NCBI RefSeq assembly: GCF_000011005.1
Contig: NC_013665.1
Span: forward strand, 1,351,437 to 1,415,436
Direction of reading: 5' to 3'
From: Methanocella paludicola SANAE
GTDB lineage: Archaea; Halobacteriota; Methanocellia; Methanocellales; Methanocellaceae
Length of the DNA stretch: 64,000 nucleotides
Part shown: positions 1 to 64,000 of the stretch, piece by piece
How positions within the stretch are numbered: the first letter of the stretch is position 1
Layout: every line of letters starts with the position of its first letter
Notes under the pieces: generated by a model
What the model was told of the DNA's origin: nothing
Database searches by the model: none
The model's input: only the letters and a program-made list of their open reading frames with translations
Position numbers and translations under genes: made by a program

Positions 1-117
1 TACTACCGGAAGTAGGATACTACTTTCCGACATATATACTTTGTCATATTATGAGCTGCTCGACATTATGGGTGGGAAGGAAATTAGTTATATGTTGAAT
101 CGGTGTAACGATATGTA

Positions 118-1032
118 ATGCTCGAGCCGTTCGGTTTTGACAATTCCCTGCTAACGATATTCACGCAACAATTCCCCGACTATAAGGGTTTCTTCTTTGC
201 CATCACCCAGCTCGGAAGCCCTTTTACGCTTGCCCTCCTGGGCTCCTTCGGCTTCGTGCTGGGCAAGAATAAGCTCAAGGTCTTTTCGGCTATCCTCATC
301 ATCGGCACGATCTTCGGCATGGTCGTCATAGACGACATAAAGGAGCTCGTAGAGCGTGCCAGGCCGGACGGAGCGAAGGCCGCCGACTTCACGGTCAAGG
401 ACTCCTACTCGTTCCCGAGCGGCCACGCCTTTTCCATATTCCTGGCCGCGTCCGTGCTGGGCGCTTATTATGGCTGGAAATTTTATGTGTCCGGCTACGT
501 GCTGGCTATCGCCGTGAGCCTGAGCCGGCTTTACCTTGGCGTGCATTTTCCGAGCGACGTCTTGTTCGGGGCAGTTCTGGGCATCATCGGGGGCGAAATG
601 CTGATCTATGCCGCATACAGGCTTGGCCTGAGCAATAATCCTGGCATTATTTCACTCATATACAAAAAAGCCATAAGGTCTGAAAAAATAACTATAAACG
701 GCCCCGATAGGGTTGTCTCAATATCCATATTCCTTACCATCCTGATCTCTATCGTGCTCTATTTCACCGACTATGCGCCGCTCGCCATATTCACGGTCAC
801 GCTGGCCGCGATATTCATCTTCTACTACATTCTATCGAATGGCGTGCGCCTCGACAGGGACTTACTGCTGATATTCGGCATCCTCGCTCTCTGCCTTATC
901 GCATGCTTATCCCTGCTTTTCCTGGGCTCCTACTGGCTGTCCATGATCATTGTGATCATCGCATATTTTGCGATAATGGCCACTACCTACGGCTCGAAAA
1001 AGAATGAGGAGATGGCCAGTTCTCTAAAATAG
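118..1032 (+). CDS. PAP2-family membrane phosphatase
   Basis: Integral-membrane phosphatase of the PAP2 superfamily, which hydrolyses phosphate from lipid phosphates or isoprenyl pyrophosphates at the membrane. All three signature motifs are visible: K75-x6-R82-P83, PSGH at 100-103 and SRLYLGVHFPSD at 136-147, giving catalytic His103 and His143. About eight hydrophobic segments span the 304 residues; the last four (about 200-295) lie after the catalytic core and are longer than in minimal PAP2 proteins. The ATG at 118 gives a full-length N-terminus. It stands alone and converges with the next gene, 4 bp away. The family assignment is firm; the substrate (undecaprenyl- or archaeal polyprenyl-pyrophosphate, or phosphatidate-like lipid) cannot be told. 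Confidence 0.9.
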   Translation: MLEPFGFDNSLLTIFTQQFPDYKGFFFAITQLGSPFTLALLGSFGFVLGKNKLKVFSAILIIGTIFGMVVIDDIKELVERARPDGAKAADFTVKDSYSFPSGHAFSIFLAASVLGAYYGWKFYVSGYVLAIAVSLSRLYLGVHFPSDVLFGAVLGIIGGEMLIYAAYRLGLSNNPGIISLIYKKAIRSEKITINGPDRVVSISIFLTILISIVLYFTDYAPLAIFTVTLAAIFIFYYILSNGVRLDRDLLLIFGILALCLIACLSLLFLGSYWLSMIIVIIAYFAIMATTYGSKKNEEMASSLK

Positions 1033-1036
1033 GCCA

Positions 1037-3658
1037 TTATCTCCTTTGTTTTCCTGTAGAACGTGGCGCTGAAGACTGGCGAGGTGCAGCAGACTTGTGG
1101 CTGCCGCCTGATGATACCCGGCTTCCCCCTGACGAAGGCGCCTTTACAGAACCCGAAGACGAACGTCTCTGGCCACCACCCGATGGTGCCTTGATGCCGC
1201 CGGACTGCACGTTCGGCCTCGACACGGGCGCGCTACGTACTGTGGATGGAGCACGGCCGCCCTGCGCCTGTTGCTTTATCCCGCCTCCCGTACTTGCCGG
1301 CATTCCTCTCGATACTCCGCCGGATTGTATCTGCCTCCCGCCAGCCGGGGCACTCCTGACACTTGTCGGCGCCTGGTGACCACCCGAGGCTATTCCCTGC
1401 CTTCCTGCTCCAGAAGGCGTACGTATGGCGCCTCCCGGAGCAGCATGCTGCGTTCCGCTCTGCGCATGCATGTTCTGAGGCGTGCGCTGGCTTATGGCTC
1501 CATCGCCGCGGCTGGAAGTGCCTCCGGCTGGAACAGCCGCTCCACCTGTATGCTGCGCGCCTCCATGCAGCCCTGATACACCCTGCCCCGCTCCTCTTTG
1601 TATGGCTCCCTGCCCTCCGCCTGCTGCGGCAGGGAACTGCGATACCGGCGCACGCCTCGCCGTGCCTGCGCCCTCAGTTATGCCATGGGCCGGAGTGGTG
1701 CCTGCTCTTCCGCGCGTCCCTCCATCCGTAATGCCCCCGCCGAATGGCGTGCCTCCCTGCTGCCCCGCTATGCCCTGTCCGGCTTCTCTTTGTATGGCTC
1801 CCTGCCCTCCGCCTGCTGCGGCGGGGAACTGCGATACCGGCGCTCGCCTCGCCGTGCCCGCACCTTCTCTCAGACCCTGTCCCTGAGCGCCGCCAGCCCT
1901 TCCACGTTCTGCCCCGGTCGCTATGCCGCCGCTGGCTGGCAGGCCTCCATATAGTCCGGCGCCGCCCTGTCCACGCTCAATTCCCGCTCCTCTTTGTATG
2001 GCTCCCTGCCCGACGCCCGATGGCGTGCCTCCACCCGCAGCAGAACCGAACTGTGAAATGGGCATCTGCCTGGGCGTACCAGCCCCTTCGAAGCCTCTCC
2101 CCCGGCCACCCCTTTCTTGAGTGCCAATACCGCTGAACGGCTGCGATCCGCCCGCGCCCGCTCCATGGCCGCGAACTCCTCGTTCGCCGGTAGGCACCCC
2201 GACCTGTCCCACACCCGGGCCTGTAAGAGCGCCTTCTCCACGCTGCGTTCCAGGCCTCCCACGGCCGGCCTGGCCCTCAAGCCCGCCTAAGCCCTCTCTG
2301 CCTCCAGCTCTCCGCGCTGCCTCACCTATCCTTCCGGCAATAGAGCCTGGATCAGCCCCCGACCGTCGTGCCTCTCTGGCAGTGTCGAACGCGTGACGGG
2401 CTCCGGGTGTATTGAACCTGTCCGCAATACGGTTAGTGGCAAGCACAGGATCGCCACCTGTAGCCGCCGCTCCTGCCGCCGCGGCCGATGCCGCAATACC
2501 TCCTATATCCGCTCCGCCTGCTGCAGCGGCCGCCGCTGCCGATGCTGCTGCGCTAGCGCCCCCTCGACCGGCTACAGCATTAGATATGGCCGTGGCCGCG
2601 GAACCAGCGTCATAGCCGCTTGCTGCGGCCGCTGCCGATGCCGCTGCAACTGCGACGCCTCCGCCGCCGACTCCGGCAGCAGCGGCCGCGGACGCAGCGG
2701 CGAATGCTTCACCCCCTCCACCGTATACGTACGGGGCTATTGAAGAGGCGACATCGAACGCGTTGCCACCGTACGCATAAGCGGAGGCCGATGCGGCAGC
2801 TATGGCGAACTGGTTACAATAGATGCTTGGAGTAAATGTGTTAATGAAGTAAGGCCCCGATATCGGCGGGGGCGCAACGAATACAGGCGCTACGAAGATC
2901 GGTATGGGCTCATAAACGGGAACGTACACCGGGGGAGTGACGTATATGGGCTCCTGGTAGACGATCGGCGCAACACTCGTATAATACCCGGACGAGTAGC
3001 CATTGTAGTACGTATTGAACGTATTCGCGAACTGCGGGAACGTCGGAACGCTCATACGATAAGTCATCGTGTCGATGACAAGCTGTACCGGCTGATCCAG
3101 AGTAAATGCGGTCAATGTGCCATCAGGGGCGATCATCGAAATAGAGGTAACGTAGAACATCGTCTGATAGCCCGACGTGCCCTGGTACTGCATTATCATG
3201 TCTATGATGAAAATACTGGCGTCGTACCTCAGCACATTATAAACGTTCGACTTTTCAACCATGCCTGCTCCACTGACCGACACGGCAAGCTGCGACATGT
3301 CGATCTGCATGGTATTTGCCGTGGTATCGAATACGCCCATCATCGGCGTGCTTAGAGAATAGACCGTCGACTGGCCCGAATACGGGCTCGATACAGCGAA
3401 GCCCACGACTTCGAAGTAAGACTTCCCCTGCTCCTGGGAGACCATGTGCGTCGCCAGGCTCACCTGGTTCTCGCCCGACGTGAATCCCTGCAGTCCGTCC
3501 AGCCCGTTTATGGTAAGCGGCTGATTGGCGCCATTAGTATAGCCATATGTCTGCGCATTAGCTTTAAAGCCCAAAGGCATCAGGCTTGCGAGCATCGATA
3601 CCAGCAGGAAGCCGGTGATAATTAAGATCGATAGCTTATATCTGCCACTCTGCTCCAA
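1037..3658 (-). CDS. large secreted Ala/Gly-rich repeat protein (silk-like)
   Basis: 873-residue low-complexity secreted protein of unknown function. Visible layout: Sec signal peptide (1-36, ending ANAQ); a normal-composition beta-rich domain (about 37-225); a Tyr/Pro/Val-rich stretch (about 225-270); an Ala/Gly block with runs of up to eight Ala (about 275-420) that resembles silk or elastin; then a Gly/Gln/Arg-rich region built from modules carrying RRAPVSQF and GGGQGAIQR, whose DNA repeats about every 192-204 bp (starts near 1594, 1786 and 1990); and a very basic Ser/Gly/Arg tail. No C-terminal membrane anchor is seen. The promoter side is the 237-bp AT-rich gap before 3896. A structural surface, sheath or adhesion role is inference only. 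Long antisense frames exist here because of GC bias and are not genes. Confidence 0.85.
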   Translation of the reverse strand: MEQSGRYKLSILIITGFLLVSMLASLMPLGFKANAQTYGYTNGANQPLTINGLDGLQGFTSGENQVSLATHMVSQEQGKSYFEVVGFAVSSPYSGQSTVYSLSTPMMGVFDTTANTMQIDMSQLAVSVSGAGMVEKSNVYNVLRYDASIFIIDMIMQYQGTSGYQTMFYVTSISMIAPDGTLTAFTLDQPVQLVIDTMTYRMSVPTFPQFANTFNTYYNGYSSGYYTSVAPIVYQEPIYVTPPVYVPVYEPIPIFVAPVFVAPPPISGPYFINTFTPSIYCNQFAIAAASASAYAYGGNAFDVASSIAPYVYGGGGEAFAAASAAAAAGVGGGGVAVAAASAAAAASGYDAGSAATAISNAVAGRGGASAAASAAAAAAAGGADIGGIAASAAAAGAAATGGDPVLATNRIADRFNTPGARHAFDTAREARRSGADPGSIAGRIGEAARRAGGREGLGGLEGQAGRGRPGTQRGEGALTGPGVGQVGVPTGERGVRGHGAGAGGSQPFSGIGTQERGGRGRGFEGAGTPRQMPISQFGSAAGGGTPSGVGQGAIQRGAGIERGQGGAGLYGGLPASGGIATGAERGRAGGAQGQGLREGAGTARRAPVSQFPAAAGGGQGAIQREAGQGIAGQQGGTPFGGGITDGGTRGRAGTTPAHGITEGAGTARRAPVSQFPAAAGGGQGAIQRGAGQGVSGLHGGAQHTGGAAVPAGGTSSRGDGAISQRTPQNMHAQSGTQHAAPGGAIRTPSGAGRQGIASGGHQAPTSVRSAPAGGRQIQSGGVSRGMPASTGGGIKQQAQGGRAPSTVRSAPVSRPNVQSGGIKAPSGGGQRRSSSGSVKAPSSGGSRVSSGGSHKSAAPRQSSAPRSTGKQRR

Positions 3659-3895
3659 CTTTCTATCCCCGGCTTACGATATGGAACGCAGAGCTTTTAT
3701 ACTGTCTAGAATTTTTTCACATTTAAACGGTGATATGACTATATTTTAACCTGAATTGGCTTTTATATGCTTTTTATTAAAAATAAGGCTCATTACTTAA
3801 TTATTTATTTACCATATTTATTAATAATGGCTTAAACGATAAAAACAGCCAAATAACGGCAGATTATACTTAAGGGTAACTAATAGAAAATTTAA
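3659..3895. other. AT-rich intergenic region upstream of the secreted repeat protein
   Basis: Gene-free AT-rich DNA between the start of the secreted repeat protein and the palindromic element at 3896. It presumably carries the minus-strand promoter of that protein. No clear TATA/BRE pair could be fixed among many A/T runs. Confidence 0.4.
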
Positions 3896-4315
3896 GGTTC
3901 TTGTGCGTTTTTGGGATGATATATTGCTTTGGCTGATGCCTTCGCTCGTTTTTATGTTATGCCGTCGTTGAGTGGTCCAACCACAGGGGCACGGAGAGCG
4001 CTGAGTTTCACGGAGTTTTCTTATAAAGGGAGGCTCAGAGGGCACAGGGGACGGGTTTATAACTTTCCCGGGGCACGGAGTTGAAAGAGGCACTGCTGAG
4101 GATAAACCGCATTATTGTTTATTGGTCAACCGGGCCTCAATAATCTCTGTGCCCCAGGCAAACTAATAAACCGGCCTCTGAGCTCTCTGAGTCTCAAATT
4201 ATAAGAAAACTCTGTGTAACTCCTGTGCGCTCCGTGCCCCTGTGGTTGGACCACTCAACGACGGCATAACTAGAAAAGGATAAAAAAATATTCATCCCAA
4301 AACCGCGGAAGAATC
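3896..4315. repeat. 420-bp palindromic repeat element, copy I
   Basis: A 420-bp intergenic element whose reverse complement recurs at 26460-26879 with the same length and only scattered differences. Each copy is itself a giant hairpin: 3956-3996 (GTTATGCCGTCG...) and 4230-4270 are a perfect 41-bp inverted repeat, and the interior keeps pairing imperfectly (ATAAGAAAACTC against GAGTTTTCTTAT). No transposase is encoded. The single open frame across it (90 codons on the minus strand) is repeated in the other copy and is a by-product of the repeat. It looks like a non-autonomous, MITE-like element; that class is inference. Confidence 0.85.
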
Positions 4316-4342
4316 AAATTTAATAAAAAAAGGGGTATCGGA

Positions 4343-4867
4343 TCACGCGCAGCGGCGACACACGAAAACAATATCGTAGTCGGCGTCGTCATCCTTGATC
4401 CAGCCCTTAAGGAGCTTCTTGCCCACCATCAGGTGGTAACGGCCGCATTTGGAGCACTTCTTGATCTTGAATTCGTCGTACCACTCGGGCTTGACCTCGA
4501 ACTCGAACTCGGCCTGCTCCTGGTCGATCACTTCCCGGGCCACACGGCGGGCCTGCTTTAGCTCGAGGCCGGTATTTTGCGAAATATCGTAGGCGATGCA
4601 GCTGATAAGGAGCATCCTCTCGACGTCGGTAAAGATGTCGCCGAAGAAATCGTACATGCGGTCCATCATGGACGGGTCCATGTCGAAGGGCATCTCGTCA
4701 TAGTCCGGCACGCAGGTAATGAACGAGTCAGCGTCGGGCGAGCCGCCAGACGGGGCTTCCTTATGCTCTTTGATCCGGGCGCCGCAGAGCGGGCACTTGC
4801 CCATGATCAGCTCGTCGTCGAAAGTTTCCTCTCCACATCCGGGACAGCGCATTTGTGGCATCACCAT
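4343..4867 (-). CDS. zinc-ribbon protein coupled to arginine decarboxylase
   Basis: Unrecognised soluble protein of 174 residues with two cysteine pairs at the N-terminus (CPGCGEE...CPLCGARI, a zinc ribbon) and a second set at the C-terminus (CSKCGRYH...CRRCA). The middle is acidic (DYDEMPFDMDPSMMDRMYDFF) and probably helical. The start chosen is the ATG at 4867: it overlaps the arginine decarboxylase stop as TAATG, a classic translational coupling. A start 13 codons upstream is possible but would overlap that gene by 40 bp. The pairing suggests a shared operon, but nothing in the sequence defines a catalytic role. The Zn-binding call is from the Cys spacing. Confidence 0.8.
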   Translation of the reverse strand: MVMPQMRCPGCGEETFDDELIMGKCPLCGARIKEHKEAPSGGSPDADSFITCVPDYDEMPFDMDPSMMDRMYDFFGDIFTDVERMLLISCIAYDISQNTGLELKQARRVAREVIDQEQAEFEFEVKPEWYDEFKIKKCSKCGRYHLMVGKKLLKGWIKDDDADYDIVFVCRRCA

Positions 4868-5367
4868 TATAGTATAAACACGGCAGCAGATATAACTGTT
4901 GTCCAATTCCCCTCGTCATCCACTTCGGCCGTCTTCGAGATATTCATGGTCGACTCGGGGCGCTCGTTCTTCCAGGTAAAATACATATTCTCGGCGAGTT
5001 TTTCCGCGTACATGCCGGCGCACTTTTCGGTCTCGCCGTAAGAGTGGTGCTCGGATAAATATCCAAAGTCGGCCTGGCGGTCCTTGGGCTTGGCGCAGCC
5101 TATGGCCGCGGCGATGCGCCGGCTCGGCTCATTAGACGAGTTCCGGGACATTACGGTAAATACGATCTCACCGGGAACCAGCGATTTCAGCCCTTCGCTG
5201 CGCTCGATGATCTCGCACTTCGGCGGCAGTATAGAGCTCACAGTGACCAGGTTAAATTTTTCAATTCCGGCATCACGAAGCGCCATCTCGAACGATTCCA
5301 GCATTTCCTTATGCGTTCCCGAGCCGCTCGTAAAGAACACTTTCTTTGGTACAAGCCCTTGTCTCAT
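4867..5367 (-). CDS. pdaD: pyruvoyl-dependent arginine decarboxylase
   Basis: Converts arginine to agmatine, the first step of archaeal polyamine synthesis (and a source of agmatine for tRNA-Ile2 agmatidine). Length 166 is normal for PvlArgDC proenzymes. The self-cleavage site is clear: in TVSSILPP the chain is expected to break between Ser44 and Ser45, turning Ser45 into the pyruvoyl group. Other family features seen are the FFTSGSGTHKEMLESFEMALRDAGI-type start and the EHHSYGET segment. The stop codon overlaps the start of the downstream zinc-ribbon gene. The 67-bp gap to the divergent small membrane-protein gene at 5435 should hold both promoters. Confidence 0.95.
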   Translation of the reverse strand: MRQGLVPKKVFFTSGSGTHKEMLESFEMALRDAGIEKFNLVTVSSILPPKCEIIERSEGLKSLVPGEIVFTVMSRNSSNEPSRRIAAAIGCAKPKDRQADFGYLSEHHSYGETEKCAGMYAEKLAENMYFTWKNERPESTMNISKTAEVDDEGNWTTVISAAVFIL

Positions 5368-5434
5368 TTGACGTCTCCTTTAGCAATCGTAAAACATATG
5401 TCCAATCAGGCACGTTTAGAGTATGGTGTGTTAA

Positions 5435-5635
5435 TTGGACAAGTTGAATATCACGATCATTGAGGTCGGAGGTTCGATCCTCATTCTTGCGATCTTTATA
5501 GCCTTATTCGCCTTTACGGGGTCTCTGCCGGAGCTTAAACCCTGGTCGAATATCCTGTACGTGGTACTGTTCCTTGGCTATACGGCCGTTATGTGCCTGT
5601 TCGGCTTGAAGATGGCCCCATATCTTAGCCAGTGA
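5435..5635 (+). CDS. small two-helix membrane protein
   Basis: 66-residue protein with two hydrophobic helices (about 8-28 and 40-62) joined by a short loop, GSLPELKPWSN. The start is a TTG at 5435; no in-frame ATG exists upstream, and a second TTG lies at 5444. It is divergent from pdaD and stands alone. I recognise no function; similar tiny hydrophobic proteins are common in methanogens. Confidence rests on the clean membrane-protein pattern and the lack of any competing frame. Confidence 0.6.
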   Translation: MDKLNITIIEVGGSILILAIFIALFAFTGSLPELKPWSNILYVVLFLGYTAVMCLFGLKMAPYLSQ

Positions 5636-5652
5636 GGTTTCGTACTTTTTTG

Positions 5653-5681
5653 TCTATTAATGAACTAGTATCATTAATAGA
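5653..5681. terminator. AT-rich hairpin between convergent genes
   Basis: Perfect 11-bp inverted repeat TCTATTAATGA / TCATTAATAGA with a 7-nt loop, in the gap between the convergent genes ending at 5635 (+) and 5750 (-). It could act as a two-way terminator or as a protein-binding palindrome. The sequence alone does not decide. Confidence 0.4.
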
Positions 5682-5749
5682 CTAGTGCTTATTATATGCC
5701 CGCGTTTTTAAATCTTTCGAGTATCGCTATTCGGGTACCCTAAAAGTGC

Positions 5750-7720
5750 TTATCGAGGGGATATATTTTTTGGTACTGGATACGGGCGGTGTCCTGAGAA
5801 ATCGGGTTTTTGTTTTTTGTTTATGAGGCGGTCGTAATACCTGGCTACTACGCAGCCCCTCGTGCAGCGGCCGCAGTGGTCGCATCGCTTTTCGTCTACC
5901 TTAATGTGGCCATCCAGCCTTATTGCCTTTTTTGGGCATGCCCTGACGCATATCCTGCACTTCGTGCAGAGCGAGGCCCGCAGCACCTGCCTGATCGTGT
6001 TCTCGAAGAGCTTTCCGGCCTCTTCTTTGTCGTTGGCCGAGGCGTATATCTGGCCTCCGGCGAATAGCTTGGCCGTGCCCTTTCCCTTTGGCATTCTTAC
6101 GAGTATGACGTCAAGGTCTTCCGAGTACGCGGGGGCGCCGATGGTCTTGAGCATCTCCAGCAGCCTCTCGGTCGAGGCCTTATTAGGCAGTCGAAGGACG
6201 CCCTCGATGCTGTACCCGCCCAGCGTGCAGGGGCTGATCCCTCGTATGATGTCCAGCGCCATGCCGCTCTTGTAAGACGGCTTCAATGGTATGTGTTTTT
6301 CCTGTGCGATATTGAGCATCTTGTTGGGATGCGACTTCCAGCGCCAGAAGCCATAGCGCACATAGTCCGGCGTGAGGCCCGACTCGTCCGCCCACTTGTG
6401 GAGCTTGTTCTGCCACTCTCCGTAGCGGTCCGGGTGTAACTCTTTCATGCGGACATATTCTGCCTGGAGCGCGGCAGGGCATAGCCAGCAGCCGATGCGC
6501 TCGAAGCCCCTATCGTACAATTCGTTATACGGCAGCTTTTCCATGTGGATGTACAGCCAGACTTCGATGGCCCGCCAGTCCTTGATCGGGAATACGCTCA
6601 TCTGGCCCGGGACGAACGGGTTTCGCTCCACGGTATCGATGCCGCCCCGCTGGAACGACTCGTATCTGCGCTTGCCGTCTATCGTGATTACGCCTTTTTT
6701 GAACTGTGATAAATGAGTAGTGACGGGCCCGAGCTTGCATACTTTGCAGCACCACCTGAAGTCTTTTGCCGGCGGGCCGAACGCGGGAAAGTTTTCATCG
6801 AACGCCTTACCCGCCTTTTCTATTTTTACGGGCACTTCCTTTGCGGTATCTTCCACGAATTTCGTGGTCTCCGGGAACTCAAGGCCCGTATCAATGTAGA
6901 ATGCCTCGAACTTCTTCACCGCCTTCTTCGTTAAGTTCAGCACGACGAGGCTGTCCTTGCCGCCGCTGAACGAGACGGTTACTGGTAGTTCTTTGTTCTT
7001 GCCCTGGCTTACGACGCCTTTGATGACGTTGATGGCATCCTTCTCCATGGCCTCGATGGTCTTGCGGTTGGCGGCCACTGCATCCTCGAGAGTGCTGAGC
7101 TTATCATTAAGGCGAATAGAGCCGCCGCCGATCTTCCGGATCTTGATCGTGTTCTGCGAGGCATCTTTAAGGTTCTCCGCGTCCGCTTTTGCCACGCCAA
7201 GCCCGTTGAAGTTCTCGTTTACCCTGATGAGCACGATATCGTCCTTTTTAATATCCGGGGAGGTATCGACGACCGTGCTTCCCTTAATGCCCTTGCCGCT
7301 CAGGTGCATGTTCCGGGGCACATCCACGGTGACTGTCTTTTTATTAGTAAGGGCCATGAGGAGCTTGGCCCCGTAGAGCCTGAGGTCCAGCTTATAGCCC
7401 TCTTCTTTTAAGTCATAATAGACTACAGCGATCGTGTATCCGTCAATGATGATCTCGTCGGCCTTATCGTCGCCGGGTATTTTGTTTAAGAGCACCAGGC
7501 GCTCGCCGATGGGATCGCAGCCGAAGTCGCGCTCGAATAAATTCCTGATGATGGTACGCTCGTAGGGCGAGCAGAACCGGACATCGCCTGGCGGGGAAAG
7601 CCTGACCTGTCTGGCCGTAGCTCCGCATGTGCCGCATGTCTCACTTATGAGCGGCACATTGCATGAGTCGCACCAAAAAATATGATCCAGGGCTCCCTCG
7701 AAGGGCTTGATTCCGGCCAT
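5750..7720 (-). CDS. PUA-PAPS reductase-ferredoxin fusion protein
   Basis: 656-residue soluble protein of the archaeal PAPS-reductase-like family. Domains in order: zinc ribbon (CDSC at 17-20, CGTC at 29-32); a middle part with a PUA-like RNA-binding domain (about 125-200); an adenine-nucleotide alpha-hydrolase/PAPS-reductase core with P-loop SGGKDS at 252-257 and the cysteine cluster WCCKVCKLGP; and a C-terminal 2x[4Fe-4S] ferredoxin (Cys585, 588, 591, 595 and 613, 616, 619, 623). True PAPS reductases do not carry PUA or dicluster ferredoxin domains, so an RNA- or sulfur-transfer role is as likely as assimilatory sulfate reduction. Methionine synthase is divergent, 100 bp away, which hints at sulfur metabolism. 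Confidence 0.88.
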   Translation of the reverse strand: MAGIKPFEGALDHIFWCDSCNVPLISETCGTCGATARQVRLSPPGDVRFCSPYERTIIRNLFERDFGCDPIGERLVLLNKIPGDDKADEIIIDGYTIAVVYYDLKEEGYKLDLRLYGAKLLMALTNKKTVTVDVPRNMHLSGKGIKGSTVVDTSPDIKKDDIVLIRVNENFNGLGVAKADAENLKDASQNTIKIRKIGGGSIRLNDKLSTLEDAVAANRKTIEAMEKDAINVIKGVVSQGKNKELPVTVSFSGGKDSLVVLNLTKKAVKKFEAFYIDTGLEFPETTKFVEDTAKEVPVKIEKAGKAFDENFPAFGPPAKDFRWCCKVCKLGPVTTHLSQFKKGVITIDGKRRYESFQRGGIDTVERNPFVPGQMSVFPIKDWRAIEVWLYIHMEKLPYNELYDRGFERIGCWLCPAALQAEYVRMKELHPDRYGEWQNKLHKWADESGLTPDYVRYGFWRWKSHPNKMLNIAQEKHIPLKPSYKSGMALDIIRGISPCTLGGYSIEGVLRLPNKASTERLLEMLKTIGAPAYSEDLDVILVRMPKGKGTAKLFAGGQIYASANDKEEAGKLFENTIRQVLRASLCTKCRICVRACPKKAIRLDGHIKVDEKRCDHCGRCTRGCVVARYYDRLINKKQKPDFSGHRPYPVPKNISPR

Positions 7721-7820
7721 CGGGATATACAGTGTGAGGCGTGATTAAATATTTTATGTAATATGCAAAACGACGAGCTTAAGTCTAAATATTTTAACCT
7801 CCCTATGTGTTTTGATAAAG

Positions 7821-8702
7821 ATGATGGTCACGACCGTGGTCGGAAGCTACCCGACGGGCATAAAAGTCCAGACTGAAGAAGACGTAAAGAAAGCGATCGA
7901 GATAGCGGTGGCCGACCAGGAAAAGGCCGGAGTCTCCATCATCTCTGACGGCCAGGTTCGCACTGACATGGTGGGGATCTTTGCCATGAACATGCCCGGC
8001 TACAGGAAAGAAGGCAACCGGTATAAGGTGGTGGGCCGCATCGAAGTGCCGGATAAGCCGGCGACGGTGAATGACTATCTTTTTACTAAGAAGCTTGCGA
8101 AAGCGAAGGTCAAGGGTATTATTACAGGCCCGACTACGATGGCAAAGACCTCGCAGGTGGAAAAAAGCTCGCCATATAAGTCCAACACGGACCCCGAGCT
8201 CATCTATGATATCGCCTATGCGCAGGCTGCCGAAGCAAGGGCGCTTGCGCAGGCCGGGGCCGACATCATCCAGATCGACGAGCCCTTCTTCAGCGTAGAC
8301 GCCGACCTCGAAGTGGGCATCAAGGCAGTCAACATCATAACGAAGAACATCGAGACGCCTGCCATGCACGTCTGCGGCGATATCCGCCCTATCTTCAAGA
8401 AGCTACTGGAGACCAACATGGCCATCCTCGACCACGAGTTCGCCAAGTCGAAGAACCTGGAAGCGATGGACAAGGGCTTAATCGAGGCGCATGGTAAGAT
8501 CATCGGTTACGGCTGCATCGATACCACGTCAAACACGATCGAGACGGTCGACCAGGCCGAAAAGACTATTCGGGCCGGCATCGAGAAAATCGGCAAGAAG
8601 AACATGTGGATCGACCCCGACTGCGGCATGCGCATGCGCACCCGGGACGCCGCCTACCAGAAACTTGCAAACATGGTCGAGGCCGTCAGGCGCATCGGAT
8701 AA
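7821..8702 (+). CDS. core methionine synthase (archaeal MetE-like)
   Basis: Short cobalamin-independent-type methionine synthase corresponding to the C-terminal catalytic half of MetE. It methylates homocysteine; archaeal core enzymes are thought to take the methyl group from a methylated corrinoid or pterin protein rather than folate. Numbered from the ATG at 7821, zinc ligands are visible as His183 and Cys185 (AMHVCGD), Glu206 (DHEFAKS) and Cys268 (DPDCGMRMR). The VVGSYP start and IQIDEPFF homocysteine-site motif also fit. A TTG three codons upstream (7812) could be used instead. The gene follows a short divergent promoter region shared with the PAPS-reductase-like gene. The 3' end overlaps the minus-strand gene remnant. 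Confidence 0.9.
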   Translation: MMVTTVVGSYPTGIKVQTEEDVKKAIEIAVADQEKAGVSIISDGQVRTDMVGIFAMNMPGYRKEGNRYKVVGRIEVPDKPATVNDYLFTKKLAKAKVKGIITGPTTMAKTSQVEKSSPYKSNTDPELIYDIAYAQAAEARALAQAGADIIQIDEPFFSVDADLEVGIKAVNIITKNIETPAMHVCGDIRPIFKKLLETNMAILDHEFAKSKNLEAMDKGLIEAHGKIIGYGCIDTTSNTIETVDQAEKTIRAGIEKIGKKNMWIDPDCGMRMRTRDAAYQKLANMVEAVRRIG

Positions 8703-8938
8703 TTAAATCTTATAATATTTCTTCCAAAGGCCAGTAACTCATAGGGCGAGTTGACAGGAGCCACATCAGGCTTAAAAGACAACAAATGCTCGAACAGCGC
8801 CTCATCGCCCCAGTCCGCCACAGCCTGAGCGAGCTCGATATTGCCGCGGGGGCCGGGCAGGCCAGACTCGCTTAACAGATACGCATCGATATCTTCGACT
8901 TTACCAAGCGCATCCTTATAAAAAACTATCTTAGACAT
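8654..8938 (-). pseudogene. C-terminally truncated armadillo-like protein remnant
   Basis: The N-terminal 60 or so residues (SESGLPGPRGNIELAQAVAD...APVNSPYELLAF) look like a conserved family of small armadillo/HEAT-fold proteins that normally go on with CGVVGLG and further helices. Here identity stops after ELLAF and the frame runs out in unrelated codons, ending inside the 3' end of methionine synthase. I therefore call it a truncated remnant. The ATG at 8938 sits directly after a terminator-like hairpin of the upstream permease gene. The family memory is from general knowledge, not from a search. Confidence 0.5.
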
Positions 8939-8964
8939 AAAAAGAAAACGGGGCACGAAGCCCC
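8939..8964 (-). terminator. terminator of the purine permease gene
   Basis: On the minus strand a GGGGC-TTCGT-GCCCC hairpin is followed by GTTTTCTTTTT, directly after the permease stop codon at 8975. Stem plus U-tract is a good transcription end signal. Confidence 0.7.
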
Positions 8965-8974
8965 ATTTGTATGT

Positions 8975-10432
8975 TTAAATGATGTTCGACACGAAGATGA
9001 AGTACAGCAGGAAGATGGCAGCAACGATCCACATGACGGGGTGTACTTCTCTCCACTTTCCGGACGCCGTCTTGATCAGGCAGTAGGAAATGAACCCGAA
9101 GCCGATGCCCTTCGATATGCTGAAGGTGAACACCATGCCCGCAATGGTCAGGAACGCCGGGAGAGCCTCCTCGAGCTTATCCCAGGGGATGTCCTTGACC
9201 AGCGTGATCATCAGGAATCCGACGATGATGAGCGCCGGGGCCGTTGCCGCGCCCGGGATCAGGTAGGCCAGCGGCACCAGGAACATGGCCAGCAGGAACA
9301 GCAGCGACGTAACGACCGATGCCAGGCCTGTCCTGCCGCCCGCGCTCACGCCCGATGCGCTCTCGATGTACGACGTGTTCGAGCTGCAGCCCATGAAACC
9401 GCCGATCATCGCCGCGAGGGAGTCGACCAGCAGGACGTTCTTGAGGCCCGGAAGCCTGCCTTCCTTATCCAGAAGCTTAGCCTGGCCGCCGACCGCGACG
9501 ACCGTGCCCATGGTGTCGAAGAAGTCGACCATGCCCAGGGCGAAGATCAGGCTGACCAGCGACAGGATGCCGATATTGAGGGCGCCCATGAGGTCTAGCT
9601 GGCCGATCGTGGACAATGTGGCTGCACTGGGTATCTCGAAGATGGAGCCTCCCCAGCCGGGAACATTGCTCAGCCCGGCGGGCAGCGCCGCGCCGACGAC
9701 CGTGGGCACGCCCGAATTGTTGTATACGTTGAACGCGATGCCCATCGCGTCCGCGCCGAAGCAGATAGCCAGCGACAGCAGCGCCGTCAGGATGATGCCG
9801 TAGAGAATGCTGCCCTTGATCTCGAGGGCCATTAAAACCATTATAATGATAAGTCCTATAAGTGAGACGATCACGACGGGGTTGGACATGCTGCCAAAGC
9901 CGACGTACGTTGCCGCATTCGACACCATGATGCCCGCGTCCTTGAACCCGATGAACGCGATGAACAGGCCGATAGCGACGCCAATGGCGATCTTGAGCGA
10001 TCCGGGGATCGAGTTCATGACCAGCTCTCTCAGGTTCGTGAGCACCAGGATGAGAATGACCAGGCCTTCGATGAAGATCAGCGCCATCGCGATCTGCCAG
10101 GACAGGCCCATGCCGATACAAATGCCATAAGTCACAACGGCGTTCATGCCCATGCCGGGCGCGAGCGCGAACGGATACTTGCCTATGACGCCCATCAGGA
10201 AAGTCGAAAGCGCCGCCGCAAGGCACGTGGCTACGAATACAGCCTTAAAGTCCATGCCCGCCGCCGATAATATACCGGGGTTCACGATGATGATATAGGC
10301 CATCGTCATGAACGTGGTAATACCGGCGATTATCTCGGTCTTTACACTCGAGTTTCTTTCTGTTATATGGAAATACTTATCTAAAAAAGAGGTAGAACTC
10401 TCTACCGTCTTTTTTTGAGGTTGCTCATACAC
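8975..10432 (-). CDS. NCS2-family purine permease (AzgA/PbuG type)
   Basis: Proton-coupled nucleobase transporter for adenine, guanine or hypoxanthine in the cytoplasmic membrane. The 485 residues contain 12 or more hydrophobic segments. The family hallmarks are visible: the EIIAGITTFMTMAYIIIVNP first helix, the PFALAPGMGMNAVVTYG motif at about 85-105, and the DFFDTMGTV and CSSNTSYIES motifs. It has its own promoter region (10433-10789) and a good terminator at 8939-8964, so it is probably monocistronic. Family assignment is firm; which purine is carried is not decided by sequence. Confidence 0.93.
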   Translation of the reverse strand: MYEQPQKKTVESSTSFLDKYFHITERNSSVKTEIIAGITTFMTMAYIIIVNPGILSAAGMDFKAVFVATCLAAALSTFLMGVIGKYPFALAPGMGMNAVVTYGICIGMGLSWQIAMALIFIEGLVILILVLTNLRELVMNSIPGSLKIAIGVAIGLFIAFIGFKDAGIMVSNAATYVGFGSMSNPVVIVSLIGLIIIMVLMALEIKGSILYGIILTALLSLAICFGADAMGIAFNVYNNSGVPTVVGAALPAGLSNVPGWGGSIFEIPSAATLSTIGQLDLMGALNIGILSLVSLIFALGMVDFFDTMGTVVAVGGQAKLLDKEGRLPGLKNVLLVDSLAAMIGGFMGCSSNTSYIESASGVSAGGRTGLASVVTSLLFLLAMFLVPLAYLIPGAATAPALIIVGFLMITLVKDIPWDKLEEALPAFLTIAGMVFTFSISKGIGFGFISYCLIKTASGKWREVHPVMWIVAAIFLLYFIFVSNII

Positions 10433-10789
10433 AGATAACCACCTTAGGACTCACTCTTTTCAAGGCCTTAATATAGCTTTGCACCTTTGGCCAACAAATT
10501 TTATGGCCTGGCGGCGTTTCCACTGGAAATATCCTCTAGCTGGACGAATTGTATTCAATTCGTCGATTACTCATGCGAAAACTCTATAAAGATAAGTTAT
10601 TTCGTTAATGTCCTGCCCCACAATGCCCCGGAGCAAATACGCACAATATAGCAAAAATTTGATAAATTTGTCGACGTCAATGAATGATTCTGGCTTTTTC
10701 AACCGCTTGAAACACAATATTTTTATCATTGATGCGCTTACTAGCAAATTGTAATCGATCCTAAAAACATCGGTGTATGAGGTTTAACA
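10433..10789. other. divergent promoter region with a perfect hairpin
   Basis: 357 bp between the divergent permease (-) and zinc/TM2 protein (+) genes. It holds a perfect palindrome at 10543-10564 (GACGAATTG TATT CAATTCGTC, 9-bp stem) that could be an operator or a transcript hairpin. No known riboswitch pattern was recognised. Confidence 0.5.
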
Positions 10790-11335
10790 ATGAAGTGTTA
10801 CGTGCATCCTGACATAGATGCGGTGGGCACCTGTACGAACTGCGGGAAGACCGTATGCTCCGGCTGTGCCCTGGAGATGAACGGGAAGCTCATCTGTAAG
10901 TCGTGTATCGAGCGTATGGCGACACAGCCATCGTCACAGCCGCCAGTACAGCCTGCCGCGCAGCCTGCCGCGCAGCCTGTGCCCCAGCCGACCGCTCCGC
11001 CGGTGGCACCTGTTGCCGCTGCGGCACCGGCTGCCCCCGGGAGAAAAGAGCCATTGATCTCGCTTATCCTCTCGTTCTTCTTCCCTGGTCTCGGCCAGAT
11101 CTATAATGGCCAGATGAAAAAAGGCATCATCCTTATCGTTGCGTACCTGGCGCTCTGGATCGGCATGTTCATCGTATACTTCGCGGGCACTGTAGTTACC
11201 ATGGGCGTCGGAGCGCTGTGTTGCCTGCCGGTTTTGCTGGTGCCTATGGCCGAATGGGTATACGGCATGTACGATGCATACAAGGTCGCCAACATGATAA
11301 ACCGCGGCGAACCTACAAAGGACTGGCTCTCGTAA
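10790..11335 (+). CDS. B-box-like zinc finger plus TM2-like membrane protein
   Basis: 181 residues: an N-terminal metal-binding finger (Cys3, His6, then CTNCGK, CSGC, CKSC) that resembles a B-box; a Pro/Ala/Gln linker (AAQPAAQPVPQPTAPP, about 45-83); and a membrane half with the motif PGLGQIYNGQ followed by two or three helices and the tail YDAYKVANMINRGE. That membrane part is the TM2-like family also found in 11435-11902, 11946-12338 and 44746-45645. Function is unknown for this architecture. A pyrimidine-rich TTTTTTATATTTC tract after the stop (11341-11360) looks like a terminator. Confidence 0.75.
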   Translation: MKCYVHPDIDAVGTCTNCGKTVCSGCALEMNGKLICKSCIERMATQPSSQPPVQPAAQPAAQPVPQPTAPPVAPVAAAAPAAPGRKEPLISLILSFFFPGLGQIYNGQMKKGIILIVAYLALWIGMFIVYFAGTVVTMGVGALCCLPVLLVPMAEWVYGMYDAYKVANMINRGEPTKDWLS

Positions 11336-11434
11336 GCCCTTCTCTTTTTTATATTTCTTTTGTCATAGTAAGCTTTATAATACCAGGATTACTTTATGGT
11401 AAGAAATTCTCCCGTAAGGGAAAGGTGGGATTAT

Positions 11435-11902
11435 ATGAAATGCTATATGCATCCTGAGGTCGAGGCTACTGGCACCTGCACGAGCTGCGGCAGGCCCGTA
11501 TGCCCCGATTGTTCCATGAATGTCGCGGGTAAGATCACGTGCAAGGCCTGTGCGGAAGCGCTGGCTACGCAGTGCGCGACAGCGCCGAAAAAGGAGCCCT
11601 GGCTCGCGCTGGCCCTTTCGCTGTTCGGCGGCTTCGTCAGCGGCCTGTTCATCGGCCTTGGACAGCTCTATAACGGCCAGGTCAAGAAGGCGGTCATCCT
11701 CTCGCTGGCGCACGTTTTCGGATGGTTCGTCATCATCGTCGGTTACGTCCTCCTTGCCATAGTCACGTTAGGAATCGGCGCGATCGTATGCTTGCCGATG
11801 TTTCTCATCCCGCTGCTGTTATGGCTGTACGCGATGTACGATGCCTATGTGACGGCCGAAAAGATCAATAAGGGCGAAACAGTCAAAGACTGGCTGGAAT
11901 AA
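11435..11902 (+). CDS. B-box-like zinc finger plus TM2-like membrane protein (paralogue)
   Basis: 155 residues, a tandem paralogue of the previous gene: MKCYMHPEVEATGTCTSCG finger, almost no linker, then the membrane half (GLGQLYNGQVKKA) and the same YDAY...INKGE tail. The start is set at the ATG at 11435 because it matches the paralogue's N-terminus and has a purine-rich ribosome site (AAAGGTGGGA) just upstream; a frame opening 13 codons earlier is not needed. The gene pair probably arose by duplication followed by loss of the Pro-rich linker. The T-rich stretch at 11906-11925 may end transcription. Function is unknown. Confidence 0.75.
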   Translation: MKCYMHPEVEATGTCTSCGRPVCPDCSMNVAGKITCKACAEALATQCATAPKKEPWLALALSLFGGFVSGLFIGLGQLYNGQVKKAVILSLAHVFGWFVIIVGYVLLAIVTLGIGAIVCLPMFLIPLLLWLYAMYDAYVTAEKINKGETVKDWLE

Positions 11903-11945
11903 GCCTTTTAACTTTTTTAAAAGAAAAAAGATAAAAATTTGTTTA

Positions 11946-12338
11946 TTAGTAGCCGTACACGTAGCTGGTGGTTCCGAAGATCATGACCATCAGAAGTGAC
12001 AAAGCCATGGCTATGATGAAGATCAGCACGAACTCGACGACGAAGACCAGTATGATATAGAGAATAATCTTGCCGATCGACGTTTCCTTGTACGGTACCT
12101 CTCCAAGGTTGATCTTCCCCGCGACCTTGTAAGCGTTGTATATGCCGTAGATCCAGATCGCCAGCCCGGGTATGACCAGGACGATCGACCCGATGATCAT
12201 GCCGATGACATACAACATACCCTTCAGCATGCCTTCGCCGTTATATACCTGGCCGAGGCCCGGTACGAAGAACGATCCTATGGCCGCTAAAAGCGGGTTC
12301 TTTTCTTTCCGGGGCATTGCCCCGGCATTAACGTTCAC
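11946..12338 (-). CDS. TM2-like membrane protein
   Basis: 130-residue membrane protein with the same PGLGQVYNGEG motif and YNAYKVAGKINLGE segment as its neighbours but no zinc finger; it has one extra C-terminal hydrophobic helix. It converges with the preceding gene. The short N-terminus (MNVNAGAMPRKEKN) is basic and cytoplasmic; the internal Met at residue 8 is an alternative start. It groups best with the C-terminal half of the HEAT protein at 44746-45645, with which it shares GEG rather than GQM after the motif. No function is known. Confidence 0.75.
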   Translation of the reverse strand: MNVNAGAMPRKEKNPLLAAIGSFFVPGLGQVYNGEGMLKGMLYVIGMIIGSIVLVIPGLAIWIYGIYNAYKVAGKINLGEVPYKETSIGKIILYIILVFVVEFVLIFIIAMALSLLMVMIFGTTSYVYGY

Positions 12339-12427
12339 ATTGACGTTATCGATATTATCAGCTCCCCATAGTAGTTATTTTTCTTTAATCGCTTAATGAC
12401 CGTCCTTATTATAAACTTTATTATGGG

Positions 12428-13204
12428 CTAGGTCTTGAGGTTATAGCCGCTCTCGAACAGCCTCAGGCTCGCGTAGAACATGACGAGCAGGGATATCGCG
12501 ATAGCGCCGAGGCAATAGTAAGGATTAGTGCGCTCGTAGCCGATCATGGCATATCGGACGCCGTCCACGACGTAGGTCAGCGGGTCGAGCCACGAAAGCC
12601 AGCGTATCCAGTCGGCGGGGATGATATCGATGGAGAAGAAGACACCGCCTAAGAACAGTAGCGGGCTCAGCGCATAGCTCATGACGTTGCCCACGTCCTC
12701 GATGTTCTTCGACCACTGGCCCAGCATGACGCCGAAGCAGGCGAAGGTGGCCGACGTGCCCAGCAATAGCAGCACGAACATCGGTACATCGTATATGCCT
12801 ATGCCGAAGAGCACCATAGTCACGCCCGCAATGATAAGGCCCATAAAGAGACCCCTCGCCATACCTCCGAGCACGTAGGCGACGACCATCGTCGAGTAGC
12901 GCATGGGCGTGGTGAGCGGGTCCTCGATGTACCGGTCATCCCGGGACGAGAACAGGGAGTACGCGGGATTGACGTACGCATGTAATATAACCTGCATCAT
13001 GACAAGGCCCGGGAGCATGAAATTGATGTACGAATGCCCTCCCATCGCCGGGATGGCGGTGCCCAGGGCGTAGCCGAAGGCAAAGATGTAAAGGAACGTG
13101 GAGATGACGCTGGGCAGTATGGTCCGGTTGGGCTTGCGGATGAACCGGATGATCTCCCGCTTCAGCATCAGGTATAGCGCGTCCCACTCACTCACGCAGT
13201 TCAC
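12428..13204 (-). CDS. ABC-2 type transporter permease
   Basis: 258-residue membrane protein of the ABC-2 (DrrB/NodJ-like) permease family with six hydrophobic segments: the N-terminal LKREIIRFIRKPNRTILPSV leads into the first helix, and the second half has LSPLLFLGGVFFSIDIIPA and the LDPLTYVVDGVRYAMIG signature near the end. It exports an unknown substrate (drug, lipid or polysaccharide) together with the ATPase whose gene overlaps it by 17 bp just upstream. It is third in an operon of aldolase, ATPase and permease. Confidence 0.9.
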   Translation of the reverse strand: MNCVSEWDALYLMLKREIIRFIRKPNRTILPSVISTFLYIFAFGYALGTAIPAMGGHSYINFMLPGLVMMQVILHAYVNPAYSLFSSRDDRYIEDPLTTPMRYSTMVVAYVLGGMARGLFMGLIIAGVTMVLFGIGIYDVPMFVLLLLGTSATFACFGVMLGQWSKNIEDVGNVMSYALSPLLFLGGVFFSIDIIPADWIRWLSWLDPLTYVVDGVRYAMIGYERTNPYYCLGAIAISLLVMFYASLRLFESGYNLKT

Positions 13205-14129
13205 GCCCCGTCATTTTAATGAAAACGTCCTCGAGTGTCGATTCCCTGACGTGCATGGACTTTACCGCCACGCCGCCGGACCTGAGGAAGTCCAGCACCT
13301 TTACGGCAGCAGTACTGGTGTCGCTCACGTGGACGATGAGCTTTTCCCTGCTTAACGAATAGCGAATGACGCCCGGCACCGATGTAAGGTCGGGCACATG
13401 GTCGCCGACGATGTCGAACTCAAGGCGGCTGCTGTCGACCTCCCGGCGCTTCAAGGCGTCGGGGGTGCCCAGCGCGATGAACCGGCCATGGTCCATGATG
13501 GCCACACGGCCGCAGAGGCTCTCCGCCTCCTCGATGTAGTGCGTCGTCAGCACGATGGTCGTGCCTTCTGAATTGAGCTTCTTCAACATGCCCCATAAGG
13601 CACGGCGGAGCTGCACGTCAACGCCCGTCGTCGGCTCATCCAGAAAAAGCACCTTCGGCCTCTGCATCAGAGCACGGCCGATGAGCAGGCGGCGCTTCAT
13701 GCCGCCCGATAATTTATCACAGTACTCGTTCGCCTTGTCGCTGATCTCTAAAAAGTCAAGGATATCGTCGGCACGCTTTTCTCTCTCTGCCTTCGGCATG
13801 CCATAGTAGCCCGCGTGGTACGTGAGGATCTCCTTCGTCTTGAGGTTCTCGTCGAAGTTATACTCCTGCGGGGCCACGCCGATGAGCTTTCTCGACTCGA
13901 TGGCGTCCCTGACGATGTCTCTTCCGAGGATACTGGCGCTGCCCGAAGTAGGCGTGGAAAGTCCCACGAGCATGCGGATCAGCGTGGTCTTGCCGGCGCC
14001 GTTCGGCCCCAGCAGCCCGAAAAACTCTCCGGTCCCGATATCCAGGCCCACGTTATCGACGGCGGTCAGGCCGTTGAATCGTTTTGTCAGGCCCCGGATG
14101 GAAATGGCCTGCTCTTCCGTCGTGCCCAT
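13188..14129 (-). CDS. ABC transporter ATP-binding protein (DrrA-like)
   Basis: 313-residue ATPase subunit of an ABC-2 exporter. Walker A GPNGAGKTT (about 38-46), the signature LSGGMKRR, Walker B VLFLDEPTTG and the switch His (TTHYIEEAE) are all present. The C-terminal part (about 225-310) is the DUF4162-type extension common in DrrA-like proteins. Its ATG at 14129 overlaps the stop of the upstream aldolase gene as TAATG, and its 3' end overlaps the permease by 17 bp, so all three are probably translated from one mRNA. Confidence 0.93.
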   Translation of the reverse strand: MGTTEEQAISIRGLTKRFNGLTAVDNVGLDIGTGEFFGLLGPNGAGKTTLIRMLVGLSTPTSGSASILGRDIVRDAIESRKLIGVAPQEYNFDENLKTKEILTYHAGYYGMPKAEREKRADDILDFLEISDKANEYCDKLSGGMKRRLLIGRALMQRPKVLFLDEPTTGVDVQLRRALWGMLKKLNSEGTTIVLTTHYIEEAESLCGRVAIMDHGRFIALGTPDALKRREVDSSRLEFDIVGDHVPDLTSVPGVIRYSLSREKLIVHVSDTSTAAVKVLDFLRSGGVAVKSMHVRESTLEDVFIKMTGRELRE

Positions 14130-14923
14130 TAACCCCTGATCTTCATCGCCTCTTCCGGGCTCAGCGAGTCGTGTACGACGGCGCGTATGCGGCGTACCAT
14201 GAGCGTCGGGGTCTCGTGCATGAACACGTTCCTTCCGATGGCGACTCCGGCAGAGCCCGCTTCCATGGCGCCGCCGATATGCTCCAGCAGCTCAAGGTCG
14301 GTGCTCGTCTTCAGGCCGCCCGCCACGATGACCGGCGCAGGGCACCCTTTTACGACCCGCTTGAACGAGTCCGGGTCCCCGGTGTAGTTGGTCTTCACCA
14401 CGTCGGCGCCCATCTCGGCGCCCACGCGGCATACGTGCGCAATTAGCTCCGGGTCGTACTGGTTATGGATATTCTTGCCCCTCGGGTACATCATGGCCAG
14501 CATGGGGAGGCCCAGGGCCTCGCACTCCCGCGCGACCATCCCCGAGTCCTTCAGCATAATATCCTCCTTCTCCGAGCCGATGTTCACATGGACGGAGACC
14601 GCGTCCGCACCGAGCCTGAGGGCTTCGTCGGGCGTGGTCAGCAGCACCTTATGGTCAGGATCGACGCTGAGGCTCGTGCTTGCGGATAAATGTATTATTA
14701 GCCCCGCCGTCTTAGGGCAGTTCACATAACAATCCTTCACGATGCCCTTGTGCATGATCAGCGCGTTCGCGCCGCCTTCGGCGGCACATCGCATAACGTC
14801 CTTTACGTTCACAAGTCCCTTTACAGGTCCTAGAGTGATGCCGTGGTCCATCGGCACCATCACGGTCTTCTTCGTCCGTCGGTCAAAAATTTTTTCCATT
14901 CTTATAGATTTGCCAACATTCAT
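14129..14923 (-). CDS. 2-amino-3,7-dideoxy-D-threo-hept-6-ulosonate synthase / DhnA-type aldolase
   Basis: Class I aldolase of the DhnA/MJ0400 family, 264 residues. In methanogens this family makes ADH, the first intermediate of the alternative route to dehydroquinate and aromatic amino acids, or acts as fructose-bisphosphate aldolase. Seen: VPMDHGITLGP at 23-33 (Asp26, His27), Tyr146 in MMYPRGK, and Schiff-base Lys177 in DVVKTNYTGD; VVAGGLKT and VAIGRN complete the phosphate-binding end. Overall it closely resembles M. jannaschii MJ0400, so ADH synthase is preferred. It leads an operon with an ABC exporter, an unexpected partner. No aroB'-type gene is in this window. Confidence 0.85.
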   Translation of the reverse strand: MNVGKSIRMEKIFDRRTKKTVMVPMDHGITLGPVKGLVNVKDVMRCAAEGGANALIMHKGIVKDCYVNCPKTAGLIIHLSASTSLSVDPDHKVLLTTPDEALRLGADAVSVHVNIGSEKEDIMLKDSGMVARECEALGLPMLAMMYPRGKNIHNQYDPELIAHVCRVGAEMGADVVKTNYTGDPDSFKRVVKGCPAPVIVAGGLKTSTDLELLEHIGGAMEAGSAGVAIGRNVFMHETPTLMVRRIRAVVHDSLSPEEAMKIRG

Positions 14924-15029
14924 AGTTCCTCATCAACAGGATAGTGGTCGGTCAAATATGTTACAAACGTTTAAACTCAATGATATATGCAATTACTATA
15001 CAAAATTCTTTTCTTTAATTAAAAAAAGT

Positions 15030-15542
15030 TCAATGTGCCTTTTTGCCCGTCATCTCTTTGACTTCGAGCTTCAGGAGCTTAAGCGGTATGTTGGATGCCG
15101 ACAGGTAATCGACGCCCTTACTCCCCACCGGGATCCTCAGGATGGACTTGATGCCGGCCCTGTTATGGACGTGGGATGCCATCGCTACGTTGACCGTGTT
15201 GCGCTCGTCCGCGTTGTCCACCGGAAATAGCCGCCCCTTCAGGATGACGCTCTTATAATCCGTCAGAAGATCGTCGTACCAGTCGACCTCGACTGTCACG
15301 TTCGGGTTCTTGTTCATAAGCTCGATCTTTTTGCCCGTCATGGTGAAGTGGAAGTATATCGTATCGCCGAAATAGTAATACTCCATCGGTACCGTGTAAG
15401 GATAAGGCTCGTCGTGGAACGTGATCCTGCATAATAGCTGGCTTTTCAGGAGGTCGTCCATTTCCCGGTGCGTCATGTCGGGCAGGTCGAATCTCTTGAT
15501 CTCGTATTCCCTGGGTAGCTGTTCTTGCATGGCGAACACCAT
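15030..15542 (-). CDS. pyridoxamine 5'-phosphate oxidase-fold flavoprotein
   Basis: 170-residue protein of the PNPOx-like split-barrel family, which binds FMN (or F420 or haem) as a dimer. Visible features: the helix MTHREMDDLLKSQLLCRITF, the strand pair YPYTVPMEYYYFGDTIYFHF, then GKKIELMNKNPNVTVEVDW, the usual core order. It resembles the 5-nitroimidazole-resistance-like (NimA) branch. The internal Met5 (15530) is an alternative start. The gene stands alone between the aldolase operon and a small charged protein. Substrate is unknown. Confidence 0.85.
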   Translation of the reverse strand: MVFAMQEQLPREYEIKRFDLPDMTHREMDDLLKSQLLCRITFHDEPYPYTVPMEYYYFGDTIYFHFTMTGKKIELMNKNPNVTVEVDWYDDLLTDYKSVILKGRLFPVDNADERNTVNVAMASHVHNRAGIKSILRIPVGSKGVDYLSASNIPLKLLKLEVKEMTGKKAH

Positions 15543-15628
15543 TTATTCATGTTGGGCCGTATGATTATAACGGGCGCGTAATTTTATTGGCTTTTCTTTC
15601 TTTAAATTCGCTATATGTGCCGGGCATC

Positions 15629-15829
15629 CTACTGATTGGGTTCGGTCTCGATGTTCGGTGTCTCTTTTCTGTTGTCCGTTATGTATTCGCCTCGCTTTTT
15701 TTCTGAGTAGAACTCAGCTCTGTCTACTTTTTCCTGCTTGATGCTGCTGTCTTTTTCGTTCAGCCTGCGGCGCCTGTTCGTGGTTTGTTCGGTGAGGTCC
15801 TCTACTTTTTTGAATCCGTCGGTCATCAT
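15629..15829 (-). CDS. small highly charged hypothetical protein
   Basis: 66 codons, starting at an ATG 65 bp downstream of the P-type ATPase gene on the same strand. The product is strongly charged (Lys, Arg, Glu, Asp; RRRRLNEKDSS) and lacks hydrophobic segments, so it is probably disordered. I recognise no family. It could be the last gene of the metal-export operon. Coding status is uncertain because of its short length and low complexity. Confidence 0.4.
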   Translation of the reverse strand: MMTDGFKKVEDLTEQTTNRRRRLNEKDSSIKQEKVDRAEFYSEKKRGEYITDNRKETPNIETEPNQ

Positions 15830-15894
15830 GGATGTGTCGGCATGGCCGCTCTAAAATGGTAACACGCGTTTATTGCGGACTCGTTTAACGAGGA

Positions 15895-18348
15895 TCAATG
15901 TGTCCTGATGAGGCGCATACCGTTAAGGATGACGATGAGCGAGGCGCCCATATCGGCGAAAACGGCCATCCACAGGTTCGCCATGCCGAAGACGGCCAGC
16001 CCTATGAATACCGCCTTGATGGCAATGGCGAAGATGACGTTCTGCTTGATGATCGACAGGGTGTGGCGTCCCAGGCGAATGGTGTAGTCGACCTTTGTAA
16101 GGTCATTGGCCATGAGGGCGATATCGGCCGTTTCAAGCGCCGTGTCCGAGCCAGTGGCGCCCATGGCGATGCCCACATTGGATGCGGCAAGGGCCGGGGC
16201 GTCGTTAACGCCGTCGCCGACCATGATCACGTTGCCGTGGGCTTTACGTATGCCCTTCACGATGTTCGCCTTCTCCTCCGGTAAGAGCTCCCCGAAGTAG
16301 CCGTCCAGGCCGATGTCGGAGGCGATGGCCTTTGCCATGCGGTTGTTGTCGCCGGTGAGCATGACGACCTCCTTCAGGCCGGACTTGTGCAGGTCCTTAA
16401 CCAGCTCCCGGCTCTCGGGCCGGACCTCGTCGGAAATGGCGATAACGGCCAGGATCGCGTGGTCTTTGCCGAGGATGACCGGCGTCATCCCGGCTTCCTG
16501 GAGATGGGCTACAGTCTGTTGAACATTCTCGTTCACGGCCTCGAACATCTTTAGATTTCCCAGTGTGTAATCAACACCGTCGACGGTGCCCGTAACTCCC
16601 TTACCCGTGACGGACTGGAAATTTTCGACCGGCATGGGCGTCTGCCCGTGGTTCGCCCGGATGATGGCGGCCGCCAGCGGGTGCCCGGACTTCGATTCGA
16701 GCGAGGCGGCGATATTCATGATCTGCGCCGTATCGAGCGAGTCAAAGTTAACGACCTCGGATACGGCGGTCTTGCCTTTGGTCAGCGTGCCCGTCTTATC
16801 GAACGCGATGGCCCGGGCGCGCCCGATCTCTTCCAGATAGCTGCCGCCCTTGATGAGTACGCCGTTCCTCGAGGCGCTGCCGATGGCCGCGACGATCGAG
16901 ACGGGCGTGGAAATGACGAGCGCGCAGGGGCACGAGATGACCAGGAGCACGAGGCCCCGGTAGAGCCAGGTATAGAAGGGCTGGCCCATCAGCGTGGGTA
17001 TGATGGCGACGCCCGCTGCCAGAAGGATGACGGCCGGCGTGTAATATTTTGTGAATTTATCGAGGAACACCTGAGTCGGCGCCCGCTGTACCTGCGCTTC
17101 CTCGACCATGTGGATGATCTTGCTAAGCGTGTTGTCCTTTGCAAGCCGGGTGACTTTTATCTCAAGGGCACCGTTCTCGTTGATGGTGCCCGCGTATACG
17201 ACGCTGCCAGGCTCCTTTTCGACGGACATGGACTCGCCGGTAATTGGCGCCTGGTTTACGTAGGACAAGCCGCTGATCACCTCGCCGTCCATGGGTATTT
17301 TTTCTCCCGGCTTCACCACGATCATGTCGCCGACATTTATTAAAGCGGTATTAAGCCTGACCTCGCTGCCGTTCCTTATTACCGCGGCATCGTTCGGCGT
17401 GATCGAGATCAGCTCTTTAATGGAATTGCGCGTCTTATCAAGTGTATAGGACTGTAGGGCGTTGCCCAGAGCGAATAGTACGACCACTGTGGCGCCTTCC
17501 TCCCACTGGCCTATGGCCATTGCGCCGATGATCGCGATGGTCATCAGGAGGTTCATGTCCGCCGTCATGGTCTTGAGCGAGTATATGGCGCTCTTCGCGA
17601 TGTGGGATCCGCCTACGACGATGGCCATGAAATACAGCAGTATCGGAATATACGGGGGCACGTTCAGGTGGCTCAGGGTGAACCCTGTAACTGTGAGGAG
17701 TCCTGATACTACAGTAATTAAAACGGGCCTGTGCCTGGTAAAAAATGATCCCTTTTCCTTTGTGCCGGATACCTTGATGGTATACCCAATGTCGCGGGCA
17801 GCCGCAAGGATATCATCAACAGGACATGTGTGCTCTACGATTAGCTTGCCTACGGCAAAATTTAGCGAAGCCCGGATGACCCCGGGCGTCATGGCGATGG
17901 CCTTCTCGAACTTCTTCGCGCAGTCGATGCAGTCCAGCTCCTGCACGTCGAACTGTGTGATCTTAAACGTATCCGCGGCCACATGGTAACCGGACTGCTC
18001 GACGACATCAAGCAAGTCCGAGGCGGCTCCCGTATGCTTGATATTCAGGGTCGCCGTCCCGAAGTTGAACTTCACCGAGGTGACGCCATGCACCTTAGCT
18101 ATGCGCTCCTCCAGCTTTTTGGCACAGTCTGCACAGTCCATGTTGTCGATCTTAAATCCTGTCTCCCTGAGCGGACCCTTCCCTTCGGGCTCGATGCGGC
18201 AGACCTGACACTCGGTCTCCTCGTGATCTTCGTGGCATTCGACTTCGTCATGGCACGTGCCGCAGCTGCACGTCCCCTTCTCCTCGTGGCTTTCCTCTTC
18301 CTCGTGACACGTGCCGCAGTTGCATTTTTCTTTTTCGTGTTCCGTCAT
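15895..18348 (-). CDS. P1B-type heavy-metal ATPase (Zn/Cd/Pb exporter)
   Basis: 817-residue cation-exporting ATPase. It starts with a His/Cys/Glu-rich tail (CNCGTCHEEEE, CSCGTCHDE; about 9-50), then two heavy-metal-associated domains (Cys72/Cys75 in MDCADC; Cys140/Cys143 in LDCIDC), membrane helices, the actuator TGES (370-373), the transmembrane metal site CPC (473-475), phosphorylation site DKTGT (517-521) and GDGVNDAP near the C-terminus. The DCxxC metal-binding motifs and the acidic/His tail point to Zn(II)/Cd(II)/Pb(II) rather than copper. The ArsR-type repressor gene lies 8 bp upstream, so export is probably induced by the metal. Confidence 0.95.
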   Translation of the reverse strand: MTEHEKEKCNCGTCHEEEESHEEKGTCSCGTCHDEVECHEDHEETECQVCRIEPEGKGPLRETGFKIDNMDCADCAKKLEERIAKVHGVTSVKFNFGTATLNIKHTGAASDLLDVVEQSGYHVAADTFKITQFDVQELDCIDCAKKFEKAIAMTPGVIRASLNFAVGKLIVEHTCPVDDILAAARDIGYTIKVSGTKEKGSFFTRHRPVLITVVSGLLTVTGFTLSHLNVPPYIPILLYFMAIVVGGSHIAKSAIYSLKTMTADMNLLMTIAIIGAMAIGQWEEGATVVVLFALGNALQSYTLDKTRNSIKELISITPNDAAVIRNGSEVRLNTALINVGDMIVVKPGEKIPMDGEVISGLSYVNQAPITGESMSVEKEPGSVVYAGTINENGALEIKVTRLAKDNTLSKIIHMVEEAQVQRAPTQVFLDKFTKYYTPAVILLAAGVAIIPTLMGQPFYTWLYRGLVLLVISCPCALVISTPVSIVAAIGSASRNGVLIKGGSYLEEIGRARAIAFDKTGTLTKGKTAVSEVVNFDSLDTAQIMNIAASLESKSGHPLAAAIIRANHGQTPMPVENFQSVTGKGVTGTVDGVDYTLGNLKMFEAVNENVQQTVAHLQEAGMTPVILGKDHAILAVIAISDEVRPESRELVKDLHKSGLKEVVMLTGDNNRMAKAIASDIGLDGYFGELLPEEKANIVKGIRKAHGNVIMVGDGVNDAPALAASNVGIAMGATGSDTALETADIALMANDLTKVDYTIRLGRHTLSIIKQNVIFAIAIKAVFIGLAVFGMANLWMAVFADMGASLIVILNGMRLIRTH

Positions 18349-18356
18349 AATGCCGC

Positions 18357-18728
18357 CTAACCGTGCCGGGCGTGCTCCAGGCCGCCGTTGAAGAGCTGGA
18401 GCACGTGCTCGTCGTCTAAAGAATAAATGGCCTCTTTACCCTGCTTCCGGAACTTTACGACGCGCATGTTCCTAAGGATCCGGAGTTGATGGGAAATGGC
18501 AGAATGCTCCATGCCCAGGGCGGCGGCGATGTCGCAGACGCACATCTCTCCCGAGGAGAGTGCGTGGATGATCCTGAGCCTGGTCGGATCGCCCATTACC
18601 TTGAATATGTCCGATAAGCGTACAATGGTGTTCCCTTCGAGATCTTTTGCCCTTGTTTTTGCTTTTTCCACTGCATCTTCGTGGATTATACAGGCATCGC
18701 AGTCGTCCCTGGCACGCACGTTGTCCAT
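18357..18728 (-). CDS. ArsR/SmtB-family metal-sensing repressor
   Basis: Winged-helix repressor of 123 residues when started at the ATG at 18728; an ATG 14 codons upstream (18770) lies inside the palindrome at 18752-18773 and is unlikely. Seen: KVMGDPTRLRIIHALSSGE, the alpha-3 metal motif MCVCDIAAALGM, recognition helix HSAISHQLRILR and the wing. The N-terminal Cys pair DDCDACIIH (CadC-like) may add ligands. CadC/SmtB-type proteins leave DNA when Zn, Cd or Pb binds. It heads a two-gene operon with the P1B ATPase. Confidence 0.92.
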   Translation of the reverse strand: MDNVRARDDCDACIIHEDAVEKAKTRAKDLEGNTIVRLSDIFKVMGDPTRLRIIHALSSGEMCVCDIAAALGMEHSAISHQLRILRNMRVVKFRKQGKEAIYSLDDEHVLQLFNGGLEHARHG

Positions 18729-18751
18729 CAATATTCCTCGTTTAACATGAA

Positions 18752-18773
18752 CATATGAATAACTATTCACATG
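18752..18773. promoter_or_regulatory. probable ArsR/CadC operator
   Basis: Imperfect palindrome CATATGAATA-AC-TATTCACATG, 24 bp upstream of the repressor ATG. The arms match at nine of ten positions, and the form resembles 12-2-12 ArsR-family operators (TGAA..TTCA cores). Autoregulation of the repressor-ATPase operon is inferred. Confidence 0.6.
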
Positions 18774-18817
18774 TTATGCTATCTACATATACATTTCGAT
18801 TGGAAAGAGAGCCTTTA

Positions 18818-19636
18818 TCAGATTAGCCCGAAGTATTCGTTGATCTTCCAGCGTATTGCCGTGGGCAGGTAAAAAGCCTTTACGTATAATGGTGCTTCCT
18901 CGAGCCTGGCCATCAGGCCCACCATGTCCTCGATGAGCTCGCTATATTCGAGCTGGTAAAAGCGGGACCTGTATACGACCACCAATACGAGAACGGCCAG
19001 CCCTATGACCATGGCGGTAGCTGCGATCTCCGCCGGTACCGACGAGATGCCAGATACAGCAATTATTCCCATAAGCAGCAGCGCGACGGCCATGTTTACG
19101 ACCATCGATAACAGGGGCGTTTTGAGCCGGAAATCTTTGTAGAACGCGTAGTCAATGGCCGCGTTCCAGACGAAAATAATTGCTACGATCGCCATCAGAT
19201 ACCATATATTGAATATGACGCCGCAGACCAGGACCAGTATGAGCGGAAGCCGTGTAAGCGTGCCCGCCAGTTCCTTAAAGATGTTGATGTCCTGCTTTGC
19301 CTGAACCTCGGATGTCGTGACCTTGAGGCCATCCTTTCCGAGCTGGAGCGTTACGTCCTTCACGTAATAACGCTTCACCTTGCGGGAGCCTTCCGTCTCC
19401 CACCGGCCCTCGACAATGTCGTGTTCCTCCATCGCTTTGAGTCGGCGCACGATGAAAGGCTCGCTGAGGCCCATTTCGCCGGCGAGCTCGCGTGGATAAT
19501 ATGGGCGCACCTTGAGTTTCTCCAGGATGCGCAGGTTGGACTCGTTATTCAGGACACTGGCGATATTCTTGGCCGGCATATAGACAACATATCCATGGTA
19601 TGCCATAAATATTTTAGCCGTCTCGTCCGCACCCAT
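18818..19636 (-). CDS. winged-helix regulator with membrane anchor
   Basis: 272 residues: an N-terminal ArsR-like winged helix (about 20-95, LNNESNLRILEKLKVRPYYPRELAGEMGLSEPF-type) fused to a C-terminal membrane region with four helices (about 125-225) and a soluble tail. It is a predicted membrane-tethered transcription regulator, a form seen repeatedly in methanogens. It is divergent from the ABC transporter genes at 19868-21510 and shares their 231-bp promoter region, so control of that exporter is a reasonable inference. No ligand-binding domain is recognised. Confidence 0.75.
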   Translation of the reverse strand: MGADETAKIFMAYHGYVVYMPAKNIASVLNNESNLRILEKLKVRPYYPRELAGEMGLSEPFIVRRLKAMEEHDIVEGRWETEGSRKVKRYYVKDVTLQLGKDGLKVTTSEVQAKQDINIFKELAGTLTRLPLILVLVCGVIFNIWYLMAIVAIIFVWNAAIDYAFYKDFRLKTPLLSMVVNMAVALLLMGIIAVSGISSVPAEIAATAMVIGLAVLVLVVVYRSRFYQLEYSELIEDMVGLMARLEEAPLYVKAFYLPTAIRWKINEYFGLI

Positions 19637-19867
19637 GCTTCCTCAAAATTTGCTAATTTCCCATGATCTTTACCACGGTAAATGCCCGATCAATCCATTA
19701 TTTTTCTCGAGATCCCGATAGTTCAAGATAGTTCACCGGCCTTCACGCATGCCGTATTAACCACTGGCGGTCAATGGTTAATGGCATTCGGTCAAAATTT
19801 TTCTTATATACAAAGTAAGACCAATTATCCCTTGTTGCGGCGCAGGCGCCGCGAGAAGTGGATCACG

Positions 19868-20785
19868 ATGATCATAACCAAGGGATTGACGAAAATGTAC
19901 GACGATGTCCACGGCATCCGGGGCATCGACCTGACTGTAAGAGACGGGGCATCGCTGGGCCTGCTAGGCAGGAATGGGGCAGGGAAAACGACGCTGATCA
20001 GGGCACTTATCGGGCTCATTAAGGCAGATTCGGGCATAGCAACTGTGAATGGCCTGGACATTAACGCTGATGCAGACAGGGTCAGAAAGGTCATAGGCTA
20101 TCTGCCCGAAGCCTACGGCCTCTACGACGAGATGACCGTCTATAACATACTGGACTATACGGCAAGGCTTCACCGCATCGAAGCCCCGGCCAGGAAGCAG
20201 CGCATCGAGGAGCTCCTCCGCACATTCGAGCTGGAGTCTTACAGGAACATGAAGGCGGGGACGCTGTCGAAGGGCCTGCGCCAGAAGCTTGGTTTCGCCC
20301 GGGCGCTGGTCAACGATCCTCAAGTAATATTCCTGGACGAGCCCACGTCGGGCCTGGACCCGATCGCCGCCCGGAGCATCGAGAATATTGTGGCTGGCCT
20401 GAAGAGGCAGGGCAAAACGGTGCTCATCACTTCGCATATCCTGCCGGAAGTGGAGAAGATGTGCGACGACATCGCCCTGATCAAAGAGGGCCGAATCGTT
20501 GTGTCCGGCAGGCTGGAGGACATCAAGAGGCAATATGCCATGCCTTCCGTCATCGTGCGGCTGAAGGACCATGAAAGCGTCGGTCGGGCCATGCTGCTGC
20601 TGAAGCCGATGGTTACGGGCAGGATGGAGCCGCTGGACGACGGGCTGACGGTCTACACACAGGACCCCGATAGCGTGACACCCATCGTAAATAAGGCACT
20701 GATGGACGCCAGCATACCCGTGCTGGAGATCAAGAGGGCCGAGGAAAGCCTGGGAGACATATACTTCAAGGTACTGGAGGAGTAA
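19868..20785 (+). CDS. ABC transporter ATP-binding protein
   Basis: 305 residues from the ATG at 19868; the frame is open 62 codons further upstream but that stretch has no domain and lies over the promoter (TTCTTATATA near 19801-19810). Walker A GRNGAGKTT, signature LSKGLRQKL (Lys replaces the usual second Gly), Walker B IFLDEPTSGLDP and switch His (ITSHILPEVE) are visible. The C-terminal 80 residues form the accessory domain typical of bacitracin/ABC-2 exporters. The permease gene begins 2 bp after the stop. Confidence 0.92.
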   Translation: MIITKGLTKMYDDVHGIRGIDLTVRDGASLGLLGRNGAGKTTLIRALIGLIKADSGIATVNGLDINADADRVRKVIGYLPEAYGLYDEMTVYNILDYTARLHRIEAPARKQRIEELLRTFELESYRNMKAGTLSKGLRQKLGFARALVNDPQVIFLDEPTSGLDPIAARSIENIVAGLKRQGKTVLITSHILPEVEKMCDDIALIKEGRIVVSGRLEDIKRQYAMPSVIVRLKDHESVGRAMLLLKPMVTGRMEPLDDGLTVYTQDPDSVTPIVNKALMDASIPVLEIKRAEESLGDIYFKVLEE

Positions 20786-20787
20786 AC

Positions 20788-21510
20788 ATGGTCAACGTCA
20801 TATTTGAGATCGCTCGAAAGGAAGCCACATCTTACTATGCCCGGAAGGGCATCATCATGCAGAACGCCCTGCTGGCCATCGTATTCTGCCTGGTGCCCAT
20901 CCAGCAAATTTCGGCCACCATTGCGGCTGTGGGATACCATGCCAGCGCCTTCGCCGGCTTACTAGACTTCTACCTGCTCTTTGCCGCCTTCTATCCCATC
21001 GTGATCGCGAGCGGCATCTCCATCTTCGCGTTCCCCGTCGAGCGGGACCAGAGGACCATCGAGCACCTGCTCTCGCTTCCCCTGACGAACGCCGAGATAT
21101 TCCTGGGTAAAGTGTTGGCTGCGGTTGTCACAGCCCTTATATGGGCAGTGATCATGTACGGCGCCATCCTGGGGTACACGCTCACGATGAACCCGATTAT
21201 CTGGGATGCGCCCCTGCTTACGCCCTCCCTGAGCATCCTGCTCTTCGCTATCGTCCCGGCCATCATACTCCTCTCGACGATGATGACGGTCGCCCTGACC
21301 TCATACATCTCCAATACACGGGGCGCCTACATGGTCAACATCGTCATCATGGGCATCATGATCGGGCTTACTGGTGTCCGGTCGGCGATGCTGGTCGAAG
21401 CCGCCACGTTTAACCTGATGTTATTGGCCTTCCTGGCCCTGCTCCTGGTCGTAACGTACGTGCTTAGTGTTAAGGGATTTAACAGGGAAAAGCTGATAGC
21501 TAAGACATGA
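20788..21510 (+). CDS. ABC-2 family membrane permease
   Basis: 240-residue membrane subunit with six hydrophobic segments and the ABC-2 feature FPVERDQRTIEHLLSLPLTN in the cytoplasmic loop, where it should contact the ATPase. It begins 2 bp after the ATPase stop, an obligate operon pair. The divergent membrane-bound HTH protein (18818-19636) probably regulates both. The substrate is unknown. A terminator-like hairpin follows at once. Confidence 0.88.
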   Translation: MVNVIFEIARKEATSYYARKGIIMQNALLAIVFCLVPIQQISATIAAVGYHASAFAGLLDFYLLFAAFYPIVIASGISIFAFPVERDQRTIEHLLSLPLTNAEIFLGKVLAAVVTALIWAVIMYGAILGYTLTMNPIIWDAPLLTPSLSILLFAIVPAIILLSTMMTVALTSYISNTRGAYMVNIVIMGIMIGLTGVRSAMLVEAATFNLMLLAFLALLLVVTYVLSVKGFNREKLIAKT

Positions 21511-21538
21511 TGGGGGTTACCATCCCCTACCTTTTTTA
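21509..21538 (+). terminator. terminator after the ABC permease gene
   Basis: Short GATGG/CCATC hairpin overlapping the permease stop, followed by CCTTTTTTAAT. A U-rich tract after a stem is a plausible archaeal transcription end. Confidence 0.5.
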
Positions 21539-21764
21539 ATATAACCTGTCAAGACCCTCAAAGATGGTTTAAGAACACTCGAAGACGTTTTTCAGCACTA
21601 AGTTCTCGAAGCTGCCTGAAAGTTACTCAAAGATATTATTAGAGGACTTACCATCTACAAAGTGAAAACGGAAAGCTTTATATTCGAGAAATACCATTTA
21701 AAGTCTGCTCCATGCAACATATTTGAGATTGCGTCGAGCAGTTCAACAATTTTCTAACCTCTTT

Positions 21765-21852
21765 GCGGGGGTTGCCCAGACAGGTCAAAGGCGTAGGATT
21801 GAGGGTCCTATTCCGTAGGGATTCGCGAGTTCAAATCTCGTCCCCCGCACCA
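21765..21852 (+). tRNA. tRNA-Leu (GAG anticodon), CCA encoded
   Basis: Class II tRNA with long variable arm. Acceptor GCGGGGG pairs with CCCCCGC; the anticodon stem TAGGA/TCCTA encloses loop TTGAGGG, giving anticodon GAG (Leu, CUC/CUU); the T arm is GCGAG-TTCAAAT-CTCGT. The 3' ACCA is genome-encoded (21849-21852). Pieces of this gene recur downstream at 22413-22428 (3' end) and 26915-26964 (D arm to T loop), marking it as an integration site. Confidence 0.93.
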
Positions 21853-21913
21853 CCTAAAACGGTTCAAAGCTCTCCGTTTTTTCATAATTTTCGTAAAATC
21901 AATAATGACATGG

Positions 21914-21980
21914 AATCAGCAGGTCGCGAGTACAAATCTCGCCGGGGGCTTATAGGCGTGAGGTATAAATCCCCAAGCTA
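21914..21980 (+). repeat. tRNA-Thr 3' fragment with element flank (attachment-site relic)
   Basis: 67 nt starting AATCAGCAGGTCGCGAG, matching the tRNA-Thr(TGT) 3' half from just after the anticodon, then about 30 nt of non-tRNA flank (GGTATAAATCCCCAAGCTA). The whole 67 nt matches the reverse complement of 48601-48667 at 60 positions. It is not a functional tRNA (no 5' half). It reads as an attachment scar carried here by a mobile element. Confidence 0.75.
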
Positions 21981-22114
21981 ATAATTTTTTATATTCAACG
22001 TTTCTAAGCCGGATCCCTACACCACACCAAATAAGTTCAAAGCTATCCATTTATCGCAAAAAAGATTATATTGTAATGAAATATCCATATTAAAGATAAT
22101 TGGAGGTTATATAA

Positions 22115-22303
22115 TTGGCTGTAACGGATAAGACTGCGAATAAAAAGAACATTGCCATAATTTTAGCAGTATTAGGGATAATCTTAATGAGTATCGGATT
22201 GGTAATAGTTCGCGGATCTGGCTGGGGTATTGTTTCAATTATATCAGGTTTAGTATTATTGGTTTTTGGCGGCTATTTGATATATGCTAAACCAAAAGCT
22301 TAA
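22115..22303 (+). CDS. small two-helix membrane protein in the tRNA-Leu insertion
   Basis: 62 residues with two hydrophobic helices (about 13-31 and 37-58), separated by RGSGWG. The start is a TTG at 22115, supported by a strong ribosome site GGAGGT at 22102-22107, seven bases upstream; no ATG competes. The gene and its surroundings are distinctly AT-rich relative to the chromosome. It lies between the intact tRNA-Leu 3' end and a 16-bp copy of that end at 22413-22428, so it belongs to inserted DNA. No function is recognised. Confidence 0.65.
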   Translation: MAVTDKTANKKNIAIILAVLGIILMSIGLVIVRGSGWGIVSIISGLVLLVFGGYLIYAKPKA

Positions 22304-22412
22304 TTAAAAAATTGTCTTTTTGAAAAATAATTGTTTAATGCTGGGTCCCAGCATGAGGCTAAAGCAGTCCGAAGCTATCAGAACTTCGGGCCGTCTTACC
22401 TACCAATTAAAG

Positions 22413-22428
22413 CTCGTCCCCCGCACCA
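22413..22428 (+). repeat. 16-bp copy of tRNA-Leu 3' end
   Basis: CTCGTCCCCCGCACCA, identical to 21837-21852, the last 16 bases of tRNA-Leu including CCA. A direct repeat of a tRNA 3' end is the usual scar of site-specific integration; the 560 bp between would be the remnant of the insert. Confidence 0.75.
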
Positions 22429-22596
22429 GCTATTTGTACTTCATTATCTTCGCGATCAGACGCCCGGCCTGATGATTGACTAATACCTTAAAAGCCTCTA
22501 CCGAAAGTAATTTTTTACTCAATAGGACTATTCGTATATACTCAGGTAAAAGTATATTTTGGTAAAAGATAATACTTTATTTTGTAAAAAGAAAGA

Positions 22597-22606
22597 TATT
22601 TATATT
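22597..22606 (+). promoter_or_regulatory. TATA box of the DUF4143 ATPase gene
   Basis: TATTTATATT preceded by purines (AAAAAGAAAGA, BRE-like), centred about 26 bp before the ATG at 22628. That spacing places the transcription start at or next to the ATG, so the mRNA is probably leaderless. It decides the start codon of the ATPase. Confidence 0.6.
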
Positions 22607-22627
22607 CACAATAGAAACTTGATACTC

Positions 22628-23830
22628 ATGCTTCTAAAGGAGACGCTTCGGAAACTTGCGGAAATACAGGCTGGAGAGGTGAAAGTGCTCGATCAGGGCA
22701 CTGGCAGGGACCTCCTGGACACCATCGACATGCAGTCTCCCCTGGCCGTCATCATCTCCGGCGTGAGGCGGTGCGGTAAAAGCACCTTGCTAAAGCAGAT
22801 AATGAAAAAGAACAGGAGCTATAATTACTTTAATTTTGAGGACGAGCGTGCGCTTAATTTCGAAGTGTCCGACTTCGAGCGGCTGGACGGCGTATTCTCG
22901 GAAATAAATCGGGGCGCAACTCATTATTTCTTCGACGAGATCCAGAACGTTCCCGGGTGGGAGGTGTTCGTCAGGAGGAAGCTTGACGAAGGTAAAAAAT
23001 TTTTCATAACGGGCTCGAATTCGTCGCTAATGAGCAAAGAACTGGGTACGAAGCTTACCGGCCGCCACTTGACCTACGATCTTTTCCCCATGTCCTATTC
23101 AGAGGCATTGCGGCTTACCGGAGAGTCGGCGTCCCTCGCTTCTTTCGACAAGTACTTCATGACCGGAGGATTCCCTGGCTATATCAGGCACGACAACGAC
23201 ATGATGCTTCAGCAGGTGTTCGACGACATCGTCGTCAAAGACATCGTCGTCCGGTATGGCTTGAAGGACCCGCTCCTGGTAAAAAATCTGGCCATATATT
23301 TAATAACGAACTCGGGAAAAGAGTTCTCCTATAATAGCCTGAAAAAATCGTTCGACGTCGGCGCCGCGTCGACCATATCGAACTTTGTCTCCTATTTCGA
23401 GGACAGCTACCTGCTCTTCACCATCCCGAAGTTCTCGTATTCCTATAAGCAGCAGCTCATGAACCCGAAAAAGGCTTATGCCATCGATCACGGGCTTGCA
23501 AGGGTGAACAGCGTCTCCTTCTCCGAAGATAAGGGAAGAATACTGGAAAACATCGTCTTCTTACAACTGAGGCGACAGTATCCTGATATTTACTATTTTA
23601 GAGAAAAGAGCGAATGCGATTTCATAGTTAAGAATGCGGCGGGTCAGTTACTGGCCATGCAGGTCTGCTATAAGCTGGATGAAGATAACCTGCGCAGGGA
23701 GATGAAAGGCTTAAGAGAAGCGATGGGGGTCGCCGGTATCAAGAAAGGCTTGATCATTACGCTGGGCCAGGAAGATAAGTTCGACGATATAGATGTCGTT
23801 CCCGCGTGGAAATGGCTGTCAGGACAGTAG
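22628..23830 (+). CDS. AAA ATPase with DUF4143 nuclease-like C-terminus
   Basis: 400 residues when started at the ATG at 22628, chosen because a TATA box lies 26 bp upstream (leaderless). N-terminal P-loop ATPase: Walker A SGVRRCGKST, Walker B HYFFDEIQNV, sensor ITGSNSSLMS, then a winged-helix middle; the C-terminal DUF4143 domain keeps the PD-(D/E)XK-like pattern (ENIVFLQLRR...YYFREKSECDFIV). This archaeal/bacterial ATPase family is very common in methanogens and near mobile DNA; its role is unknown, though nucleic-acid cleavage or toxin-like functions have been proposed. It lies inside the tRNA-Leu hotspot. Confidence 0.9.
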   Translation: MLLKETLRKLAEIQAGEVKVLDQGTGRDLLDTIDMQSPLAVIISGVRRCGKSTLLKQIMKKNRSYNYFNFEDERALNFEVSDFERLDGVFSEINRGATHYFFDEIQNVPGWEVFVRRKLDEGKKFFITGSNSSLMSKELGTKLTGRHLTYDLFPMSYSEALRLTGESASLASFDKYFMTGGFPGYIRHDNDMMLQQVFDDIVVKDIVVRYGLKDPLLVKNLAIYLITNSGKEFSYNSLKKSFDVGAASTISNFVSYFEDSYLLFTIPKFSYSYKQQLMNPKKAYAIDHGLARVNSVSFSEDKGRILENIVFLQLRRQYPDIYYFREKSECDFIVKNAAGQLLAMQVCYKLDEDNLRREMKGLREAMGVAGIKKGLIITLGQEDKFDDIDVVPAWKWLSGQ

Positions 23831-23884
23831 TATCATTAATTTTTATTTATCAACTTAACTAACAACACTAGCGGTTAATATTCT

Positions 23885-24082
23885 ATGGAAAAAGCAAAAG
23901 ACGTTGATTCTTACATCGCCAGTTCTGACAAAGAGGCTCGTCCGATACTCGAAGAGCTCTTATCTTTACTACGAAGGTCCGAATCCTTAAGGATTTGCGT
24001 GTTTAAATATCGTCCCTATACCATGCTAAAGTGGTATATTATGCATGTTCCATTTTGCCTTTTATCCATGCAACAATATTAA
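23885..24082 (+). pseudogene. truncated DUF1801-like protein
   Basis: The first 35 residues (KDVDSYIASSDKEARPILEELLSLLR) resemble the N-terminus of the DUF1801/YdhG family, normally 110-150 residues. After RRSES the similarity ends and the frame closes after 65 codons with hydrophobic, Cys/Met-rich residues of no known kind. It is read as a decayed gene. Low-GC surroundings and its place in the insertion hotspot fit decay. The family call is from memory of the motif and is moderately sure. Confidence 0.5.
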
Positions 24083-24135
24083 AACTAACAACAAGGCCTT
24101 TTCTAAAAAAACGCTTTTTCAACGTCAACTTGTAA

Positions 24136-24146
24136 CTTTTATATGG
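24136..24146 (+). promoter_or_regulatory. TATA box of the TrmB-family gene
   Basis: CTTTTATATGG, centred about 28 bp before the GTG at 24169. The spacing predicts a leaderless mRNA beginning at the GTG and supports that start codon. Confidence 0.5.
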
Positions 24147-24168
24147 TTAAAGGTAGTATTGGCAAGTT

Positions 24169-24933
24169 GTGCTGCTTGATGAAAAAACTCTCGTGACGCT
24201 GCAGAGGCTTGGCCTGACCTATTACGGCGCGCGGATCTATGAAACGCTGGTATTGCTGGGCCCGAGCGACGCGACCAGGCTTTCCGCCGAGGCGGATGTT
24301 CCAAGGACCAAGGTGTATGACATCCTGCGGCGGCTCGAAACCGAGGGCTGGATCACGAGCGAGCGTACGCGGCCCATCACGTACACCGCCCGCTATCCAC
24401 GGGAAGTGCTCGAAGAGCGGAAAGCCGAATTTAATGCGGCAGTCGATGAGACTGCGAATGATCTGTCCATGCTGTACGATAATCAGATGGACAAGGAGAA
24501 CCCGCGGGTGTGGCTGTTAAGGGGTTCGGGCAACGTGACAGTCAAGCTGCTCGACATGATCAGCCGGTCGAAAAAGAGCATCATGCTTATGGGCTCCCTT
24601 TACTTTGCCGATGAGATCGGGCCGCTTAAGACCCAGCTTGAATACGCAAAGAAACGAGGAGTGACCATACGTCTCATAACCCAGAAGAGTATTCAGCTGA
24701 AGGACGGCGAAATTGACATCCTGGGCCAGCTGTCTCCGGCCGTATCCGAGGTAAAAGTATATGGGCCGCCGTACTCGAAGTCCGCGATCGTCGACGACCG
24801 GGAATTACTGATGTTATTCCCCCGCCTCGATAATAACGTACCCGACGAGGATAGCATCGTCGCCATCTGGATCCCCAACACCGCCGTCGCTTCTAACTGG
24901 GCGAGCATTTTCAATGCGGTCTGGAATGCGTGA
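24169..24933 (+). CDS. TrmB-family transcriptional regulator
   Basis: 254-residue regulator with an N-terminal winged helix (about 5-80; LGLTYYGARIYETLVLLGPSDATRL, then the recognition helix VPRTKVYDILRRLE) and a C-terminal effector domain (about 110-254) like the PLD-like sugar-binding part of TrmB. TrmB proteins sense sugars or other small molecules. The GTG start fits a leaderless promoter. The MFS transporter follows directly: its track start even overlaps, and its preferred start is 91 bp downstream. Regulation of that pump is the simplest inference. Confidence 0.88.
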   Translation: MLLDEKTLVTLQRLGLTYYGARIYETLVLLGPSDATRLSAEADVPRTKVYDILRRLETEGWITSERTRPITYTARYPREVLEERKAEFNAAVDETANDLSMLYDNQMDKENPRVWLLRGSGNVTVKLLDMISRSKKSIMLMGSLYFADEIGPLKTQLEYAKKRGVTIRLITQKSIQLKDGEIDILGQLSPAVSEVKVYGPPYSKSAIVDDRELLMLFPRLDNNVPDEDSIVAIWIPNTAVASNWASIFNAVWNA

Positions 24934-25024
24934 CCAGACAACTGTCATCTTTACCCCCTTAAAAGTTACAAAAGATATATTAATCGCCTTCATCCTGATT
25001 CCATTATCAGAGGTTTGCTTCCGG

Positions 25025-26443
25025 ATGACATCGATTATCGATAAACGTCTTGTACTGATCATCACCTGTTTGACGGCCTTCACTACGCCCTTCTTGTCGA
25101 CATCCGTCAACATCGCGCTGCCGACCATCAACGCCGAGTTCGCGGTCCCGGACCAGGCGCTGCTGAACTGGCTGGTCACCAGCTATTTGCTCGTGTCGGC
25201 CATCTTTGTAGTCCCCTTCGGCCGTATTGCCGACCGGTATGGCCTGAAAAAGGTCTTTGTCACCGGCCTGTTCGTCATCGTCGTTTCGTCGGCCCTCTGC
25301 GCCATATCCGGCTCCATTTTCATGCTCATCGCCTTCCGGGCGATCGAGGGCATCGGCGCTGCCATGATCTTCGGCACGTCCATGGCCATCCTGACCTCCG
25401 CGTACCCGCAAAAGGAGCGGGGCAAGGTGCTGGGCATCTACATGGCGGTCACGTACGCTGGACTGTCGCTGGGCCCATCGCTGGGCGGCTTCATCATTCA
25501 CTTCGGAAGCTGGCGGCTCATCTACGCCGGTATCGCGGTGTATGCCCTGTTAGTGGCCTTGCTTGCCGTCAGGAAGCTCGCCGATGAAAGATCCGCGGCG
25601 GAGAAAGGGCAGTTCGACCTGCCCGGGACCGTTCTTTACGGGGCGGTGCTCGTCTCGCTTATACTGGGCCTGTCCAGCTTACAGGAAATGCTCGGCATAG
25701 CCCTATTCGGGCTCAGTCTCGTCCTCATGGCCGTGTTCTTCGGGTGGGAGTTGCGACAGGCCAATCCGGTGCTCAAGGTCAGCGTATTCCGGAAGAACAC
25801 GGTATTCATGTTCTCCAACCTGGCCGCTTTGATTAATTACAGTGCGATCGGCGCCGTCCCATTCATGCTGAGCCTGTACCTGCAGAAGATCTACGGGTTA
25901 GATGCGCTAACGACCGGGCTCATCATGATCGTCCAGACCGTACTGATGGTGGCGTTCTCGCCCACGGCCGGCAAGCTGTCCGACAGGCTTGAGCCGCGTA
26001 TCGTGGCTTCGGCGGGCATGGCCATCTGCGCCATCGGCCTGGTGCTCTTCGCCATGATCTCACCGGAGACGCCCCTGTGGCTGGTTGTCACAAGTCTGAT
26101 ATTCATGGGCATCGGCGTCGCGTTCTTCTCGTCGCCCAATACCAACGCGATCATGAGCTCTGTGGCGAAGTCAGACTTCGCCGTGGCCTCGAGCATGGTG
26201 AGCACGATGCGTATGATCGGCGGGATACTGGGCCTGGGCATCGCCAATCTGATATTCACGTACTTCATGGGACACACTGAGATCCCTGCGACGGGCCCTT
26301 ACGACCTCCTCATGAAGAGCATCCAGGTGGCGTTTGCGGTCATGGCGGGGCTCTGCATCATCGGCGTCGGCCTGTCTTTGGCTAGAGGCAACCTGCGTAA
26401 AGCCGAGGTTACGCCGATCGCACACGCTATCAAAAAGTCATAG
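25025..26443 (+). CDS. MFS drug-resistance transporter (DHA2, 14-helix)
   Basis: 472-residue proton antiporter of the DHA2 drug family. Motifs: NIALPTINAEF in helix 1, GRIADRYGLKKVF (motif A) between helices 2 and 3, and SLGPSLGGFI in helix 5 (motif C-like). The ATG at 25025 is preferred over an open frame 37 codons longer, because MTSIIDKRLVLIITCLTAF aligns with the start of the paralogue at 40675 (MAEVTDKRLILLITC). Both proteins also share VFRKNTVFMFSNLAALINYS. It probably exports toxic compounds under TrmB control. Confidence 0.92.
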   Translation: MTSIIDKRLVLIITCLTAFTTPFLSTSVNIALPTINAEFAVPDQALLNWLVTSYLLVSAIFVVPFGRIADRYGLKKVFVTGLFVIVVSSALCAISGSIFMLIAFRAIEGIGAAMIFGTSMAILTSAYPQKERGKVLGIYMAVTYAGLSLGPSLGGFIIHFGSWRLIYAGIAVYALLVALLAVRKLADERSAAEKGQFDLPGTVLYGAVLVSLILGLSSLQEMLGIALFGLSLVLMAVFFGWELRQANPVLKVSVFRKNTVFMFSNLAALINYSAIGAVPFMLSLYLQKIYGLDALTTGLIMIVQTVLMVAFSPTAGKLSDRLEPRIVASAGMAICAIGLVLFAMISPETPLWLVVTSLIFMGIGVAFFSSPNTNAIMSSVAKSDFAVASSMVSTMRMIGGILGLGIANLIFTYFMGHTEIPATGPYDLLMKSIQVAFAVMAGLCIIGVGLSLARGNLRKAEVTPIAHAIKKS

Positions 26444-26459
26444 CCCAATAAGTAAAAGA

Positions 26460-26879
26460 GACTCTTCCGCGGTTTTGGGATGAATGTTTTTTTATCCTTT
26501 TCTAGTTATGCCGTCGTTGAGTGGTCCAACCACAGGGGCACGGAGCGCACAGGAGTTACACAGAGTTTTCTTATAATTTGAGACTCAGAGAGCTCAGAGG
26601 CCGGTTTATTAGTTTGCCTGGGGCACAGAGTTTATTGAGGCTCGGTTGACCAATAAACAATAATGCGGTTTATCCTCGGCAGTGCCTCTTTCAACTCCGT
26701 GCCCCGGGAATGTTATAAACCCGTACTCCGTGGCCTCTGGGTCTCCATTTATAAGAAAACTCCGTGAAACTCAGCGCTCTCCGTGCCCCTGTGGTTGGAA
26801 TACTCAACGACGGCATAACATAAAAACGAGCGAAGGCATCAGCCAAAGCAATATATCATCCCAAAAACGCACAAGAACC
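26460..26879. repeat. 420-bp palindromic repeat element, copy II
   Basis: Reverse complement of copy I (3896-4315), equal length. Its own arms 26505-26545 and 26779-26819 are a 41-bp inverted repeat with two mismatches, and the first arm is identical to that of copy I. It begins 17 bp after the MFS gene and ends 36 bp before a tRNA-Leu fragment. A frame of 170 codons (26682-27194) runs over the repeat and is not a gene. Confidence 0.85.
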
Positions 26880-26914
26880 GTAAAAGAATTAAATAAAAAT
26901 TTGCATGCACACAG

Positions 26915-26964
26915 CAAAGGCGTAGGATTGAGGGTTCTATTCCGTAGGGATTCGCGACTTCAAA
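26915..26964 (+). repeat. tRNA-Leu internal fragment (attachment-site relic)
   Basis: 50 nt from CAAAGGCGTAGG to GACTTCAAA, matching 21786-21835 of tRNA-Leu at 48 positions. It covers the end of the D arm, the anticodon arm, the variable arm and half of the T arm, but neither acceptor strand, so it is no tRNA. It is a direct repeat with the intact gene 5.1 kb upstream. Confidence 0.75.
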
Positions 26965-26981
26965 CGTTATGTCCTTCGATT

Positions 26982-27521
26982 TTATATGGCCATTCCCATT
27001 TTATAAGCAATAGCCATTGCCGGCTTTCCTTTAATATCGCCCACGTCACGTACGCCCGTGCCATAGATGATCCCGGCTTCCTCCACGTTAGTCAGGCACG
27101 AAAGAAATGCCCGGAAACCGGCGACCGCGACGTCCATGGCCTCTTTTCGGCCATCATCGCTAGTGGCTATAAAGTACGCCTTTTTATTGGATAGCTCCGT
27201 GTAACGGGGGCATACCCTATCGATCACGACCTTTAACTGGGCATCCATGTTGTAGAAATAGATCGGAGTCGCCATCACCAGCACATCGGCCCGGACCATT
27301 TTATCCAGGATCTCGGCCATATCATCGTTTTGCACGCATACGCCGCCGTTGCTCTGGCAGTCCATGCAACCAAGGCAGAAGTTGATCTCTTTATCCTGCA
27401 CGTAGATCTTTTCTACCTGGTTTCCCGCCTCCGTGGCGCCCAGTATGAACTGGTCACATAATAAGTCCGAATTTCCGCCTTTCCTCGGGCTGGCGGACAG
27501 TACAAGAACTTTTTGTTTCAC
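26982..27521 (-). CDS. NADPH-dependent FMN reductase-like flavoprotein
   Basis: 179-residue flavodoxin-fold protein close to iron-sulfur flavoproteins. The FMN phosphate loop SASPRKGGNSDLL is at 9-21, and CLGCMDCQSNGGVC (about 49-62) is the compact cysteine motif that in the Isf family ligates a [4Fe-4S] cluster. TPIYFYNMDAQLKVVIDR follows as expected. It is the last gene of a three-gene minus-strand cluster with an Fe-S aldo-keto reductase and a flavodoxin, so a joint electron-transfer or oxygen-defence role is likely. Confidence 0.88.
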   Translation of the reverse strand: MKQKVLVLSASPRKGGNSDLLCDQFILGATEAGNQVEKIYVQDKEINFCLGCMDCQSNGGVCVQNDDMAEILDKMVRADVLVMATPIYFYNMDAQLKVVIDRVCPRYTELSNKKAYFIATSDDGRKEAMDVAVAGFRAFLSCLTNVEEAGIIYGTGVRDVGDIKGKPAMAIAYKMGMAI

Positions 27522-27565
27522 TTATATCATCTTCCGATTGTTTATGATCCGGGTCATCCTGACAT

Positions 27566-28765
27566 TCACGTCCGTTTGAATGCCACTTTTGCCATGGCGA
27601 CGCGCTGCTCCAGGTCCGGCCCTTCCAGTTCTTCGACGACGGATTCGAGCATCGTCGGTATTTCGATGTGCTGGGGGCATTTGTCAAGGCAGTCTCCGCA
27701 TTGGACGCACTTCGAGGCGAACTCCGGCTCTCCCACGGACAGGACGCTGCCCAGCCGTGCGGCATACATGAACCTGGCTCCGTCCGCATTCCCTGACAGG
27801 TATTTATCGTTGTATATTTCGAAGCAGAGCGGAATGTTTACCCCTTCCGGGCAAGGCATACAATACCGGCAGCCCGTACAGCCTACTTTCATCAGCTCGC
27901 GGTACTTACGCTCTACATTTCTCACCAGCTCCAACTCGGCTTCCGTCAGGGAATGCGGGAACGCCTCATCGGCCACCTTCAGGTTCTCGTCGATATGGTC
28001 TTCCTTATTCATCCCGGAGAGGACGACCGTTACCTCCGGGTGGTTCCAGACCCAGCGCAGGGCCCATTCGGCCGGGGTCCTCTTCGTCGGGGCCGTATCC
28101 CAGATCGCTTTCACACTCACCGGCACGGGATTCGTGAGGTTCCCTCCCCGGAGGGGCTCCATGACGACTATTCCGAGGCCTTTCGAGGCCGCATATTCCA
28201 TGCCCTCGGTGCCCGCCTGGTTCTTTTCGTCCAGGTAGTTATACTGGATCAGGCAAAAGTCCCAGTCGTAGGCGTCCACGATCCGCTTGAAATCCTCGCC
28301 CGCGCCGTGGAAGGAAAAGCCCGCGTTAACGATGCGGCCGTCGGCTTTGGCATTATCGAGGAAATCGGCAACGCCCATTGTTACAAGTTTGTCCCACAAA
28401 TCCCCGACCAGGGCATGGACGAGGTAATAGTCGATGTGGTCGGTGTTGAGCTTTTCCAGCTGGACATCAAGGAACTGGTCCATGTCCTTCCGGCTTTTCG
28501 CCATCCATCCGGGGAGTTTTGTCGCGAGCTTCACTTTCTCGCGGTAACCGTCGGCGAGAGCCCGGCCTAAGAACGGCTCGCTCTGCTCGTTGTGATAGGG
28601 ATAGGCCGTATCGACATAGTTTACGCCGTGGTCGATCGCGTAGCGTACCTGCTTCGTGGCCCTTTCTTCGTCGATGGAGCCATTCTCTTTCACCGGGAGG
28701 CGCATACATCCGAATCCAAGGATCGACAGCTCGTCTCCGTTCTTCGGCATTTTTCTATACATCAT
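27566..28765 (-). CDS. aldo/keto reductase with C-terminal 4Fe-4S domain
   Basis: 399 residues. The N-terminal AKR barrel has the catalytic set visible: Asp and Tyr in YVDTAYPYH, a Lys in KLATKLPGW, and a His in YYLVHAL. The C-terminal ferredoxin part carries CTGCRYCMPCPEGVNIP and CVQCGDCLDKCPQHIEIP, two cluster motifs. Fe-S AKRs of this type are common in anaerobes and probably take electrons from ferredoxin or flavodoxin; substrates are unknown. It lies 6 bp after the flavodoxin gene and 44 bp before the flavoprotein gene. Confidence 0.92.
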   Translation of the reverse strand: MMYRKMPKNGDELSILGFGCMRLPVKENGSIDEERATKQVRYAIDHGVNYVDTAYPYHNEQSEPFLGRALADGYREKVKLATKLPGWMAKSRKDMDQFLDVQLEKLNTDHIDYYLVHALVGDLWDKLVTMGVADFLDNAKADGRIVNAGFSFHGAGEDFKRIVDAYDWDFCLIQYNYLDEKNQAGTEGMEYAASKGLGIVVMEPLRGGNLTNPVPVSVKAIWDTAPTKRTPAEWALRWVWNHPEVTVVLSGMNKEDHIDENLKVADEAFPHSLTEAELELVRNVERKYRELMKVGCTGCRYCMPCPEGVNIPLCFEIYNDKYLSGNADGARFMYAARLGSVLSVGEPEFASKCVQCGDCLDKCPQHIEIPTMLESVVEELEGPDLEQRVAMAKVAFKRT

Positions 28766-28771
28766 TTTCGC

Positions 28772-29287
28772 TCACCTCCCGATCTTACGCAGCCATGAAG
28801 CCATCTCATTCTGCGCATTTTTAACATAGCTGCCCCGGACGGCAAGTCCCTCCAGAATGATCGACCGTGGGCAAAATTTTTTAATGTCCGTAACACTTCG
28901 CCCCAGGCCGCTTCCCTCGTGCGTGCAAAACGGCACAATAGTCTTTCCGGAAAGATCATATTCAGATAAAAACGTTGCAACAGGCCTGGGTATCGTACTC
29001 CACCAATTGGGGTAACCGACGAAGATCATATCGTAAGATTCGATGTTCTTGATTATTGATTTCAATTCAGGTATATACTCCTCATCCAGTTCCTTCCTTG
29101 CCTGCGCCACAACCGCATTATAATCCCGGGGATAGGGATCTACGGCCACGATCTCAAAGATATCGCCGCCGACGCTTTCGTGTATTTTATCGGCGATGAT
29201 GCGTGTGTTGCCTGAGTGAGAAAAATAAGCCACAAGGATATTTCCGCCATTTACCGGACTTGAAGATGGTGATAAAGCTCTTTTCAC
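28772..29287 (-). CDS. flavodoxin (Flavodoxin_4 type)
   Basis: 171-residue FMN protein. The phosphate-binding loop SHSGNTRIIA is at about 24-33, YPNWWSTIPRPVATFL binds the isoalloxazine, and CTHEGSGLG matches the third loop. The N-terminal 14 residues (KRALSPSSSPVNGG) are not part of the fold, so translation may start later. It is first in the operon and divergent from the HxlR regulator, whose operator-like repeats lie in the shared gap. Confidence 0.9.
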   Translation of the reverse strand: MKRALSPSSSPVNGGNILVAYFSHSGNTRIIADKIHESVGGDIFEIVAVDPYPRDYNAVVAQARKELDEEYIPELKSIIKNIESYDMIFVGYPNWWSTIPRPVATFLSEYDLSGKTIVPFCTHEGSGLGRSVTDIKKFCPRSIILEGLAVRGSYVKNAQNEMASWLRKIGR

Positions 29288-29342
29288 TTTTATACTCCTC
29301 CAGCTGCTTTTATATATCGCCTGATGCGGCTTTAGTATACTT

Positions 29343-29388
29343 TATGTACATAGTGTATAAATATGATGTACATACATACATGTTACAT
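29343..29388. promoter_or_regulatory. operator-like repeats around a TATA box, HxlR/flavodoxin gap
   Basis: TATGTACATA (29343-29352, perfect palindrome), ATGTACAT (29366-29373) and ACATGTTACAT (29378-29388) surround TATAAATA (29356-29363). The repeats are 22 bp apart, about two helical turns, as expected for dimeric HxlR-type regulators acting on both divergent promoters. The regulator's binding here is inferred. Confidence 0.6.
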
Positions 29389-29406
29389 ACGAACAGGATT
29401 GATACT

Positions 29407-29760
29407 ATGGACGCCGCTCCCAAAGAACAAATATATGATTGGCCGATCGATGCGACCCTGGCCGTGATCGGCGGCAAATGGAAACCGTTGATCATCTATG
29501 AGCTAAATGATGAGACGCTCCGTTTTAGCCAGCTACTTGACCGTTTACAGCCCCGAGTCACCCAGAGGATGCTGACAAAGCAACTTCGCCAGCTCGAGGA
29601 AGACGGCCTTATCACCCGGAAGGTCTACACGCAGGTCCCGCCGAAAGTGGAGTACTCTCTTACGGAATTGGGAAAATCCCTGATGCCGATCCTGGACCAG
29701 CTCTGTGAATGGGGGTCCGAGCACATGGGTGACCGCATCAAGTATAAGTGTGAAGAATGA
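29407..29760 (+). CDS. HxlR-family transcriptional regulator
   Basis: 117-residue winged-helix protein: GGKWKPLIIYELNDETLRFSQL, recognition part RVTQRMLTKQLRQLEEDGLI and wing RKVYTQVPPKVEYSLTELG are typical. The ATG at 29407 is chosen because the frame upstream crosses the promoter and lacks similarity. HxlR proteins often sense electrophiles or redox state through Cys residues; only Cys near the C-terminus (QLCEWG and KCEE) are present. It is divergent from the flavodoxin-AKR-flavoprotein operon and probably controls it. Confidence 0.92.
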   Translation: MDAAPKEQIYDWPIDATLAVIGGKWKPLIIYELNDETLRFSQLLDRLQPRVTQRMLTKQLRQLEEDGLITRKVYTQVPPKVEYSLTELGKSLMPILDQLCEWGSEHMGDRIKYKCEE

Positions 29761-29795
29761 ACGGTACTTCTCATTGATACGGGAGATCGTTAGAA

Positions 29796-30524
29796 TTGGG
29801 AACGCCACAAATAGGCACGCTGAACGAGAAGCCACTACATGAAGCCTTGAAGCAGTGGTACGCAGTGCCAAGGGACATGTTCGAGGTACCTGTTGACGGT
29901 TCTGTGGTGGATATCGTGCGCGACGATCTTCTCATCGAGATACAAACGAAAAATTTCAGCGCCATCAAACGTAAGCTTGAGAAGCTCGTGGTAAACCATC
30001 CGGTGCGGCTGGTATATCCCATACCCGGGGAGAAGTGGATCACTAAGAAGGCGGATGACGGGAGCACGGTCAGCCGCCGGAGATCGCCTAAAAGAGGCAC
30101 GTATGAACAAATTTTCTATGAGCTCGTGAGGCTGCCGGAACTGCTTAAGAACCCGAACTTCACGCTCGAGCTGCTGCTCATCGAGGAGGAAGAAGTACGC
30201 CGGTTCGACGGGGTACGCGGCTGGAGGCGAGGGGGATGGGTCACGGAGGAGCGCTGGTTACTACGGGTGATAGACAGGCGGATATTGAAATCACCAGCAG
30301 ACATGCTTACTTTTATCCCTACGACCCTGGCCGAGCCATTTAACGTCAGCGACCTCGCAGCCACAACCAAAATTAACAGGACGCTGGCCCAAAAAATGGT
30401 CTACTGCCTGCGGACGATGGATTGTCTGGCCCCTGCAGGAAAAAAGGTTAACGCGATACTGTATGTTCGACTAACTACCGGCGCCAATTCAACGGAAAGC
30501 AGATATAAAGAGAAATATAAATAA
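29796..30524 (+). CDS. hypothetical protein, possible PD-(D/E)XK nuclease with winged helix
   Basis: 242-residue soluble protein I do not recognise with certainty. Residues about 30-70 hold a D...LLIEIQTK strand pair followed by FSAIKRKLEKL and HPVRLVYPI, the order expected in a PD-(D/E)XK core (Asp39, Glu48, Gln50 as candidates). The C-terminal 60 residues (FNVSDLAATTKINRTLAQKMVYCLR) look like a winged helix. The TTG start at 29796 has a GGGAGATC ribosome site. It follows hxlR on the same strand. Nuclease function is a hypothesis from strand pattern only. Confidence 0.65.
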   Translation: MGTPQIGTLNEKPLHEALKQWYAVPRDMFEVPVDGSVVDIVRDDLLIEIQTKNFSAIKRKLEKLVVNHPVRLVYPIPGEKWITKKADDGSTVSRRRSPKRGTYEQIFYELVRLPELLKNPNFTLELLLIEEEEVRRFDGVRGWRRGGWVTEERWLLRVIDRRILKSPADMLTFIPTTLAEPFNVSDLAATTKINRTLAQKMVYCLRTMDCLAPAGKKVNAILYVRLTTGANSTESRYKEKYK

Positions 30525-30552
30525 TCTTACGAGCGATGCTCGAAGTGATAGA

Positions 30553-30915
30553 CTGAAGACCTCGTTTTTTAAAAGCCCGAACGCGCGCTCGTCGAACGCG
30601 GTGAGCATCGCCATAGACCATCCGTCGTGGTTCTATGGCTTCGAGTACAAGCCCCTCATACCACCGGCGGACTTAGAGGATAATTATCGCAGGGGCAGGA
30701 TAACGGAGGCCGAGTATACGAAGTCGTATAACCTCCAGCTCTTAGCGCTCGACCCGCGGCAGGTGTTCCTCGACCTCGGCGAAAACGCGATCCTGTTATG
30801 CCATGAGCCCCCGGGGCAGATCTGCCACCGCAGGCTCGTCGCAGCGTGGCTGGAAAAGTGTCTGAACATCTTCGTGCCCGAGTCCCACTACCGGGAGCCA
30901 AAGGTGATGTTATGA
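30553..30915 (+). CDS. DUF488-family protein without a standard start codon
   Basis: DUF488 proteins start near (M)xxTSFFxxxxxxxNAVSIA; here LKTSFFKSPNARSSNAVSIA is encoded in frame from 30553, with a CTG as first codon. No in-frame ATG, GTG or TTG occurs upstream of the GTG at 30601, which would cut off the conserved N-terminus. A TATA box (AATATAAAT, 30514-30522) predicts transcription from about 30544. The rest is complete: SWFYGFEYKPLIPP, LDPRQVFLDLGENAILLC, CHEPPGQICHRRLVAAWLE. Either CTG is used or the gene has lost its start. Function unknown. Confidence 0.75.
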   Translation: MKTSFFKSPNARSSNAVSIAIDHPSWFYGFEYKPLIPPADLEDNYRRGRITEAEYTKSYNLQLLALDPRQVFLDLGENAILLCHEPPGQICHRRLVAAWLEKCLNIFVPESHYREPKVML

Positions 30916-30924
30916 AGGCCGGCA

Positions 30925-31341
30925 TCACGAAGCCATTTCTTTCGCGAATTTACGGGCGCCGTCGATCTCATCCTGGTTCGGATGGCCACGGCTAAATATC
31001 AGTAATCCTTTACCCTTACAGAAATAGCTCCCGACGACATTCGCGCCTTTCTGTCTCAAGGCCGCTGCCATCTCATCGACTTCCTTGCCGATGCCGCCCA
31101 TGGACGTGCCAAAGAGCGCGACCTTTCGGCCGCTTAATTTACCGGACTGAATGAACTTCACCATGTCCTCGCCGGGCTTGCCCCCGTAACATCCGCTCCC
31201 CAGAAATATGATCTTTACATCCGGGCTCAACGCCGCAGTTTTAACGTCCACGGCCTTAACGCCCAGCTCGCCTGCGATCGCGTCCGCCAGCCTCTTCGTG
31301 TTACCGCCACGAGAATAATAAATGACCTCGAAATCGCTCAT
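30925..31341 (-). CDS. flavodoxin-like protein
   Basis: 138-residue short-chain flavodoxin. FMN phosphate loop YSRGGNTKRLADAI is at 9-22, with GSGCYGGKPGEDM and FGTSMGG following as the second and third loops. It converges with the DUF488 gene (9 bp gap) and is divergent from the RNB ribonuclease. It is a likely electron carrier; partner unknown. Confidence 0.88.
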   Translation of the reverse strand: MSDFEVIYYSRGGNTKRLADAIAGELGVKAVDVKTAALSPDVKIIFLGSGCYGGKPGEDMVKFIQSGKLSGRKVALFGTSMGGIGKEVDEMAAALRQKGANVVGSYFCKGKGLLIFSRGHPNQDEIDGARKFAKEMAS

Positions 31342-31519
31342 AACGCTATTGTTGACCTTTCAAGTATATATAATAATAAATGGCATTTACGCTCGAACTT
31401 ATCGCTCTATAGATATATCTTAAAATACATCTGACGAACCACATGTTCAGTAATATTGATTATTCTTGAACCCTAACTCTCCGGTATATTAAATACTGCG
31501 ATCCCATACAGGTGATAAG

Positions 31520-33016
31520 ATGACGAATATCGACGACAGGCATCACCGCTCCATACTGAAGGCAATTGCCCATCGGGCGATGCTGGAAAGAGGGCTGGAC
31601 CCGGATTTCCCGGCACAGGCACTTGCAGAGCTGGACAGGATCAACGGGCCGGCAACACAGGCTGACGCATCTACGCGCGATCTCAGAAACCTTATCTGGT
31701 GTTCCATCGACAACGATGATTCGCTCGACCTGGATCAGCTTACCGTTGCCGAAGCCATGCCCACAGGTGCCGTAAAAATACGTGTCGCCATCGCCGATGT
31801 GGACGCTGTAGTGAGGAAGCGGTCGGCAATTGACGATCATGCGCGGCAAAATACGACCTCGGTCTATACTGTTGCCGAGACATTTCCGATGCTGCCCGAA
31901 AAGCTCTCCACTGATCTCACCTCTCTCAACTATGGGTCCGACCGCCTGGCCGTCGTCATCGAAATGGTCTTTGCCGCGGATGGATCGCTTCGGAGTTCGG
32001 ACATCTACAGGGCAATGGTACGCAATCATGCAAAACTTGCATATAACAGTGTAGCCGGATGGCTGGAGGGTACCGGGCCAATGCCGCAAGGACTCGATGC
32101 GGTCGACGGTCTCCGCGAGAACCTCCGGCTCCAGGACCGCGTGGCTCAAACATTAAAGTCCATCCGCTACAAGCACGGCGCGCTTGAACTAGAAACCATA
32201 GAAGCTCGCCCGGTATTTGTCGGCGAGGAGCTCAAAGGACTGGTAACCTCAAAACAGAACCGGGCCCAGGATCTGATCGCCGAGTTCATGATCGCCGCCA
32301 ACGGCGTTGTGGCACGATATCTCGATTCTAAAAATTTTCCGGTGCTTCAGCGCGTTGTCCGCAAGCCTAAACGCTGGGACCGGATAGTCGGCCTTGCCGC
32401 TGAGCGGGGCTCATGGCTGCCACGGGCGCCCGACTCAAAGGCACTGGAGCAATTCCTGGCAACAGCCAAAGCTCAAGACCCTCTTCGATTTCCCGATCTT
32501 TCACTCAGCGTCATCAAGCTATTAGGTTCCGGCGAATACATGGTCCAGCTTCCGGGAGAGGATGGGGCCGGGCATTTCGGCCTTGCGGTAAAGGACTACG
32601 CTCATTCGACCGCCCCCAACCGCCGATACCCTGACCTGATCACGCAACGGTTACTGAAAGCGGCCATATCCGGGGTGACTCCGCCCTATGATCACGATGA
32701 GCTGGAGGCGCTCGCTGCACATTGTACCGAAGAGGAGGATGAAGCGACCAAGGTCGAACGGCAGGTAAGAAAATCCGCAGCGGCATTGCTGCTGAGATCA
32801 AGGGTCGGGGAGCAGTTCGATGCCTTCGTCACCGGCGCCACCGATCATGGGACGTGGGTCCGCATCCTGGATCCGCCCGTTGAAGGAAAGCTTGAGCATG
32901 GTTTTGAAGGCGTGGATGTCGGCTGCAGGATCCGGGTGCAGTTGATCGGCACGGACGTGGAGCGCGGGTTTATCGACTTTAAGAGGATAAAGAAAAATAA
33001 CCGGCACGGACGATAG
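31520..33016 (+). CDS. RNB-domain ribonuclease (RNase II/R-like)
   Basis: 498-residue 3'-5' exoribonuclease of the RNase II/R family. The catalytic RNB core is recognisable by CSIDNDDSLDLDQL (about 71-84), where the four Asp bind Mg, then IADVDAVV, HSTAPNRRYPDL (RNA exit) and a C-terminal S1-like part. It lacks the N-terminal cold-shock domains of bacterial RNase R, as many compact RNB proteins do. RNB enzymes are uncommon in archaea, so gene transfer from bacteria is plausible. A GGTGAT ribosome site precedes the ATG at 31520. Confidence 0.88.
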   Translation: MTNIDDRHHRSILKAIAHRAMLERGLDPDFPAQALAELDRINGPATQADASTRDLRNLIWCSIDNDDSLDLDQLTVAEAMPTGAVKIRVAIADVDAVVRKRSAIDDHARQNTTSVYTVAETFPMLPEKLSTDLTSLNYGSDRLAVVIEMVFAADGSLRSSDIYRAMVRNHAKLAYNSVAGWLEGTGPMPQGLDAVDGLRENLRLQDRVAQTLKSIRYKHGALELETIEARPVFVGEELKGLVTSKQNRAQDLIAEFMIAANGVVARYLDSKNFPVLQRVVRKPKRWDRIVGLAAERGSWLPRAPDSKALEQFLATAKAQDPLRFPDLSLSVIKLLGSGEYMVQLPGEDGAGHFGLAVKDYAHSTAPNRRYPDLITQRLLKAAISGVTPPYDHDELEALAAHCTEEEDEATKVERQVRKSAAALLLRSRVGEQFDAFVTGATDHGTWVRILDPPVEGKLEHGFEGVDVGCRIRVQLIGTDVERGFIDFKRIKKNNRHGR

Positions 33017-33049
33017 TTATTACCCGATTTTAGCGACTCTTCAAATACA

Positions 33050-33112
33050 TTTTGGCCGTATCGTCCAACTGTGCCTCGATTGTTGGACGTTACGGCGAGA
33101 AATCATTTATAT
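33050..33112 (+). promoter_or_regulatory. promoter/hairpin module, copy 1
   Basis: 63-bp module matching 37898-37960 at 53 positions. It contains the hairpin CGTCCAAC...GTTGGACG (33062-33088) and an identical right end GGCGAGAAATCATTTATAT, which looks like BRE plus TATA. The predicted start near 33133 leads into a second hairpin TTGGCGA/TCGCCA and no gene before 33292. It may drive a small RNA. Confidence 0.55.
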
Positions 33113-33292
33113 TCCAGTACCTTAGGGACAATTGGCGAGAGATCCTTCGCCATAATTTCAACCTCCTCAAAAACGAATGTGATGTGAATTCAATGAAGCG
33201 CAACTTCCGCAATTACTTCATAGACTTGACCCTCCTGGTCATACGTATATAAAGATTTATTTCCGTGCATATAAGCTCTCTATAATGATCTG

Positions 33293-33922
33293 TCAACTAT
33301 CCTGTAATATCCTGAGTATGGCCTCTGCATCAATGTCCTGCCCGTGTGACGGGCAGAATCGCCTCACGCCGCCCTCTATCATTTTCTTCAGGCTTTGCTT
33401 TATGTCATCTGGCTCTCCGGTATAAAGGCCTGCGAGAAAATCTCCTACAGCACAATTACCGTCGCTCGCCAGGGCCGAGATCGAGCCCTCTGTGTGGCCT
33501 GGCGTCAGGAATACTCTGGCATCTATTCCATAGTCTTCCAGGCTTATGTCGTCTTTGACGACTACTTCGACATTTGTTCCTTCAAAATTCAGATACCTGG
33601 CATGCTTTGCCGCCGACCTCGAGACCGGGGAATTCTCGCCTCTTTCGAGGTATTCCGAGTCAGGCCAGCCCGCCATGACCGGCACCTTCAGCGCTGCCTT
33701 TAGCGCGTGTAAGCTCCCGCAGTGGTCCCAGTGGGCATGAGTGACAATAATGAGGTTAACACTGCCCTGAGATATCCCGGCCTCTCTCAGGGCTTTCAGG
33801 ATCTTCCGCTCGTTACCCGGGGCGCCAGTATCGACGATCGCAGTCCGATCGCCCTGGATAAAAAAGACACGAGAGTTACTATCTATCCTGGAATCGATAA
33901 GCTGGCTCATACTTTGTAACAA
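33293..33922 (-). CDS. metallo-beta-lactamase-fold hydrolase
   Basis: 209-residue MBL-fold protein. Metal ligands are visible: HAHWDH (about 61-66), the TPGHTEGS His, VGDF Asp and CPSHGQD His, i.e. a full binuclear zinc site. It resembles glyoxalase II/hydroxyacylglutathione-hydrolase-like proteins of prokaryotes; the substrate is not decidable. Start may be Met1 or Met5. It lies 19 bp downstream of a histidine kinase gene on the same strand, so the two may share an mRNA. Confidence 0.9.
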   Translation of the reverse strand: MLQSMSQLIDSRIDSNSRVFFIQGDRTAIVDTGAPGNERKILKALREAGISQGSVNLIIVTHAHWDHCGSLHALKAALKVPVMAGWPDSEYLERGENSPVSRSAAKHARYLNFEGTNVEVVVKDDISLEDYGIDARVFLTPGHTEGSISALASDGNCAVGDFLAGLYTGEPDDIKQSLKKMIEGGVRRFCPSHGQDIDAEAILRILQDS

Positions 33923-33941
33923 AAGTCATAAGCATATAAAA

Positions 33942-35525
33942 TTATTCATGTGCAGGAAGCTCGACCACGAACCGTGCGCCTTCTCCATGCTCCCCGGGCA
34001 CACGGTCTTCCACCCACACCCTGCCCTGATAGTCATTGACCAGCGTCTTCACCAGCCTCAGGCCGAGGCCCCTGCGGATCGCCCTCCGCTCACTCTTTTT
34101 AATATCGGCGAACAGGTTCTTCTTCTGTTCATCGGGGATGCCAGGTCCGTTGTCCTCGATGGCAACACGATAATACTTTTTACCTTCGTCAATAGCTGTT
34201 GTCAGCTCTATATTAATTATAATGGGACCCTGAGAATGCTTAATAGAGTTACCCACAAGGTTCGAGAAAACGTCTAGTAGAAGCTCATTCGCCTCGACCA
34301 AGCGATCCGCCACAGGCGTATAATTAATAGTCACATCCCGGCCATGGACGCTCTTGTATTCATCACGTACCTGTGACAGCACCTCGCCCAGGTCAAGGAC
34401 ACGCGGGGGCACCTCGCCGGCCTCAAGCCTGCGCAGCTTCTTCACATTATCGATAAGCTTAGAGCTATGCTCGATGATCTCCAGGGGCTTTTCGACCAGC
34501 TCTTTATCCTTACCTTGAAGGCCCAGCAGCTCGATGGCCATCTCAAGATAGCCCATCATTGCCTGGTTCATGTTATTGATGTCGTGGCTCATCAAGTCCA
34601 CATAAAGCTCCGCCTGCGACTTAGACTTCTCAAGCTCCAGCTCGGCATTTCTCCGCTCGGTGATGTCCTCGTACGTGCCCAGGATGCCCACGACGTTGCC
34701 CTCGCTGTCGTGCATGGGGATCTTATTCGTGTCGAGCCATGCGTGCTTTCCGCCTGCCTGAAGCTGGGGCTCGATAATATGATACAGGGGCTTATCCGAA
34801 TCCATGACCCGGCGGTCGTCTCTCCGGAATGCCTCGGCCTCTTCCATCGACCAGGCCAGGTCATAGTCAGTCTTACCGACAATGTCCTCGGGGGCCTCCA
34901 CGCCGGCAAAACGCGCGAAAACCGTATTACAGCCAAGGTAGACGGAATTGATATCCTTCCAGAAGACGGCCTGCGGGATATTATCCATGACCAGACGCAG
35001 CATTTCCGTCGATTTACGGGCTGCATCCTCCGTCTTCTTACGTTCCGTAATGTCCTCGATCACGGCGATAAAATATTGTGACGTCCGCGCACGGACAATG
35101 GAGACGGTAAGATGTATCCACACGATGGAGTGGTCCTTACGTATATACCGCTTATCGGTCGAATACGTATCGGCCTCTCCTTTTATCAAGCCGTTCATAC
35201 TATTCAAGTCTCTTCCCAGGTCATCGGGATGCGTGATGCTCTGGAAGGTCATTTTTATTAATTCCACCTGCGTATAGCCGGTAATATCGCAAAACTTTTG
35301 ATTCACGCGTATAAAGTGCCCGTCGAGGGTCAGGTGTGCAATGCCTACGGCCGCGAGGTTAAACGTCGCCCTGAACCGCTCTTCGCTCTCCCGCAGGGCC
35401 TCGTCAGCTATATCCCTCTCTTTCTCTGCCCTTTTTAGCGCTTTGACCCGGGCCCTCAGCTCCTTTATTTCTTGAGATACCTGCTCTTCGCTCTTGCTAT
35501 CTTCCAGTACAGGGTTGGGATGCAC
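33942..35525 (-). CDS. PAS-domain sensor histidine kinase (cytosolic)
   Basis: 527 residues: coiled coil (about 12-45), a PAS domain with PAC (about 47-165; [22 protein letters not shown]), a second PAS/PAC (about 170-290; [23 protein letters not shown]), then the dimerisation/phosphoacceptor helix with [10 protein letters not shown], and the ATPase domain ([26 protein letters not shown]). No membrane segment or signal peptide is present, so it senses a cytosolic cue. The H-box HDINN differs from the usual HE(L/I)R and is shared with the two other kinases in this window. No response regulator is nearby. Confidence 0.93.
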
Positions 35526-35703
35526 GCCTCATTCCGCCGGGTCTGTTCTCTAACGATTAAATTATTAATATAATGTTAAAGCTATATGTATAAATTTCAT
35601 TTGCTTTCCTGCCATATTATACCAAAATCTCAAAGTACATATATTATAAAATCGAATTTTTATAATACATATTTTTTACATAGTGGCGGAACGGTGACAT
35701 GCA

Positions 35704-37881
35704 GTGGCATCGATAAAGGTAAAAGTGATCGTCCTTGTACTCCTGATGATCCTTCCTATTATTTTAATAGGGGCTGCAGGCACCCTGTACTTCCAGTACA
35801 CCATCCGGCAAACCATATGGGACGACAACCTGGCGCAGGCGAAGGCCATATCCGCGATGACGCCGGAGTATATGGGCGCCTCGCAATTATACCTTACTAG
35901 CATTGCGGACCGGCCTCTGGTAGTAAGAGCTATGGAGAACGGGGATACGGCCTTTTTAACTTCGATGGCCGCTTATGCGAACAGCACCGAGCGCATTAAC
36001 AGCGTGTACTTTACCGATAAGAACGGCACCGTTCTGGCCGCCACGGCTCCCTTGTCCGGCCTGATCGGTACCAGTGCCGTCGACCGGCCATATGTCAATA
36101 ATGTGACCATGACGGGCATGCCATACATCGGGGATACGGAGCCCGGCATAGACAGGACGCCCGTAGTCGCCATCGGCGTCCCGGTAAAGAACAATAACGG
36201 GACGGTGATCGGCGTCATGGTCGGTACTATCGACCTCGACGACTATGCGAAAACCGTGCTCGGCACGCAGGTGAAGAACCAGCAATACATATACCTGGTG
36301 AACCGCACGGGCCACATCATCGTACACAACAACCCTCAATATGTGTTAGAGATGCGCGATTATACGTCCGTACCGGCAGTACAGCGTGTACTGAACGGCG
36401 AAACCGGCGTTATGGAGAACCATAACCCCGTGGAAAATGACGACCGGCTGGCCGCATATACACCGATAAAGACCCTTGGCTGGGGCGTGATCGTAGCCAT
36501 ACCAGTAAATGTGGCCTACGAGCCCGTCAGGAACGCCACAACATGGATGGTAGCCATTGTCGCCACTACCGTCATTCTTTCCATGATACTAGGGCTCTAC
36601 GTCGGCAACGGTATTACCTCCCCGATAACGAAGCTCTCGACCGCCGTCAAGATGGCAGGCGAGAGCGAAAATTACCGGCACATGCTGCCGCTCGGCAGGG
36701 ACGATGAGATCGGGGAGCTTGCCCGCTCGTTCAGCGGTATGATGGATATTATAAAAAAGGATATCGAGGAGCTCAAGCGGACAGGGGACGCGCTAAGAAA
36801 GGGCCAGCATATCCTCACGAAGTCTCAGGAGGTCGCCCATGTCGGTAACTGGGCCTGGAACGTGCAGACGGGAGAGCTTACCGGCTCGCCCGAATGCGAC
36901 CGGATATTCGGTTATGAGCCCGGCCAGGTCAGGCCGTCGCACAATTGGGCTATTTCACGCGTTCATCCCGATGACCGAAAGATCATGGAGGGCCTTATGG
37001 AAACCGCGATACGGACGGGCAAGCGCGGGGGCGCGGACTATCGTATCGTGAGGCCGGACGGGACTATCAGGTATGTGAACACGATCGTTGACAAGATCGT
37101 CCACGATAAAGCTGGAAAAGTCAAGTGGCTCTACGGCATCAGCCAGGACATCACTGAGCGGAAGCAGGCCGAGGAGAGCATGAAGGAGGCCAAGCAGCGG
37201 GCCGAGCTGTACCTCGACCTCATGGGCCACGATATCAACAACATCAACCAGGTCGCCATGGGGTACCTGGAGCTCGCTAACGACCGGCTGCCGCTCAGCG
37301 AAGAGGAAAAAGAGCTCATATCCACGCCCCTGGACGCCCTTAAGAGCAGCGCCCGGCTCATCGAGAACGTCCGGAAGCTCCAGCGCTCGAAGGAGGGCGA
37401 CCTGAAGACGGAGGTCATCGACATGGGCGATGTCCTGTCCGACGTACGGGACGACTACCTGCGCACATCTTCCGACAGCATCGTCATCCGCTATGAGAAA
37501 AAGGAAAGCTGCCATGTCCTCGCCAACAGCCTCATACGGGACGTCTTCGGCAACCTCATCGGGAACGCCATCAAGCACTCCGAAGGCCGAAAGCCCGTCG
37601 AGATCGATATCCGTCAGGATACCATGGTCGAGAACGGAAAAGATTATTGCCGTGTCGCCATCGAGGATAACGGCCCGGGCATCCCCGACCAGCTCAAGCA
37701 GAAGCTGTTCCACCGCTTCCAGCGGGGCGATACGCACGCCCATGGCAAAGGCCTGGGGCTATACCTGGTAAGGACCCTCGTCGAGGACTACCATGGCCGG
37801 GCCTGGGTCGAGGACCGGGTGCCGGGTGACCACACAAAGGGCTCCCGGTTCGTGGTCATTTTACCGCTGGCCGGTAACTGA
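35704..37881 (+). CDS. membrane sensor histidine kinase (dCACHE-HAMP-PAS)
   Basis: 725 residues. Helix 1 (about 7-30), an extracytoplasmic double-CACHE ligand domain (about 35-275; NSVYFTDKNGTVLAATAP, DRPYVNNV), helix 2 (about 283-300), HAMP (about 300-355), PAS (about 370-490; WAWNVQTGELTGSPECDRIFGY), a phosphoacceptor helix with MGHDINNINQ, and an ATPase domain ([27 protein letters not shown]). The GTG start at 35704 is used; the ATG at 35699 is out of frame and ends at once. It is divergent from the previous kinase. The CACHE domain suggests sensing of a small extracellular metabolite. Confidence 0.93.
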   Translation: MASIKVKVIVLVLLMILPIILIGAAGTLYFQYTIRQTIWDDNLAQAKAISAMTPEYMGASQLYLTSIADRPLVVRAMENGDTAFLTSMAAYANSTERINSVYFTDKNGTVLAATAPLSGLIGTSAVDRPYVNNVTMTGMPYIGDTEPGIDRTPVVAIGVPVKNNNGTVIGVMVGTIDLDDYAKTVLGTQVKNQQYIYLVNRTGHIIVHNNPQYVLEMRDYTSVPAVQRVLNGETGVMENHNPVENDDRLAAYTPIKTLGWGVIVAIPVNVAYEPVRNATTWMVAIVATTVILSMILGLYVGNGITSPITKLSTAVKMAGESENYRHMLPLGRDDEIGELARSFSGMMDIIKKDIEELKRTGDALRKGQHILTKSQEVAHVGNWAWNVQTGELTGSPECDRIFGYEPGQVRPSHNWAISRVHPDDRKIMEGLMETAIRTGKRGGADYRIVRPDGTIRYVNTIVDKIVHDKAGKVKWLYGISQDITERKQAEESMKEAKQRAELYLDLMGHDINNINQVAMGYLELANDRLPLSEEEKELISTPLDALKSSARLIENVRKLQRSKEGDLKTEVIDMGDVLSDVRDDYLRTSSDSIVIRYEKKESCHVLANSLIRDVFGNLIGNAIKHSEGRKPVEIDIRQDTMVENGKDYCRVAIEDNGPGIPDQLKQKLFHRFQRGDTHAHGKGLGLYLVRTLVEDYHGRAWVEDRVPGDHTKGSRFVVILPLAGN

Positions 37882-37897
37882 CAGCATATTTTATACC

Positions 37898-37960
37898 TTT
37901 TGGCCAAATCGTCCAACTGTGGCGCAATAGTTGGATGATGGGGCGAGAAATCATTTATAT
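37898..37960 (+). promoter_or_regulatory. promoter/hairpin module, copy 2
   Basis: Second copy of the 63-bp module at 33050-33112. The hairpin stem is kept (CGTCCAACT / AGTTGGATG, with one G-U pair) while the loop differs, and TCATTTATAT is identical. The predicted start is near 37986, inside a perfect palindrome. Confidence 0.55.
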
Positions 37961-37980
37961 GTCACCCGATAAAGTACTGG

Positions 37981-38060
37981 TTGTAGCATTGCTACAACAT
38001 ACCTTAACCCCCCAAGATCAAGAACAATAAAAACGATGCCGAGGCCAGGGGCCTCGGCAT
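37981..38060 (+). ncRNA. candidate structured small RNA or leader
   Basis: Two strong hairpins follow the module promoter: TTGTAGCATTGCTACAA (37981-37997, perfect 17-nt palindrome) and ATGCCGAGGCC-AGG-GGCCTCGGCAT (38036-38060, 11-bp perfect stem). The gene-free interval 37882-38247 has no convincing open frame. It may be a small RNA, or a long 5' leader of the gene at 38248. The end of the transcript cannot be set; a T-tract at 38167-38177 is a candidate. Confidence 0.4.
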
Positions 38061-38247
38061 GTGAGAAATGGAGATGTATTGACGTATGAACGAAAACGTT
38101 TGCCTCTACAGGGGTGATGCGAGAAAGCCCTCCGGCAGTACCAGGATTTGATCACCTCATACTAACCTCCTATTTTTTTCTGGTCCTCTACTCACCGTTT
38201 TCTTGCGGAAAGCCTTTTATGATACTATCGAAAACTAGTATACAATT

Positions 38248-39321
38248 ATGGCCGATGAGGTGAGGGGCGCTACCATTCATTATTTTTCGGGTACGGGTAA
38301 CACTTTCCGGGCAGCATCAATTGTAAAGAAAAAGCTCGAAGATAACAGGTACCGGGTCCGGCTCTGGAACGTTGAAAAGGGCATGAATAATTCATCTGAC
38401 AGCCTTGACATTTTTGCTTTTCCCGTATATGCCTATGATGTCCCCGAGATCATGATGCGATACATACATGGCCTTGCGCCGGTAAAGAAAAAGAAGGCGG
38501 CGGTCATCGCAGTCCATGGTATGCTCTGGCAAAAGCCCGTAATACCGGGCGATGGCGGCGACCCGGGATACTCTTTCGAGCACGCACGATGGGCTCTATC
38601 AAGAAAGGGCTATGACGTATCCTTTACCATGGCGGTCGGTTATCCTCACAGCATATCGATGCTGATCAGCACGCCGCCTCCCGCTGAGATAAGTAAGATA
38701 CGGCAATCATCAGATAATCGTGTGGAATCGTTCGCGGAAAAAATAGCCGCCGGAACTAGAAGCCTGCAAAAATGCGGCTTACTTCCGATCGCCTATTCCA
38801 TTTTCCCCGGCATAATTTTCAGCATCTTCGGCCGGCGTGGCCTCGGAAAGCTCTATGTGGCCGACACGGCCTGTATCAAGTGCGGTAAATGCGTTGCGTC
38901 CTGCCCGGTAAAAGCTATTCGATTTTCGCTGGGGCACCCGCGATGGGGCTGGAAATGCCAGGGCTGTCAGCGCTGCATTAACATCTGCCCTCAGAAAGCC
39001 GTTCAGGCCTCTCTGCCGCGGGCTTTTGCCATGATCGCGGGCCTTTTCATACCATGGAATATGTTTGCCTTTAACCTAATCTCCGCCACACACCCTTCAG
39101 GCATATCGGGAACAGCCCTCGAGATCGCCGCATGGGCACTGCTATATCTTATCTTCCTCTTCATCGCAGATAAGCTCATATTCGTGATGGAAGTCATCCC
39201 CATAGTAGGGAAAGTCATGAGCCTGAACTTAAGCAGTCCCAACCGGCGATATATGGACCCGCTCTTTACGTCGGTTATAAACGAGGATACAGCTGAAAAA
39301 GCCGAAATAAAGATACCCTGA
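38248..39321 (+). CDS. EFR1-type flavodoxin-ferredoxin membrane protein
   Basis: 357 residues: an N-terminal flavodoxin-like domain (FSGTGNTFRAASI at about 12-24; HGMLWQKP), then two [4Fe-4S] motifs (CIKCGKCVASCPVKAI and CQGCQRCINICPQKAV, about 210-255), and a C-terminal membrane part with about two helices (about 260-325). It fits the EFR1 family, which combines flavodoxin and ferredoxin domains in anaerobes and is thought to shuttle electrons. The membrane tail is a less common addition. Its promoter may be the hairpin region upstream. Confidence 0.88.
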   Translation: MADEVRGATIHYFSGTGNTFRAASIVKKKLEDNRYRVRLWNVEKGMNNSSDSLDIFAFPVYAYDVPEIMMRYIHGLAPVKKKKAAVIAVHGMLWQKPVIPGDGGDPGYSFEHARWALSRKGYDVSFTMAVGYPHSISMLISTPPPAEISKIRQSSDNRVESFAEKIAAGTRSLQKCGLLPIAYSIFPGIIFSIFGRRGLGKLYVADTACIKCGKCVASCPVKAIRFSLGHPRWGWKCQGCQRCINICPQKAVQASLPRAFAMIAGLFIPWNMFAFNLISATHPSGISGTALEIAAWALLYLIFLFIADKLIFVMEVIPIVGKVMSLNLSSPNRRYMDPLFTSVINEDTAEKAEIKIP

Positions 39322-39780
39322 TCATTTTATTACGCGGGCAATGTGGCCGTTTTCCCAGGCAATGCCGATGCTCGTGGTGTTAAGCGTTCTGCCGGCCTCT
39401 TTATCTATCATCGCCAGGGTGATATGCACGGGCGGCTTATCTTTATCCATATCCTCGGGGCTGTATGACCAGTAGATTTTTCTATCTGTGGTAACGGCGT
39501 CCTGCCCGTTATTTTTGACCTTAAAGTCGGGCGATTCCCAGGACAGGAAATAGCCATAATCCGTATGCCAGAGGAAGCTTACGGTGCTATTATTGATCGA
39601 TGAAGGATATTCGGGCGTCAGGCCGATCCCTACAGTCGATGACATCAGGGGCGTATAGTTCGGCCTGTCTGCTATAATTCCCAGAGGTACGCTGCTTGTT
39701 ATCGCCTTATACCCGGCGCAGCCGCAGGCCAGAAATGCTATTGTCAGGAGACAGATTATGGCAATGCACTTTCCTCTCAT
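39322..39780 (-). CDS. predicted lipoprotein
   Basis: 152 residues with an N-terminal hydrophobic signal ending in the lipobox-like LACGC (Cys at about 19-21), so lipid attachment outside the membrane is likely. The mature part is soluble and beta-rich, with WESPDFKVKNNGQDA and WSYSPEDMDK segments; no family is recognised. It ends exactly where the convergent EFR1 gene ends. Confidence 0.7.
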   Translation of the reverse strand: MRGKCIAIICLLTIAFLACGCAGYKAITSSVPLGIIADRPNYTPLMSSTVGIGLTPEYPSSINNSTVSFLWHTDYGYFLSWESPDFKVKNNGQDAVTTDRKIYWSYSPEDMDKDKPPVHITLAMIDKEAGRTLNTTSIGIAWENGHIARVIK

Positions 39781-39928
39781 GATCCCTGAATATTTTTATA
39801 GCTGCATATATTTAAAGAGGTGTTTTCAAGCAAGAAGTTCTTAAGCTGTGACTTTATTAAAAGACATCAGTATAAAAAGAATGAATGATGCCTCCAGGAC
39901 CTTTTATGGTAGGAGGCGAAATAATGTT

Positions 39929-40570
39929 TTAATTCTTATTACGCATCGAGACGATCCACGTCGCTACGCATCCCGCGACTAACAGCGACAAAACCTGCGG
40001 GATCACGTAAGGCGTCGGCTGTGGCGTTGCGGTCGGAGTAGACGGTGTCGCAGTAACGGGCTGTGATGTGGGCGCAACGGTCGCAGTGGGCGTTACCGCT
40101 CCCTGCCCGGGCATCGGGAAATCCGTATATTCGAATCCCTTATAGACGCGTATCGTCACGATGTTCGAGTCCCTGGAGATGGGAAGCTCCACGAACTTGA
40201 GCGACCCGATCGAGTTCGGAGAGACTTTGTCTCCCGTGTAGGTGCGCTCGTCCAGCTTGTACACGTTGCCCTTATCGTCGATGAACTCGAGTTTCAGGTC
40301 GCCGTCCTCGGTCGTGTTCCCGTGGTTCTCGTACTGGTAGAACAGGCGGAACCATTTCACACGCTCGAGGGGCGTGGTGGTCTGAGTGCTTCCCTTACGG
40401 TCGTCACCGATCTCGACGTACTGTAAGTGCGCCTCGACCTGGCTTCTCAGCCCGTATGCCGAATAGCCCAGCGGTATCGTCACCTGGTCGGCATGCGCTG
40501 CCGGCGCGGATACCATGCCCAGTGAAACGATGAATAGCAGCGCGACTAAGGCGCTCATCATTCGAGACAT
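39929..40570 (-). CDS. secreted protein with Thr/Pro linker and C-terminal anchor
   Basis: 213 residues. A signal peptide (1-27, ending AAHA) is followed by a beta-rich domain (about 30-150; VKWFRLFYQYENHGN, KLEFIDDKGNVYKLDE) that resembles the DUF4352/telomeric-repeat-type immunoglobulin folds. Then come a Thr/Pro/Ala linker (about 160-190) and a hydrophobic C-terminal helix with a basic end (MRNKN). This is the usual archaeal surface-protein plan. Divergent from the MFS gene at 40675. Function unknown. Confidence 0.75.
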   Translation of the reverse strand: MSRMMSALVALLFIVSLGMVSAPAAHADQVTIPLGYSAYGLRSQVEAHLQYVEIGDDRKGSTQTTTPLERVKWFRLFYQYENHGNTTEDGDLKLEFIDDKGNVYKLDERTYTGDKVSPNSIGSLKFVELPISRDSNIVTIRVYKGFEYTDFPMPGQGAVTPTATVAPTSQPVTATPSTPTATPQPTPYVIPQVLSLLVAGCVATWIVSMRNKN

Positions 40571-40674
40571 GGTTGCTTAATTATTCCCGGCTTAGCTTTA
40601 AACTTTCTGATAGGGCGGACCACCTCTTATTTATAAGTAAAAGATGAGAAAGGACACTATTCCAGGGGCATCCT

Positions 40675-42087
40675 ATGGCAGAAGTCACGGATAAGCGGCT
40701 CATTCTCCTCATCACCTGCATGTCGGCCTTTATAACGCCGTTCCTCTCGTCCTCGATCAACATCGCCCTTGTCTCTATCGGCAAGGAATTCCCGGGGACC
40801 GACGAGATCATGCTGGGCTGGGTGGTCACGGCGTTCCTGCTGTCCGCGGCCATATTCGTAGTGCCGTTCGGGAGGATCGCCGACATTTTCGGGCGCCGCA
40901 AGTTCTTCATCGCGGGATTGGGCGTCATCGTAGTCTCATCTTTCTTATGCTTCATCTCGAATTCTGTGCCGGTGCTCGTAGCGTCCCGGGCTATCGAAGG
41001 GTTTGGCGCTGCAATGATCTTTGGGACGGCCATGGCCATACTAACGGCGGCTTATCCGGCGAAGGAGCGGGGAAAGGTGCTCGGCATCAACATGGCGGTC
41101 ACGTATACGGGGCTGTCCCTCGGGCCAGTCCTGGGCGGCCTCATCACGCAGTACCTAGGCTGGCGGTACATCTACGGCGGCATCATGGTCTTTGCCCTCA
41201 TCATCACACTTCTCGCATACTTGCTGATAAAGGACGAATGGCGCTACCCGGAGACGGAAAAGTTCGACCTTCCCGGCACGGCTCTCTATACGGTCATGCT
41301 CTTCTCCCTCATGTACGGGCTTACCGAGGTCCCCGGAGCCCATGGCTTCGCATTGATAGCTCTCGGTCTGCTCATAATGATCGTATTCTTCTGGTGGGAG
41401 TTGAGGAATAAGAACCCCATCCTGAAGGTGAGCGTATTACGCAAGAATACGGTGTTCATGTTCTCCAACCTGGCGGCTCTTATCAACTATAGCGCCACGT
41501 TCGCCGTATCGTTCCTGCTTAGCTTCTACCTGCAGTATATCCGCGGGTACGATTACCAGACCGCCGGCATCATTCTTATAGCTGCGCCCATTATTCAGGC
41601 CGTCTTCTCCCCGCTCACAGGGCGCCTCTCGGATAAGGTGGAGCCCCGCGTCGTGGCCTCCGCAGGAATGGGGCTTTGCGTGCTGGGCCTGGCCTTGTTT
41701 GCCCTGCTTACCCCCGAAACACCGCTCATCCTTGTTATAGGGGGACTGGCCTTCATCGGCCTGGGCTTTGCGCTCTTCTCCTCGCCGAATACGAGCGCCA
41801 TCATGGGCTCGGTCGAAAAACGTGACCTCGGTGTCGCATCGGGCATGGTCAGCACCATGCGCCTCATCGGCCAGGTGATGAGCCTGGGCATCGCCATGCT
41901 GCTCTTTTCCCTCTATATGGGCCGCATCGAGCTTATTCCGGGGCCGAATCCTGCGCTGATGTCCAGCATTCAGACGGCTTTTATCGTTTTCGCCGTGCTT
42001 TGCGTGCTGGGCTTGATCGCCTCGGTGATGCGGGGTGACCTGCGGAAGAAGGAAGTGCCCGTGCCTGCGGCCCCACAGAAGCATTAG
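40675..42087 (+). CDS. MFS drug-resistance transporter (DHA2), paralogue of 25025-26443
   Basis: 470-residue DHA2-type antiporter with about 14 hydrophobic segments. It has the same motif set as the earlier gene: NIALVSIGKEF, GRIADIFGRRKFF, SLGPVLGGLI, VLRKNTVFMFSNLAALINYS. The start ATG at 40675 is the first in frame. No regulator gene is next to it, unlike the copy at 25025. It is followed by the 497-bp palindrome. Confidence 0.92.
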   Translation: MAEVTDKRLILLITCMSAFITPFLSSSINIALVSIGKEFPGTDEIMLGWVVTAFLLSAAIFVVPFGRIADIFGRRKFFIAGLGVIVVSSFLCFISNSVPVLVASRAIEGFGAAMIFGTAMAILTAAYPAKERGKVLGINMAVTYTGLSLGPVLGGLITQYLGWRYIYGGIMVFALIITLLAYLLIKDEWRYPETEKFDLPGTALYTVMLFSLMYGLTEVPGAHGFALIALGLLIMIVFFWWELRNKNPILKVSVLRKNTVFMFSNLAALINYSATFAVSFLLSFYLQYIRGYDYQTAGIILIAAPIIQAVFSPLTGRLSDKVEPRVVASAGMGLCVLGLALFALLTPETPLILVIGGLAFIGLGFALFSSPNTSAIMGSVEKRDLGVASGMVSTMRLIGQVMSLGIAMLLFSLYMGRIELIPGPNPALMSSIQTAFIVFAVLCVLGLIASVMRGDLRKKEVPVPAAPQKH

Positions 42088-42177
42088 ATATTACCTTACA
42101 TATTCAACGTTTTAAAATACTATTCTAATATGTAACAGCTGCTGCATTACATGCCGTATTCCACATGGCGCTGGATA

Positions 42178-42674
42178 GTTCGGTCGGTATCACGAACCTC
42201 TCCAAAGGAATTACACCACTAATTTTCTTTTATAATTTTACTCACTAAATCCCTGAGCCTCTAAAACACCGTCAATGCCCGAACTCCCTAATACTCTGGG
42301 CAGTGCCCAAACGCTCGAAGCCTCAAACCCGAAAATAAGGCTCTAAAACTCGAATACACGTTCGAAACGCTAAACGAGCAGGCACCAACACTCTAAGGCT
42401 CAGTTAAAACGCAAACTCCTCGAACACCCTAAATACCGGGGAACGACCGGGCTCTTAGAGTGTTAGTGCTCCACTGTTTAGCGTTTCAAACGTGTATTCG
42501 AGTTTTAGAGCCTTCTTTTCGGGTTAGCGCGTTAGAGGCTTAGAGCACTGCCCAGAGTGTTTGAGAGTTCGGGCATTGACGGTGAGCTAGAGCATTCGAG
42601 GCTTCGTGAGAAAAATCTAAAAAGAAGAATTCGTGGCTTATTTCCTTTGGAGAGGTTCGAGATACCGACCGAAC
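42178..42674. repeat. 497-bp palindromic element
   Basis: Large imperfect inverted repeat. The outer arms are GTTCGGTCGGTATC (42178-42191) and GATACCGACCGAAC (42661-42674), a perfect 14-bp pair; pairing continues inward (ACCTCTCCAAAGGAA against TTCCTTTGGAGAGGT; GTGTATTCGAGTTTTAGAGC against GCTCTAAAACTCGAATACAC) to a loop near 42403-42447. It has no coding frame of note. It is unrelated in sequence to the 420-bp elements but similar in form. Confidence 0.8.
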
Positions 42675-42689
42675 AAATCAGCTAGAACG

Positions 42690-43676
42690 CTATAGGTATT
42701 TGTCGATGTCCAGTATGTTCCCGTCAACCCATATCGATGGATTATCGACGACGCCGTCCATGTGCAGCGGAACGCTCACGTCCCCGCCGAAGGCGGCGTT
42801 GCTGCCCAGCGCGAAGTGGACTGTATGGGCTACTTTCTCGTCCTCGAGGAGTAGGCCGCAGATGCGGGCGGCAGGGTTCATCCCGATGCCAAACTCGGCC
42901 AGGTTCATCGCCTTCGGCCCGAATCCGGCGAGTATCTTTTCAAGCTCTTCAGCCCTTTCACCCTTTATCGAGTAGGCCATGCCTCCCTTGACCTCTATCC
43001 TGAGCGGCGATTTGAGCTTTCCCAATCTGCCCATTGTGACGTCGACAACAATAATGCCTTCAGCGTTGACCGGGGCTACATAAACCTCACCGGCAGGCAG
43101 GTTCGTAAAATCTCCTGGCTTGTGGGCGATGCCCGAATCCGTGTGAAATTCTCTGCCACCATACTCAACCCGGATATCAGTTCCTTTTTCTGTCGTGATG
43201 CGGGCTTCGCTGGTCCCGTTCAAGTGTCCGGCCAGGTGCCGGATGTTCTCGTCCATTCGCCGGTAGTCCACGGTCATGCCGCCGCCCGTGAATATGCCCA
43301 TGACGAAGTCCGTGCTCCGGGCGCCGAACGGCATGGTGGCGATGCGAGCGCCGTGTTTCACTGCCCTGATCTTCGCCTGCGTATGGGATAGCGATACTTT
43401 AGTGATCGCGATGATGACATCCGCATGGTACATCGCGTCGGCGACCACGAGCGGGGGCTCCTCGCCGTTAATGGTGCGGGGCCTCATCTCCAAATAAATT
43501 GCATCGTTCCCTGCAGCCAGGGCAGCCTGGTAAATTGGCACGCCCAGGTCCTTCCGCAGGCTGTCCGTGATGACGAGGACGGACTCGCCGGGCTTTACGC
43601 CCATGCAATCCTTTATTATGCGGCCGGATACGTCCGCGACGGTGGCCAGCTTAGAGGTATATGCGCCCGGATACAT
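42690..43676 (-). CDS. M29-type aminopeptidase
   Basis: 328-residue metallo-aminopeptidase of the M29 (thermophilic aminopeptidase/AmpS) type. Seen: VADVSGRIIKDCMGVKPGESVLVITD start, NLPAGEVYVAP, FGIGMNPAARICGLLLEDEK with a candidate metal Glu, VHFALGSNAAFGG with His, and LHMDGVVDNP with His and Asp. That is the normal ligand order. It is shorter than bacterial M29 enzymes (about 410), as is usual in archaea. It probably releases N-terminal residues during peptide turnover in the cytosol. It ends 16 bp from the 497-bp palindrome. Confidence 0.85.
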   Translation of the reverse strand: MYPGAYTSKLATVADVSGRIIKDCMGVKPGESVLVITDSLRKDLGVPIYQAALAAGNDAIYLEMRPRTINGEEPPLVVADAMYHADVIIAITKVSLSHTQAKIRAVKHGARIATMPFGARSTDFVMGIFTGGGMTVDYRRMDENIRHLAGHLNGTSEARITTEKGTDIRVEYGGREFHTDSGIAHKPGDFTNLPAGEVYVAPVNAEGIIVVDVTMGRLGKLKSPLRIEVKGGMAYSIKGERAEELEKILAGFGPKAMNLAEFGIGMNPAARICGLLLEDEKVAHTVHFALGSNAAFGGDVSVPLHMDGVVDNPSIWVDGNILDIDKYL

Positions 43677-43810
43677 GTTAGGATAAATAATCTAAGAAAA
43701 ATATCAATTTAATACTATCTTGAATAATTATTAAATGGAAGGGAAACGGACAGGGCTAATACCATCGCCGACGCCATAATTATAAAAACCTGCATCTCAT
43801 AGTTCTTTAT

Positions 43811-44611
43811 ATGCAGTCGGCCACAGACAGCACCACGAAAGCCGTAGTGGCCATAGTGGATTTTCTCACGGCCAACTGGGAGAAGCTATTATACACCCTC
43901 CTCATCGTCATCATCGCGTTCGCCCTCATACGGGTCCTGAAGGCCTTCATCGGCAAGTTCGGCAGGGACGAGGCGCTGACGCCTGGCACCGTCAGCTTTC
44001 TGCAGGCGGTCGTCAAATACGGCATACTCTTCTTCGCCGCCATCAACATCCTGGGCATTTACAGCTTTACCTACATCTATTCGCTGATCCTGAGCCTGGG
44101 CCTTATCAGCGTAGTCATCGCGCTCGGCTCGCAGACCATCATCTCAAATCTAATGGGCGGCATCATCGTGTACATCGAGAGGCCCTTCAAGCCGGGCGAC
44201 ATCATCAAGGTCGGCGAGAACACGGGCGAAGTGGACGGGATCAGCTTCCGCTCGACCACGCTCCGGGGCCTGAACGGGCTGAACATCGTCGTCCCTAACT
44301 CGACTTTCCTTACGGTGCCCATCGTTAACTATACCCGGACCAGGTCGTACCTGCTAAAAGTTCCATTCGTTATGCCCCGGGCCACGGATATCTCGAATCT
44401 GCTGTCGGCAATTAAAGAACACATTCAATCGCTTCCCGGCGTGCGCTACGACATGGACATGCACGTCTATAAGTCGAAGATCACCCCGGACAATATCGAC
44501 TACGAGTTCCATGTCTGGGTCAAGGACCCCAGGGATTCCGAAAGGGCCACATCGGCCGTTATCGACGTGATCAATGACTTTTATAAGAAACCATTAAAAG
44601 AGAAGGCCTGA
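43811..44611 (+). CDS. small-conductance mechanosensitive channel
   Basis: MscS-family osmotic-release channel, 266 residues. Three membrane helices (about 16-38, 55-75, 78-100) are followed by the conserved beta domain: RPFKPGDIIKVGENTGEV, the TLRGLNGLNIVVPNS segment, then the alpha-beta C-terminal domain ending with a short basic tail. Pore-helix residues GLISVVIALGSQTIISNLMGG match the MscS TM3 pattern. It is monocistronic. With mscL at 53750 the cell has both channel types in this window. Confidence 0.93.
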   Translation: MQSATDSTTKAVVAIVDFLTANWEKLLYTLLIVIIAFALIRVLKAFIGKFGRDEALTPGTVSFLQAVVKYGILFFAAINILGIYSFTYIYSLILSLGLISVVIALGSQTIISNLMGGIIVYIERPFKPGDIIKVGENTGEVDGISFRSTTLRGLNGLNIVVPNSTFLTVPIVNYTRTRSYLLKVPFVMPRATDISNLLSAIKEHIQSLPGVRYDMDMHVYKSKITPDNIDYEFHVWVKDPRDSERATSAVIDVINDFYKKPLKEKA

Positions 44612-44745
44612 AGAGGACTTTCCGTTTCCCCTCTCAAACGAATAAATTAATTTGTTCCCGATTACACAGTAAGATTTAATATATTACGACGTTTAATCAA
44701 TAAGTACAATTGGTTAATTCTCGATCGCTTAATCGGGGTATATAA

Positions 44746-45645
44746 ATGGTCGGATCGATGCCGGGCGAAGACAGGATCGTGGACGATAATTCCAGCCAGA
44801 AGCTTTTTAGTGAACAGGTAAGTCGCCTCTACGATGCGCTCGATGCCGATAACACGGCCGCCGCCCTTCAAATCATTGAAGCCATGGGCGATAATAAAAA
44901 TATGCTGGCCATGGAGCCGCTAAGTGTGCTTCTAGAATACCCTGACGAGTCTATACAGGCCGGCTCCGCCATGGCGCTCGGCAAGATCGGCGATAAAGCG
45001 GCCATACAGCCGTTGTTAAATGCCCTGAAACGCTCTTCCGATAAAGTCAACGTCAGCGTCGTAACAGCGCTGGGCATGTTCGGCGATAAAAGCGTGATCG
45101 GGCCTATTGAGAGCATACCGCTGACGCCCGATGAGCCCAGGCTTATTAACGCGGTCAGGAGCACCGTGTATAAGCTCAATCATCCCGAAGGCCCTGATGC
45201 GAGCGCTCCGGAGCCCGAGGAGGGGACGTCGGACGTAGACCTCGTGATGCTCGTGGAGAATAAGCTCGAGGAAAAGAAGCCTTCGCCGCCCGAAAACCAA
45301 AAAAGCCCCATACTCGCGGCCGTTTGCTCATTCCTGGTGCCCGGCCTGGGCCAGATCTATAATGGCGAAGGCTATGCTAAAGGCTTCATGTACTATGCCG
45401 GGATATACATCGGGTACCTGCTTCTTATCATTCCGGGATTCGCGTTATGGCTGTACAGCATATATAATGCCTACACGACGGCGAATAAGATCAACACGGG
45501 CGAGGTCGTGAAACCCGAGCCGTCTTTAGTAAGTATCCTTATCTATGCGGCGCTGACAGTCATTGTCATCCCGCTGATCATTACCATGATATTTGTCGTG
45601 CTCATTTTTGCCCTGATATTCCCGATGTACGGGTATCCAGGTTAA
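44746..45645 (+). CDS. HEAT-repeat plus TM2-like membrane protein
   Basis: 299 residues. The N-terminal half (about 20-145) has two or three HEAT/PBS-lyase-like repeats (SAMALGKIGDKAAIQPLLNAL, VTALGMFGDKSVIGPI). An acidic linker follows (about 148-180), then the TM2-like part (PGLGQIYNGEGYAKG, YNAYTTANKINTGE) with three to four helices. The C-terminal half is closest to the 11946-12338 protein. HEAT repeats suggest a protein partner at the membrane; no function is known. Confidence 0.8.
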   Translation: MVGSMPGEDRIVDDNSSQKLFSEQVSRLYDALDADNTAAALQIIEAMGDNKNMLAMEPLSVLLEYPDESIQAGSAMALGKIGDKAAIQPLLNALKRSSDKVNVSVVTALGMFGDKSVIGPIESIPLTPDEPRLINAVRSTVYKLNHPEGPDASAPEPEEGTSDVDLVMLVENKLEEKKPSPPENQKSPILAAVCSFLVPGLGQIYNGEGYAKGFMYYAGIYIGYLLLIIPGFALWLYSIYNAYTTANKINTGEVVKPEPSLVSILIYAALTVIVIPLIITMIFVVLIFALIFPMYGYPG

Positions 45646-46027
45646 GTTTTTTAAAAGGTAAGAGAGCCCCCTGCGAGTTTCGACCGGATGGATATCAGCC
45701 GATCATAACCCGAGCATATCTTGTGCAAATACTCCCACTCCAGCAAGCTTAAATATGGGAATAAACGTATACGTATTTTGGGTTTGGATTGGAGTAACTG
45801 ATGAGAAAATCTCATCTCTATCCGTTGATTGTTCAGCGATGGCTATAGAAATTTTGGATATGAGAGCCTCAATTTACATTCCCGCCTGGCCGATGCTCGG
45901 CCTACTCCTTTTACAAACGTGTCCATGTAGCCCGGCAAGGACAAACTGAAAATAATGTGAAGCGGCCCATGCGCCTGTTTGGCACTTGAGCATGGTTCCG
46001 CATTATCAAATGGGGATGGGAATAAAC
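45646..46027. other. long leader/promoter region of ftsZ
   Basis: 382 bp without a convincing gene. It holds a TATA-like TTAAATAT at 45749-45756 and a perfect palindrome ACGTATACGT at 45765-45774, about 260 bp before ftsZ. A 64-codon open frame (45755-45949) has no protein character. A nearer ftsZ promoter was not found. Confidence 0.4.
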
Positions 46028-47179
46028 ATGAGTATGGATTCAGTTGTGCAAGAAGCACTGAAATACACAGAAATGGAACGCGAGTACAGGAACGATAAGG
46101 GCGAGAACACTGCCGGTAGCGACTTCGAGGATTTTGGCCTCCCTCGTATCAAGATCGTAGGATGCGGCGGAGCCGGAAACAACACCATCAACCGATTATA
46201 CAACATCGGCGTCGGGAGTGTCGAGACAATAGCCGTGAACACCGATAAGCAAGGACTTGACATGGTCAAGGCCGATAAGAAGATCCTCGTGGGCAAGTCC
46301 CTGACCAGAGGATTGGGCGCGGGCGGTTTCCCGGAGATCGGCAAGAGAGCGGCGGAACTCGCGAGAGGCACTTTGCAGGAAGTCCTTAAAGACGCAGACT
46401 TAGTATTCATCACCGCAGGCATGGGTGGCGGAACGGGCACCGGGACCGCACCGGTCGTTGCCCAGGTCGCAAAGGAGCAGGGCGCCATCGTCGTTGGCAT
46501 GGTCTCCACGCCATTCAAGGTAGAACGAGCGAGGATCGTCAAGGCAGAAGAGGGTATCGCCGAACTAAGATCCGCGGCGGACACGGTCATCGTGCTTGAC
46601 AACAACAGGTTGCTCGAATATGTGCCGGACCTGCCTCTGGAGCAGTCGTTCTCTGTCATGGACCAGCTGATCTCCGAGACAGTAAAGGGCATATCCGAAA
46701 CGATTACGAAGCCATCGTTGATCAACCTGGACTTCGCTGATGTGAAGGCCGTCATGAACGGAGGCGGCGTCGCTGTGATGCTCATCGGCGAGGCAAAGAG
46801 CCAGGATAAGTCCGACAACGTCGTAAGGAACGCGCTCAGTCACCCGCTGCTCGACGTGGATTGCCGTGGCGCTACCGGCGCTCTGGTGCACATCACCGGC
46901 GGGCCTGACCTGACCCTGAGCGATGCCACGAACATCGCAGAGTCGTTAACGTACGAGATGGACTCTAACGCTAACGTTATATGGGGCGCAAGGGTCCAGA
47001 AGGAATACGAGGGCAAGGTACGAGTGATGGCCATATTGACCGGCGTGCATTCGCCGCAGATCATGGGCAAAGGCCAGAAGACTAGTGCCGCAACCAATGA
47101 TGACAGTGCCCCGATGGGCAGGCTGAACATGCGCGGCGGCTCGAAAGTGTCCAATTCCATCATCGATGCTATCAAGTGA
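46028..47179 (+). CDS. ftsZ: cell division GTPase FtsZ
   Basis: 383-residue tubulin-like GTPase that forms the division ring at mid-cell. The start ATG at 46028 gives [13 protein letters not shown]; a frame 14 codons longer is open but unneeded. Seen: nucleotide loop [11 protein letters not shown] (about 42-52), G-box [10 protein letters not shown] (131-140), [13 protein letters not shown]-type loop and the T7 loop [11 protein letters not shown] whose Asp completes the neighbour's GTPase site. The C-terminus ends in a short variable tail. Methanogens usually have two ftsZ genes; which one this is cannot be told here. It stands alone with a terminator after it. Confidence 0.96.
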
Positions 47180-47205
47180 AGCGGCCTTCGCTTCACCATT
47201 TTTAT
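47177..47205 (+). terminator. ftsZ terminator
   Basis: TGAAGCG-GCCTT-CGCTTCA, a 7-bp perfect stem overlapping the stop codon, followed by CCATTTTTAT. Good stem plus U-tract. Confidence 0.7.
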
Positions 47206-47248
47206 ATGAATAAACTCAAAAACCAAAATGGACGCAAACCTTTTCTTT

Positions 47249-47812
47249 TTTATTTATTTTTGCTGTGTTGAATTACTATCATCTCGCCCATGCTGTCAAA
47301 TCCCATTAAGAGGTTTAAGTCCGCGAAGACTGTTCGAGCCCGAAGACCGCTAAGCTTACGCGAAGACCGCGAAGACTATCTTAAATTAATTATGACTTTT
47401 TAGACTTAACCATCTAAATGATCTTTTAAGGCAGCGCCTCCAATGTTCAATATTTTTTCTTTATTCTCCATTCATTTACAGTTATGCCTTGGTTGAGTGT
47501 CCAATACACAGGGTCACGGGGCCACGGAGTACGCACGAAGATTCTTTTATATGCGAGACACGGAAGGGGACAGAGACGGGTTTATACTTAACTGAGAGAC
47601 AGAGTTACACAGGGCACGGCTTACCATAAACCGGCTCAATTACAACAATCCCATGAGTCAGTTAGCAGGTTTATCGCCAACCGGGCCCCTATAAGTTCTA
47701 CCTCTCAGTTCGCTCGGAACAGTCTTCGCGGGCTTGCACCTATTCGCGGGCTTAAAACCGGGACTGGTCAGATAAATGGGGCTAGTTCAACACAGCATTT
47801 ATTTTCAGTTAT
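47249..47812. repeat. decayed palindromic element with a third copy of the 420-bp element arm
   Basis: Outer arms pair: TGCTGTGTTGAA (47262-47273) with TTCAACACAGC near 47787-47797, and CCGCGAAGACTGTTC (from 47331) with GAACAGTCTTCGCGG near 47717-47731. The middle (from 47481, GTTATGCCTTGGTTGAGTG...) is a diverged relative of the 41-bp arm of the 420-bp elements. No gene is present between ftsZ and 48104. It looks like an old hairpin element. Confidence 0.55.
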
Positions 47813-47945
47813 CGTAATAACAAGCGCAACTCGCACATTTGGCGTCTGAGGAGTGATACTCAGAAACACTAAAATGGCTTTAATGAAAATTAGTTTTTTT
47901 TATCTAACGATTATAATAAAACATTCATTTTGTTTTAAAAAAAGT

Positions 47946-47994
47946 AAAAGAGCCCCCCGGCAAGATTCGAACTCGCGACCTGCTGATTACAAGT
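47946..47994 (-). repeat. tRNA-Thr 3' fragment A (attachment scar)
   Basis: AAAAGAGCCCCCCGGCAAG... to ...ACAAGT matches the 3' half of tRNA-Thr (52340-52387) including some downstream flank; identity stops inside the anticodon loop. With fragment B and the intact gene it forms three direct repeats in a row. Confidence 0.75.
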
Positions 47995-48103
47995 TAAAAT
48001 TAAAATAAAAAAGTCGGTCCGAAATATTTGTGGATTCGGACCAATCTTTAAAGTCCGAAGGTAAATTTTTGTGTAGAAAAACCGGACGGAATGGTGGGAG
48101 TCA

Positions 48104-48448
48104 TTAGGGTAGATGTGGATGCATCTGGCCGAATGCCATGAATATGATGTTCCATCCTACCCCAATCACGATTAACAAGGCCCAGAGCACGATGAACACG
48201 GCCAGTATTGCGAATGCGCCCTTGATTAACAGAGCCAATATTGTGCCTGCGTTCTTGAGTAACCGGTTAATCAGGTCATAACCAGATTCAAGGATGTCTA
48301 AGCTTGGCATTGATATTCTCCCCTCCAGGCGGGGGTCCAGCACAGCAATAGCTACAAAAATAATAACCGGAAAGAAAACGATTCCCAGTAATAATAAATT
48401 ACCAAAACAACAATAAGTAGCAAGTGCATTAGGAGCAGGTGTGACCAT
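48104..48448 (-). CDS. small membrane protein in inserted DNA
   Basis: 114 residues with two hydrophobic segments (about 12-38 and 72-103) around an amphipathic middle (LESGYDLINRLLKNAG). No family is recognised. It lies between tRNA-Thr fragments A and B in AT-rich DNA, so it is probably cargo of an older element at the same site. The start ATG at 48448 is the only good one. Confidence 0.6.
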   Translation of the reverse strand: MVTPAPNALATYCCFGNLLLLGIVFFPVIIFVAIAVLDPRLEGRISMPSLDILESGYDLINRLLKNAGTILALLIKGAFAILAVFIVLWALLIVIGVGWNIIFMAFGQMHPHLP

Positions 48449-48853
48449 TTACATCACAATTATTTAATTAGAGCAATTTACTTGTTATTAAATGCTTTGA
48501 ATCATAAAACTTGAAAGATATAAAATGAAAAAAGATGAGCTTTGTACCTATATAGTCGAGTCTGGGTGACGAGAATTAAAATATATAGATTATAAAAAAG
48601 TAGCTTGGAGATTTATACCCCAAGCCCATAAGTCCCCGGCGAGATTCGAACTCGCGACCTGCTGATTACAAGTAAGCGATTCGTGGCCTTTTTCTTAAAA
48701 TCAAATAACTGTGGACTTATTTTCTCATCCCTGTCAAGGATTATACGATTTCCTAGTCAGAAGGTGAGAAGTTTCATGAAAGTGAAATCAACCAATGGGA
48801 AGGTCGTGCCGTAGGATACAATAAGTATAAATCAAAATAAGCCATGTAAGCAT
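48449..48853. other. AT-rich gap holding tRNA-Thr fragment B
   Basis: Apart from the attachment scar at 48601-48673 nothing is recognised here. Just after it, 48881-49060 is rich in AAACC/CCTAAACC-type short repeats that lead up to the integrase ribosome site. Confidence 0.5.
48601..48673 (-). repeat. tRNA-Thr 3' fragment B with element flank (attachment scar)
   Basis: Bases 48634-48673 match tRNA-Thr 52348-52387 at 39 of 40 positions and stop in the anticodon loop. The adjoining 48601-48633 flank (TAGCTTGGAGATTTATACC...) recurs next to the tRNA-Thr fragment at 21914-21980. It is the scar nearest the integrase and the best candidate for one end of the element. Confidence 0.8.
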
Positions 48854-49081
48854 GTGCTTGAAAAAGCATATACTGACTGCGAAAGCCGTAAATCGAAATA
48901 CTCTGAAAAGGGGACTTTAAACCACACTACTAAACCAAAACCAGTAACGGCCAAACCACTATATCCCGCTTTGAGGGAACCACCTACTAAGGGCCGTGAA
49001 CCTAACCTTAAACCTAAACCACCTACAAAACCCCAAAACACCTACTTTTTCGTTGGCCGTGGTCAGGAGGTTAGGTCCAAA

Positions 49082-49981
49082 ATGTACATATCTGAAGTTC
49101 ACCTGGAGAGTTACCTCCTTGACACTCAAGGATTGAGTAATAAAAACGTTGAAACGATCGTACGGAACATTCGTGCCATACAGCGTGTATGGGGCGTATT
49201 GGAACCCTCTAACGAGAACGCCCTACTACTAAAAGCGGCCATGAGACAGAAAGGCCGTTCGCCTAACGCCATAAGACAATACCTTTGGGCCATGAAATAT
49301 TGGGCCAAGTCCTATGGTAAGGACATCGACTTTAAGGCCGTCCCTTTGCCGAAGCCGGAAAAGACAGTTCCAAAGATACTGGACTTTCAGGTGGTACGCG
49401 ATATCATCGAGGACGAGGGCCTGTCGATACGGGACCGTGTCATATTCATGGTGTTCGCCTTTACAGCTTGTCGCGTGGGCGAGCTAGCCTCGATTAACAT
49501 CGGGGATATAGATCATAAGGCGAGAACTCTCCTAATCCATGATACAAAGACGAGAAAGGAAAAGGTCGCCCCGATACCGCCCAGGTATTACAGCATCCTT
49601 ACCGTATATCTAGATGCCAGGGCTCGATACCTTGCACATATCGGCCGTAACACTGATGCGCTTATCGTCAGTGAACGCACCTGGACGGATGGAGATGGTA
49701 AGCCCCATAACGAGTTGACCAGTGACGGCATTAGACAGGCCATATACCGCATTGGCGAGCGTTACGGCATAGACGGGCCGTCCCAACCTGGGGAGAGGCG
49801 TAAGCGTATGTTACACCCTCATACGATGAGGCATACCGCTACTACTAAGCTGATGGATCAGCTCGGCAATCCTGAGGAAGTCATGCGGATAACGGGCCAT
49901 TCGAGTTCGGATATGCTCGATTGGTATTCGCATCCCCACATGGAACGCATAAAGGCCAAAATGGAAAGCTTCAGTTATTAG
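49082..49981 (+). CDS. tyrosine recombinase (integrase) of the tRNA-Thr element
   Basis: 299 residues from the ATG at 49082, chosen for its strong ribosome site GGAGGT at 49066-49071; the open frame runs 76 codons further upstream to a GTG but that part is repetitive Pro/Lys sequence. N-terminal SAM-like core-binding domain (about 5-85), catalytic domain with all residues: Arg131 (ACRVGEL), Lys156 (HDTKTRK), His247 and Arg250 (HPHTMRH), His273 (GHSSSD), Tyr282 (LDWYSH). It resembles archaeal XerA/SNJ2-type integrases and should recombine the tRNA-Thr site, cutting in the anticodon loop where repeat identity ends. Confidence 0.93.
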   Translation: MYISEVHLESYLLDTQGLSNKNVETIVRNIRAIQRVWGVLEPSNENALLLKAAMRQKGRSPNAIRQYLWAMKYWAKSYGKDIDFKAVPLPKPEKTVPKILDFQVVRDIIEDEGLSIRDRVIFMVFAFTACRVGELASINIGDIDHKARTLLIHDTKTRKEKVAPIPPRYYSILTVYLDARARYLAHIGRNTDALIVSERTWTDGDGKPHNELTSDGIRQAIYRIGERYGIDGPSQPGERRKRMLHPHTMRHTATTKLMDQLGNPEEVMRITGHSSSDMLDWYSHPHMERIKAKMESFSY

Positions 49982-50079
49982 CGAGGCCCCACGATGACCG
50001 GAAATGCTCGTCTCCAATCCCCGGGCCTTTGCTATAAAATTTTTTTCAGCTTGAACCCGACCGCGCCGCCTCTTCACCC

Positions 50080-50250
50080 AAATTTTGGAGGCGGCGCAAA
50101 AGCAAGGCGCGCTAGGGGGCAGCCCGTAGGGGGAACCTTGCGCGCCGACAGGATGCCCAAGCTGGTGGGGACTACGTGCGCGCCAGGCCCACGGGGGCTA
50201 CGCATCGCAAGCGCGAAGGCGCTGGCGGGCCGGAGGCCCGCCTTCCCTTG
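50080..50250. other. GC-rich structured block upstream of Rep
   Basis: About 170 bp far more GC-rich than the surrounding element, with GGCGCGC...GCGCGCC pairing and a perfect hairpin GGCGGGCC-GGA-GGCCCGCC (50224-50242). No gene is seen. It may be the double-strand origin nicked by Rep, or a structured RNA; it lies 47 bp before the Rep ATG. Confidence 0.5.
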
Positions 50251-50296
50251 ACCGTATATGAATAAGTTAGAAAATAAGAAGGAAGGAAAGCAATAA

Positions 50297-50962
50297 ATGC
50301 CGACTAACTGCATCAAGCCCATAGGATACGGTCAAAGCACTACCACAGGAGAACGATTCCACATCCCATGTAAGAAGTGGGATTGCCCCGTTTGCTCTAG
50401 GGTAAGAAAAAACAAATTGTTGGACGATGTCAACCGGTTCTTTCGTGGGGAACATGTCCGGTTCATGACGTTGACAGAACGATCTACGGCCAAAAACAAG
50501 GATAAAATAATGAAGCACTACCGGAGGCTAATGGATAATCTAAAAAAGGAATATCCGGGCCTAAAGGCGTTCTGGGTAAAGGAATTCACCAAACGGGGCG
50601 TGAGGCACCTTCACGTAGCGTTAAATATGTACATCCCCCAAGCCAGGATAAAGAAATTGTGGACGAGAGCAACTGACGGGGAAAGCTACATCGTGCATAT
50701 TGAGGATACTTGCGAGGTACGCAATGCAGCTGGATACATGATGAAGTACATGACCAAACAGCTAGAAGGTGGTGACAACTTCAAAACCCACGAAAGGCGA
50801 TACGGATTCAACGGCGAAAAAAGGCCTAAACCTCCAGAATGGGAAGGTAAAGCGGAAGGCGAAATAGAAGTAGAAATAGATCCGCACTTCAATCCCCAAC
50901 TCAAAATACTGGTTCAACTACTACAATACGAACCAAATCGCATATGGCCCCTCCTTCATTGA
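50297..50962 (+). CDS. HUH-type rolling-circle replication initiator (Rep)
   Basis: 221-residue Rep protein. An N-terminal zinc-binding part (Cys25, Cys30, Cys33: PCKKWDCPVC), motif I FMTLT at 57-61, the metal-binding HUH motif HLH at 104-106 (RHLHVALN), and motif III GYMMKYMTK at 146-154 with Tyr147 and Tyr151 as candidate nicking residues. The YxxKYxxK pattern is typical of plasmid and phage Reps. It has no helicase domain. The ATG at 50297 has the purine-rich GAAGGAAAGC upstream. It makes the integrated unit a plasmid rather than a simple integron. Confidence 0.85.
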   Translation: MPTNCIKPIGYGQSTTTGERFHIPCKKWDCPVCSRVRKNKLLDDVNRFFRGEHVRFMTLTERSTAKNKDKIMKHYRRLMDNLKKEYPGLKAFWVKEFTKRGVRHLHVALNMYIPQARIKKLWTRATDGESYIVHIEDTCEVRNAAGYMMKYMTKQLEGGDNFKTHERRYGFNGEKRPKPPEWEGKAEGEIEVEIDPHFNPQLKILVQLLQYEPNRIWPLLH

Positions 50963-51107
50963 ATACATAAACCTTGCAACATGCAGCGATATTGCAAAAT
51001 CCAAAATAAGAATGATAAAATATGAAATGGGTGATGACATGCCCATTATCTAATTTTCTACAAAGCAGTTATATCAATTGTAGATTAACTAGTAGAATGG
51101 CGAGTAT

Positions 51108-51377
51108 ATGCACGGCCATAGTATTTTTATTAATAATGATGCACCTGACGGCTCAATTTGTGAGATATGCAGTAAGCCTGCACCCTGGAAAATGTATTGT
51201 AAGGATTGTGGGCATGTACTTCGATATTTCTGCGATGAACATGCATATCTGAGCCAGGGCGATGAAAAATTAGAAAGACAAGTCAAGAAATCATATAAGA
51301 ACAACAAGCCTTTGAAGATAGGAAGAGAACTTCAAACGGCTATGGACGAATGGCAATCTTATGTGAAAATGAGTTAA
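51108..51377 (+). CDS. zinc-finger microprotein
   Basis: 89 residues. CEICSKPAPWKMYCKDC and YFCDEH give two pairs of Cys plus a Cys/His end, likely one or two zinc sites; the rest is charged and helical. No family is recognised. It lies between Rep and the HXXEE gene on the same strand and may be a small DNA-binding regulator of the element. The ATG at 51108 is the natural start. Confidence 0.7.
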   Translation: MHGHSIFINNDAPDGSICEICSKPAPWKMYCKDCGHVLRYFCDEHAYLSQGDEKLERQVKKSYKNNKPLKIGRELQTAMDEWQSYVKMS

Positions 51378-51435
51378 GTAGTTCAGTAGCAAACTACATA
51401 TATGATGTAATCTCGATTGTTCTTGAGGGATTCTT

Positions 51436-52113
51436 ATGAAGATTATGGACTTTATAAGAGGGAACTGGTACAACATAGGATTGGTTGTTGCCTTTGTTGC
51501 ATTGCTCTATTTAGTTTTGGAATATCCGAATATGGGTGTATTGCAAATTTTACTGTTGCTTAACTTTGTGGCCATTTTAATACATCAATTCGAGGAGTAT
51601 GGTTTCCCGGGTGGCGAGCCGGCGGTCATGAACATGGTATTACAGCCTAGTTCTACTCCTAACAAATACCCCTTGAATCAAAATTCGGCCATGATCACTA
51701 ATGTGGTTGTTACTTATTTGATGTACTTAATTCCAGTATTCTTCCCTAATATAATATGGCTTGGATTGGCTCCCATATTATTTGGCATGATGCAATTTAT
51801 TGTTCATGGCGTAATGACCAACTTAAAGCTCAAATCACTTTATAATCCGGGGTTGGGGGCCGTTGTTTTGCTACACATACCCATAGGATTATACTATATC
51901 TACTACATCCAAACCATGGGCCTAGCGAGTATCTGGGATTGGGTAATCGCAATCGTATACATGGTCCTCGTGGCGTTCATCGTTGTAAACAAGATGACCT
52001 ATTCGTGGTTGGCCGACAAGAATAGCCCCAATATTTTCTCTGCAGCTGAAATGAAAAGGTGGAACGTCCAAGAGAAATTAAATAAGCTTCATGGGGGAAG
52101 TCCCAAAAATTAA
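51436..52113 (+). CDS. HXXEE-domain membrane protein
   Basis: 225-residue membrane protein with six hydrophobic segments. HQFEEYGFPGG at 50-60 is the motif that names the HXXEE family; further conserved His are in QFIVHGVMTN and LLHIPIG, so a metal or acid-base site in the membrane is likely. The activity of the family is unknown. It is the last gene of the integrated element, next to tRNA-Thr, and is AT-rich like its neighbours. Met5 (51448) is an alternative start. Confidence 0.85.
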   Translation: MKIMDFIRGNWYNIGLVVAFVALLYLVLEYPNMGVLQILLLLNFVAILIHQFEEYGFPGGEPAVMNMVLQPSSTPNKYPLNQNSAMITNVVVTYLMYLIPVFFPNIIWLGLAPILFGMMQFIVHGVMTNLKLKSLYNPGLGAVVLLHIPIGLYYIYYIQTMGLASIWDWVIAIVYMVLVAFIVVNKMTYSWLADKNSPNIFSAAEMKRWNVQEKLNKLHGGSPKN

Positions 52114-52344
52114 CAATTTTCAACTTTTTGTTCTGTTTGACTTCGAGGTCAGTAACCTATTGGTATAAGTGAGGAGGGACGAAATTTTAGCAAACGTTTA
52201 TATCGTAATTAGTTATTGTTTTCATTAGAGATCGTATCATCAGCATATGAGGTCAAATGTCTATAAATTTGGCTTCATTTGTCAGCATTAGAAAATAAGC
52301 CCGTTAGGAAAATAAAGACTATATTTGGTTTTAAAAAGGAAAAG

Positions 52345-52418
52345 AGCCCCCGGCGAGATTTGAACTCGCGACCTGCTGATTACAAGTCAGCCGCTCTACC
52401 AGGCTGAGCCACAGAGGC
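52345..52418 (-). tRNA. tRNA-Thr (TGT anticodon)
   Basis: 74 nt on the minus strand. Acceptor GCCTCTG pairs with CGGGGGC (two G-U pairs); D arm GCTC/GAGC; anticodon stem GCTGA/TCAGC with loop CTTGTAA, anticodon TGT (Thr, ACN); T arm GCGAG-TTCAAAT-CTCGC. CCA is not encoded. Its 3' half is copied at 47946-47994, 48634-48673 and 21914-21950, making it the attachment site of at least one element family. Confidence 0.94.
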
Positions 52419-52559
52419 ATCTTGAAAAAGCATAGACTACATACCTGAACGCCCTATTTAAAATTTACGCAACGGCCAGAAAAGCACAAACCAATATATT
52501 TGCTTTAATTTACTATGAGCAAAAAGATTAAGACCTCATAGCGATTATAGAACATCGGG

Positions 52560-53621
52560 ATGGAAAGGATGAGCTTACTCTATCAATTCTTAGGGTACAC
52601 TCCTGAAAATTACAGCAGGGTCAGTGTGGCCCAGTACGAACTGCTAATGTGCCTCACAAAGCAGCAGGTCGACCAGGAACTACAGCAAGCGTGGACTCCG
52701 ATCGTCGGGTCCCTTGAACACAATATCGCATTATTTTGCAGTGAGGGCCTCTTAGAGGAGGCATCGCTCGAAGAAAAATTCGATTCCAAGTACAGAGTTG
52801 CAGACATCAAGTCGCTTTTAGAACAGCATCAGATCTCAATGAGCCCGAAGGCCCGGAAGTCGGAGATGATCGCCCGGTACCTTGACTGTATACCGGCCAA
52901 CGTGGCCTCGAACGAGGTCGCCGACATCAGGCGTTACCGGCTGACGGGGAAAGGCAAGAAACAGGTCGAATTCTACCTGGCCAGCAAAGAGATGGCCCGA
53001 AAGACGATGGAGGCGAGCGCCATGGCATACCTGATGACCGGAGACCTCACCCGTGCCGGCCAGCGCATCGCTCTCTACGAGTCTCAGCAGGTATTCTCCA
53101 AAGGCCCGGGCATTGATTGGTCGAAGGGCATGCCCGAGGCGTACCTGAAGCTGGCGGCCTACCTGCTCGCTCACGACTACAGTGAGCTCCCGCTGCTCGA
53201 GACCCAGCGCAAGGAGGTCGGCGCAAAACTGGCTTTATCCGCGCTGCTGGGCGAGACGTATGCCGATGCCGGCAAGCGTATCCTGGACGTGTCCAACGGC
53301 GAGTTCGGCTGGACCGTGTTCGGGAACGTGCTCAGGACAAACCCGTGCTGCGGCTACGCGACGACGTGCAACCTTGACGATCCGCTCGAGATCGCCCAGC
53401 TCTATGCCCGTATGCGTATGGGCGAAGCGTGCACGAACATGGATCTCGAAAAGCTGTCGGCGCTAAGGCTGGGCAAGGGCATCAAGATCCTGCCCGCCAA
53501 CGGTAACCACTGTATCTCGTGTACGAGGGGTAAGCACCAGTACTCGTGGTCCGAGATACAAAGCCTGCCCCGGCTTCCCAAGCAGTGGGGCTGCATGTGC
53601 ACGTACTCGGCCTGGATATAA
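52560..53621 (+). CDS. SAP-like domain protein with C-terminal Cys cluster
   Basis: 353-residue soluble protein of unknown function. Residues about 80-115 (VADIKSLLEQHQISMSPKARKSEMIARYLDCI) have the helix-extended loop-helix pattern of a SAP DNA-binding motif. The middle is helical (AMAYLMTGDLTRAGQRIALYE). The C-terminus holds several Cys (HCISCTRGKHQYSW, WGCMC) and a CCGYATTC segment, possibly a metal site. The ATG at 52560 follows the tRNA-Thr gene, divergently; an internal Met4 is also possible. A strong terminator follows. It lies outside the element and shows normal chromosomal composition. Confidence 0.75.
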   Translation: MERMSLLYQFLGYTPENYSRVSVAQYELLMCLTKQQVDQELQQAWTPIVGSLEHNIALFCSEGLLEEASLEEKFDSKYRVADIKSLLEQHQISMSPKARKSEMIARYLDCIPANVASNEVADIRRYRLTGKGKKQVEFYLASKEMARKTMEASAMAYLMTGDLTRAGQRIALYESQQVFSKGPGIDWSKGMPEAYLKLAAYLLAHDYSELPLLETQRKEVGAKLALSALLGETYADAGKRILDVSNGEFGWTVFGNVLRTNPCCGYATTCNLDDPLEIAQLYARMRMGEACTNMDLEKLSALRLGKGIKILPANGNHCISCTRGKHQYSWSEIQSLPRLPKQWGCMCTYSAWI

Positions 53622-53636
53622 AGATTACTAGAACAT

Positions 53637-53688
53637 GGATGCCCCCGCCCCCACATACATTCTATCGGGGCATCCCAATTTTTTTTAA
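53637..53688 (+). terminator. terminator after the SAP-like protein gene
   Basis: GGATGCCCC (53637-53645) pairs perfectly with GGGGCATCC (53667-53675) across a 21-nt loop and is followed by a run of T (AATTTTTTTT). Confidence 0.75.
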
Positions 53689-53749
53689 TTTAAATTATTT
53701 ATAGTAGGCCTGTCATATTGCTCAGTAATAGCTTGTATGAGGTGATTTT

Positions 53750-54055
53750 ATGGGAATAATGCAAGATTTTAAAGAATTTTTAAATGAATATAAGGTAATG
53801 GGATTGGCAGTCGCATTCATCATGGGTGTCGCAGCCACGGCGTTGATCCAGGCGCTGGTAAACGATATCATCATGCCCATAATCGGGAGACTGATCCCCG
53901 GCGGCGCATGGCAGACAGCGACGCTTGACATCGCCGGCATGTTGTTCAAGTGGGGCGACTTCCTGTCCCAGGTGATCAACTTCGTCATCATAGCGTTCGT
54001 CGTTTTCCTCATCGCCAAGTTTATCATGGGCGAGAAGAAGGTCACGAAGAAGTAA
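53750..54055 (+). CDS. mscL: large-conductance mechanosensitive channel
   Basis: 101-residue MscL. The N-terminal amphipathic helix MQDFKEFLNEYKVMGLAVAF leads into pore helix M1 (AFIMGVAATALIQALVNDIIMP), followed by a short periplasmic loop and M2 (FVIIAFVVFLIAKFIMG) with a basic end. It is shorter than bacterial MscL (about 135) because the C-terminal helix bundle is absent, as in several archaeal forms. It opens as a safety valve under hypo-osmotic shock. Confidence 0.93.
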   Translation: MGIMQDFKEFLNEYKVMGLAVAFIMGVAATALIQALVNDIIMPIIGRLIPGGAWQTATLDIAGMLFKWGDFLSQVINFVIIAFVVFLIAKFIMGEKKVTKK

Positions 54056-54110
54056 GTCTTATTTTTTTATGCAAAAGTATACATGAGTGTTGTTCTATTT
54101 TTATTTCAGG

Positions 54111-55058
54111 ATGTTCGACGTTCCGAAGATCACTGGTATTATTAGTGCCCGTAATGCGAAGACCATCGGGTTTCAGTTCCCCGAGGGCCTGAAGCGCCAG
54201 GCACCGGCTCTCGCTAAAGAGGTCGAGGCGAAGACGGGCGCCCTGGTCATTATTTCGGGCGACCCGTGCTACGGGGCATGTGATATCGACGACGCCTTGC
54301 TGGATATGGTCGATGTGCTCTTTCACTTCGGGCATTCCCGCATTAGCGATGACGACCGTATCGTCTTCATGGAGTATTATCATGATGTCGACGTCGATCG
54401 GGCTGTTGCGAGCGCATTGCCGCTGCTGGGCCAAAAAGTGGGCGTTGTCACTACCGTGCAGCACATCCATAAGCTCGACGACATCGCTAAGATCCTGACT
54501 GATGCCGGCAGGGAGCCCGTCATTTCTAAGGGCGATTCAAGGATCACTTACCCGGGCCAGGTGCTGGGGTGCAACTTCAGCGCAGTGCCCGCCGGCGTGG
54601 ACTCTTTTTTGTTCGTCGGCTCGGGCAATTTCCACCCGATGGGCATGAGGCTCGCCCATAAGGTGCCCGTGGTCGCGGCGGACCCCTTCACGGGCGAGGC
54701 CCGCCTGGTGGACGTAGAAAAAATAATGAAACAGCGATACGCCGTCATGGCGAAGGCCATGGACGCGAAAAAGTGGGGGATCATCGTGGGCATGAAATCG
54801 GGGCAGCAGCGCCTGGCGCTGGCGAAGCGCCTCAAGGATATCGCCGGCGATGCAGTGCTCATCTCCATTAAAGAGATATCTCCCGATCGTCTGCTGAACT
54901 TCAAAGTCGACGCGTATGTGTCGACGGCCTGCCCCCGGATCGCCATCGACGATGCCGGGCGATTCCCCGCGCCGGTGCTCACACCGGTCGAATTCGAGAT
55001 GGTCAAAGGCCTGAGAAGCTGGGAAGACCTGGCATTGGATGAGATAGCAGGCGATTGA
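54111..55058 (+). CDS. dph2: 2-(3-amino-3-carboxypropyl)histidine synthase (Dph2)
   Basis: First enzyme of diphthamide synthesis: an unusual [4Fe-4S] enzyme that transfers the aminocarboxypropyl group of SAM to a His of elongation factor 2. 315 residues from the ATG at 54111, which gives MFDVPKI; a frame eight codons longer lies over the AT-rich promoter. The three cluster cysteines are in GDPCYGACD (domain 1), LGCNFSA (domain 2) and STACPRIAID (domain 3). Archaeal Dph2 works as a homodimer. It is alone on its transcript or shares mscL's. Confidence 0.93.
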   Translation: MFDVPKITGIISARNAKTIGFQFPEGLKRQAPALAKEVEAKTGALVIISGDPCYGACDIDDALLDMVDVLFHFGHSRISDDDRIVFMEYYHDVDVDRAVASALPLLGQKVGVVTTVQHIHKLDDIAKILTDAGREPVISKGDSRITYPGQVLGCNFSAVPAGVDSFLFVGSGNFHPMGMRLAHKVPVVAADPFTGEARLVDVEKIMKQRYAVMAKAMDAKKWGIIVGMKSGQQRLALAKRLKDIAGDAVLISIKEISPDRLLNFKVDAYVSTACPRIAIDDAGRFPAPVLTPVEFEMVKGLRSWEDLALDEIAGD

Positions 55059-55161
55059 ACATTTAGCATTTGCTATTAATTGCGCTATAGGCTGCTTTTT
55101 TTGCCCTTTCAACGGGTCGTTAATTTATTTATTAATATTTTTATAGCAATGGGGGCAAACA

Positions 55162-55431
55162 ATGGCCTGTAATGCATACGGTAGTGTAATAAAAGGCGAA
55201 GTAGCCGGATATAAGCATGGATGGATACCAATGTCGCCTGCCCTTATGGTCGTCAAGGCCGGCGGCGATATGATCAAGATACCCATCGACCAGCGTCAGG
55301 TAAAGTTCATCCAGAAAGAGTACCATGTCGGGGACATTGTCGAGCTGGAATATGACGGCTGCTGGCATATTATGAGCCGCCTGGCGCCCGAGGAAAGCAA
55401 AATACAAAACTTTCTCCATAATACTTATTAA
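55162..55431 (+). CDS. small beta-barrel-like protein (paralogue of 56206-56478)
   Basis: 89 residues, mostly beta-strand by pattern: VIKGEVAGYKHGWIPMS, LMVVKAGGDMIKIPIDQRQVKFIQKEYHVGDIVELEYDG. The block IPIDQRQVKFI...VGDIVELEYD is nearly repeated in the 90-residue protein at 56206. It resembles a small OB/SH3-like barrel; no family is recognised. A T-rich tract follows the stop. Confidence 0.7.
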   Translation: MACNAYGSVIKGEVAGYKHGWIPMSPALMVVKAGGDMIKIPIDQRQVKFIQKEYHVGDIVELEYDGCWHIMSRLAPEESKIQNFLHNTY

Positions 55432-55545
55432 ACTTTTTTTCAATGTGGAAAAAATCTTTAGGCTAATAATGTAGTTTATCTAAATAAACGATAAGGTGCC
55501 GTGCGTAAAAACCTTCAGTAAATGACATGCAAGGATTTACCACAT

Positions 55546-56076
55546 ATGACCGACAAAAATGCTAAACTGGTCCTTATTGCGATATTGATCGTCGCTATAT
55601 CGCTGACAACTGCCGGATGCTCCGGCGCTTTTATTAGGGCTCCTACGCCTACGCCTGCCGCTCCGACGCCTACGCCTGTTGTTACGGCCACGCCGCTGCC
55701 TACCCCGGTCCCGACAATAACCGGCCCCGTAGACCTTATATTTACAAGGCCGCTTGAATCGGGCGCGAACAATACCTCTGCGATACACGTCCTCACTGGT
55801 AATATCACCTACAACGGCGACCCTGCGGCCGGCTATATCGTGCTCGTCGATACCGTTAACGGATGCGAATACGGGAACAGGACGGGCGCCGATGGAAAAT
55901 TCAAGGTGACCTTCAGGGATGACTGGGGCTCCACATATACCATGAAGATCGTCGACACTTCGGACTGCGTCATATATGCGGACAGGACTCCCCGCCCTGT
56001 GAGCGAGACAGGCCCGTTCGCTATCTCGATCGAAGTGCCCTCTAGCAAACAGATCCATGTCAGCATTGCGCCATAA
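55546..56076 (+). CDS. lipoprotein with carboxypeptidase-regulatory-like beta domain
   Basis: 176 residues from the ATG at 55546 (a frame eight codons longer exists). Signal peptide with lipobox TTAGC, a Thr/Pro linker (APTPTPAAPTPTPV, about 30-55), and a beta-sandwich domain (LTGNITYNGDPAAGYIVLVD...NRTGADGKFKVTF) like the Ig-type CarboxypepD_reg fold. It is anchored outside the cell membrane; role unknown. It lies between two paralogous small-protein genes. Confidence 0.75.
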   Translation: MTDKNAKLVLIAILIVAISLTTAGCSGAFIRAPTPTPAAPTPTPVVTATPLPTPVPTITGPVDLIFTRPLESGANNTSAIHVLTGNITYNGDPAAGYIVLVDTVNGCEYGNRTGADGKFKVTFRDDWGSTYTMKIVDTSDCVIYADRTPRPVSETGPFAISIEVPSSKQIHVSIAP

Positions 56077-56205
56077 CGTCGTAAAATCTGCGGGCAATGC
56101 CCGCCTTATGCTGTTTTTTATTCTATGACCGCTTGGTTTTCTTGCCATTACTTTTAGAGCCTTTATTATTTATAAATTATATTATAATTTAAAAGTGATA
56201 GTAAA

Positions 56206-56478
56206 ATGGTCTATAAAAGCGCCGATATAATCACTTTTGGCGAGATCGCCAGGTACCCGAAACGCCTGTTGCCGATCTCGAGAAGTACCCACATCGTCGT
56301 GAGGGTCGGGCGGGAGATGGTCGACGTGCCGGTCGATAACCGGCAGATCAAGTTCATCGAGAAAGAGCACCCAGTGGGCAGCATCGTCGAGCTGGAATAC
56401 GACAGCGGCTGGCGTATTCGCAGCCATGTGGCGCCCCTGGAGAATGATATAGCCGTTAAGGCCCAGGATATCTATTAG
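56206..56478 (+). CDS. small beta-barrel-like protein (paralogue of 55162-55431)
   Basis: 90 residues with the same core as its paralogue (VPVDNRQIKFIEKEHPVGSIVELEYDSGWRI). The N-terminus (SADIITFGEIARYPKRLLPISRSTHIVV) is strand-rich and basic. The pair probably arose by local duplication with the lipoprotein gene between them. It starts a run of genes on the plus strand leading into endA. Function unknown. Confidence 0.7.
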   Translation: MVYKSADIITFGEIARYPKRLLPISRSTHIVVRVGREMVDVPVDNRQIKFIEKEHPVGSIVELEYDSGWRIRSHVAPLENDIAVKAQDIY

Positions 56479-56551
56479 CAGGGTCATCTTTATAAGGCCG
56501 ATTCGGCTATAAAATATCTATTGTTCAATGTACTTATAGTGAGTTTATTTT

Positions 56552-57649
56552 ATGAAAGGCGAGCTAAAAGGCGACCGGGTCGTCATGGGCAGTGATGCCG
56601 TCGAGGAGTTGTATAATGTTCTATATTATGGCCGCCTTAAGGATGATACGCTCGAGCTTGCTCTGGTCGAGGCCGCCTATCTTCTGGACCGTGAGAAGAT
56701 CTCTGTCGACTCTAATGGTAGATCGCTGTCCTTCAGGGACCTTTTCATCGAGGCGTCGCATCTGCAGGAATACTTCGAGCTTAAGTATATCGTTTATCGT
56801 GATCTTCGCGAGCGCGGCTATTATGTTCAGCCCGGCGTTACGGATTTCCGGGTCTACCCGCGGGGCGGCAAGCCGGGCGTCACAGCCTCTCACTTATTTG
56901 TTCACGTAGTAACGGAGCGCAAGCCCCTCCCGCTAACGCAGCTCATATCGAACCTGCAGGCGGCCATCAATGTCCGGCGGGAAATGGCGCTAGCCATCGT
57001 GGACGAAGAAAGCGACATAACGTACTACGGCGTCAAGTTCCAGCGTATGCGGGGTGGTATGGGTCCACTGGACGTTGAAATGAAAAAGGGCGTGGCCACG
57101 CTCATGGCCGACCGGGTCATCGTCTGGGACCAGGGCATGTCCCTGCAGCTCCACGAAAAAGGCTTCTACGGCAATATGCTGGACGAGAAGCGCCTCCAGC
57201 TATCCCTCATCGAATCCGCCTATCTGATGAAAAAATATGGCCTGGCGATCCTAGACACACAGACAAATGAGCCCCTGAAGCTCGAAACCTTTATACAAAA
57301 AACGCGCACAATAGACCGTGACTTCGAAGGCAAATTGAAAGTCTACGAGGACTTAAGGGAGAGGGGCCTGGTCGCGAAGACCGGGTTCAAGTTCGGCAGC
57401 CATTTCCGCGTATATCTCAAGATCGAGAACATCAAGAAGATCCCGCACTCCCTCTACCTGGTAGACTATATTGAGAACGGGCACGTGTTCGACCTGCCCG
57501 ACCTGTCGAGGTCGGTAAGGCTGGCGAACAGCGTCCGGAAGGAAATGGTCTTCGCCTTCGAGAAAGATGGCGCAGCCTCCGATAAGGGAGGCATAGCCTC
57601 CGATAGCGGGGGCGTACAGTACTTCAGCCTTGGCCGCATTAAGCTATAG
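56552..57649 (+). CDS. endA: tRNA-splicing endonuclease, fused two-repeat form
   Basis: Cuts introns from pre-tRNA at the bulge-helix-bulge. 365 residues in two EndA units: an N-terminal non-catalytic unit (about 1-165) and a catalytic unit (about 185-345) with Tyr288 (SHFRVY), His299 (IPHSLYLV) and Lys330 (SVRKEM). In the first unit Tyr102 and His114 survive but the Lys position is Arg143 (NVRREM), fitting an inactive structural half, as in alpha2-type archaeal enzymes. It is followed after 5 bp by trpS, then pheS and pheT, all on one strand. Confidence 0.93.
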   Translation: MKGELKGDRVVMGSDAVEELYNVLYYGRLKDDTLELALVEAAYLLDREKISVDSNGRSLSFRDLFIEASHLQEYFELKYIVYRDLRERGYYVQPGVTDFRVYPRGGKPGVTASHLFVHVVTERKPLPLTQLISNLQAAINVRREMALAIVDEESDITYYGVKFQRMRGGMGPLDVEMKKGVATLMADRVIVWDQGMSLQLHEKGFYGNMLDEKRLQLSLIESAYLMKKYGLAILDTQTNEPLKLETFIQKTRTIDRDFEGKLKVYEDLRERGLVAKTGFKFGSHFRVYLKIENIKKIPHSLYLVDYIENGHVFDLPDLSRSVRLANSVRKEMVFAFEKDGAASDKGGIASDSGGVQYFSLGRIKL

Positions 57650-57654
57650 GAACG

Positions 57655-58914
57655 ATGAAAATGAACGAGGAATTCAAGGTCACGCCATGGGAAGTCTCCG
57701 GCAAGGTGGACTACGCGCGTCTCATAGAAGTGTTCGGCACCGAGCCGATCGACGATAAGCTCCTTGAGCGGTGGAAACGCATTACGGGCAGCGTCCCGAT
57801 GGCTCTCCAGAGGAAGATATTCTTTTCGCATCGTGACCTGAACTGGATCCTCGACCTGTACGAAAAGGGTGAAAAGTTCGTCCTGTACACCGGGAGGGGC
57901 CCCTCGGGCAACACGCACCTGGGCCATCTCATGCCCTGGATGTTCACCAAATACCTGCAGGATACGTTCGACGTTCCCCTGTATTTCCAGATGACGGACG
58001 ACGAGAAGTACCTGTCCAGGGATGAGCTTTCTATTAAGGATACGCTGGGCTTTTCCTATGAGAATGCGCTGGACGTCGTCGCCCTGGGATTCGACCCGAA
58101 GAAGACCTTCATATTCTCCGATCTTGAATATAATAAGACGTTGTATCGCATAGCTATTGAAGTGGCGAAGCGCCTCACGTTCTCCACGGCGAAAGCCGTG
58201 TTCGGGTTCGACAACTCGACCAACGTGGGCATGATATTCATTACGTCCATGCAGTCGGCTCCCGCTTTTCTGCCTTCGGTGGAACGGGGAAAGAACGTGC
58301 CTGTGCTCATCCCCCACGCTATCGACCAGGACCCGCATTTCCGCGTAACCAGGGATATAGCGCCCAAGCTCGGCTATTATAAGCCTGCCTCGGTCCACTG
58401 CACGTTCCTCCCGAGCCTGGCGGGCTCCGATAAGATGTCCGCTTCGAAGCCGGAGACGACCATCTACACGACGGACGACCCGAAGACCGCCCGCAAGAAG
58501 GTGCTGAGCGCTTTCACCGGCGGAAGGGTCTCGGTGGAAGAGCAAAGGAAGCTGGGCGGGGTGCCAAGCGTCTGCGCCATATTCCAGTATTACTATTATC
58601 TCTTCGAGGAGGACCGGGAGAAGCTCAACGCCCGCGAGCAAAAATGCGTGCGTGGCGAGATCATGTGCGGAGAATGCAAGCAGGAGCTTGCCGGCCGCGT
58701 CGTGAGCTTCCTCGAGAGGCACCAGGAGAAGAGGGAGAAGGCGAAAGAGATCATCGACGAGTTCATCGTCAGCGATTACAGCGCCGCCTACGATAAGTTA
58801 AAGAGGCCGCAGGATAAAAAAGAGGTCGCTAAACTTAAAAAGTCTATGAAAGAGTACTGCAGCGTCAAGGAAGGCGACCGCATTCAAATTAAAAAGACGA
58901 AAGAGCTGGAGTAA
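57655..58914 (+). CDS. trpS: tryptophanyl-tRNA synthetase
   Basis: 419-residue class I synthetase charging tRNA-Trp. The HIGH motif appears as HLGH (88-91, [10 protein letters not shown]) and KMSKS as KMSAS (DKMSASKPE, near 262-266), both normal for archaeal/eukaryotic TrpRS. The N-terminal extension ([20 protein letters not shown]) matches archaeal forms. Start ATG at 57655, 5 bp after endA; pheS begins 1 bp after its stop, so the block is surely co-transcribed. Confidence 0.95.
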
Positions 58915-58915
58915 C

Positions 58916-60403
58916 ATGGATCTGTCCGCAAATGAAAAGATCGTTCTAAAGGCCATCGGCGACATTGAGATGACGGCCCTGGAGGTCTCGAAGGCAACGG
59001 GGCTGAAGGCCGAGGCCGTCACGCATGCCGCCTACCTTCTGGAGGAAAAGGGCCTGGCGTCGGTCCGGGACGAGGTCGTCTCGGAATACGTTTTAACGGA
59101 TGAAGGCCGGAAGTACGCTGAAGAGGGGCTTCCGGAGCGCATTATTTTTAATGCCTTGCCGGACGGCGGGGCATCCTTAAAAGAGCTTAAATCGAAATTT
59201 CCGCCCTCGACCGTCAATATCGCCATGGGCTGGCTGAGGCAAAAGGGCTGGGCGAAGTTCGAGAAGAAGGACGGGGATACGGTCCTGGTGCCGCAAAAAG
59301 CTGAGAAGTCGCCCGATGAGGTGGCTCTTTCCATTATCGGCGAGGGTAAGCCACAGGAGAGCCTGCCGGAAAAGACCATGAAGGACCTGCTCAAGCGCAG
59401 CATCGTGACAATTAAAGAAGAAAAGGAAAAGATCATTCTCATTACTGCCGCCGGTGCGGCGCTTAAGGAAAAGGGCATCACGGTGGAGGAAGAGCTCGGC
59501 CAGCTTACGCCCGAGATGATCGCCTCCGGCACCTGGCAGGGCAAATCCTTCCGGAAGTTCGACGTGAGCGCCCCGGTGCTCAACGAGTACGGCGGCCGGA
59601 AGCACATCCTCCGCATGGCCATGGACAAGGTGAAGCGCACCCTCATCGAGATGGGCTTCAAGGAGATGGAAGGCCCGATGGTGGACGCAGAGTTTTACGT
59701 GAACGACCTTCTGTTCATGCCGCAGGACCACCCGGCCAGGACGCAGTGGGACCAGTTTAACCTGAAGAAGCCGAAGTACATCCGCACATTGCCAAAAGAC
59801 CTTGTGCATCGAGTCAGGGATATCCACGAGCACGGCGGCGATACTGGCTCCCTGGGCTGGAACTATGCCTGGGACGAGCAAATCGCTAAAAAGCTGGTCC
59901 TCCGTGGGCACACGACCTCGGTGACGGCACGTTACCTGGCGAAATATAACAGGCCGCCTCAGAAGTTCTTCTCTGTTGCCCCAGTATTCAGGAACGATAC
60001 CATCGACATCACGCACCTGCTCGAATTCTACCAGATCGAAGGCTGGATCATGGACGAGAAGCTCAGCATGCGGGACCTCATGGGCACCTTCAAGGAGTTC
60101 TACTCCCGATTCGGTATTACGAACCTGCGGTTCAAGCCCACATATAATCCTTACACAGAGCCAAGCCTCGAGATATACGGCAAGCACCCGCGTAGCGGGC
60201 GGATGATCGAGGTAGGCAACTCGGGCATGTTCAGGAAGGAAATGCTGGCGCCCTATGGCATCGAATGCGACGTCATCGCCTGGGGACTGGCCCTGGAACG
60301 CCTGCTCATGATACTGTATGGATACGAGGACATCCGTGACCTTCACGGTCCTCTGTGCGACATCAACTTCTTAAGGAGCGTGCCCGTCATATGGCAACAG
60401 TAA
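58916..60403 (+). CDS. pheS: phenylalanyl-tRNA synthetase alpha subunit
   Basis: 495-residue catalytic subunit of the alpha2-beta2 PheRS. N-terminal winged-helix repeats (about 1-150) bind tRNA, as in archaeal/eukaryotic forms. Class II motifs: motif 2 [21 protein letters not shown] and motif 3 [18 protein letters not shown]; the amino-acid pocket includes GNSGMFR. It starts 1 bp after trpS and overlaps pheT by 13 bp. Confidence 0.96.
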
Positions 60404-62052
60404 CGGTCAACTATCCCGACCTCGTCAGGCTCATCGGCAAGGACATATCTCTGGACAAGCTGCGCGACGACCTGTTCGAGCTCGGCCTCGAAACGGAAGC
60501 CATTGAAGGCGATGACGTGACCTTCGAGGTCACGAGCGACCGTGCTGACCTGCTTTGCGAGGAGGGCATCGCCCTCATGCTGCGGGCCTACTACGGCATC
60601 AAGACGGGATTAACCATACCGCCTGTCGAGCCTTCGGATTACCGCATCATCGTGGAACGCGAGCTGGAGCATGTCAGGCCTTTCGTCACGGGCGCTATCG
60701 TTAAGGACCTCCACTTCACGGACGAATCGATCAAGTCCATCATGCACCTGCAGGAAAAGCTGCATGGTACCTTCGGCCGCCGCAGGAAAAAGGGAGCGAT
60801 CGGCATCCACGACCTGTCGAAGATCAAGGGCAAGGACATCTATTATAAGGCTGTGGCCCGGGATGCGGTCAAGTTCGTCCCGCTCCAGAGCAATGAGGTC
60901 ATGACGCCCGGCGAGGTGCTGGAGCGCCACGACAAGGGCAAGGACTACGCCTACGTGCTCGAGGACAAGCCGCTCGTGCCGGTCATCTACGATGCGGAGG
61001 GCCTGTTCTCGTTCCCGCCCATCATCAACTCTAAACGGACGGAAGTCACCATCGACACTCATGAGCTGCTCATCGAGCTAACGGGCGAAGACCTCGGCAC
61101 GATCGATTATATGCTCAATATCGCCCTGTACGCACTCTATTTGCGCGGCGCAAAGATATACGGCCTTAAGGTCGAATACCCCGACCACACGCTCGAAAGG
61201 CCCAATCTGGAAGTGCGCACGATGCGCATCGGGCTTTCCGAGATCAACACGGTACTCGGCCTTGACCTGACGGCCATGCAGGCGAAAGACCTGCTGTTAC
61301 GCATGGGCAACGGCATTGCGGAAACGGGCAGCGACTACCTGGTCGTCGAGATACCGCCATACAGGACGGATATCATTCAGCTAAGGGACATCGTGGACGA
61401 CGTCGGCCGCGTTTACGGCTTCAACAACATGCCCCCGGTCTATCCCAACACGCCATCGGTCGGCCAGCTTGCGGAAAAGAACAAGCTCAACGATGCCGTA
61501 AGGGAGGTCATGATCGGCCTGGGCTGCCAGGACACGCTCAACTTCATCCTTATCGGCAAAGAGGAGACGTACACGAAGATGTGCCAGCCCGAGGACGGCA
61601 GAGCTGTCGAGCTTTCCAACCCGTACACCGACCAGTATAATATCATGCGCACATGGATCGCGCCGTCGCTCATGATTGTGCTATCGAACAACCTGCACCG
61701 CGAGTACCCGCAGAACATCTTGGAAGTAGGCACCACGGCACACCTGGACAATTTCGAGAGCACGGGCGTTAAGGAAGAAGAGCACGTTGCGTGCGCCTTA
61801 TGCTATTCGAAGGCCGGCTTCAACGAGATCAAGACAAAGCTGCAGTCGCTCTGCTATAATTTCGGCCTCGCCGATAAGTTGAGGACGGCCGCCGTCGAGC
61901 ATCCGTCGTTCATAACTGGCAGGTGCGCCGAGATATTCATCGGCGATAAAAAAGCCGGCATCATCGGCGAGATTCACCCTCAGGTCCTGAAGAACTGGGG
62001 CATCGAGATGCCGATAGCGCTATTCGAGATGGACGTTTCCTCGTTAAAATAA
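60391..62052 (+). CDS. pheT: phenylalanyl-tRNA synthetase beta subunit
   Basis: 553-residue archaeal-type beta subunit: B1, B3/B4 (editing; [19 protein letters not shown]), B5 and the catalytic-like B6/B7 module ([34 protein letters not shown]). The start is the ATG at 60391, preceded by AAGGAG at 60373-60378 inside pheS; a frame 12 codons longer is open but does not resemble the family. It lacks the bacterial N-terminal EMAP-type domain, as expected for archaea. Forms the heterotetramer with PheS. Confidence 0.96.
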
Positions 62053-62093
62053 GAATAAAAAATAATTAAAAACACTTTTTTTATCTTCTTTAT

Positions 62094-62540
62094 ATGCTAG
62101 ACCTATTGCTCGTGTATGTCACGAAATCGGGTAATACGAGGCTCGTAGCGGAAGCGATCGCGGACGGCGCCAGGTCGATGGGCCTAGAGGCAAGAGCCGC
62201 CGACCTCCGTGACATCGAGACCGCAGATATTTTGGGCGCGGACGTCGTAGCCATCGGATCCCCGACGTATGAGCAGCGAATGCTCCCGCTTATAGAAAAG
62301 CTCATCGACAGCCTTGATAGTAAAAAATGCAGGGGAAAGCCCGGGATAGCTTTCGGCTCATACGGCTGGAGTGGAGAAGCCCCGATCTTCATAGCAAAGC
62401 GAATGCGTGAGCTCGGGTTCGACGTGCTGGACCCGGTCATGCGAGTCCAGTATAAGCCGAACGATAAGGATATCGAAGCATGCGAGCGCCTTGGCAAAGA
62501 CATTGCGCTGAAACTCAAAAGCCTTACGCGAAGGACCTAA
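62094..62540 (+). CDS. flavodoxin-like protein
   Basis: 148 residues. FMN loop TKSGNTRLVAEAIADG at 10-25, SPTYEQRMLP as the second loop and GSYGWSGEAP as the third, like the flavodoxin half of A-type flavoproteins (FprA) but without the MBL domain. It probably serves as a one-domain electron carrier. It follows pheT after 41 bp and overlaps the convergent kinase gene by 4 bp. Confidence 0.9.
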   Translation: MLDLLLVYVTKSGNTRLVAEAIADGARSMGLEARAADLRDIETADILGADVVAIGSPTYEQRMLPLIEKLIDSLDSKKCRGKPGIAFGSYGWSGEAPIFIAKRMRELGFDVLDPVMRVQYKPNDKDIEACERLGKDIALKLKSLTRRT

Positions 62541-64000
62541 GTGATCGCCGGCAGCATTATTACGAACTTACTGCCCTTCCCGTACTCCCCGGGCACGCGG
62601 TCCTCGGCCCATACTTTGCCGCCGAAGTCATCGATGAGCGTCTTGACCAGGTAAAGCCCGAGGCCACGGCCCCTGGCTTTCGTATCGCCGCGCTTATACC
62701 GCTCAAAAATATCCTTCTTTTTCTCGTCGGGTATGCCCGGGCCGTTGTCTTCGATGAATATCCGGTAATATTTTTTACCGTCCTCTATTACCTCCGCGTC
62801 TTCAATATTAATTAGCAAAGGCCCTGTCGAGTGTTTTATTGCATTGTCTATGATGTTTACTATAACATCCTGGAATAATTCACATGCCTTTACCATATAT
62901 CCAAAAACGGGCGTATAATGGATCTTCACGTCCCGGCCCGGAATATTTTCATAAGCTTTAATGACTTCGGCGATCATGAGTCCGGTGTCTACGACCTCCG
63001 GCCTGATCATGCCGGACTTGAGACTTTGTATCTTTCTCACGTTATCGATCAGCCTTGAAATGCTCTGGAGCGTGAGATACGAAGATCGCAGTAGTTTCAA
63101 GTCTTCACCCTCGATCTTTTTACCCGTCTGTGATCGATCGAGGAATAATTCAAGGCTGCCCATGGCGATCTGGTTCATGTTGTTGATGTCATGGCTCATG
63201 AGGTCGATATATACCTCCGCCTGGGCTCTGGCTTCGGACAGGGTCTCCTCCGCCAGCTTTTGTTCGGTGATGTCGATCATCGTGACGAGCACGGCGGGCT
63301 TTCTCTCGAACATGATATTGGCCGCGTTGATATCGATCCATCGCCCATCTCCGCTCTTCGTAATGATCTTTATCTGGTATCGTGCTGGGACCGTCACCCC
63401 CTTCTGCCTTTTTATTCCCCTCTCCTTGACGAGCTCCCGGTAGTCCGGATGGGCAATATCCCAGTAGCTCATATTGATGAATTCATCCCGCGTATACCCG
63501 GTAAGCGCCTCCGCCGCCGGGTTCACGTAGCAGCAATTTTTTTCCCCGCGATAGATATAAATGGCGAAAGGTGCCCTTTCCAGCAGGTTCTGGAACTTTT
63601 TTTCACTCTTGCGAAGCGCTTCCTCCAGGCGCTTCTTCTCGATAATACTTTCCTTACACATATCTCCATAATCTTTCGATATTTCCGCCTGCGCCTTATA
63701 ACGCGTCTCGAGCTCTTTATATGACGCGAGTAGTTCTGTTTCCGCCATCTTACGCCGCGTGATATCGATATGGGTAACTACAAGGTACTTGCGGCTGTTT
63801 TCCATAAAGCGCGTGGCCCGCATTAAAAACCAGCGTTTCTTATCCGGAGAATCACAGGGATATTCCAGCTCAAAATAACTGATATTGCCTTTAAGGACCG
63901 ACAGTAATCCGTCCAGCGCGACGGGGGCCTCATCCGAATGCTCGCCATGGGCTTTTCGGCAGACCTCAAAATAGCTGACGCCCACGCCGACCTTATCGAG
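62537..64000 (-). CDS. PAS sensor histidine kinase (partial, runs off the window)
   Basis: At least 487 codons; the frame stays open to the window edge, so the N-terminus is missing. Visible: the end of a PAS/PAC domain, a coiled coil, a second PAS domain (about 63300-63600; APFAIYIYRGEKNCCYVNPAAEALTGYTRDEF), a phosphoacceptor helix with [10 protein letters not shown] and an ATPase domain ([31 protein letters not shown]). No membrane segment is seen in this part. It shares the HDINN H-box and the closing KTLIDDFGGKVWAEDRVPG motif with the two kinases at 33942 and 35704. Confidence 0.92.
   Translation of the reverse strand, partial: LDKVGVGVSYFEVCRKAHGEHSDEAPVALDGLLSVLKGNISYFELEYPCDSPDKKRWFLMRATRFMENSRKYLVVTHIDITRRKMAETELLASYKELETRYKAQAEISKDYGDMCKESIIEKKRLEEALRKSEKKFQNLLERAPFAIYIYRGEKNCCYVNPAAEALTGYTRDEFINMSYWDIAHPDYRELVKERGIKRQKGVTVPARYQIKIITKSGDGRWIDINAANIMFERKPAVLVTMIDITEQKLAEETLSEARAQAEVYIDLMSHDINNMNQIAMGSLELFLDRSQTGKKIEGEDLKLLRSSYLTLQSISRLIDNVRKIQSLKSGMIRPEVVDTGLMIAEVIKAYENIPGRDVKIHYTPVFGYMVKACELFQDVIVNIIDNAIKHSTGPLLINIEDAEVIEDGKKYYRIFIEDNGPGIPDEKKKDIFERYKRGDTKARGRGLGLYLVKTLIDDFGGKVWAEDRVPGEYGKGSKFVIMLPAIT

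Follow-up and report, generated by a model that had tools for sequence, protein, structure and literature searches.

Thaumarchaeal genomes harbour integrated elements that come close to the one described here: NitAQ6f-E2 encodes an integrase and a rolling-circle Rep, and NitUzo-E2 is a four-gene integrase element of 2.6 kb (PMC6563490). Both resemble an element in the genome of Methanocella paludicola SANAE, the former in its combination of an integrase with a rolling-circle Rep and the latter in being tiny, with four genes including an integrase. However, the Rep of NitAQ6f-E2 falls into an SNJ1-like group, NitUzo-E2 has no recognised Rep (PMC6563490), and the hosts of both belong to another archaeal phylum than M. 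paludicola. SNJ2 and other betapleolipoviruses are likewise small temperate archaeal replicons with an integrase and a hairpin origin near rep, but their Rep-Arvir is not of the HUH type, they carry virion genes, and their att sites are very short (PMC13107129). With regard to integration, archaeal integrases are known to cross over in the anticodon loop and to integrate in tandem (PMC8371274), and the commonest layout of archaeal integrated elements has one repeat in the tRNA gene and the other beside int (PMC4158269). Against this background, the M. paludicola element is a new, but not unprecedented, archaeal integrated plasmid. The first-pass annotation, made from the sequence alone, had called such units little described in methanogens, which is only partly right given the thaumarchaeal precedents. 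We found no paper on this locus itself.

The window, i.e. the whole stretch of DNA analysed, comprises 64,000 nucleotides (positions 1,351,437-1,415,436) of the single-contig M. paludicola genome (2,957,635 bp). It contains an intact tRNA-Thr gene with the anticodon UGU on the minus strand (52344-52418, identified by ARAGORN and Rfam), and a repeat finder detected a single repeat family with three direct copies in the same orientation (52345-52391 in the tRNA gene, 48631-48677, and 47952-47998). The tRNA copy and the second copy are identical at 44 of 47 bases, compared to a best match of 25/47 in 20 shuffles of the region 46,001-52,300, and the second and third copies share 85% identity over 47 nt. 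Repeat comparison places the att core within the tRNA gene at 52348-52387 (minus strand). Two displaced tRNA-Thr 3' halves lie on the same strand, namely scar B (48634-48673) at the distal end of a 3,714-bp element, and the presumably older scar A (47955-47994), which is followed by a T-rich trailer (47927-47954) like those of intact tRNA-Thr genes. From tRNA nucleotide 32 to the 3' end, scar B has kept 41 and scar A 39 of the 44 bases. The identity starts at nucleotide 32, directly 5' of the 7-nt anticodon loop, with the anticodon following at position 35. The three direct copies and the onset of identity at the anticodon loop in both scars had been described in the first-pass annotation and are borne out here, whereas the extent of scar A had been set too wide (47946-47994, of which 47946-47954 belong to the trailer) and the element, given as 3.8 kb, measures 3,714 bp from core to core (48634-52347).

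Such copies might also stem from the duplication and decay of a tRNA gene rather than from integration, and tandem tRNA-Thr copies do exist in M. arvoryzae. For the copies in M. paludicola this origin is highly improbable, however, as they begin exactly at the anticodon loop, no 5' tRNA half was found upstream of scar B or scar A, they flank an integrase gene, and related genomes lack the genes of the element at the same site. The unit between the tRNA and scar B encodes a tyrosine recombinase, a HUH-type Rep, a zinc-ribbon-like protein, and an HXXEE membrane protein, with all genes read opposite to the tRNA direction, one repeat located inside the tRNA, and the other beside int.

Both att cores are flanked by arms. 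The right arm of ~118 bp (52226-52343, minus strand) contains two imperfect repeats (CCAAATTTAT.../TGCTGAC) and recurs within the genome beside tRNA-Thr(CGT) and the first of its scars, as well as at the tRNA-Thr of the related genomes G001 and G002 (z 9-14 versus shuffles); a search for RNA genes in this 118-bp arm gave no Rfam match. The left arm (48674-48800, plus strand) adjoins int and includes GGACTTATTTTCTCAT, which occurs in the opposite orientation in the right arm (52287-52302); over 52 bp, the left arm also resembles the left end of the second tRNA-Thr(CGT) segment (~71%), a weak match with a z-score of 3.4. An 18-nt repeat (48857/52421) was also considered as an att arm and dropped, as its distance to the core is unequal at the two ends.

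Upstream of tRNA-Thr(UGU), the window contains a divergently oriented Dph2-like gene (54114-55058) with counterparts likewise placed in G001 and G002 (73-75% identity), indicating that the tRNA-Thr locus is orthologous in these genomes. The other flank, on the FtsZ side, is not syntenic, with FtsZ being located elsewhere in the relatives. The int, rep, zinc-protein, and HXXEE genes are absent at the orthologous tRNA-Thr of both G001 and G002. Judged by its gene content, the site appears to be unoccupied in these related genomes; the first-pass annotation had suggested comparing strains for an empty tRNA-Thr site, and the comparison made here is one between species.

We interpret the region 48634-52347, with a probability of roughly 0.85, as a small plasmid integrated at tRNA-Thr(UGU) by its own recombinase next to the remnant of an older insertion; it would replicate by the rolling-circle mode when circular, its Rep and integrase would be exchangeable, and the present copy is perhaps stranded. 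During integration, the tyrosine recombinase of the element would have joined the tRNA gene, at its anticodon loop, to an attP with a duplicate 3' half; this would leave the tRNA whole, with a 3' half that is probably element-derived, and turn the previous 3' half into scar B. The stretch between scars B and A (47995-48633) may have remained from a previous insertion at this tRNA gene. In the circular form, the HUH Rep would initiate rolling-circle replication by nicking at a hairpin and CTTGACCGTATATGAA upstream of rep, and the HXXEE and zinc proteins would represent cargo. An integrated plasmid with an older scar in tandem had already been proposed from the sequence, and the att copies, the gene set, the layout, the tRNA-Thr loci of the relatives, and the tRNA-Gln elements described below all support it.

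The tyrosine recombinase gene (48854-49981, plus strand) encodes an XerA-like protein (PF00589, E=9e-26) of 375 aa if translated from a GTG, with a later start at ATG 49082 also possible. Its catalytic set R-K-HxxR-H-Y is complete (R207, K232, H323/R326, H349, and Y358). The integrase has no close relative in the genomes sampled, the best kin reaching 28-29% and being found within the same genome, so that its att specificity is putative. Plasmid and phage records yielded only generic integrases. An SSV-type suicidal integrase, in which attP lies in int and the gene is split, was rejected, as int is whole and scar B is located ahead of it, 180 bp from the gene start. The calls of an integrase with a full catalytic set, a HUH Rep, and an HXXEE protein made in the first-pass annotation agree with the family matches and residues found here.

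The rep gene (50297-50962, plus strand) reads at present as a HUH rolling-circle Rep of 221 aa (PF23343, E=2e-16, 60.3 bits versus a curated cut-off of 27.8; PHROG 3419) with the motifs HLH (104-106) and YMMKY (147-151), and HLH and YMxKY are kept in three Methanocella Reps. In an AlphaFold model of low confidence (pLDDT 48), strands and helices follow one another as in a HUH domain, and the closest match in the PDB is SIRV1 ORF119 (E=0.003), a HUH Rep. Compared to the 302-aa homologue in G002, rep contains an extra base in a CCCC run (50894-50897) that causes a frameshift after codon ~199, and the DNA alignment with G002 runs beyond the rep stop codon, with homology in another frame up to ~51054. 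The first-pass annotation had recognised the Rep family and missed this frameshift. Its view of a minimal self-replicating element that also integrates is supported as regards integration, whereas self-replication is in question, given that Rep is truncated relative to its homologue. Autonomy of the present-day element is doubtful because of this frameshift near the Rep C-terminus, which suggests that the element may by now be confined to the chromosome.

A candidate replication origin, consisting of a GC hairpin (GGCGGGCC-gga-GGCCCGCC) followed by CTTGACCGTATATGAA, lies ahead of rep (50224-50262, plus strand). The rep gene of the related G002 element is likewise preceded by a GC-rich hairpin, which differs in sequence, and by the same 16-mer CTTGACCGTATATGAA, which is absent in G003. 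Five IMG/VR matches to the 16-mer were set aside, since a rough estimate based on the size of the collection suggests that about as many would arise by chance.

The frameshift at 50894-50897, together with the lack of an integrase in the neighbouring segment between scars A and B, would also fit a plasmid by origin that has become an inactive relic, capable of neither excision nor replication, in an island of successively decayed insertions. We give this reading somewhat less than an even chance: int is intact with all of its catalytic residues, the two att cores have 26 identical nt in common, and the HUH domain of Rep lies upstream of the frameshift, for which a sequencing error in the C-run is a possible alternative source.

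The two other genes of the integrated plasmid encode its putative cargo. The 225-aa HXXEE membrane protein (51436-52113, plus strand; PF13787, E=2e-18) has homologues in another Halobacteriota genome (48%) and on Paenibacillus plasmids (41%). For the 89-aa zinc-ribbon-like protein (51108-51377, plus strand), which had been annotated as a zinc microprotein, the Cys pattern (CxxC..CxxC..C..H) was confirmed, but all Pfam matches were sub-threshold. As integrase and Rep are combined in many small archaeal temperate viruses (PMC13107129) and both PF23343 and PHROG 3419 include viral Reps, the unit might instead be what is left of a small virus after the loss of its structural genes; a temperate virus encoding a Rep, whether pleolipovirus-like or not, would be one candidate. 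Such a viral origin is quite unlikely, however, since the unit ORFs searched gave no structural or virion gene match, IMG/VR viral contigs searched with Int, Rep, and the Rep profile contained no relatives, and no recognisable virion gene was found by eye among the listed ORFs of the sister elements in G002 and G003.

Among 100 relatives, a close Rep was found only in G002 (3,179,916 bp), which we take to be M. arvoryzae MRE50, and in G003, which shares contig MVRA01000002.1 with Methanocella sp. PtaU1.Bin125. A Rep profile search of 394 genomes of the phylum returned only weak matches elsewhere, Methanocella sp. PtaU1.Bin125 was the only match in a genome-contig collection, and the Reps in plasmid and phage records reached 28-36%. 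The G002 Rep is 80% identical to that of M. paludicola (DNA 75% over 784 bp) and is encoded by a 7.6-kb element (locus L024, 6114-13681) bordered on one side by a tRNA-Gln (13667-13739) and on the other by a 15-nt duplicate of the tRNA 3' end (6114-6128). Like the M. paludicola element, it combines the hairpin and 16-mer origin candidate with a tRNA target and an integrase of its own. However, its target is tRNA-Gln, its 416-aa integrase, encoded beside the tRNA, has a C-terminal zinc ribbon, and it additionally carries an HNH-membrane protein cargo and an IS insertion. The G003 element (loci L025/L058) shares a Rep of the same family (35-37%), an integrase, and a tRNA target with the M. paludicola element, but differs in having a G002-type integrase beside a tRNA-Gln, a scar ~7.1 kb away, and a cargo of AbrB-like, methyltransferase, and ATPase genes.

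The M. paludicola integrase aligns poorly (24-26%) with the integrases of the G002 and G003 elements, indicating that the Rep module is paired with different integrases. By sequence comparison, the three elements appear to form a family of small integrative rolling-circle plasmids in which Rep and integrase are exchangeable modules. The search for Int and Rep in relatives that the first-pass annotation had recommended was successful for Rep (the G002 and G003 elements) and returned no close Int relative. The same genes were not found at a non-tRNA site, and the closest relative resides at a different tRNA with a different integrase. These results document a defined integrate-and-replicate unit of very small size in Methanocella and, by comparison, reveal that a single Rep lineage has been combined with unrelated integrases at more than one tRNA gene. 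The element and its candidate origin, comprising the hairpin and the 16-mer, might also serve as a basis for developing a shuttle vector.

The older segment between scars B and A contains a sole gene for a 114-aa membrane protein (48104-48448, minus strand), which has no homologue among the fetched loci. Repeat comparison showed that the flank of scar B (48588-48633, minus strand) contains a short hairpin and a T-run, and that scar B plus this flank are 84% identical over 89 bp to positions 21908-21996 in a tRNA-Leu island. The T-rich trailer at scar A, with its resemblance to intact tRNA-Thr genes, is consistent with scar A being the oldest 3' end, and we infer that two successive insertions probably took place at this tRNA-Thr.

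Displaced tRNA ends also occur at other loci. A survey in which the last 50 bases of 134 tRNAs from four genomes were sought downstream, in fetched stretches with partial coverage, gave 23 same-strand matches, some of which are tRNA duplicates, versus two on the opposite strand, which served as the control. In M. paludicola, two scars are located at tRNA-Thr(CGT) and three at tRNA-Leu(GAG). Nine segments of 0.56-1.8 kb, each extending from a tRNA or scar to the next scar, contain mainly one gene and lack an integrase. In eight of the nine, the main gene reads in the direction of the tRNA, an orientation bias that is only suggestive, as the numbers involved are low and the segments were picked after the scan. 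The simpler reading of these small segments is that they are decayed larger insertions, because integrase loss following integration has been described (PMC8371274).

Alternatively, the tRNA 3' ends of Methanocella might be used as recombination sites by a cassette system, in which integrase-less single-gene segments (0.6-1.8 kb) would be added in tandem at tRNA-Thr, -Leu, -Cys, and -Met; integrases like the one encoded by the 3.7-kb element would recognise them in trans through the arms that flank att. We regard such a system as unlikely. Judged by repeats and integrase, an integron-like cassette array was rejected for the small segments: the bracketing repeats are tRNA 3' halves, the integrase is XerA-like, and the integron integrase model scored far below the cut-off. 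Irrespective of their origin, the single-gene segments at tRNA ends pose a testable question on small-gene capture in methanogen genomes. As a separate observation, a DUF7000 gene unit located at the tRNA-Thr of G001 recurs in M. paludicola ~6 kb downstream of tRNA-Thr(CGT) (80.6% over 634 bp), where it adjoins a decayed tRNA-Thr 3' end.

Sequence related to the window's tRNA-Thr(UGU) island is also found at tRNA-Thr(CGT) of the same genome (G000:C1 about 927.5-929.6 kb; 7513-9581 of stretch L053). There, the 118-bp arm that flanks the att site beside tRNA-Thr(UGU) occurs on either side in inverted orientation, and the locus carries two tandem scars and, on the opposite strand, a tRNA-Thr(UGU)-like 3' half. 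Two genera have in common a single-gene DUF7000 unit flanked by tRNA-Thr 3' ends (L053 14025-14656 and 7378-8009 of L056, the tRNA-Thr stretch of the related genome G001; 80.6% DNA identity), with the copies located at different tRNA-Thr genes. Within the window, a tRNA-Thr 3' half together with the flank of scar B, the distal end of the integrated element, is present at 21906-21996 (84% over 89 bp), 55 bp downstream of tRNA-Leu at a site lacking a tRNA-Thr gene.

This tRNA-Leu(GAG) has an island of its own (21765-26964), with three displaced pieces of the same tRNA downstream (22409-22428, 23973-24016, and 26915-26964). The intervening genes, encoding a 62-aa membrane protein, a DUF4143 ATPase, and a TrmB/MFS pair, all have the same direction as the tRNA. 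A 65-bp stretch within 22327-22398 is 88% identical to positions 6202-6265 of L024, which contains the Rep-bearing element at tRNA-Gln of the related genome G002, and this element has a second match at 7829-7881 (85% over 53 bp). The common stretch may be a shared cis site.

A second integrase gene, 29% identical to that of the window, lies immediately behind tRNA-Ala(GGC) (L026, G000:C1 1,772,221-1,773,290), for which no distal scar was found. The tRNA-Thr(UGU) island adjoins an FtsZ gene (45986-47179), one of two close copies in M. paludicola (the other at 1,761,436, 86% identity); relatives have a single copy of this kind. Imperfect 37-bp inverted repeats spaced 381 bp apart are found at 47299-47804, and the part 47712-47804 occurs again (78% over 93 bp) at about 2.148 Mb, in the vicinity of another integrase gene.
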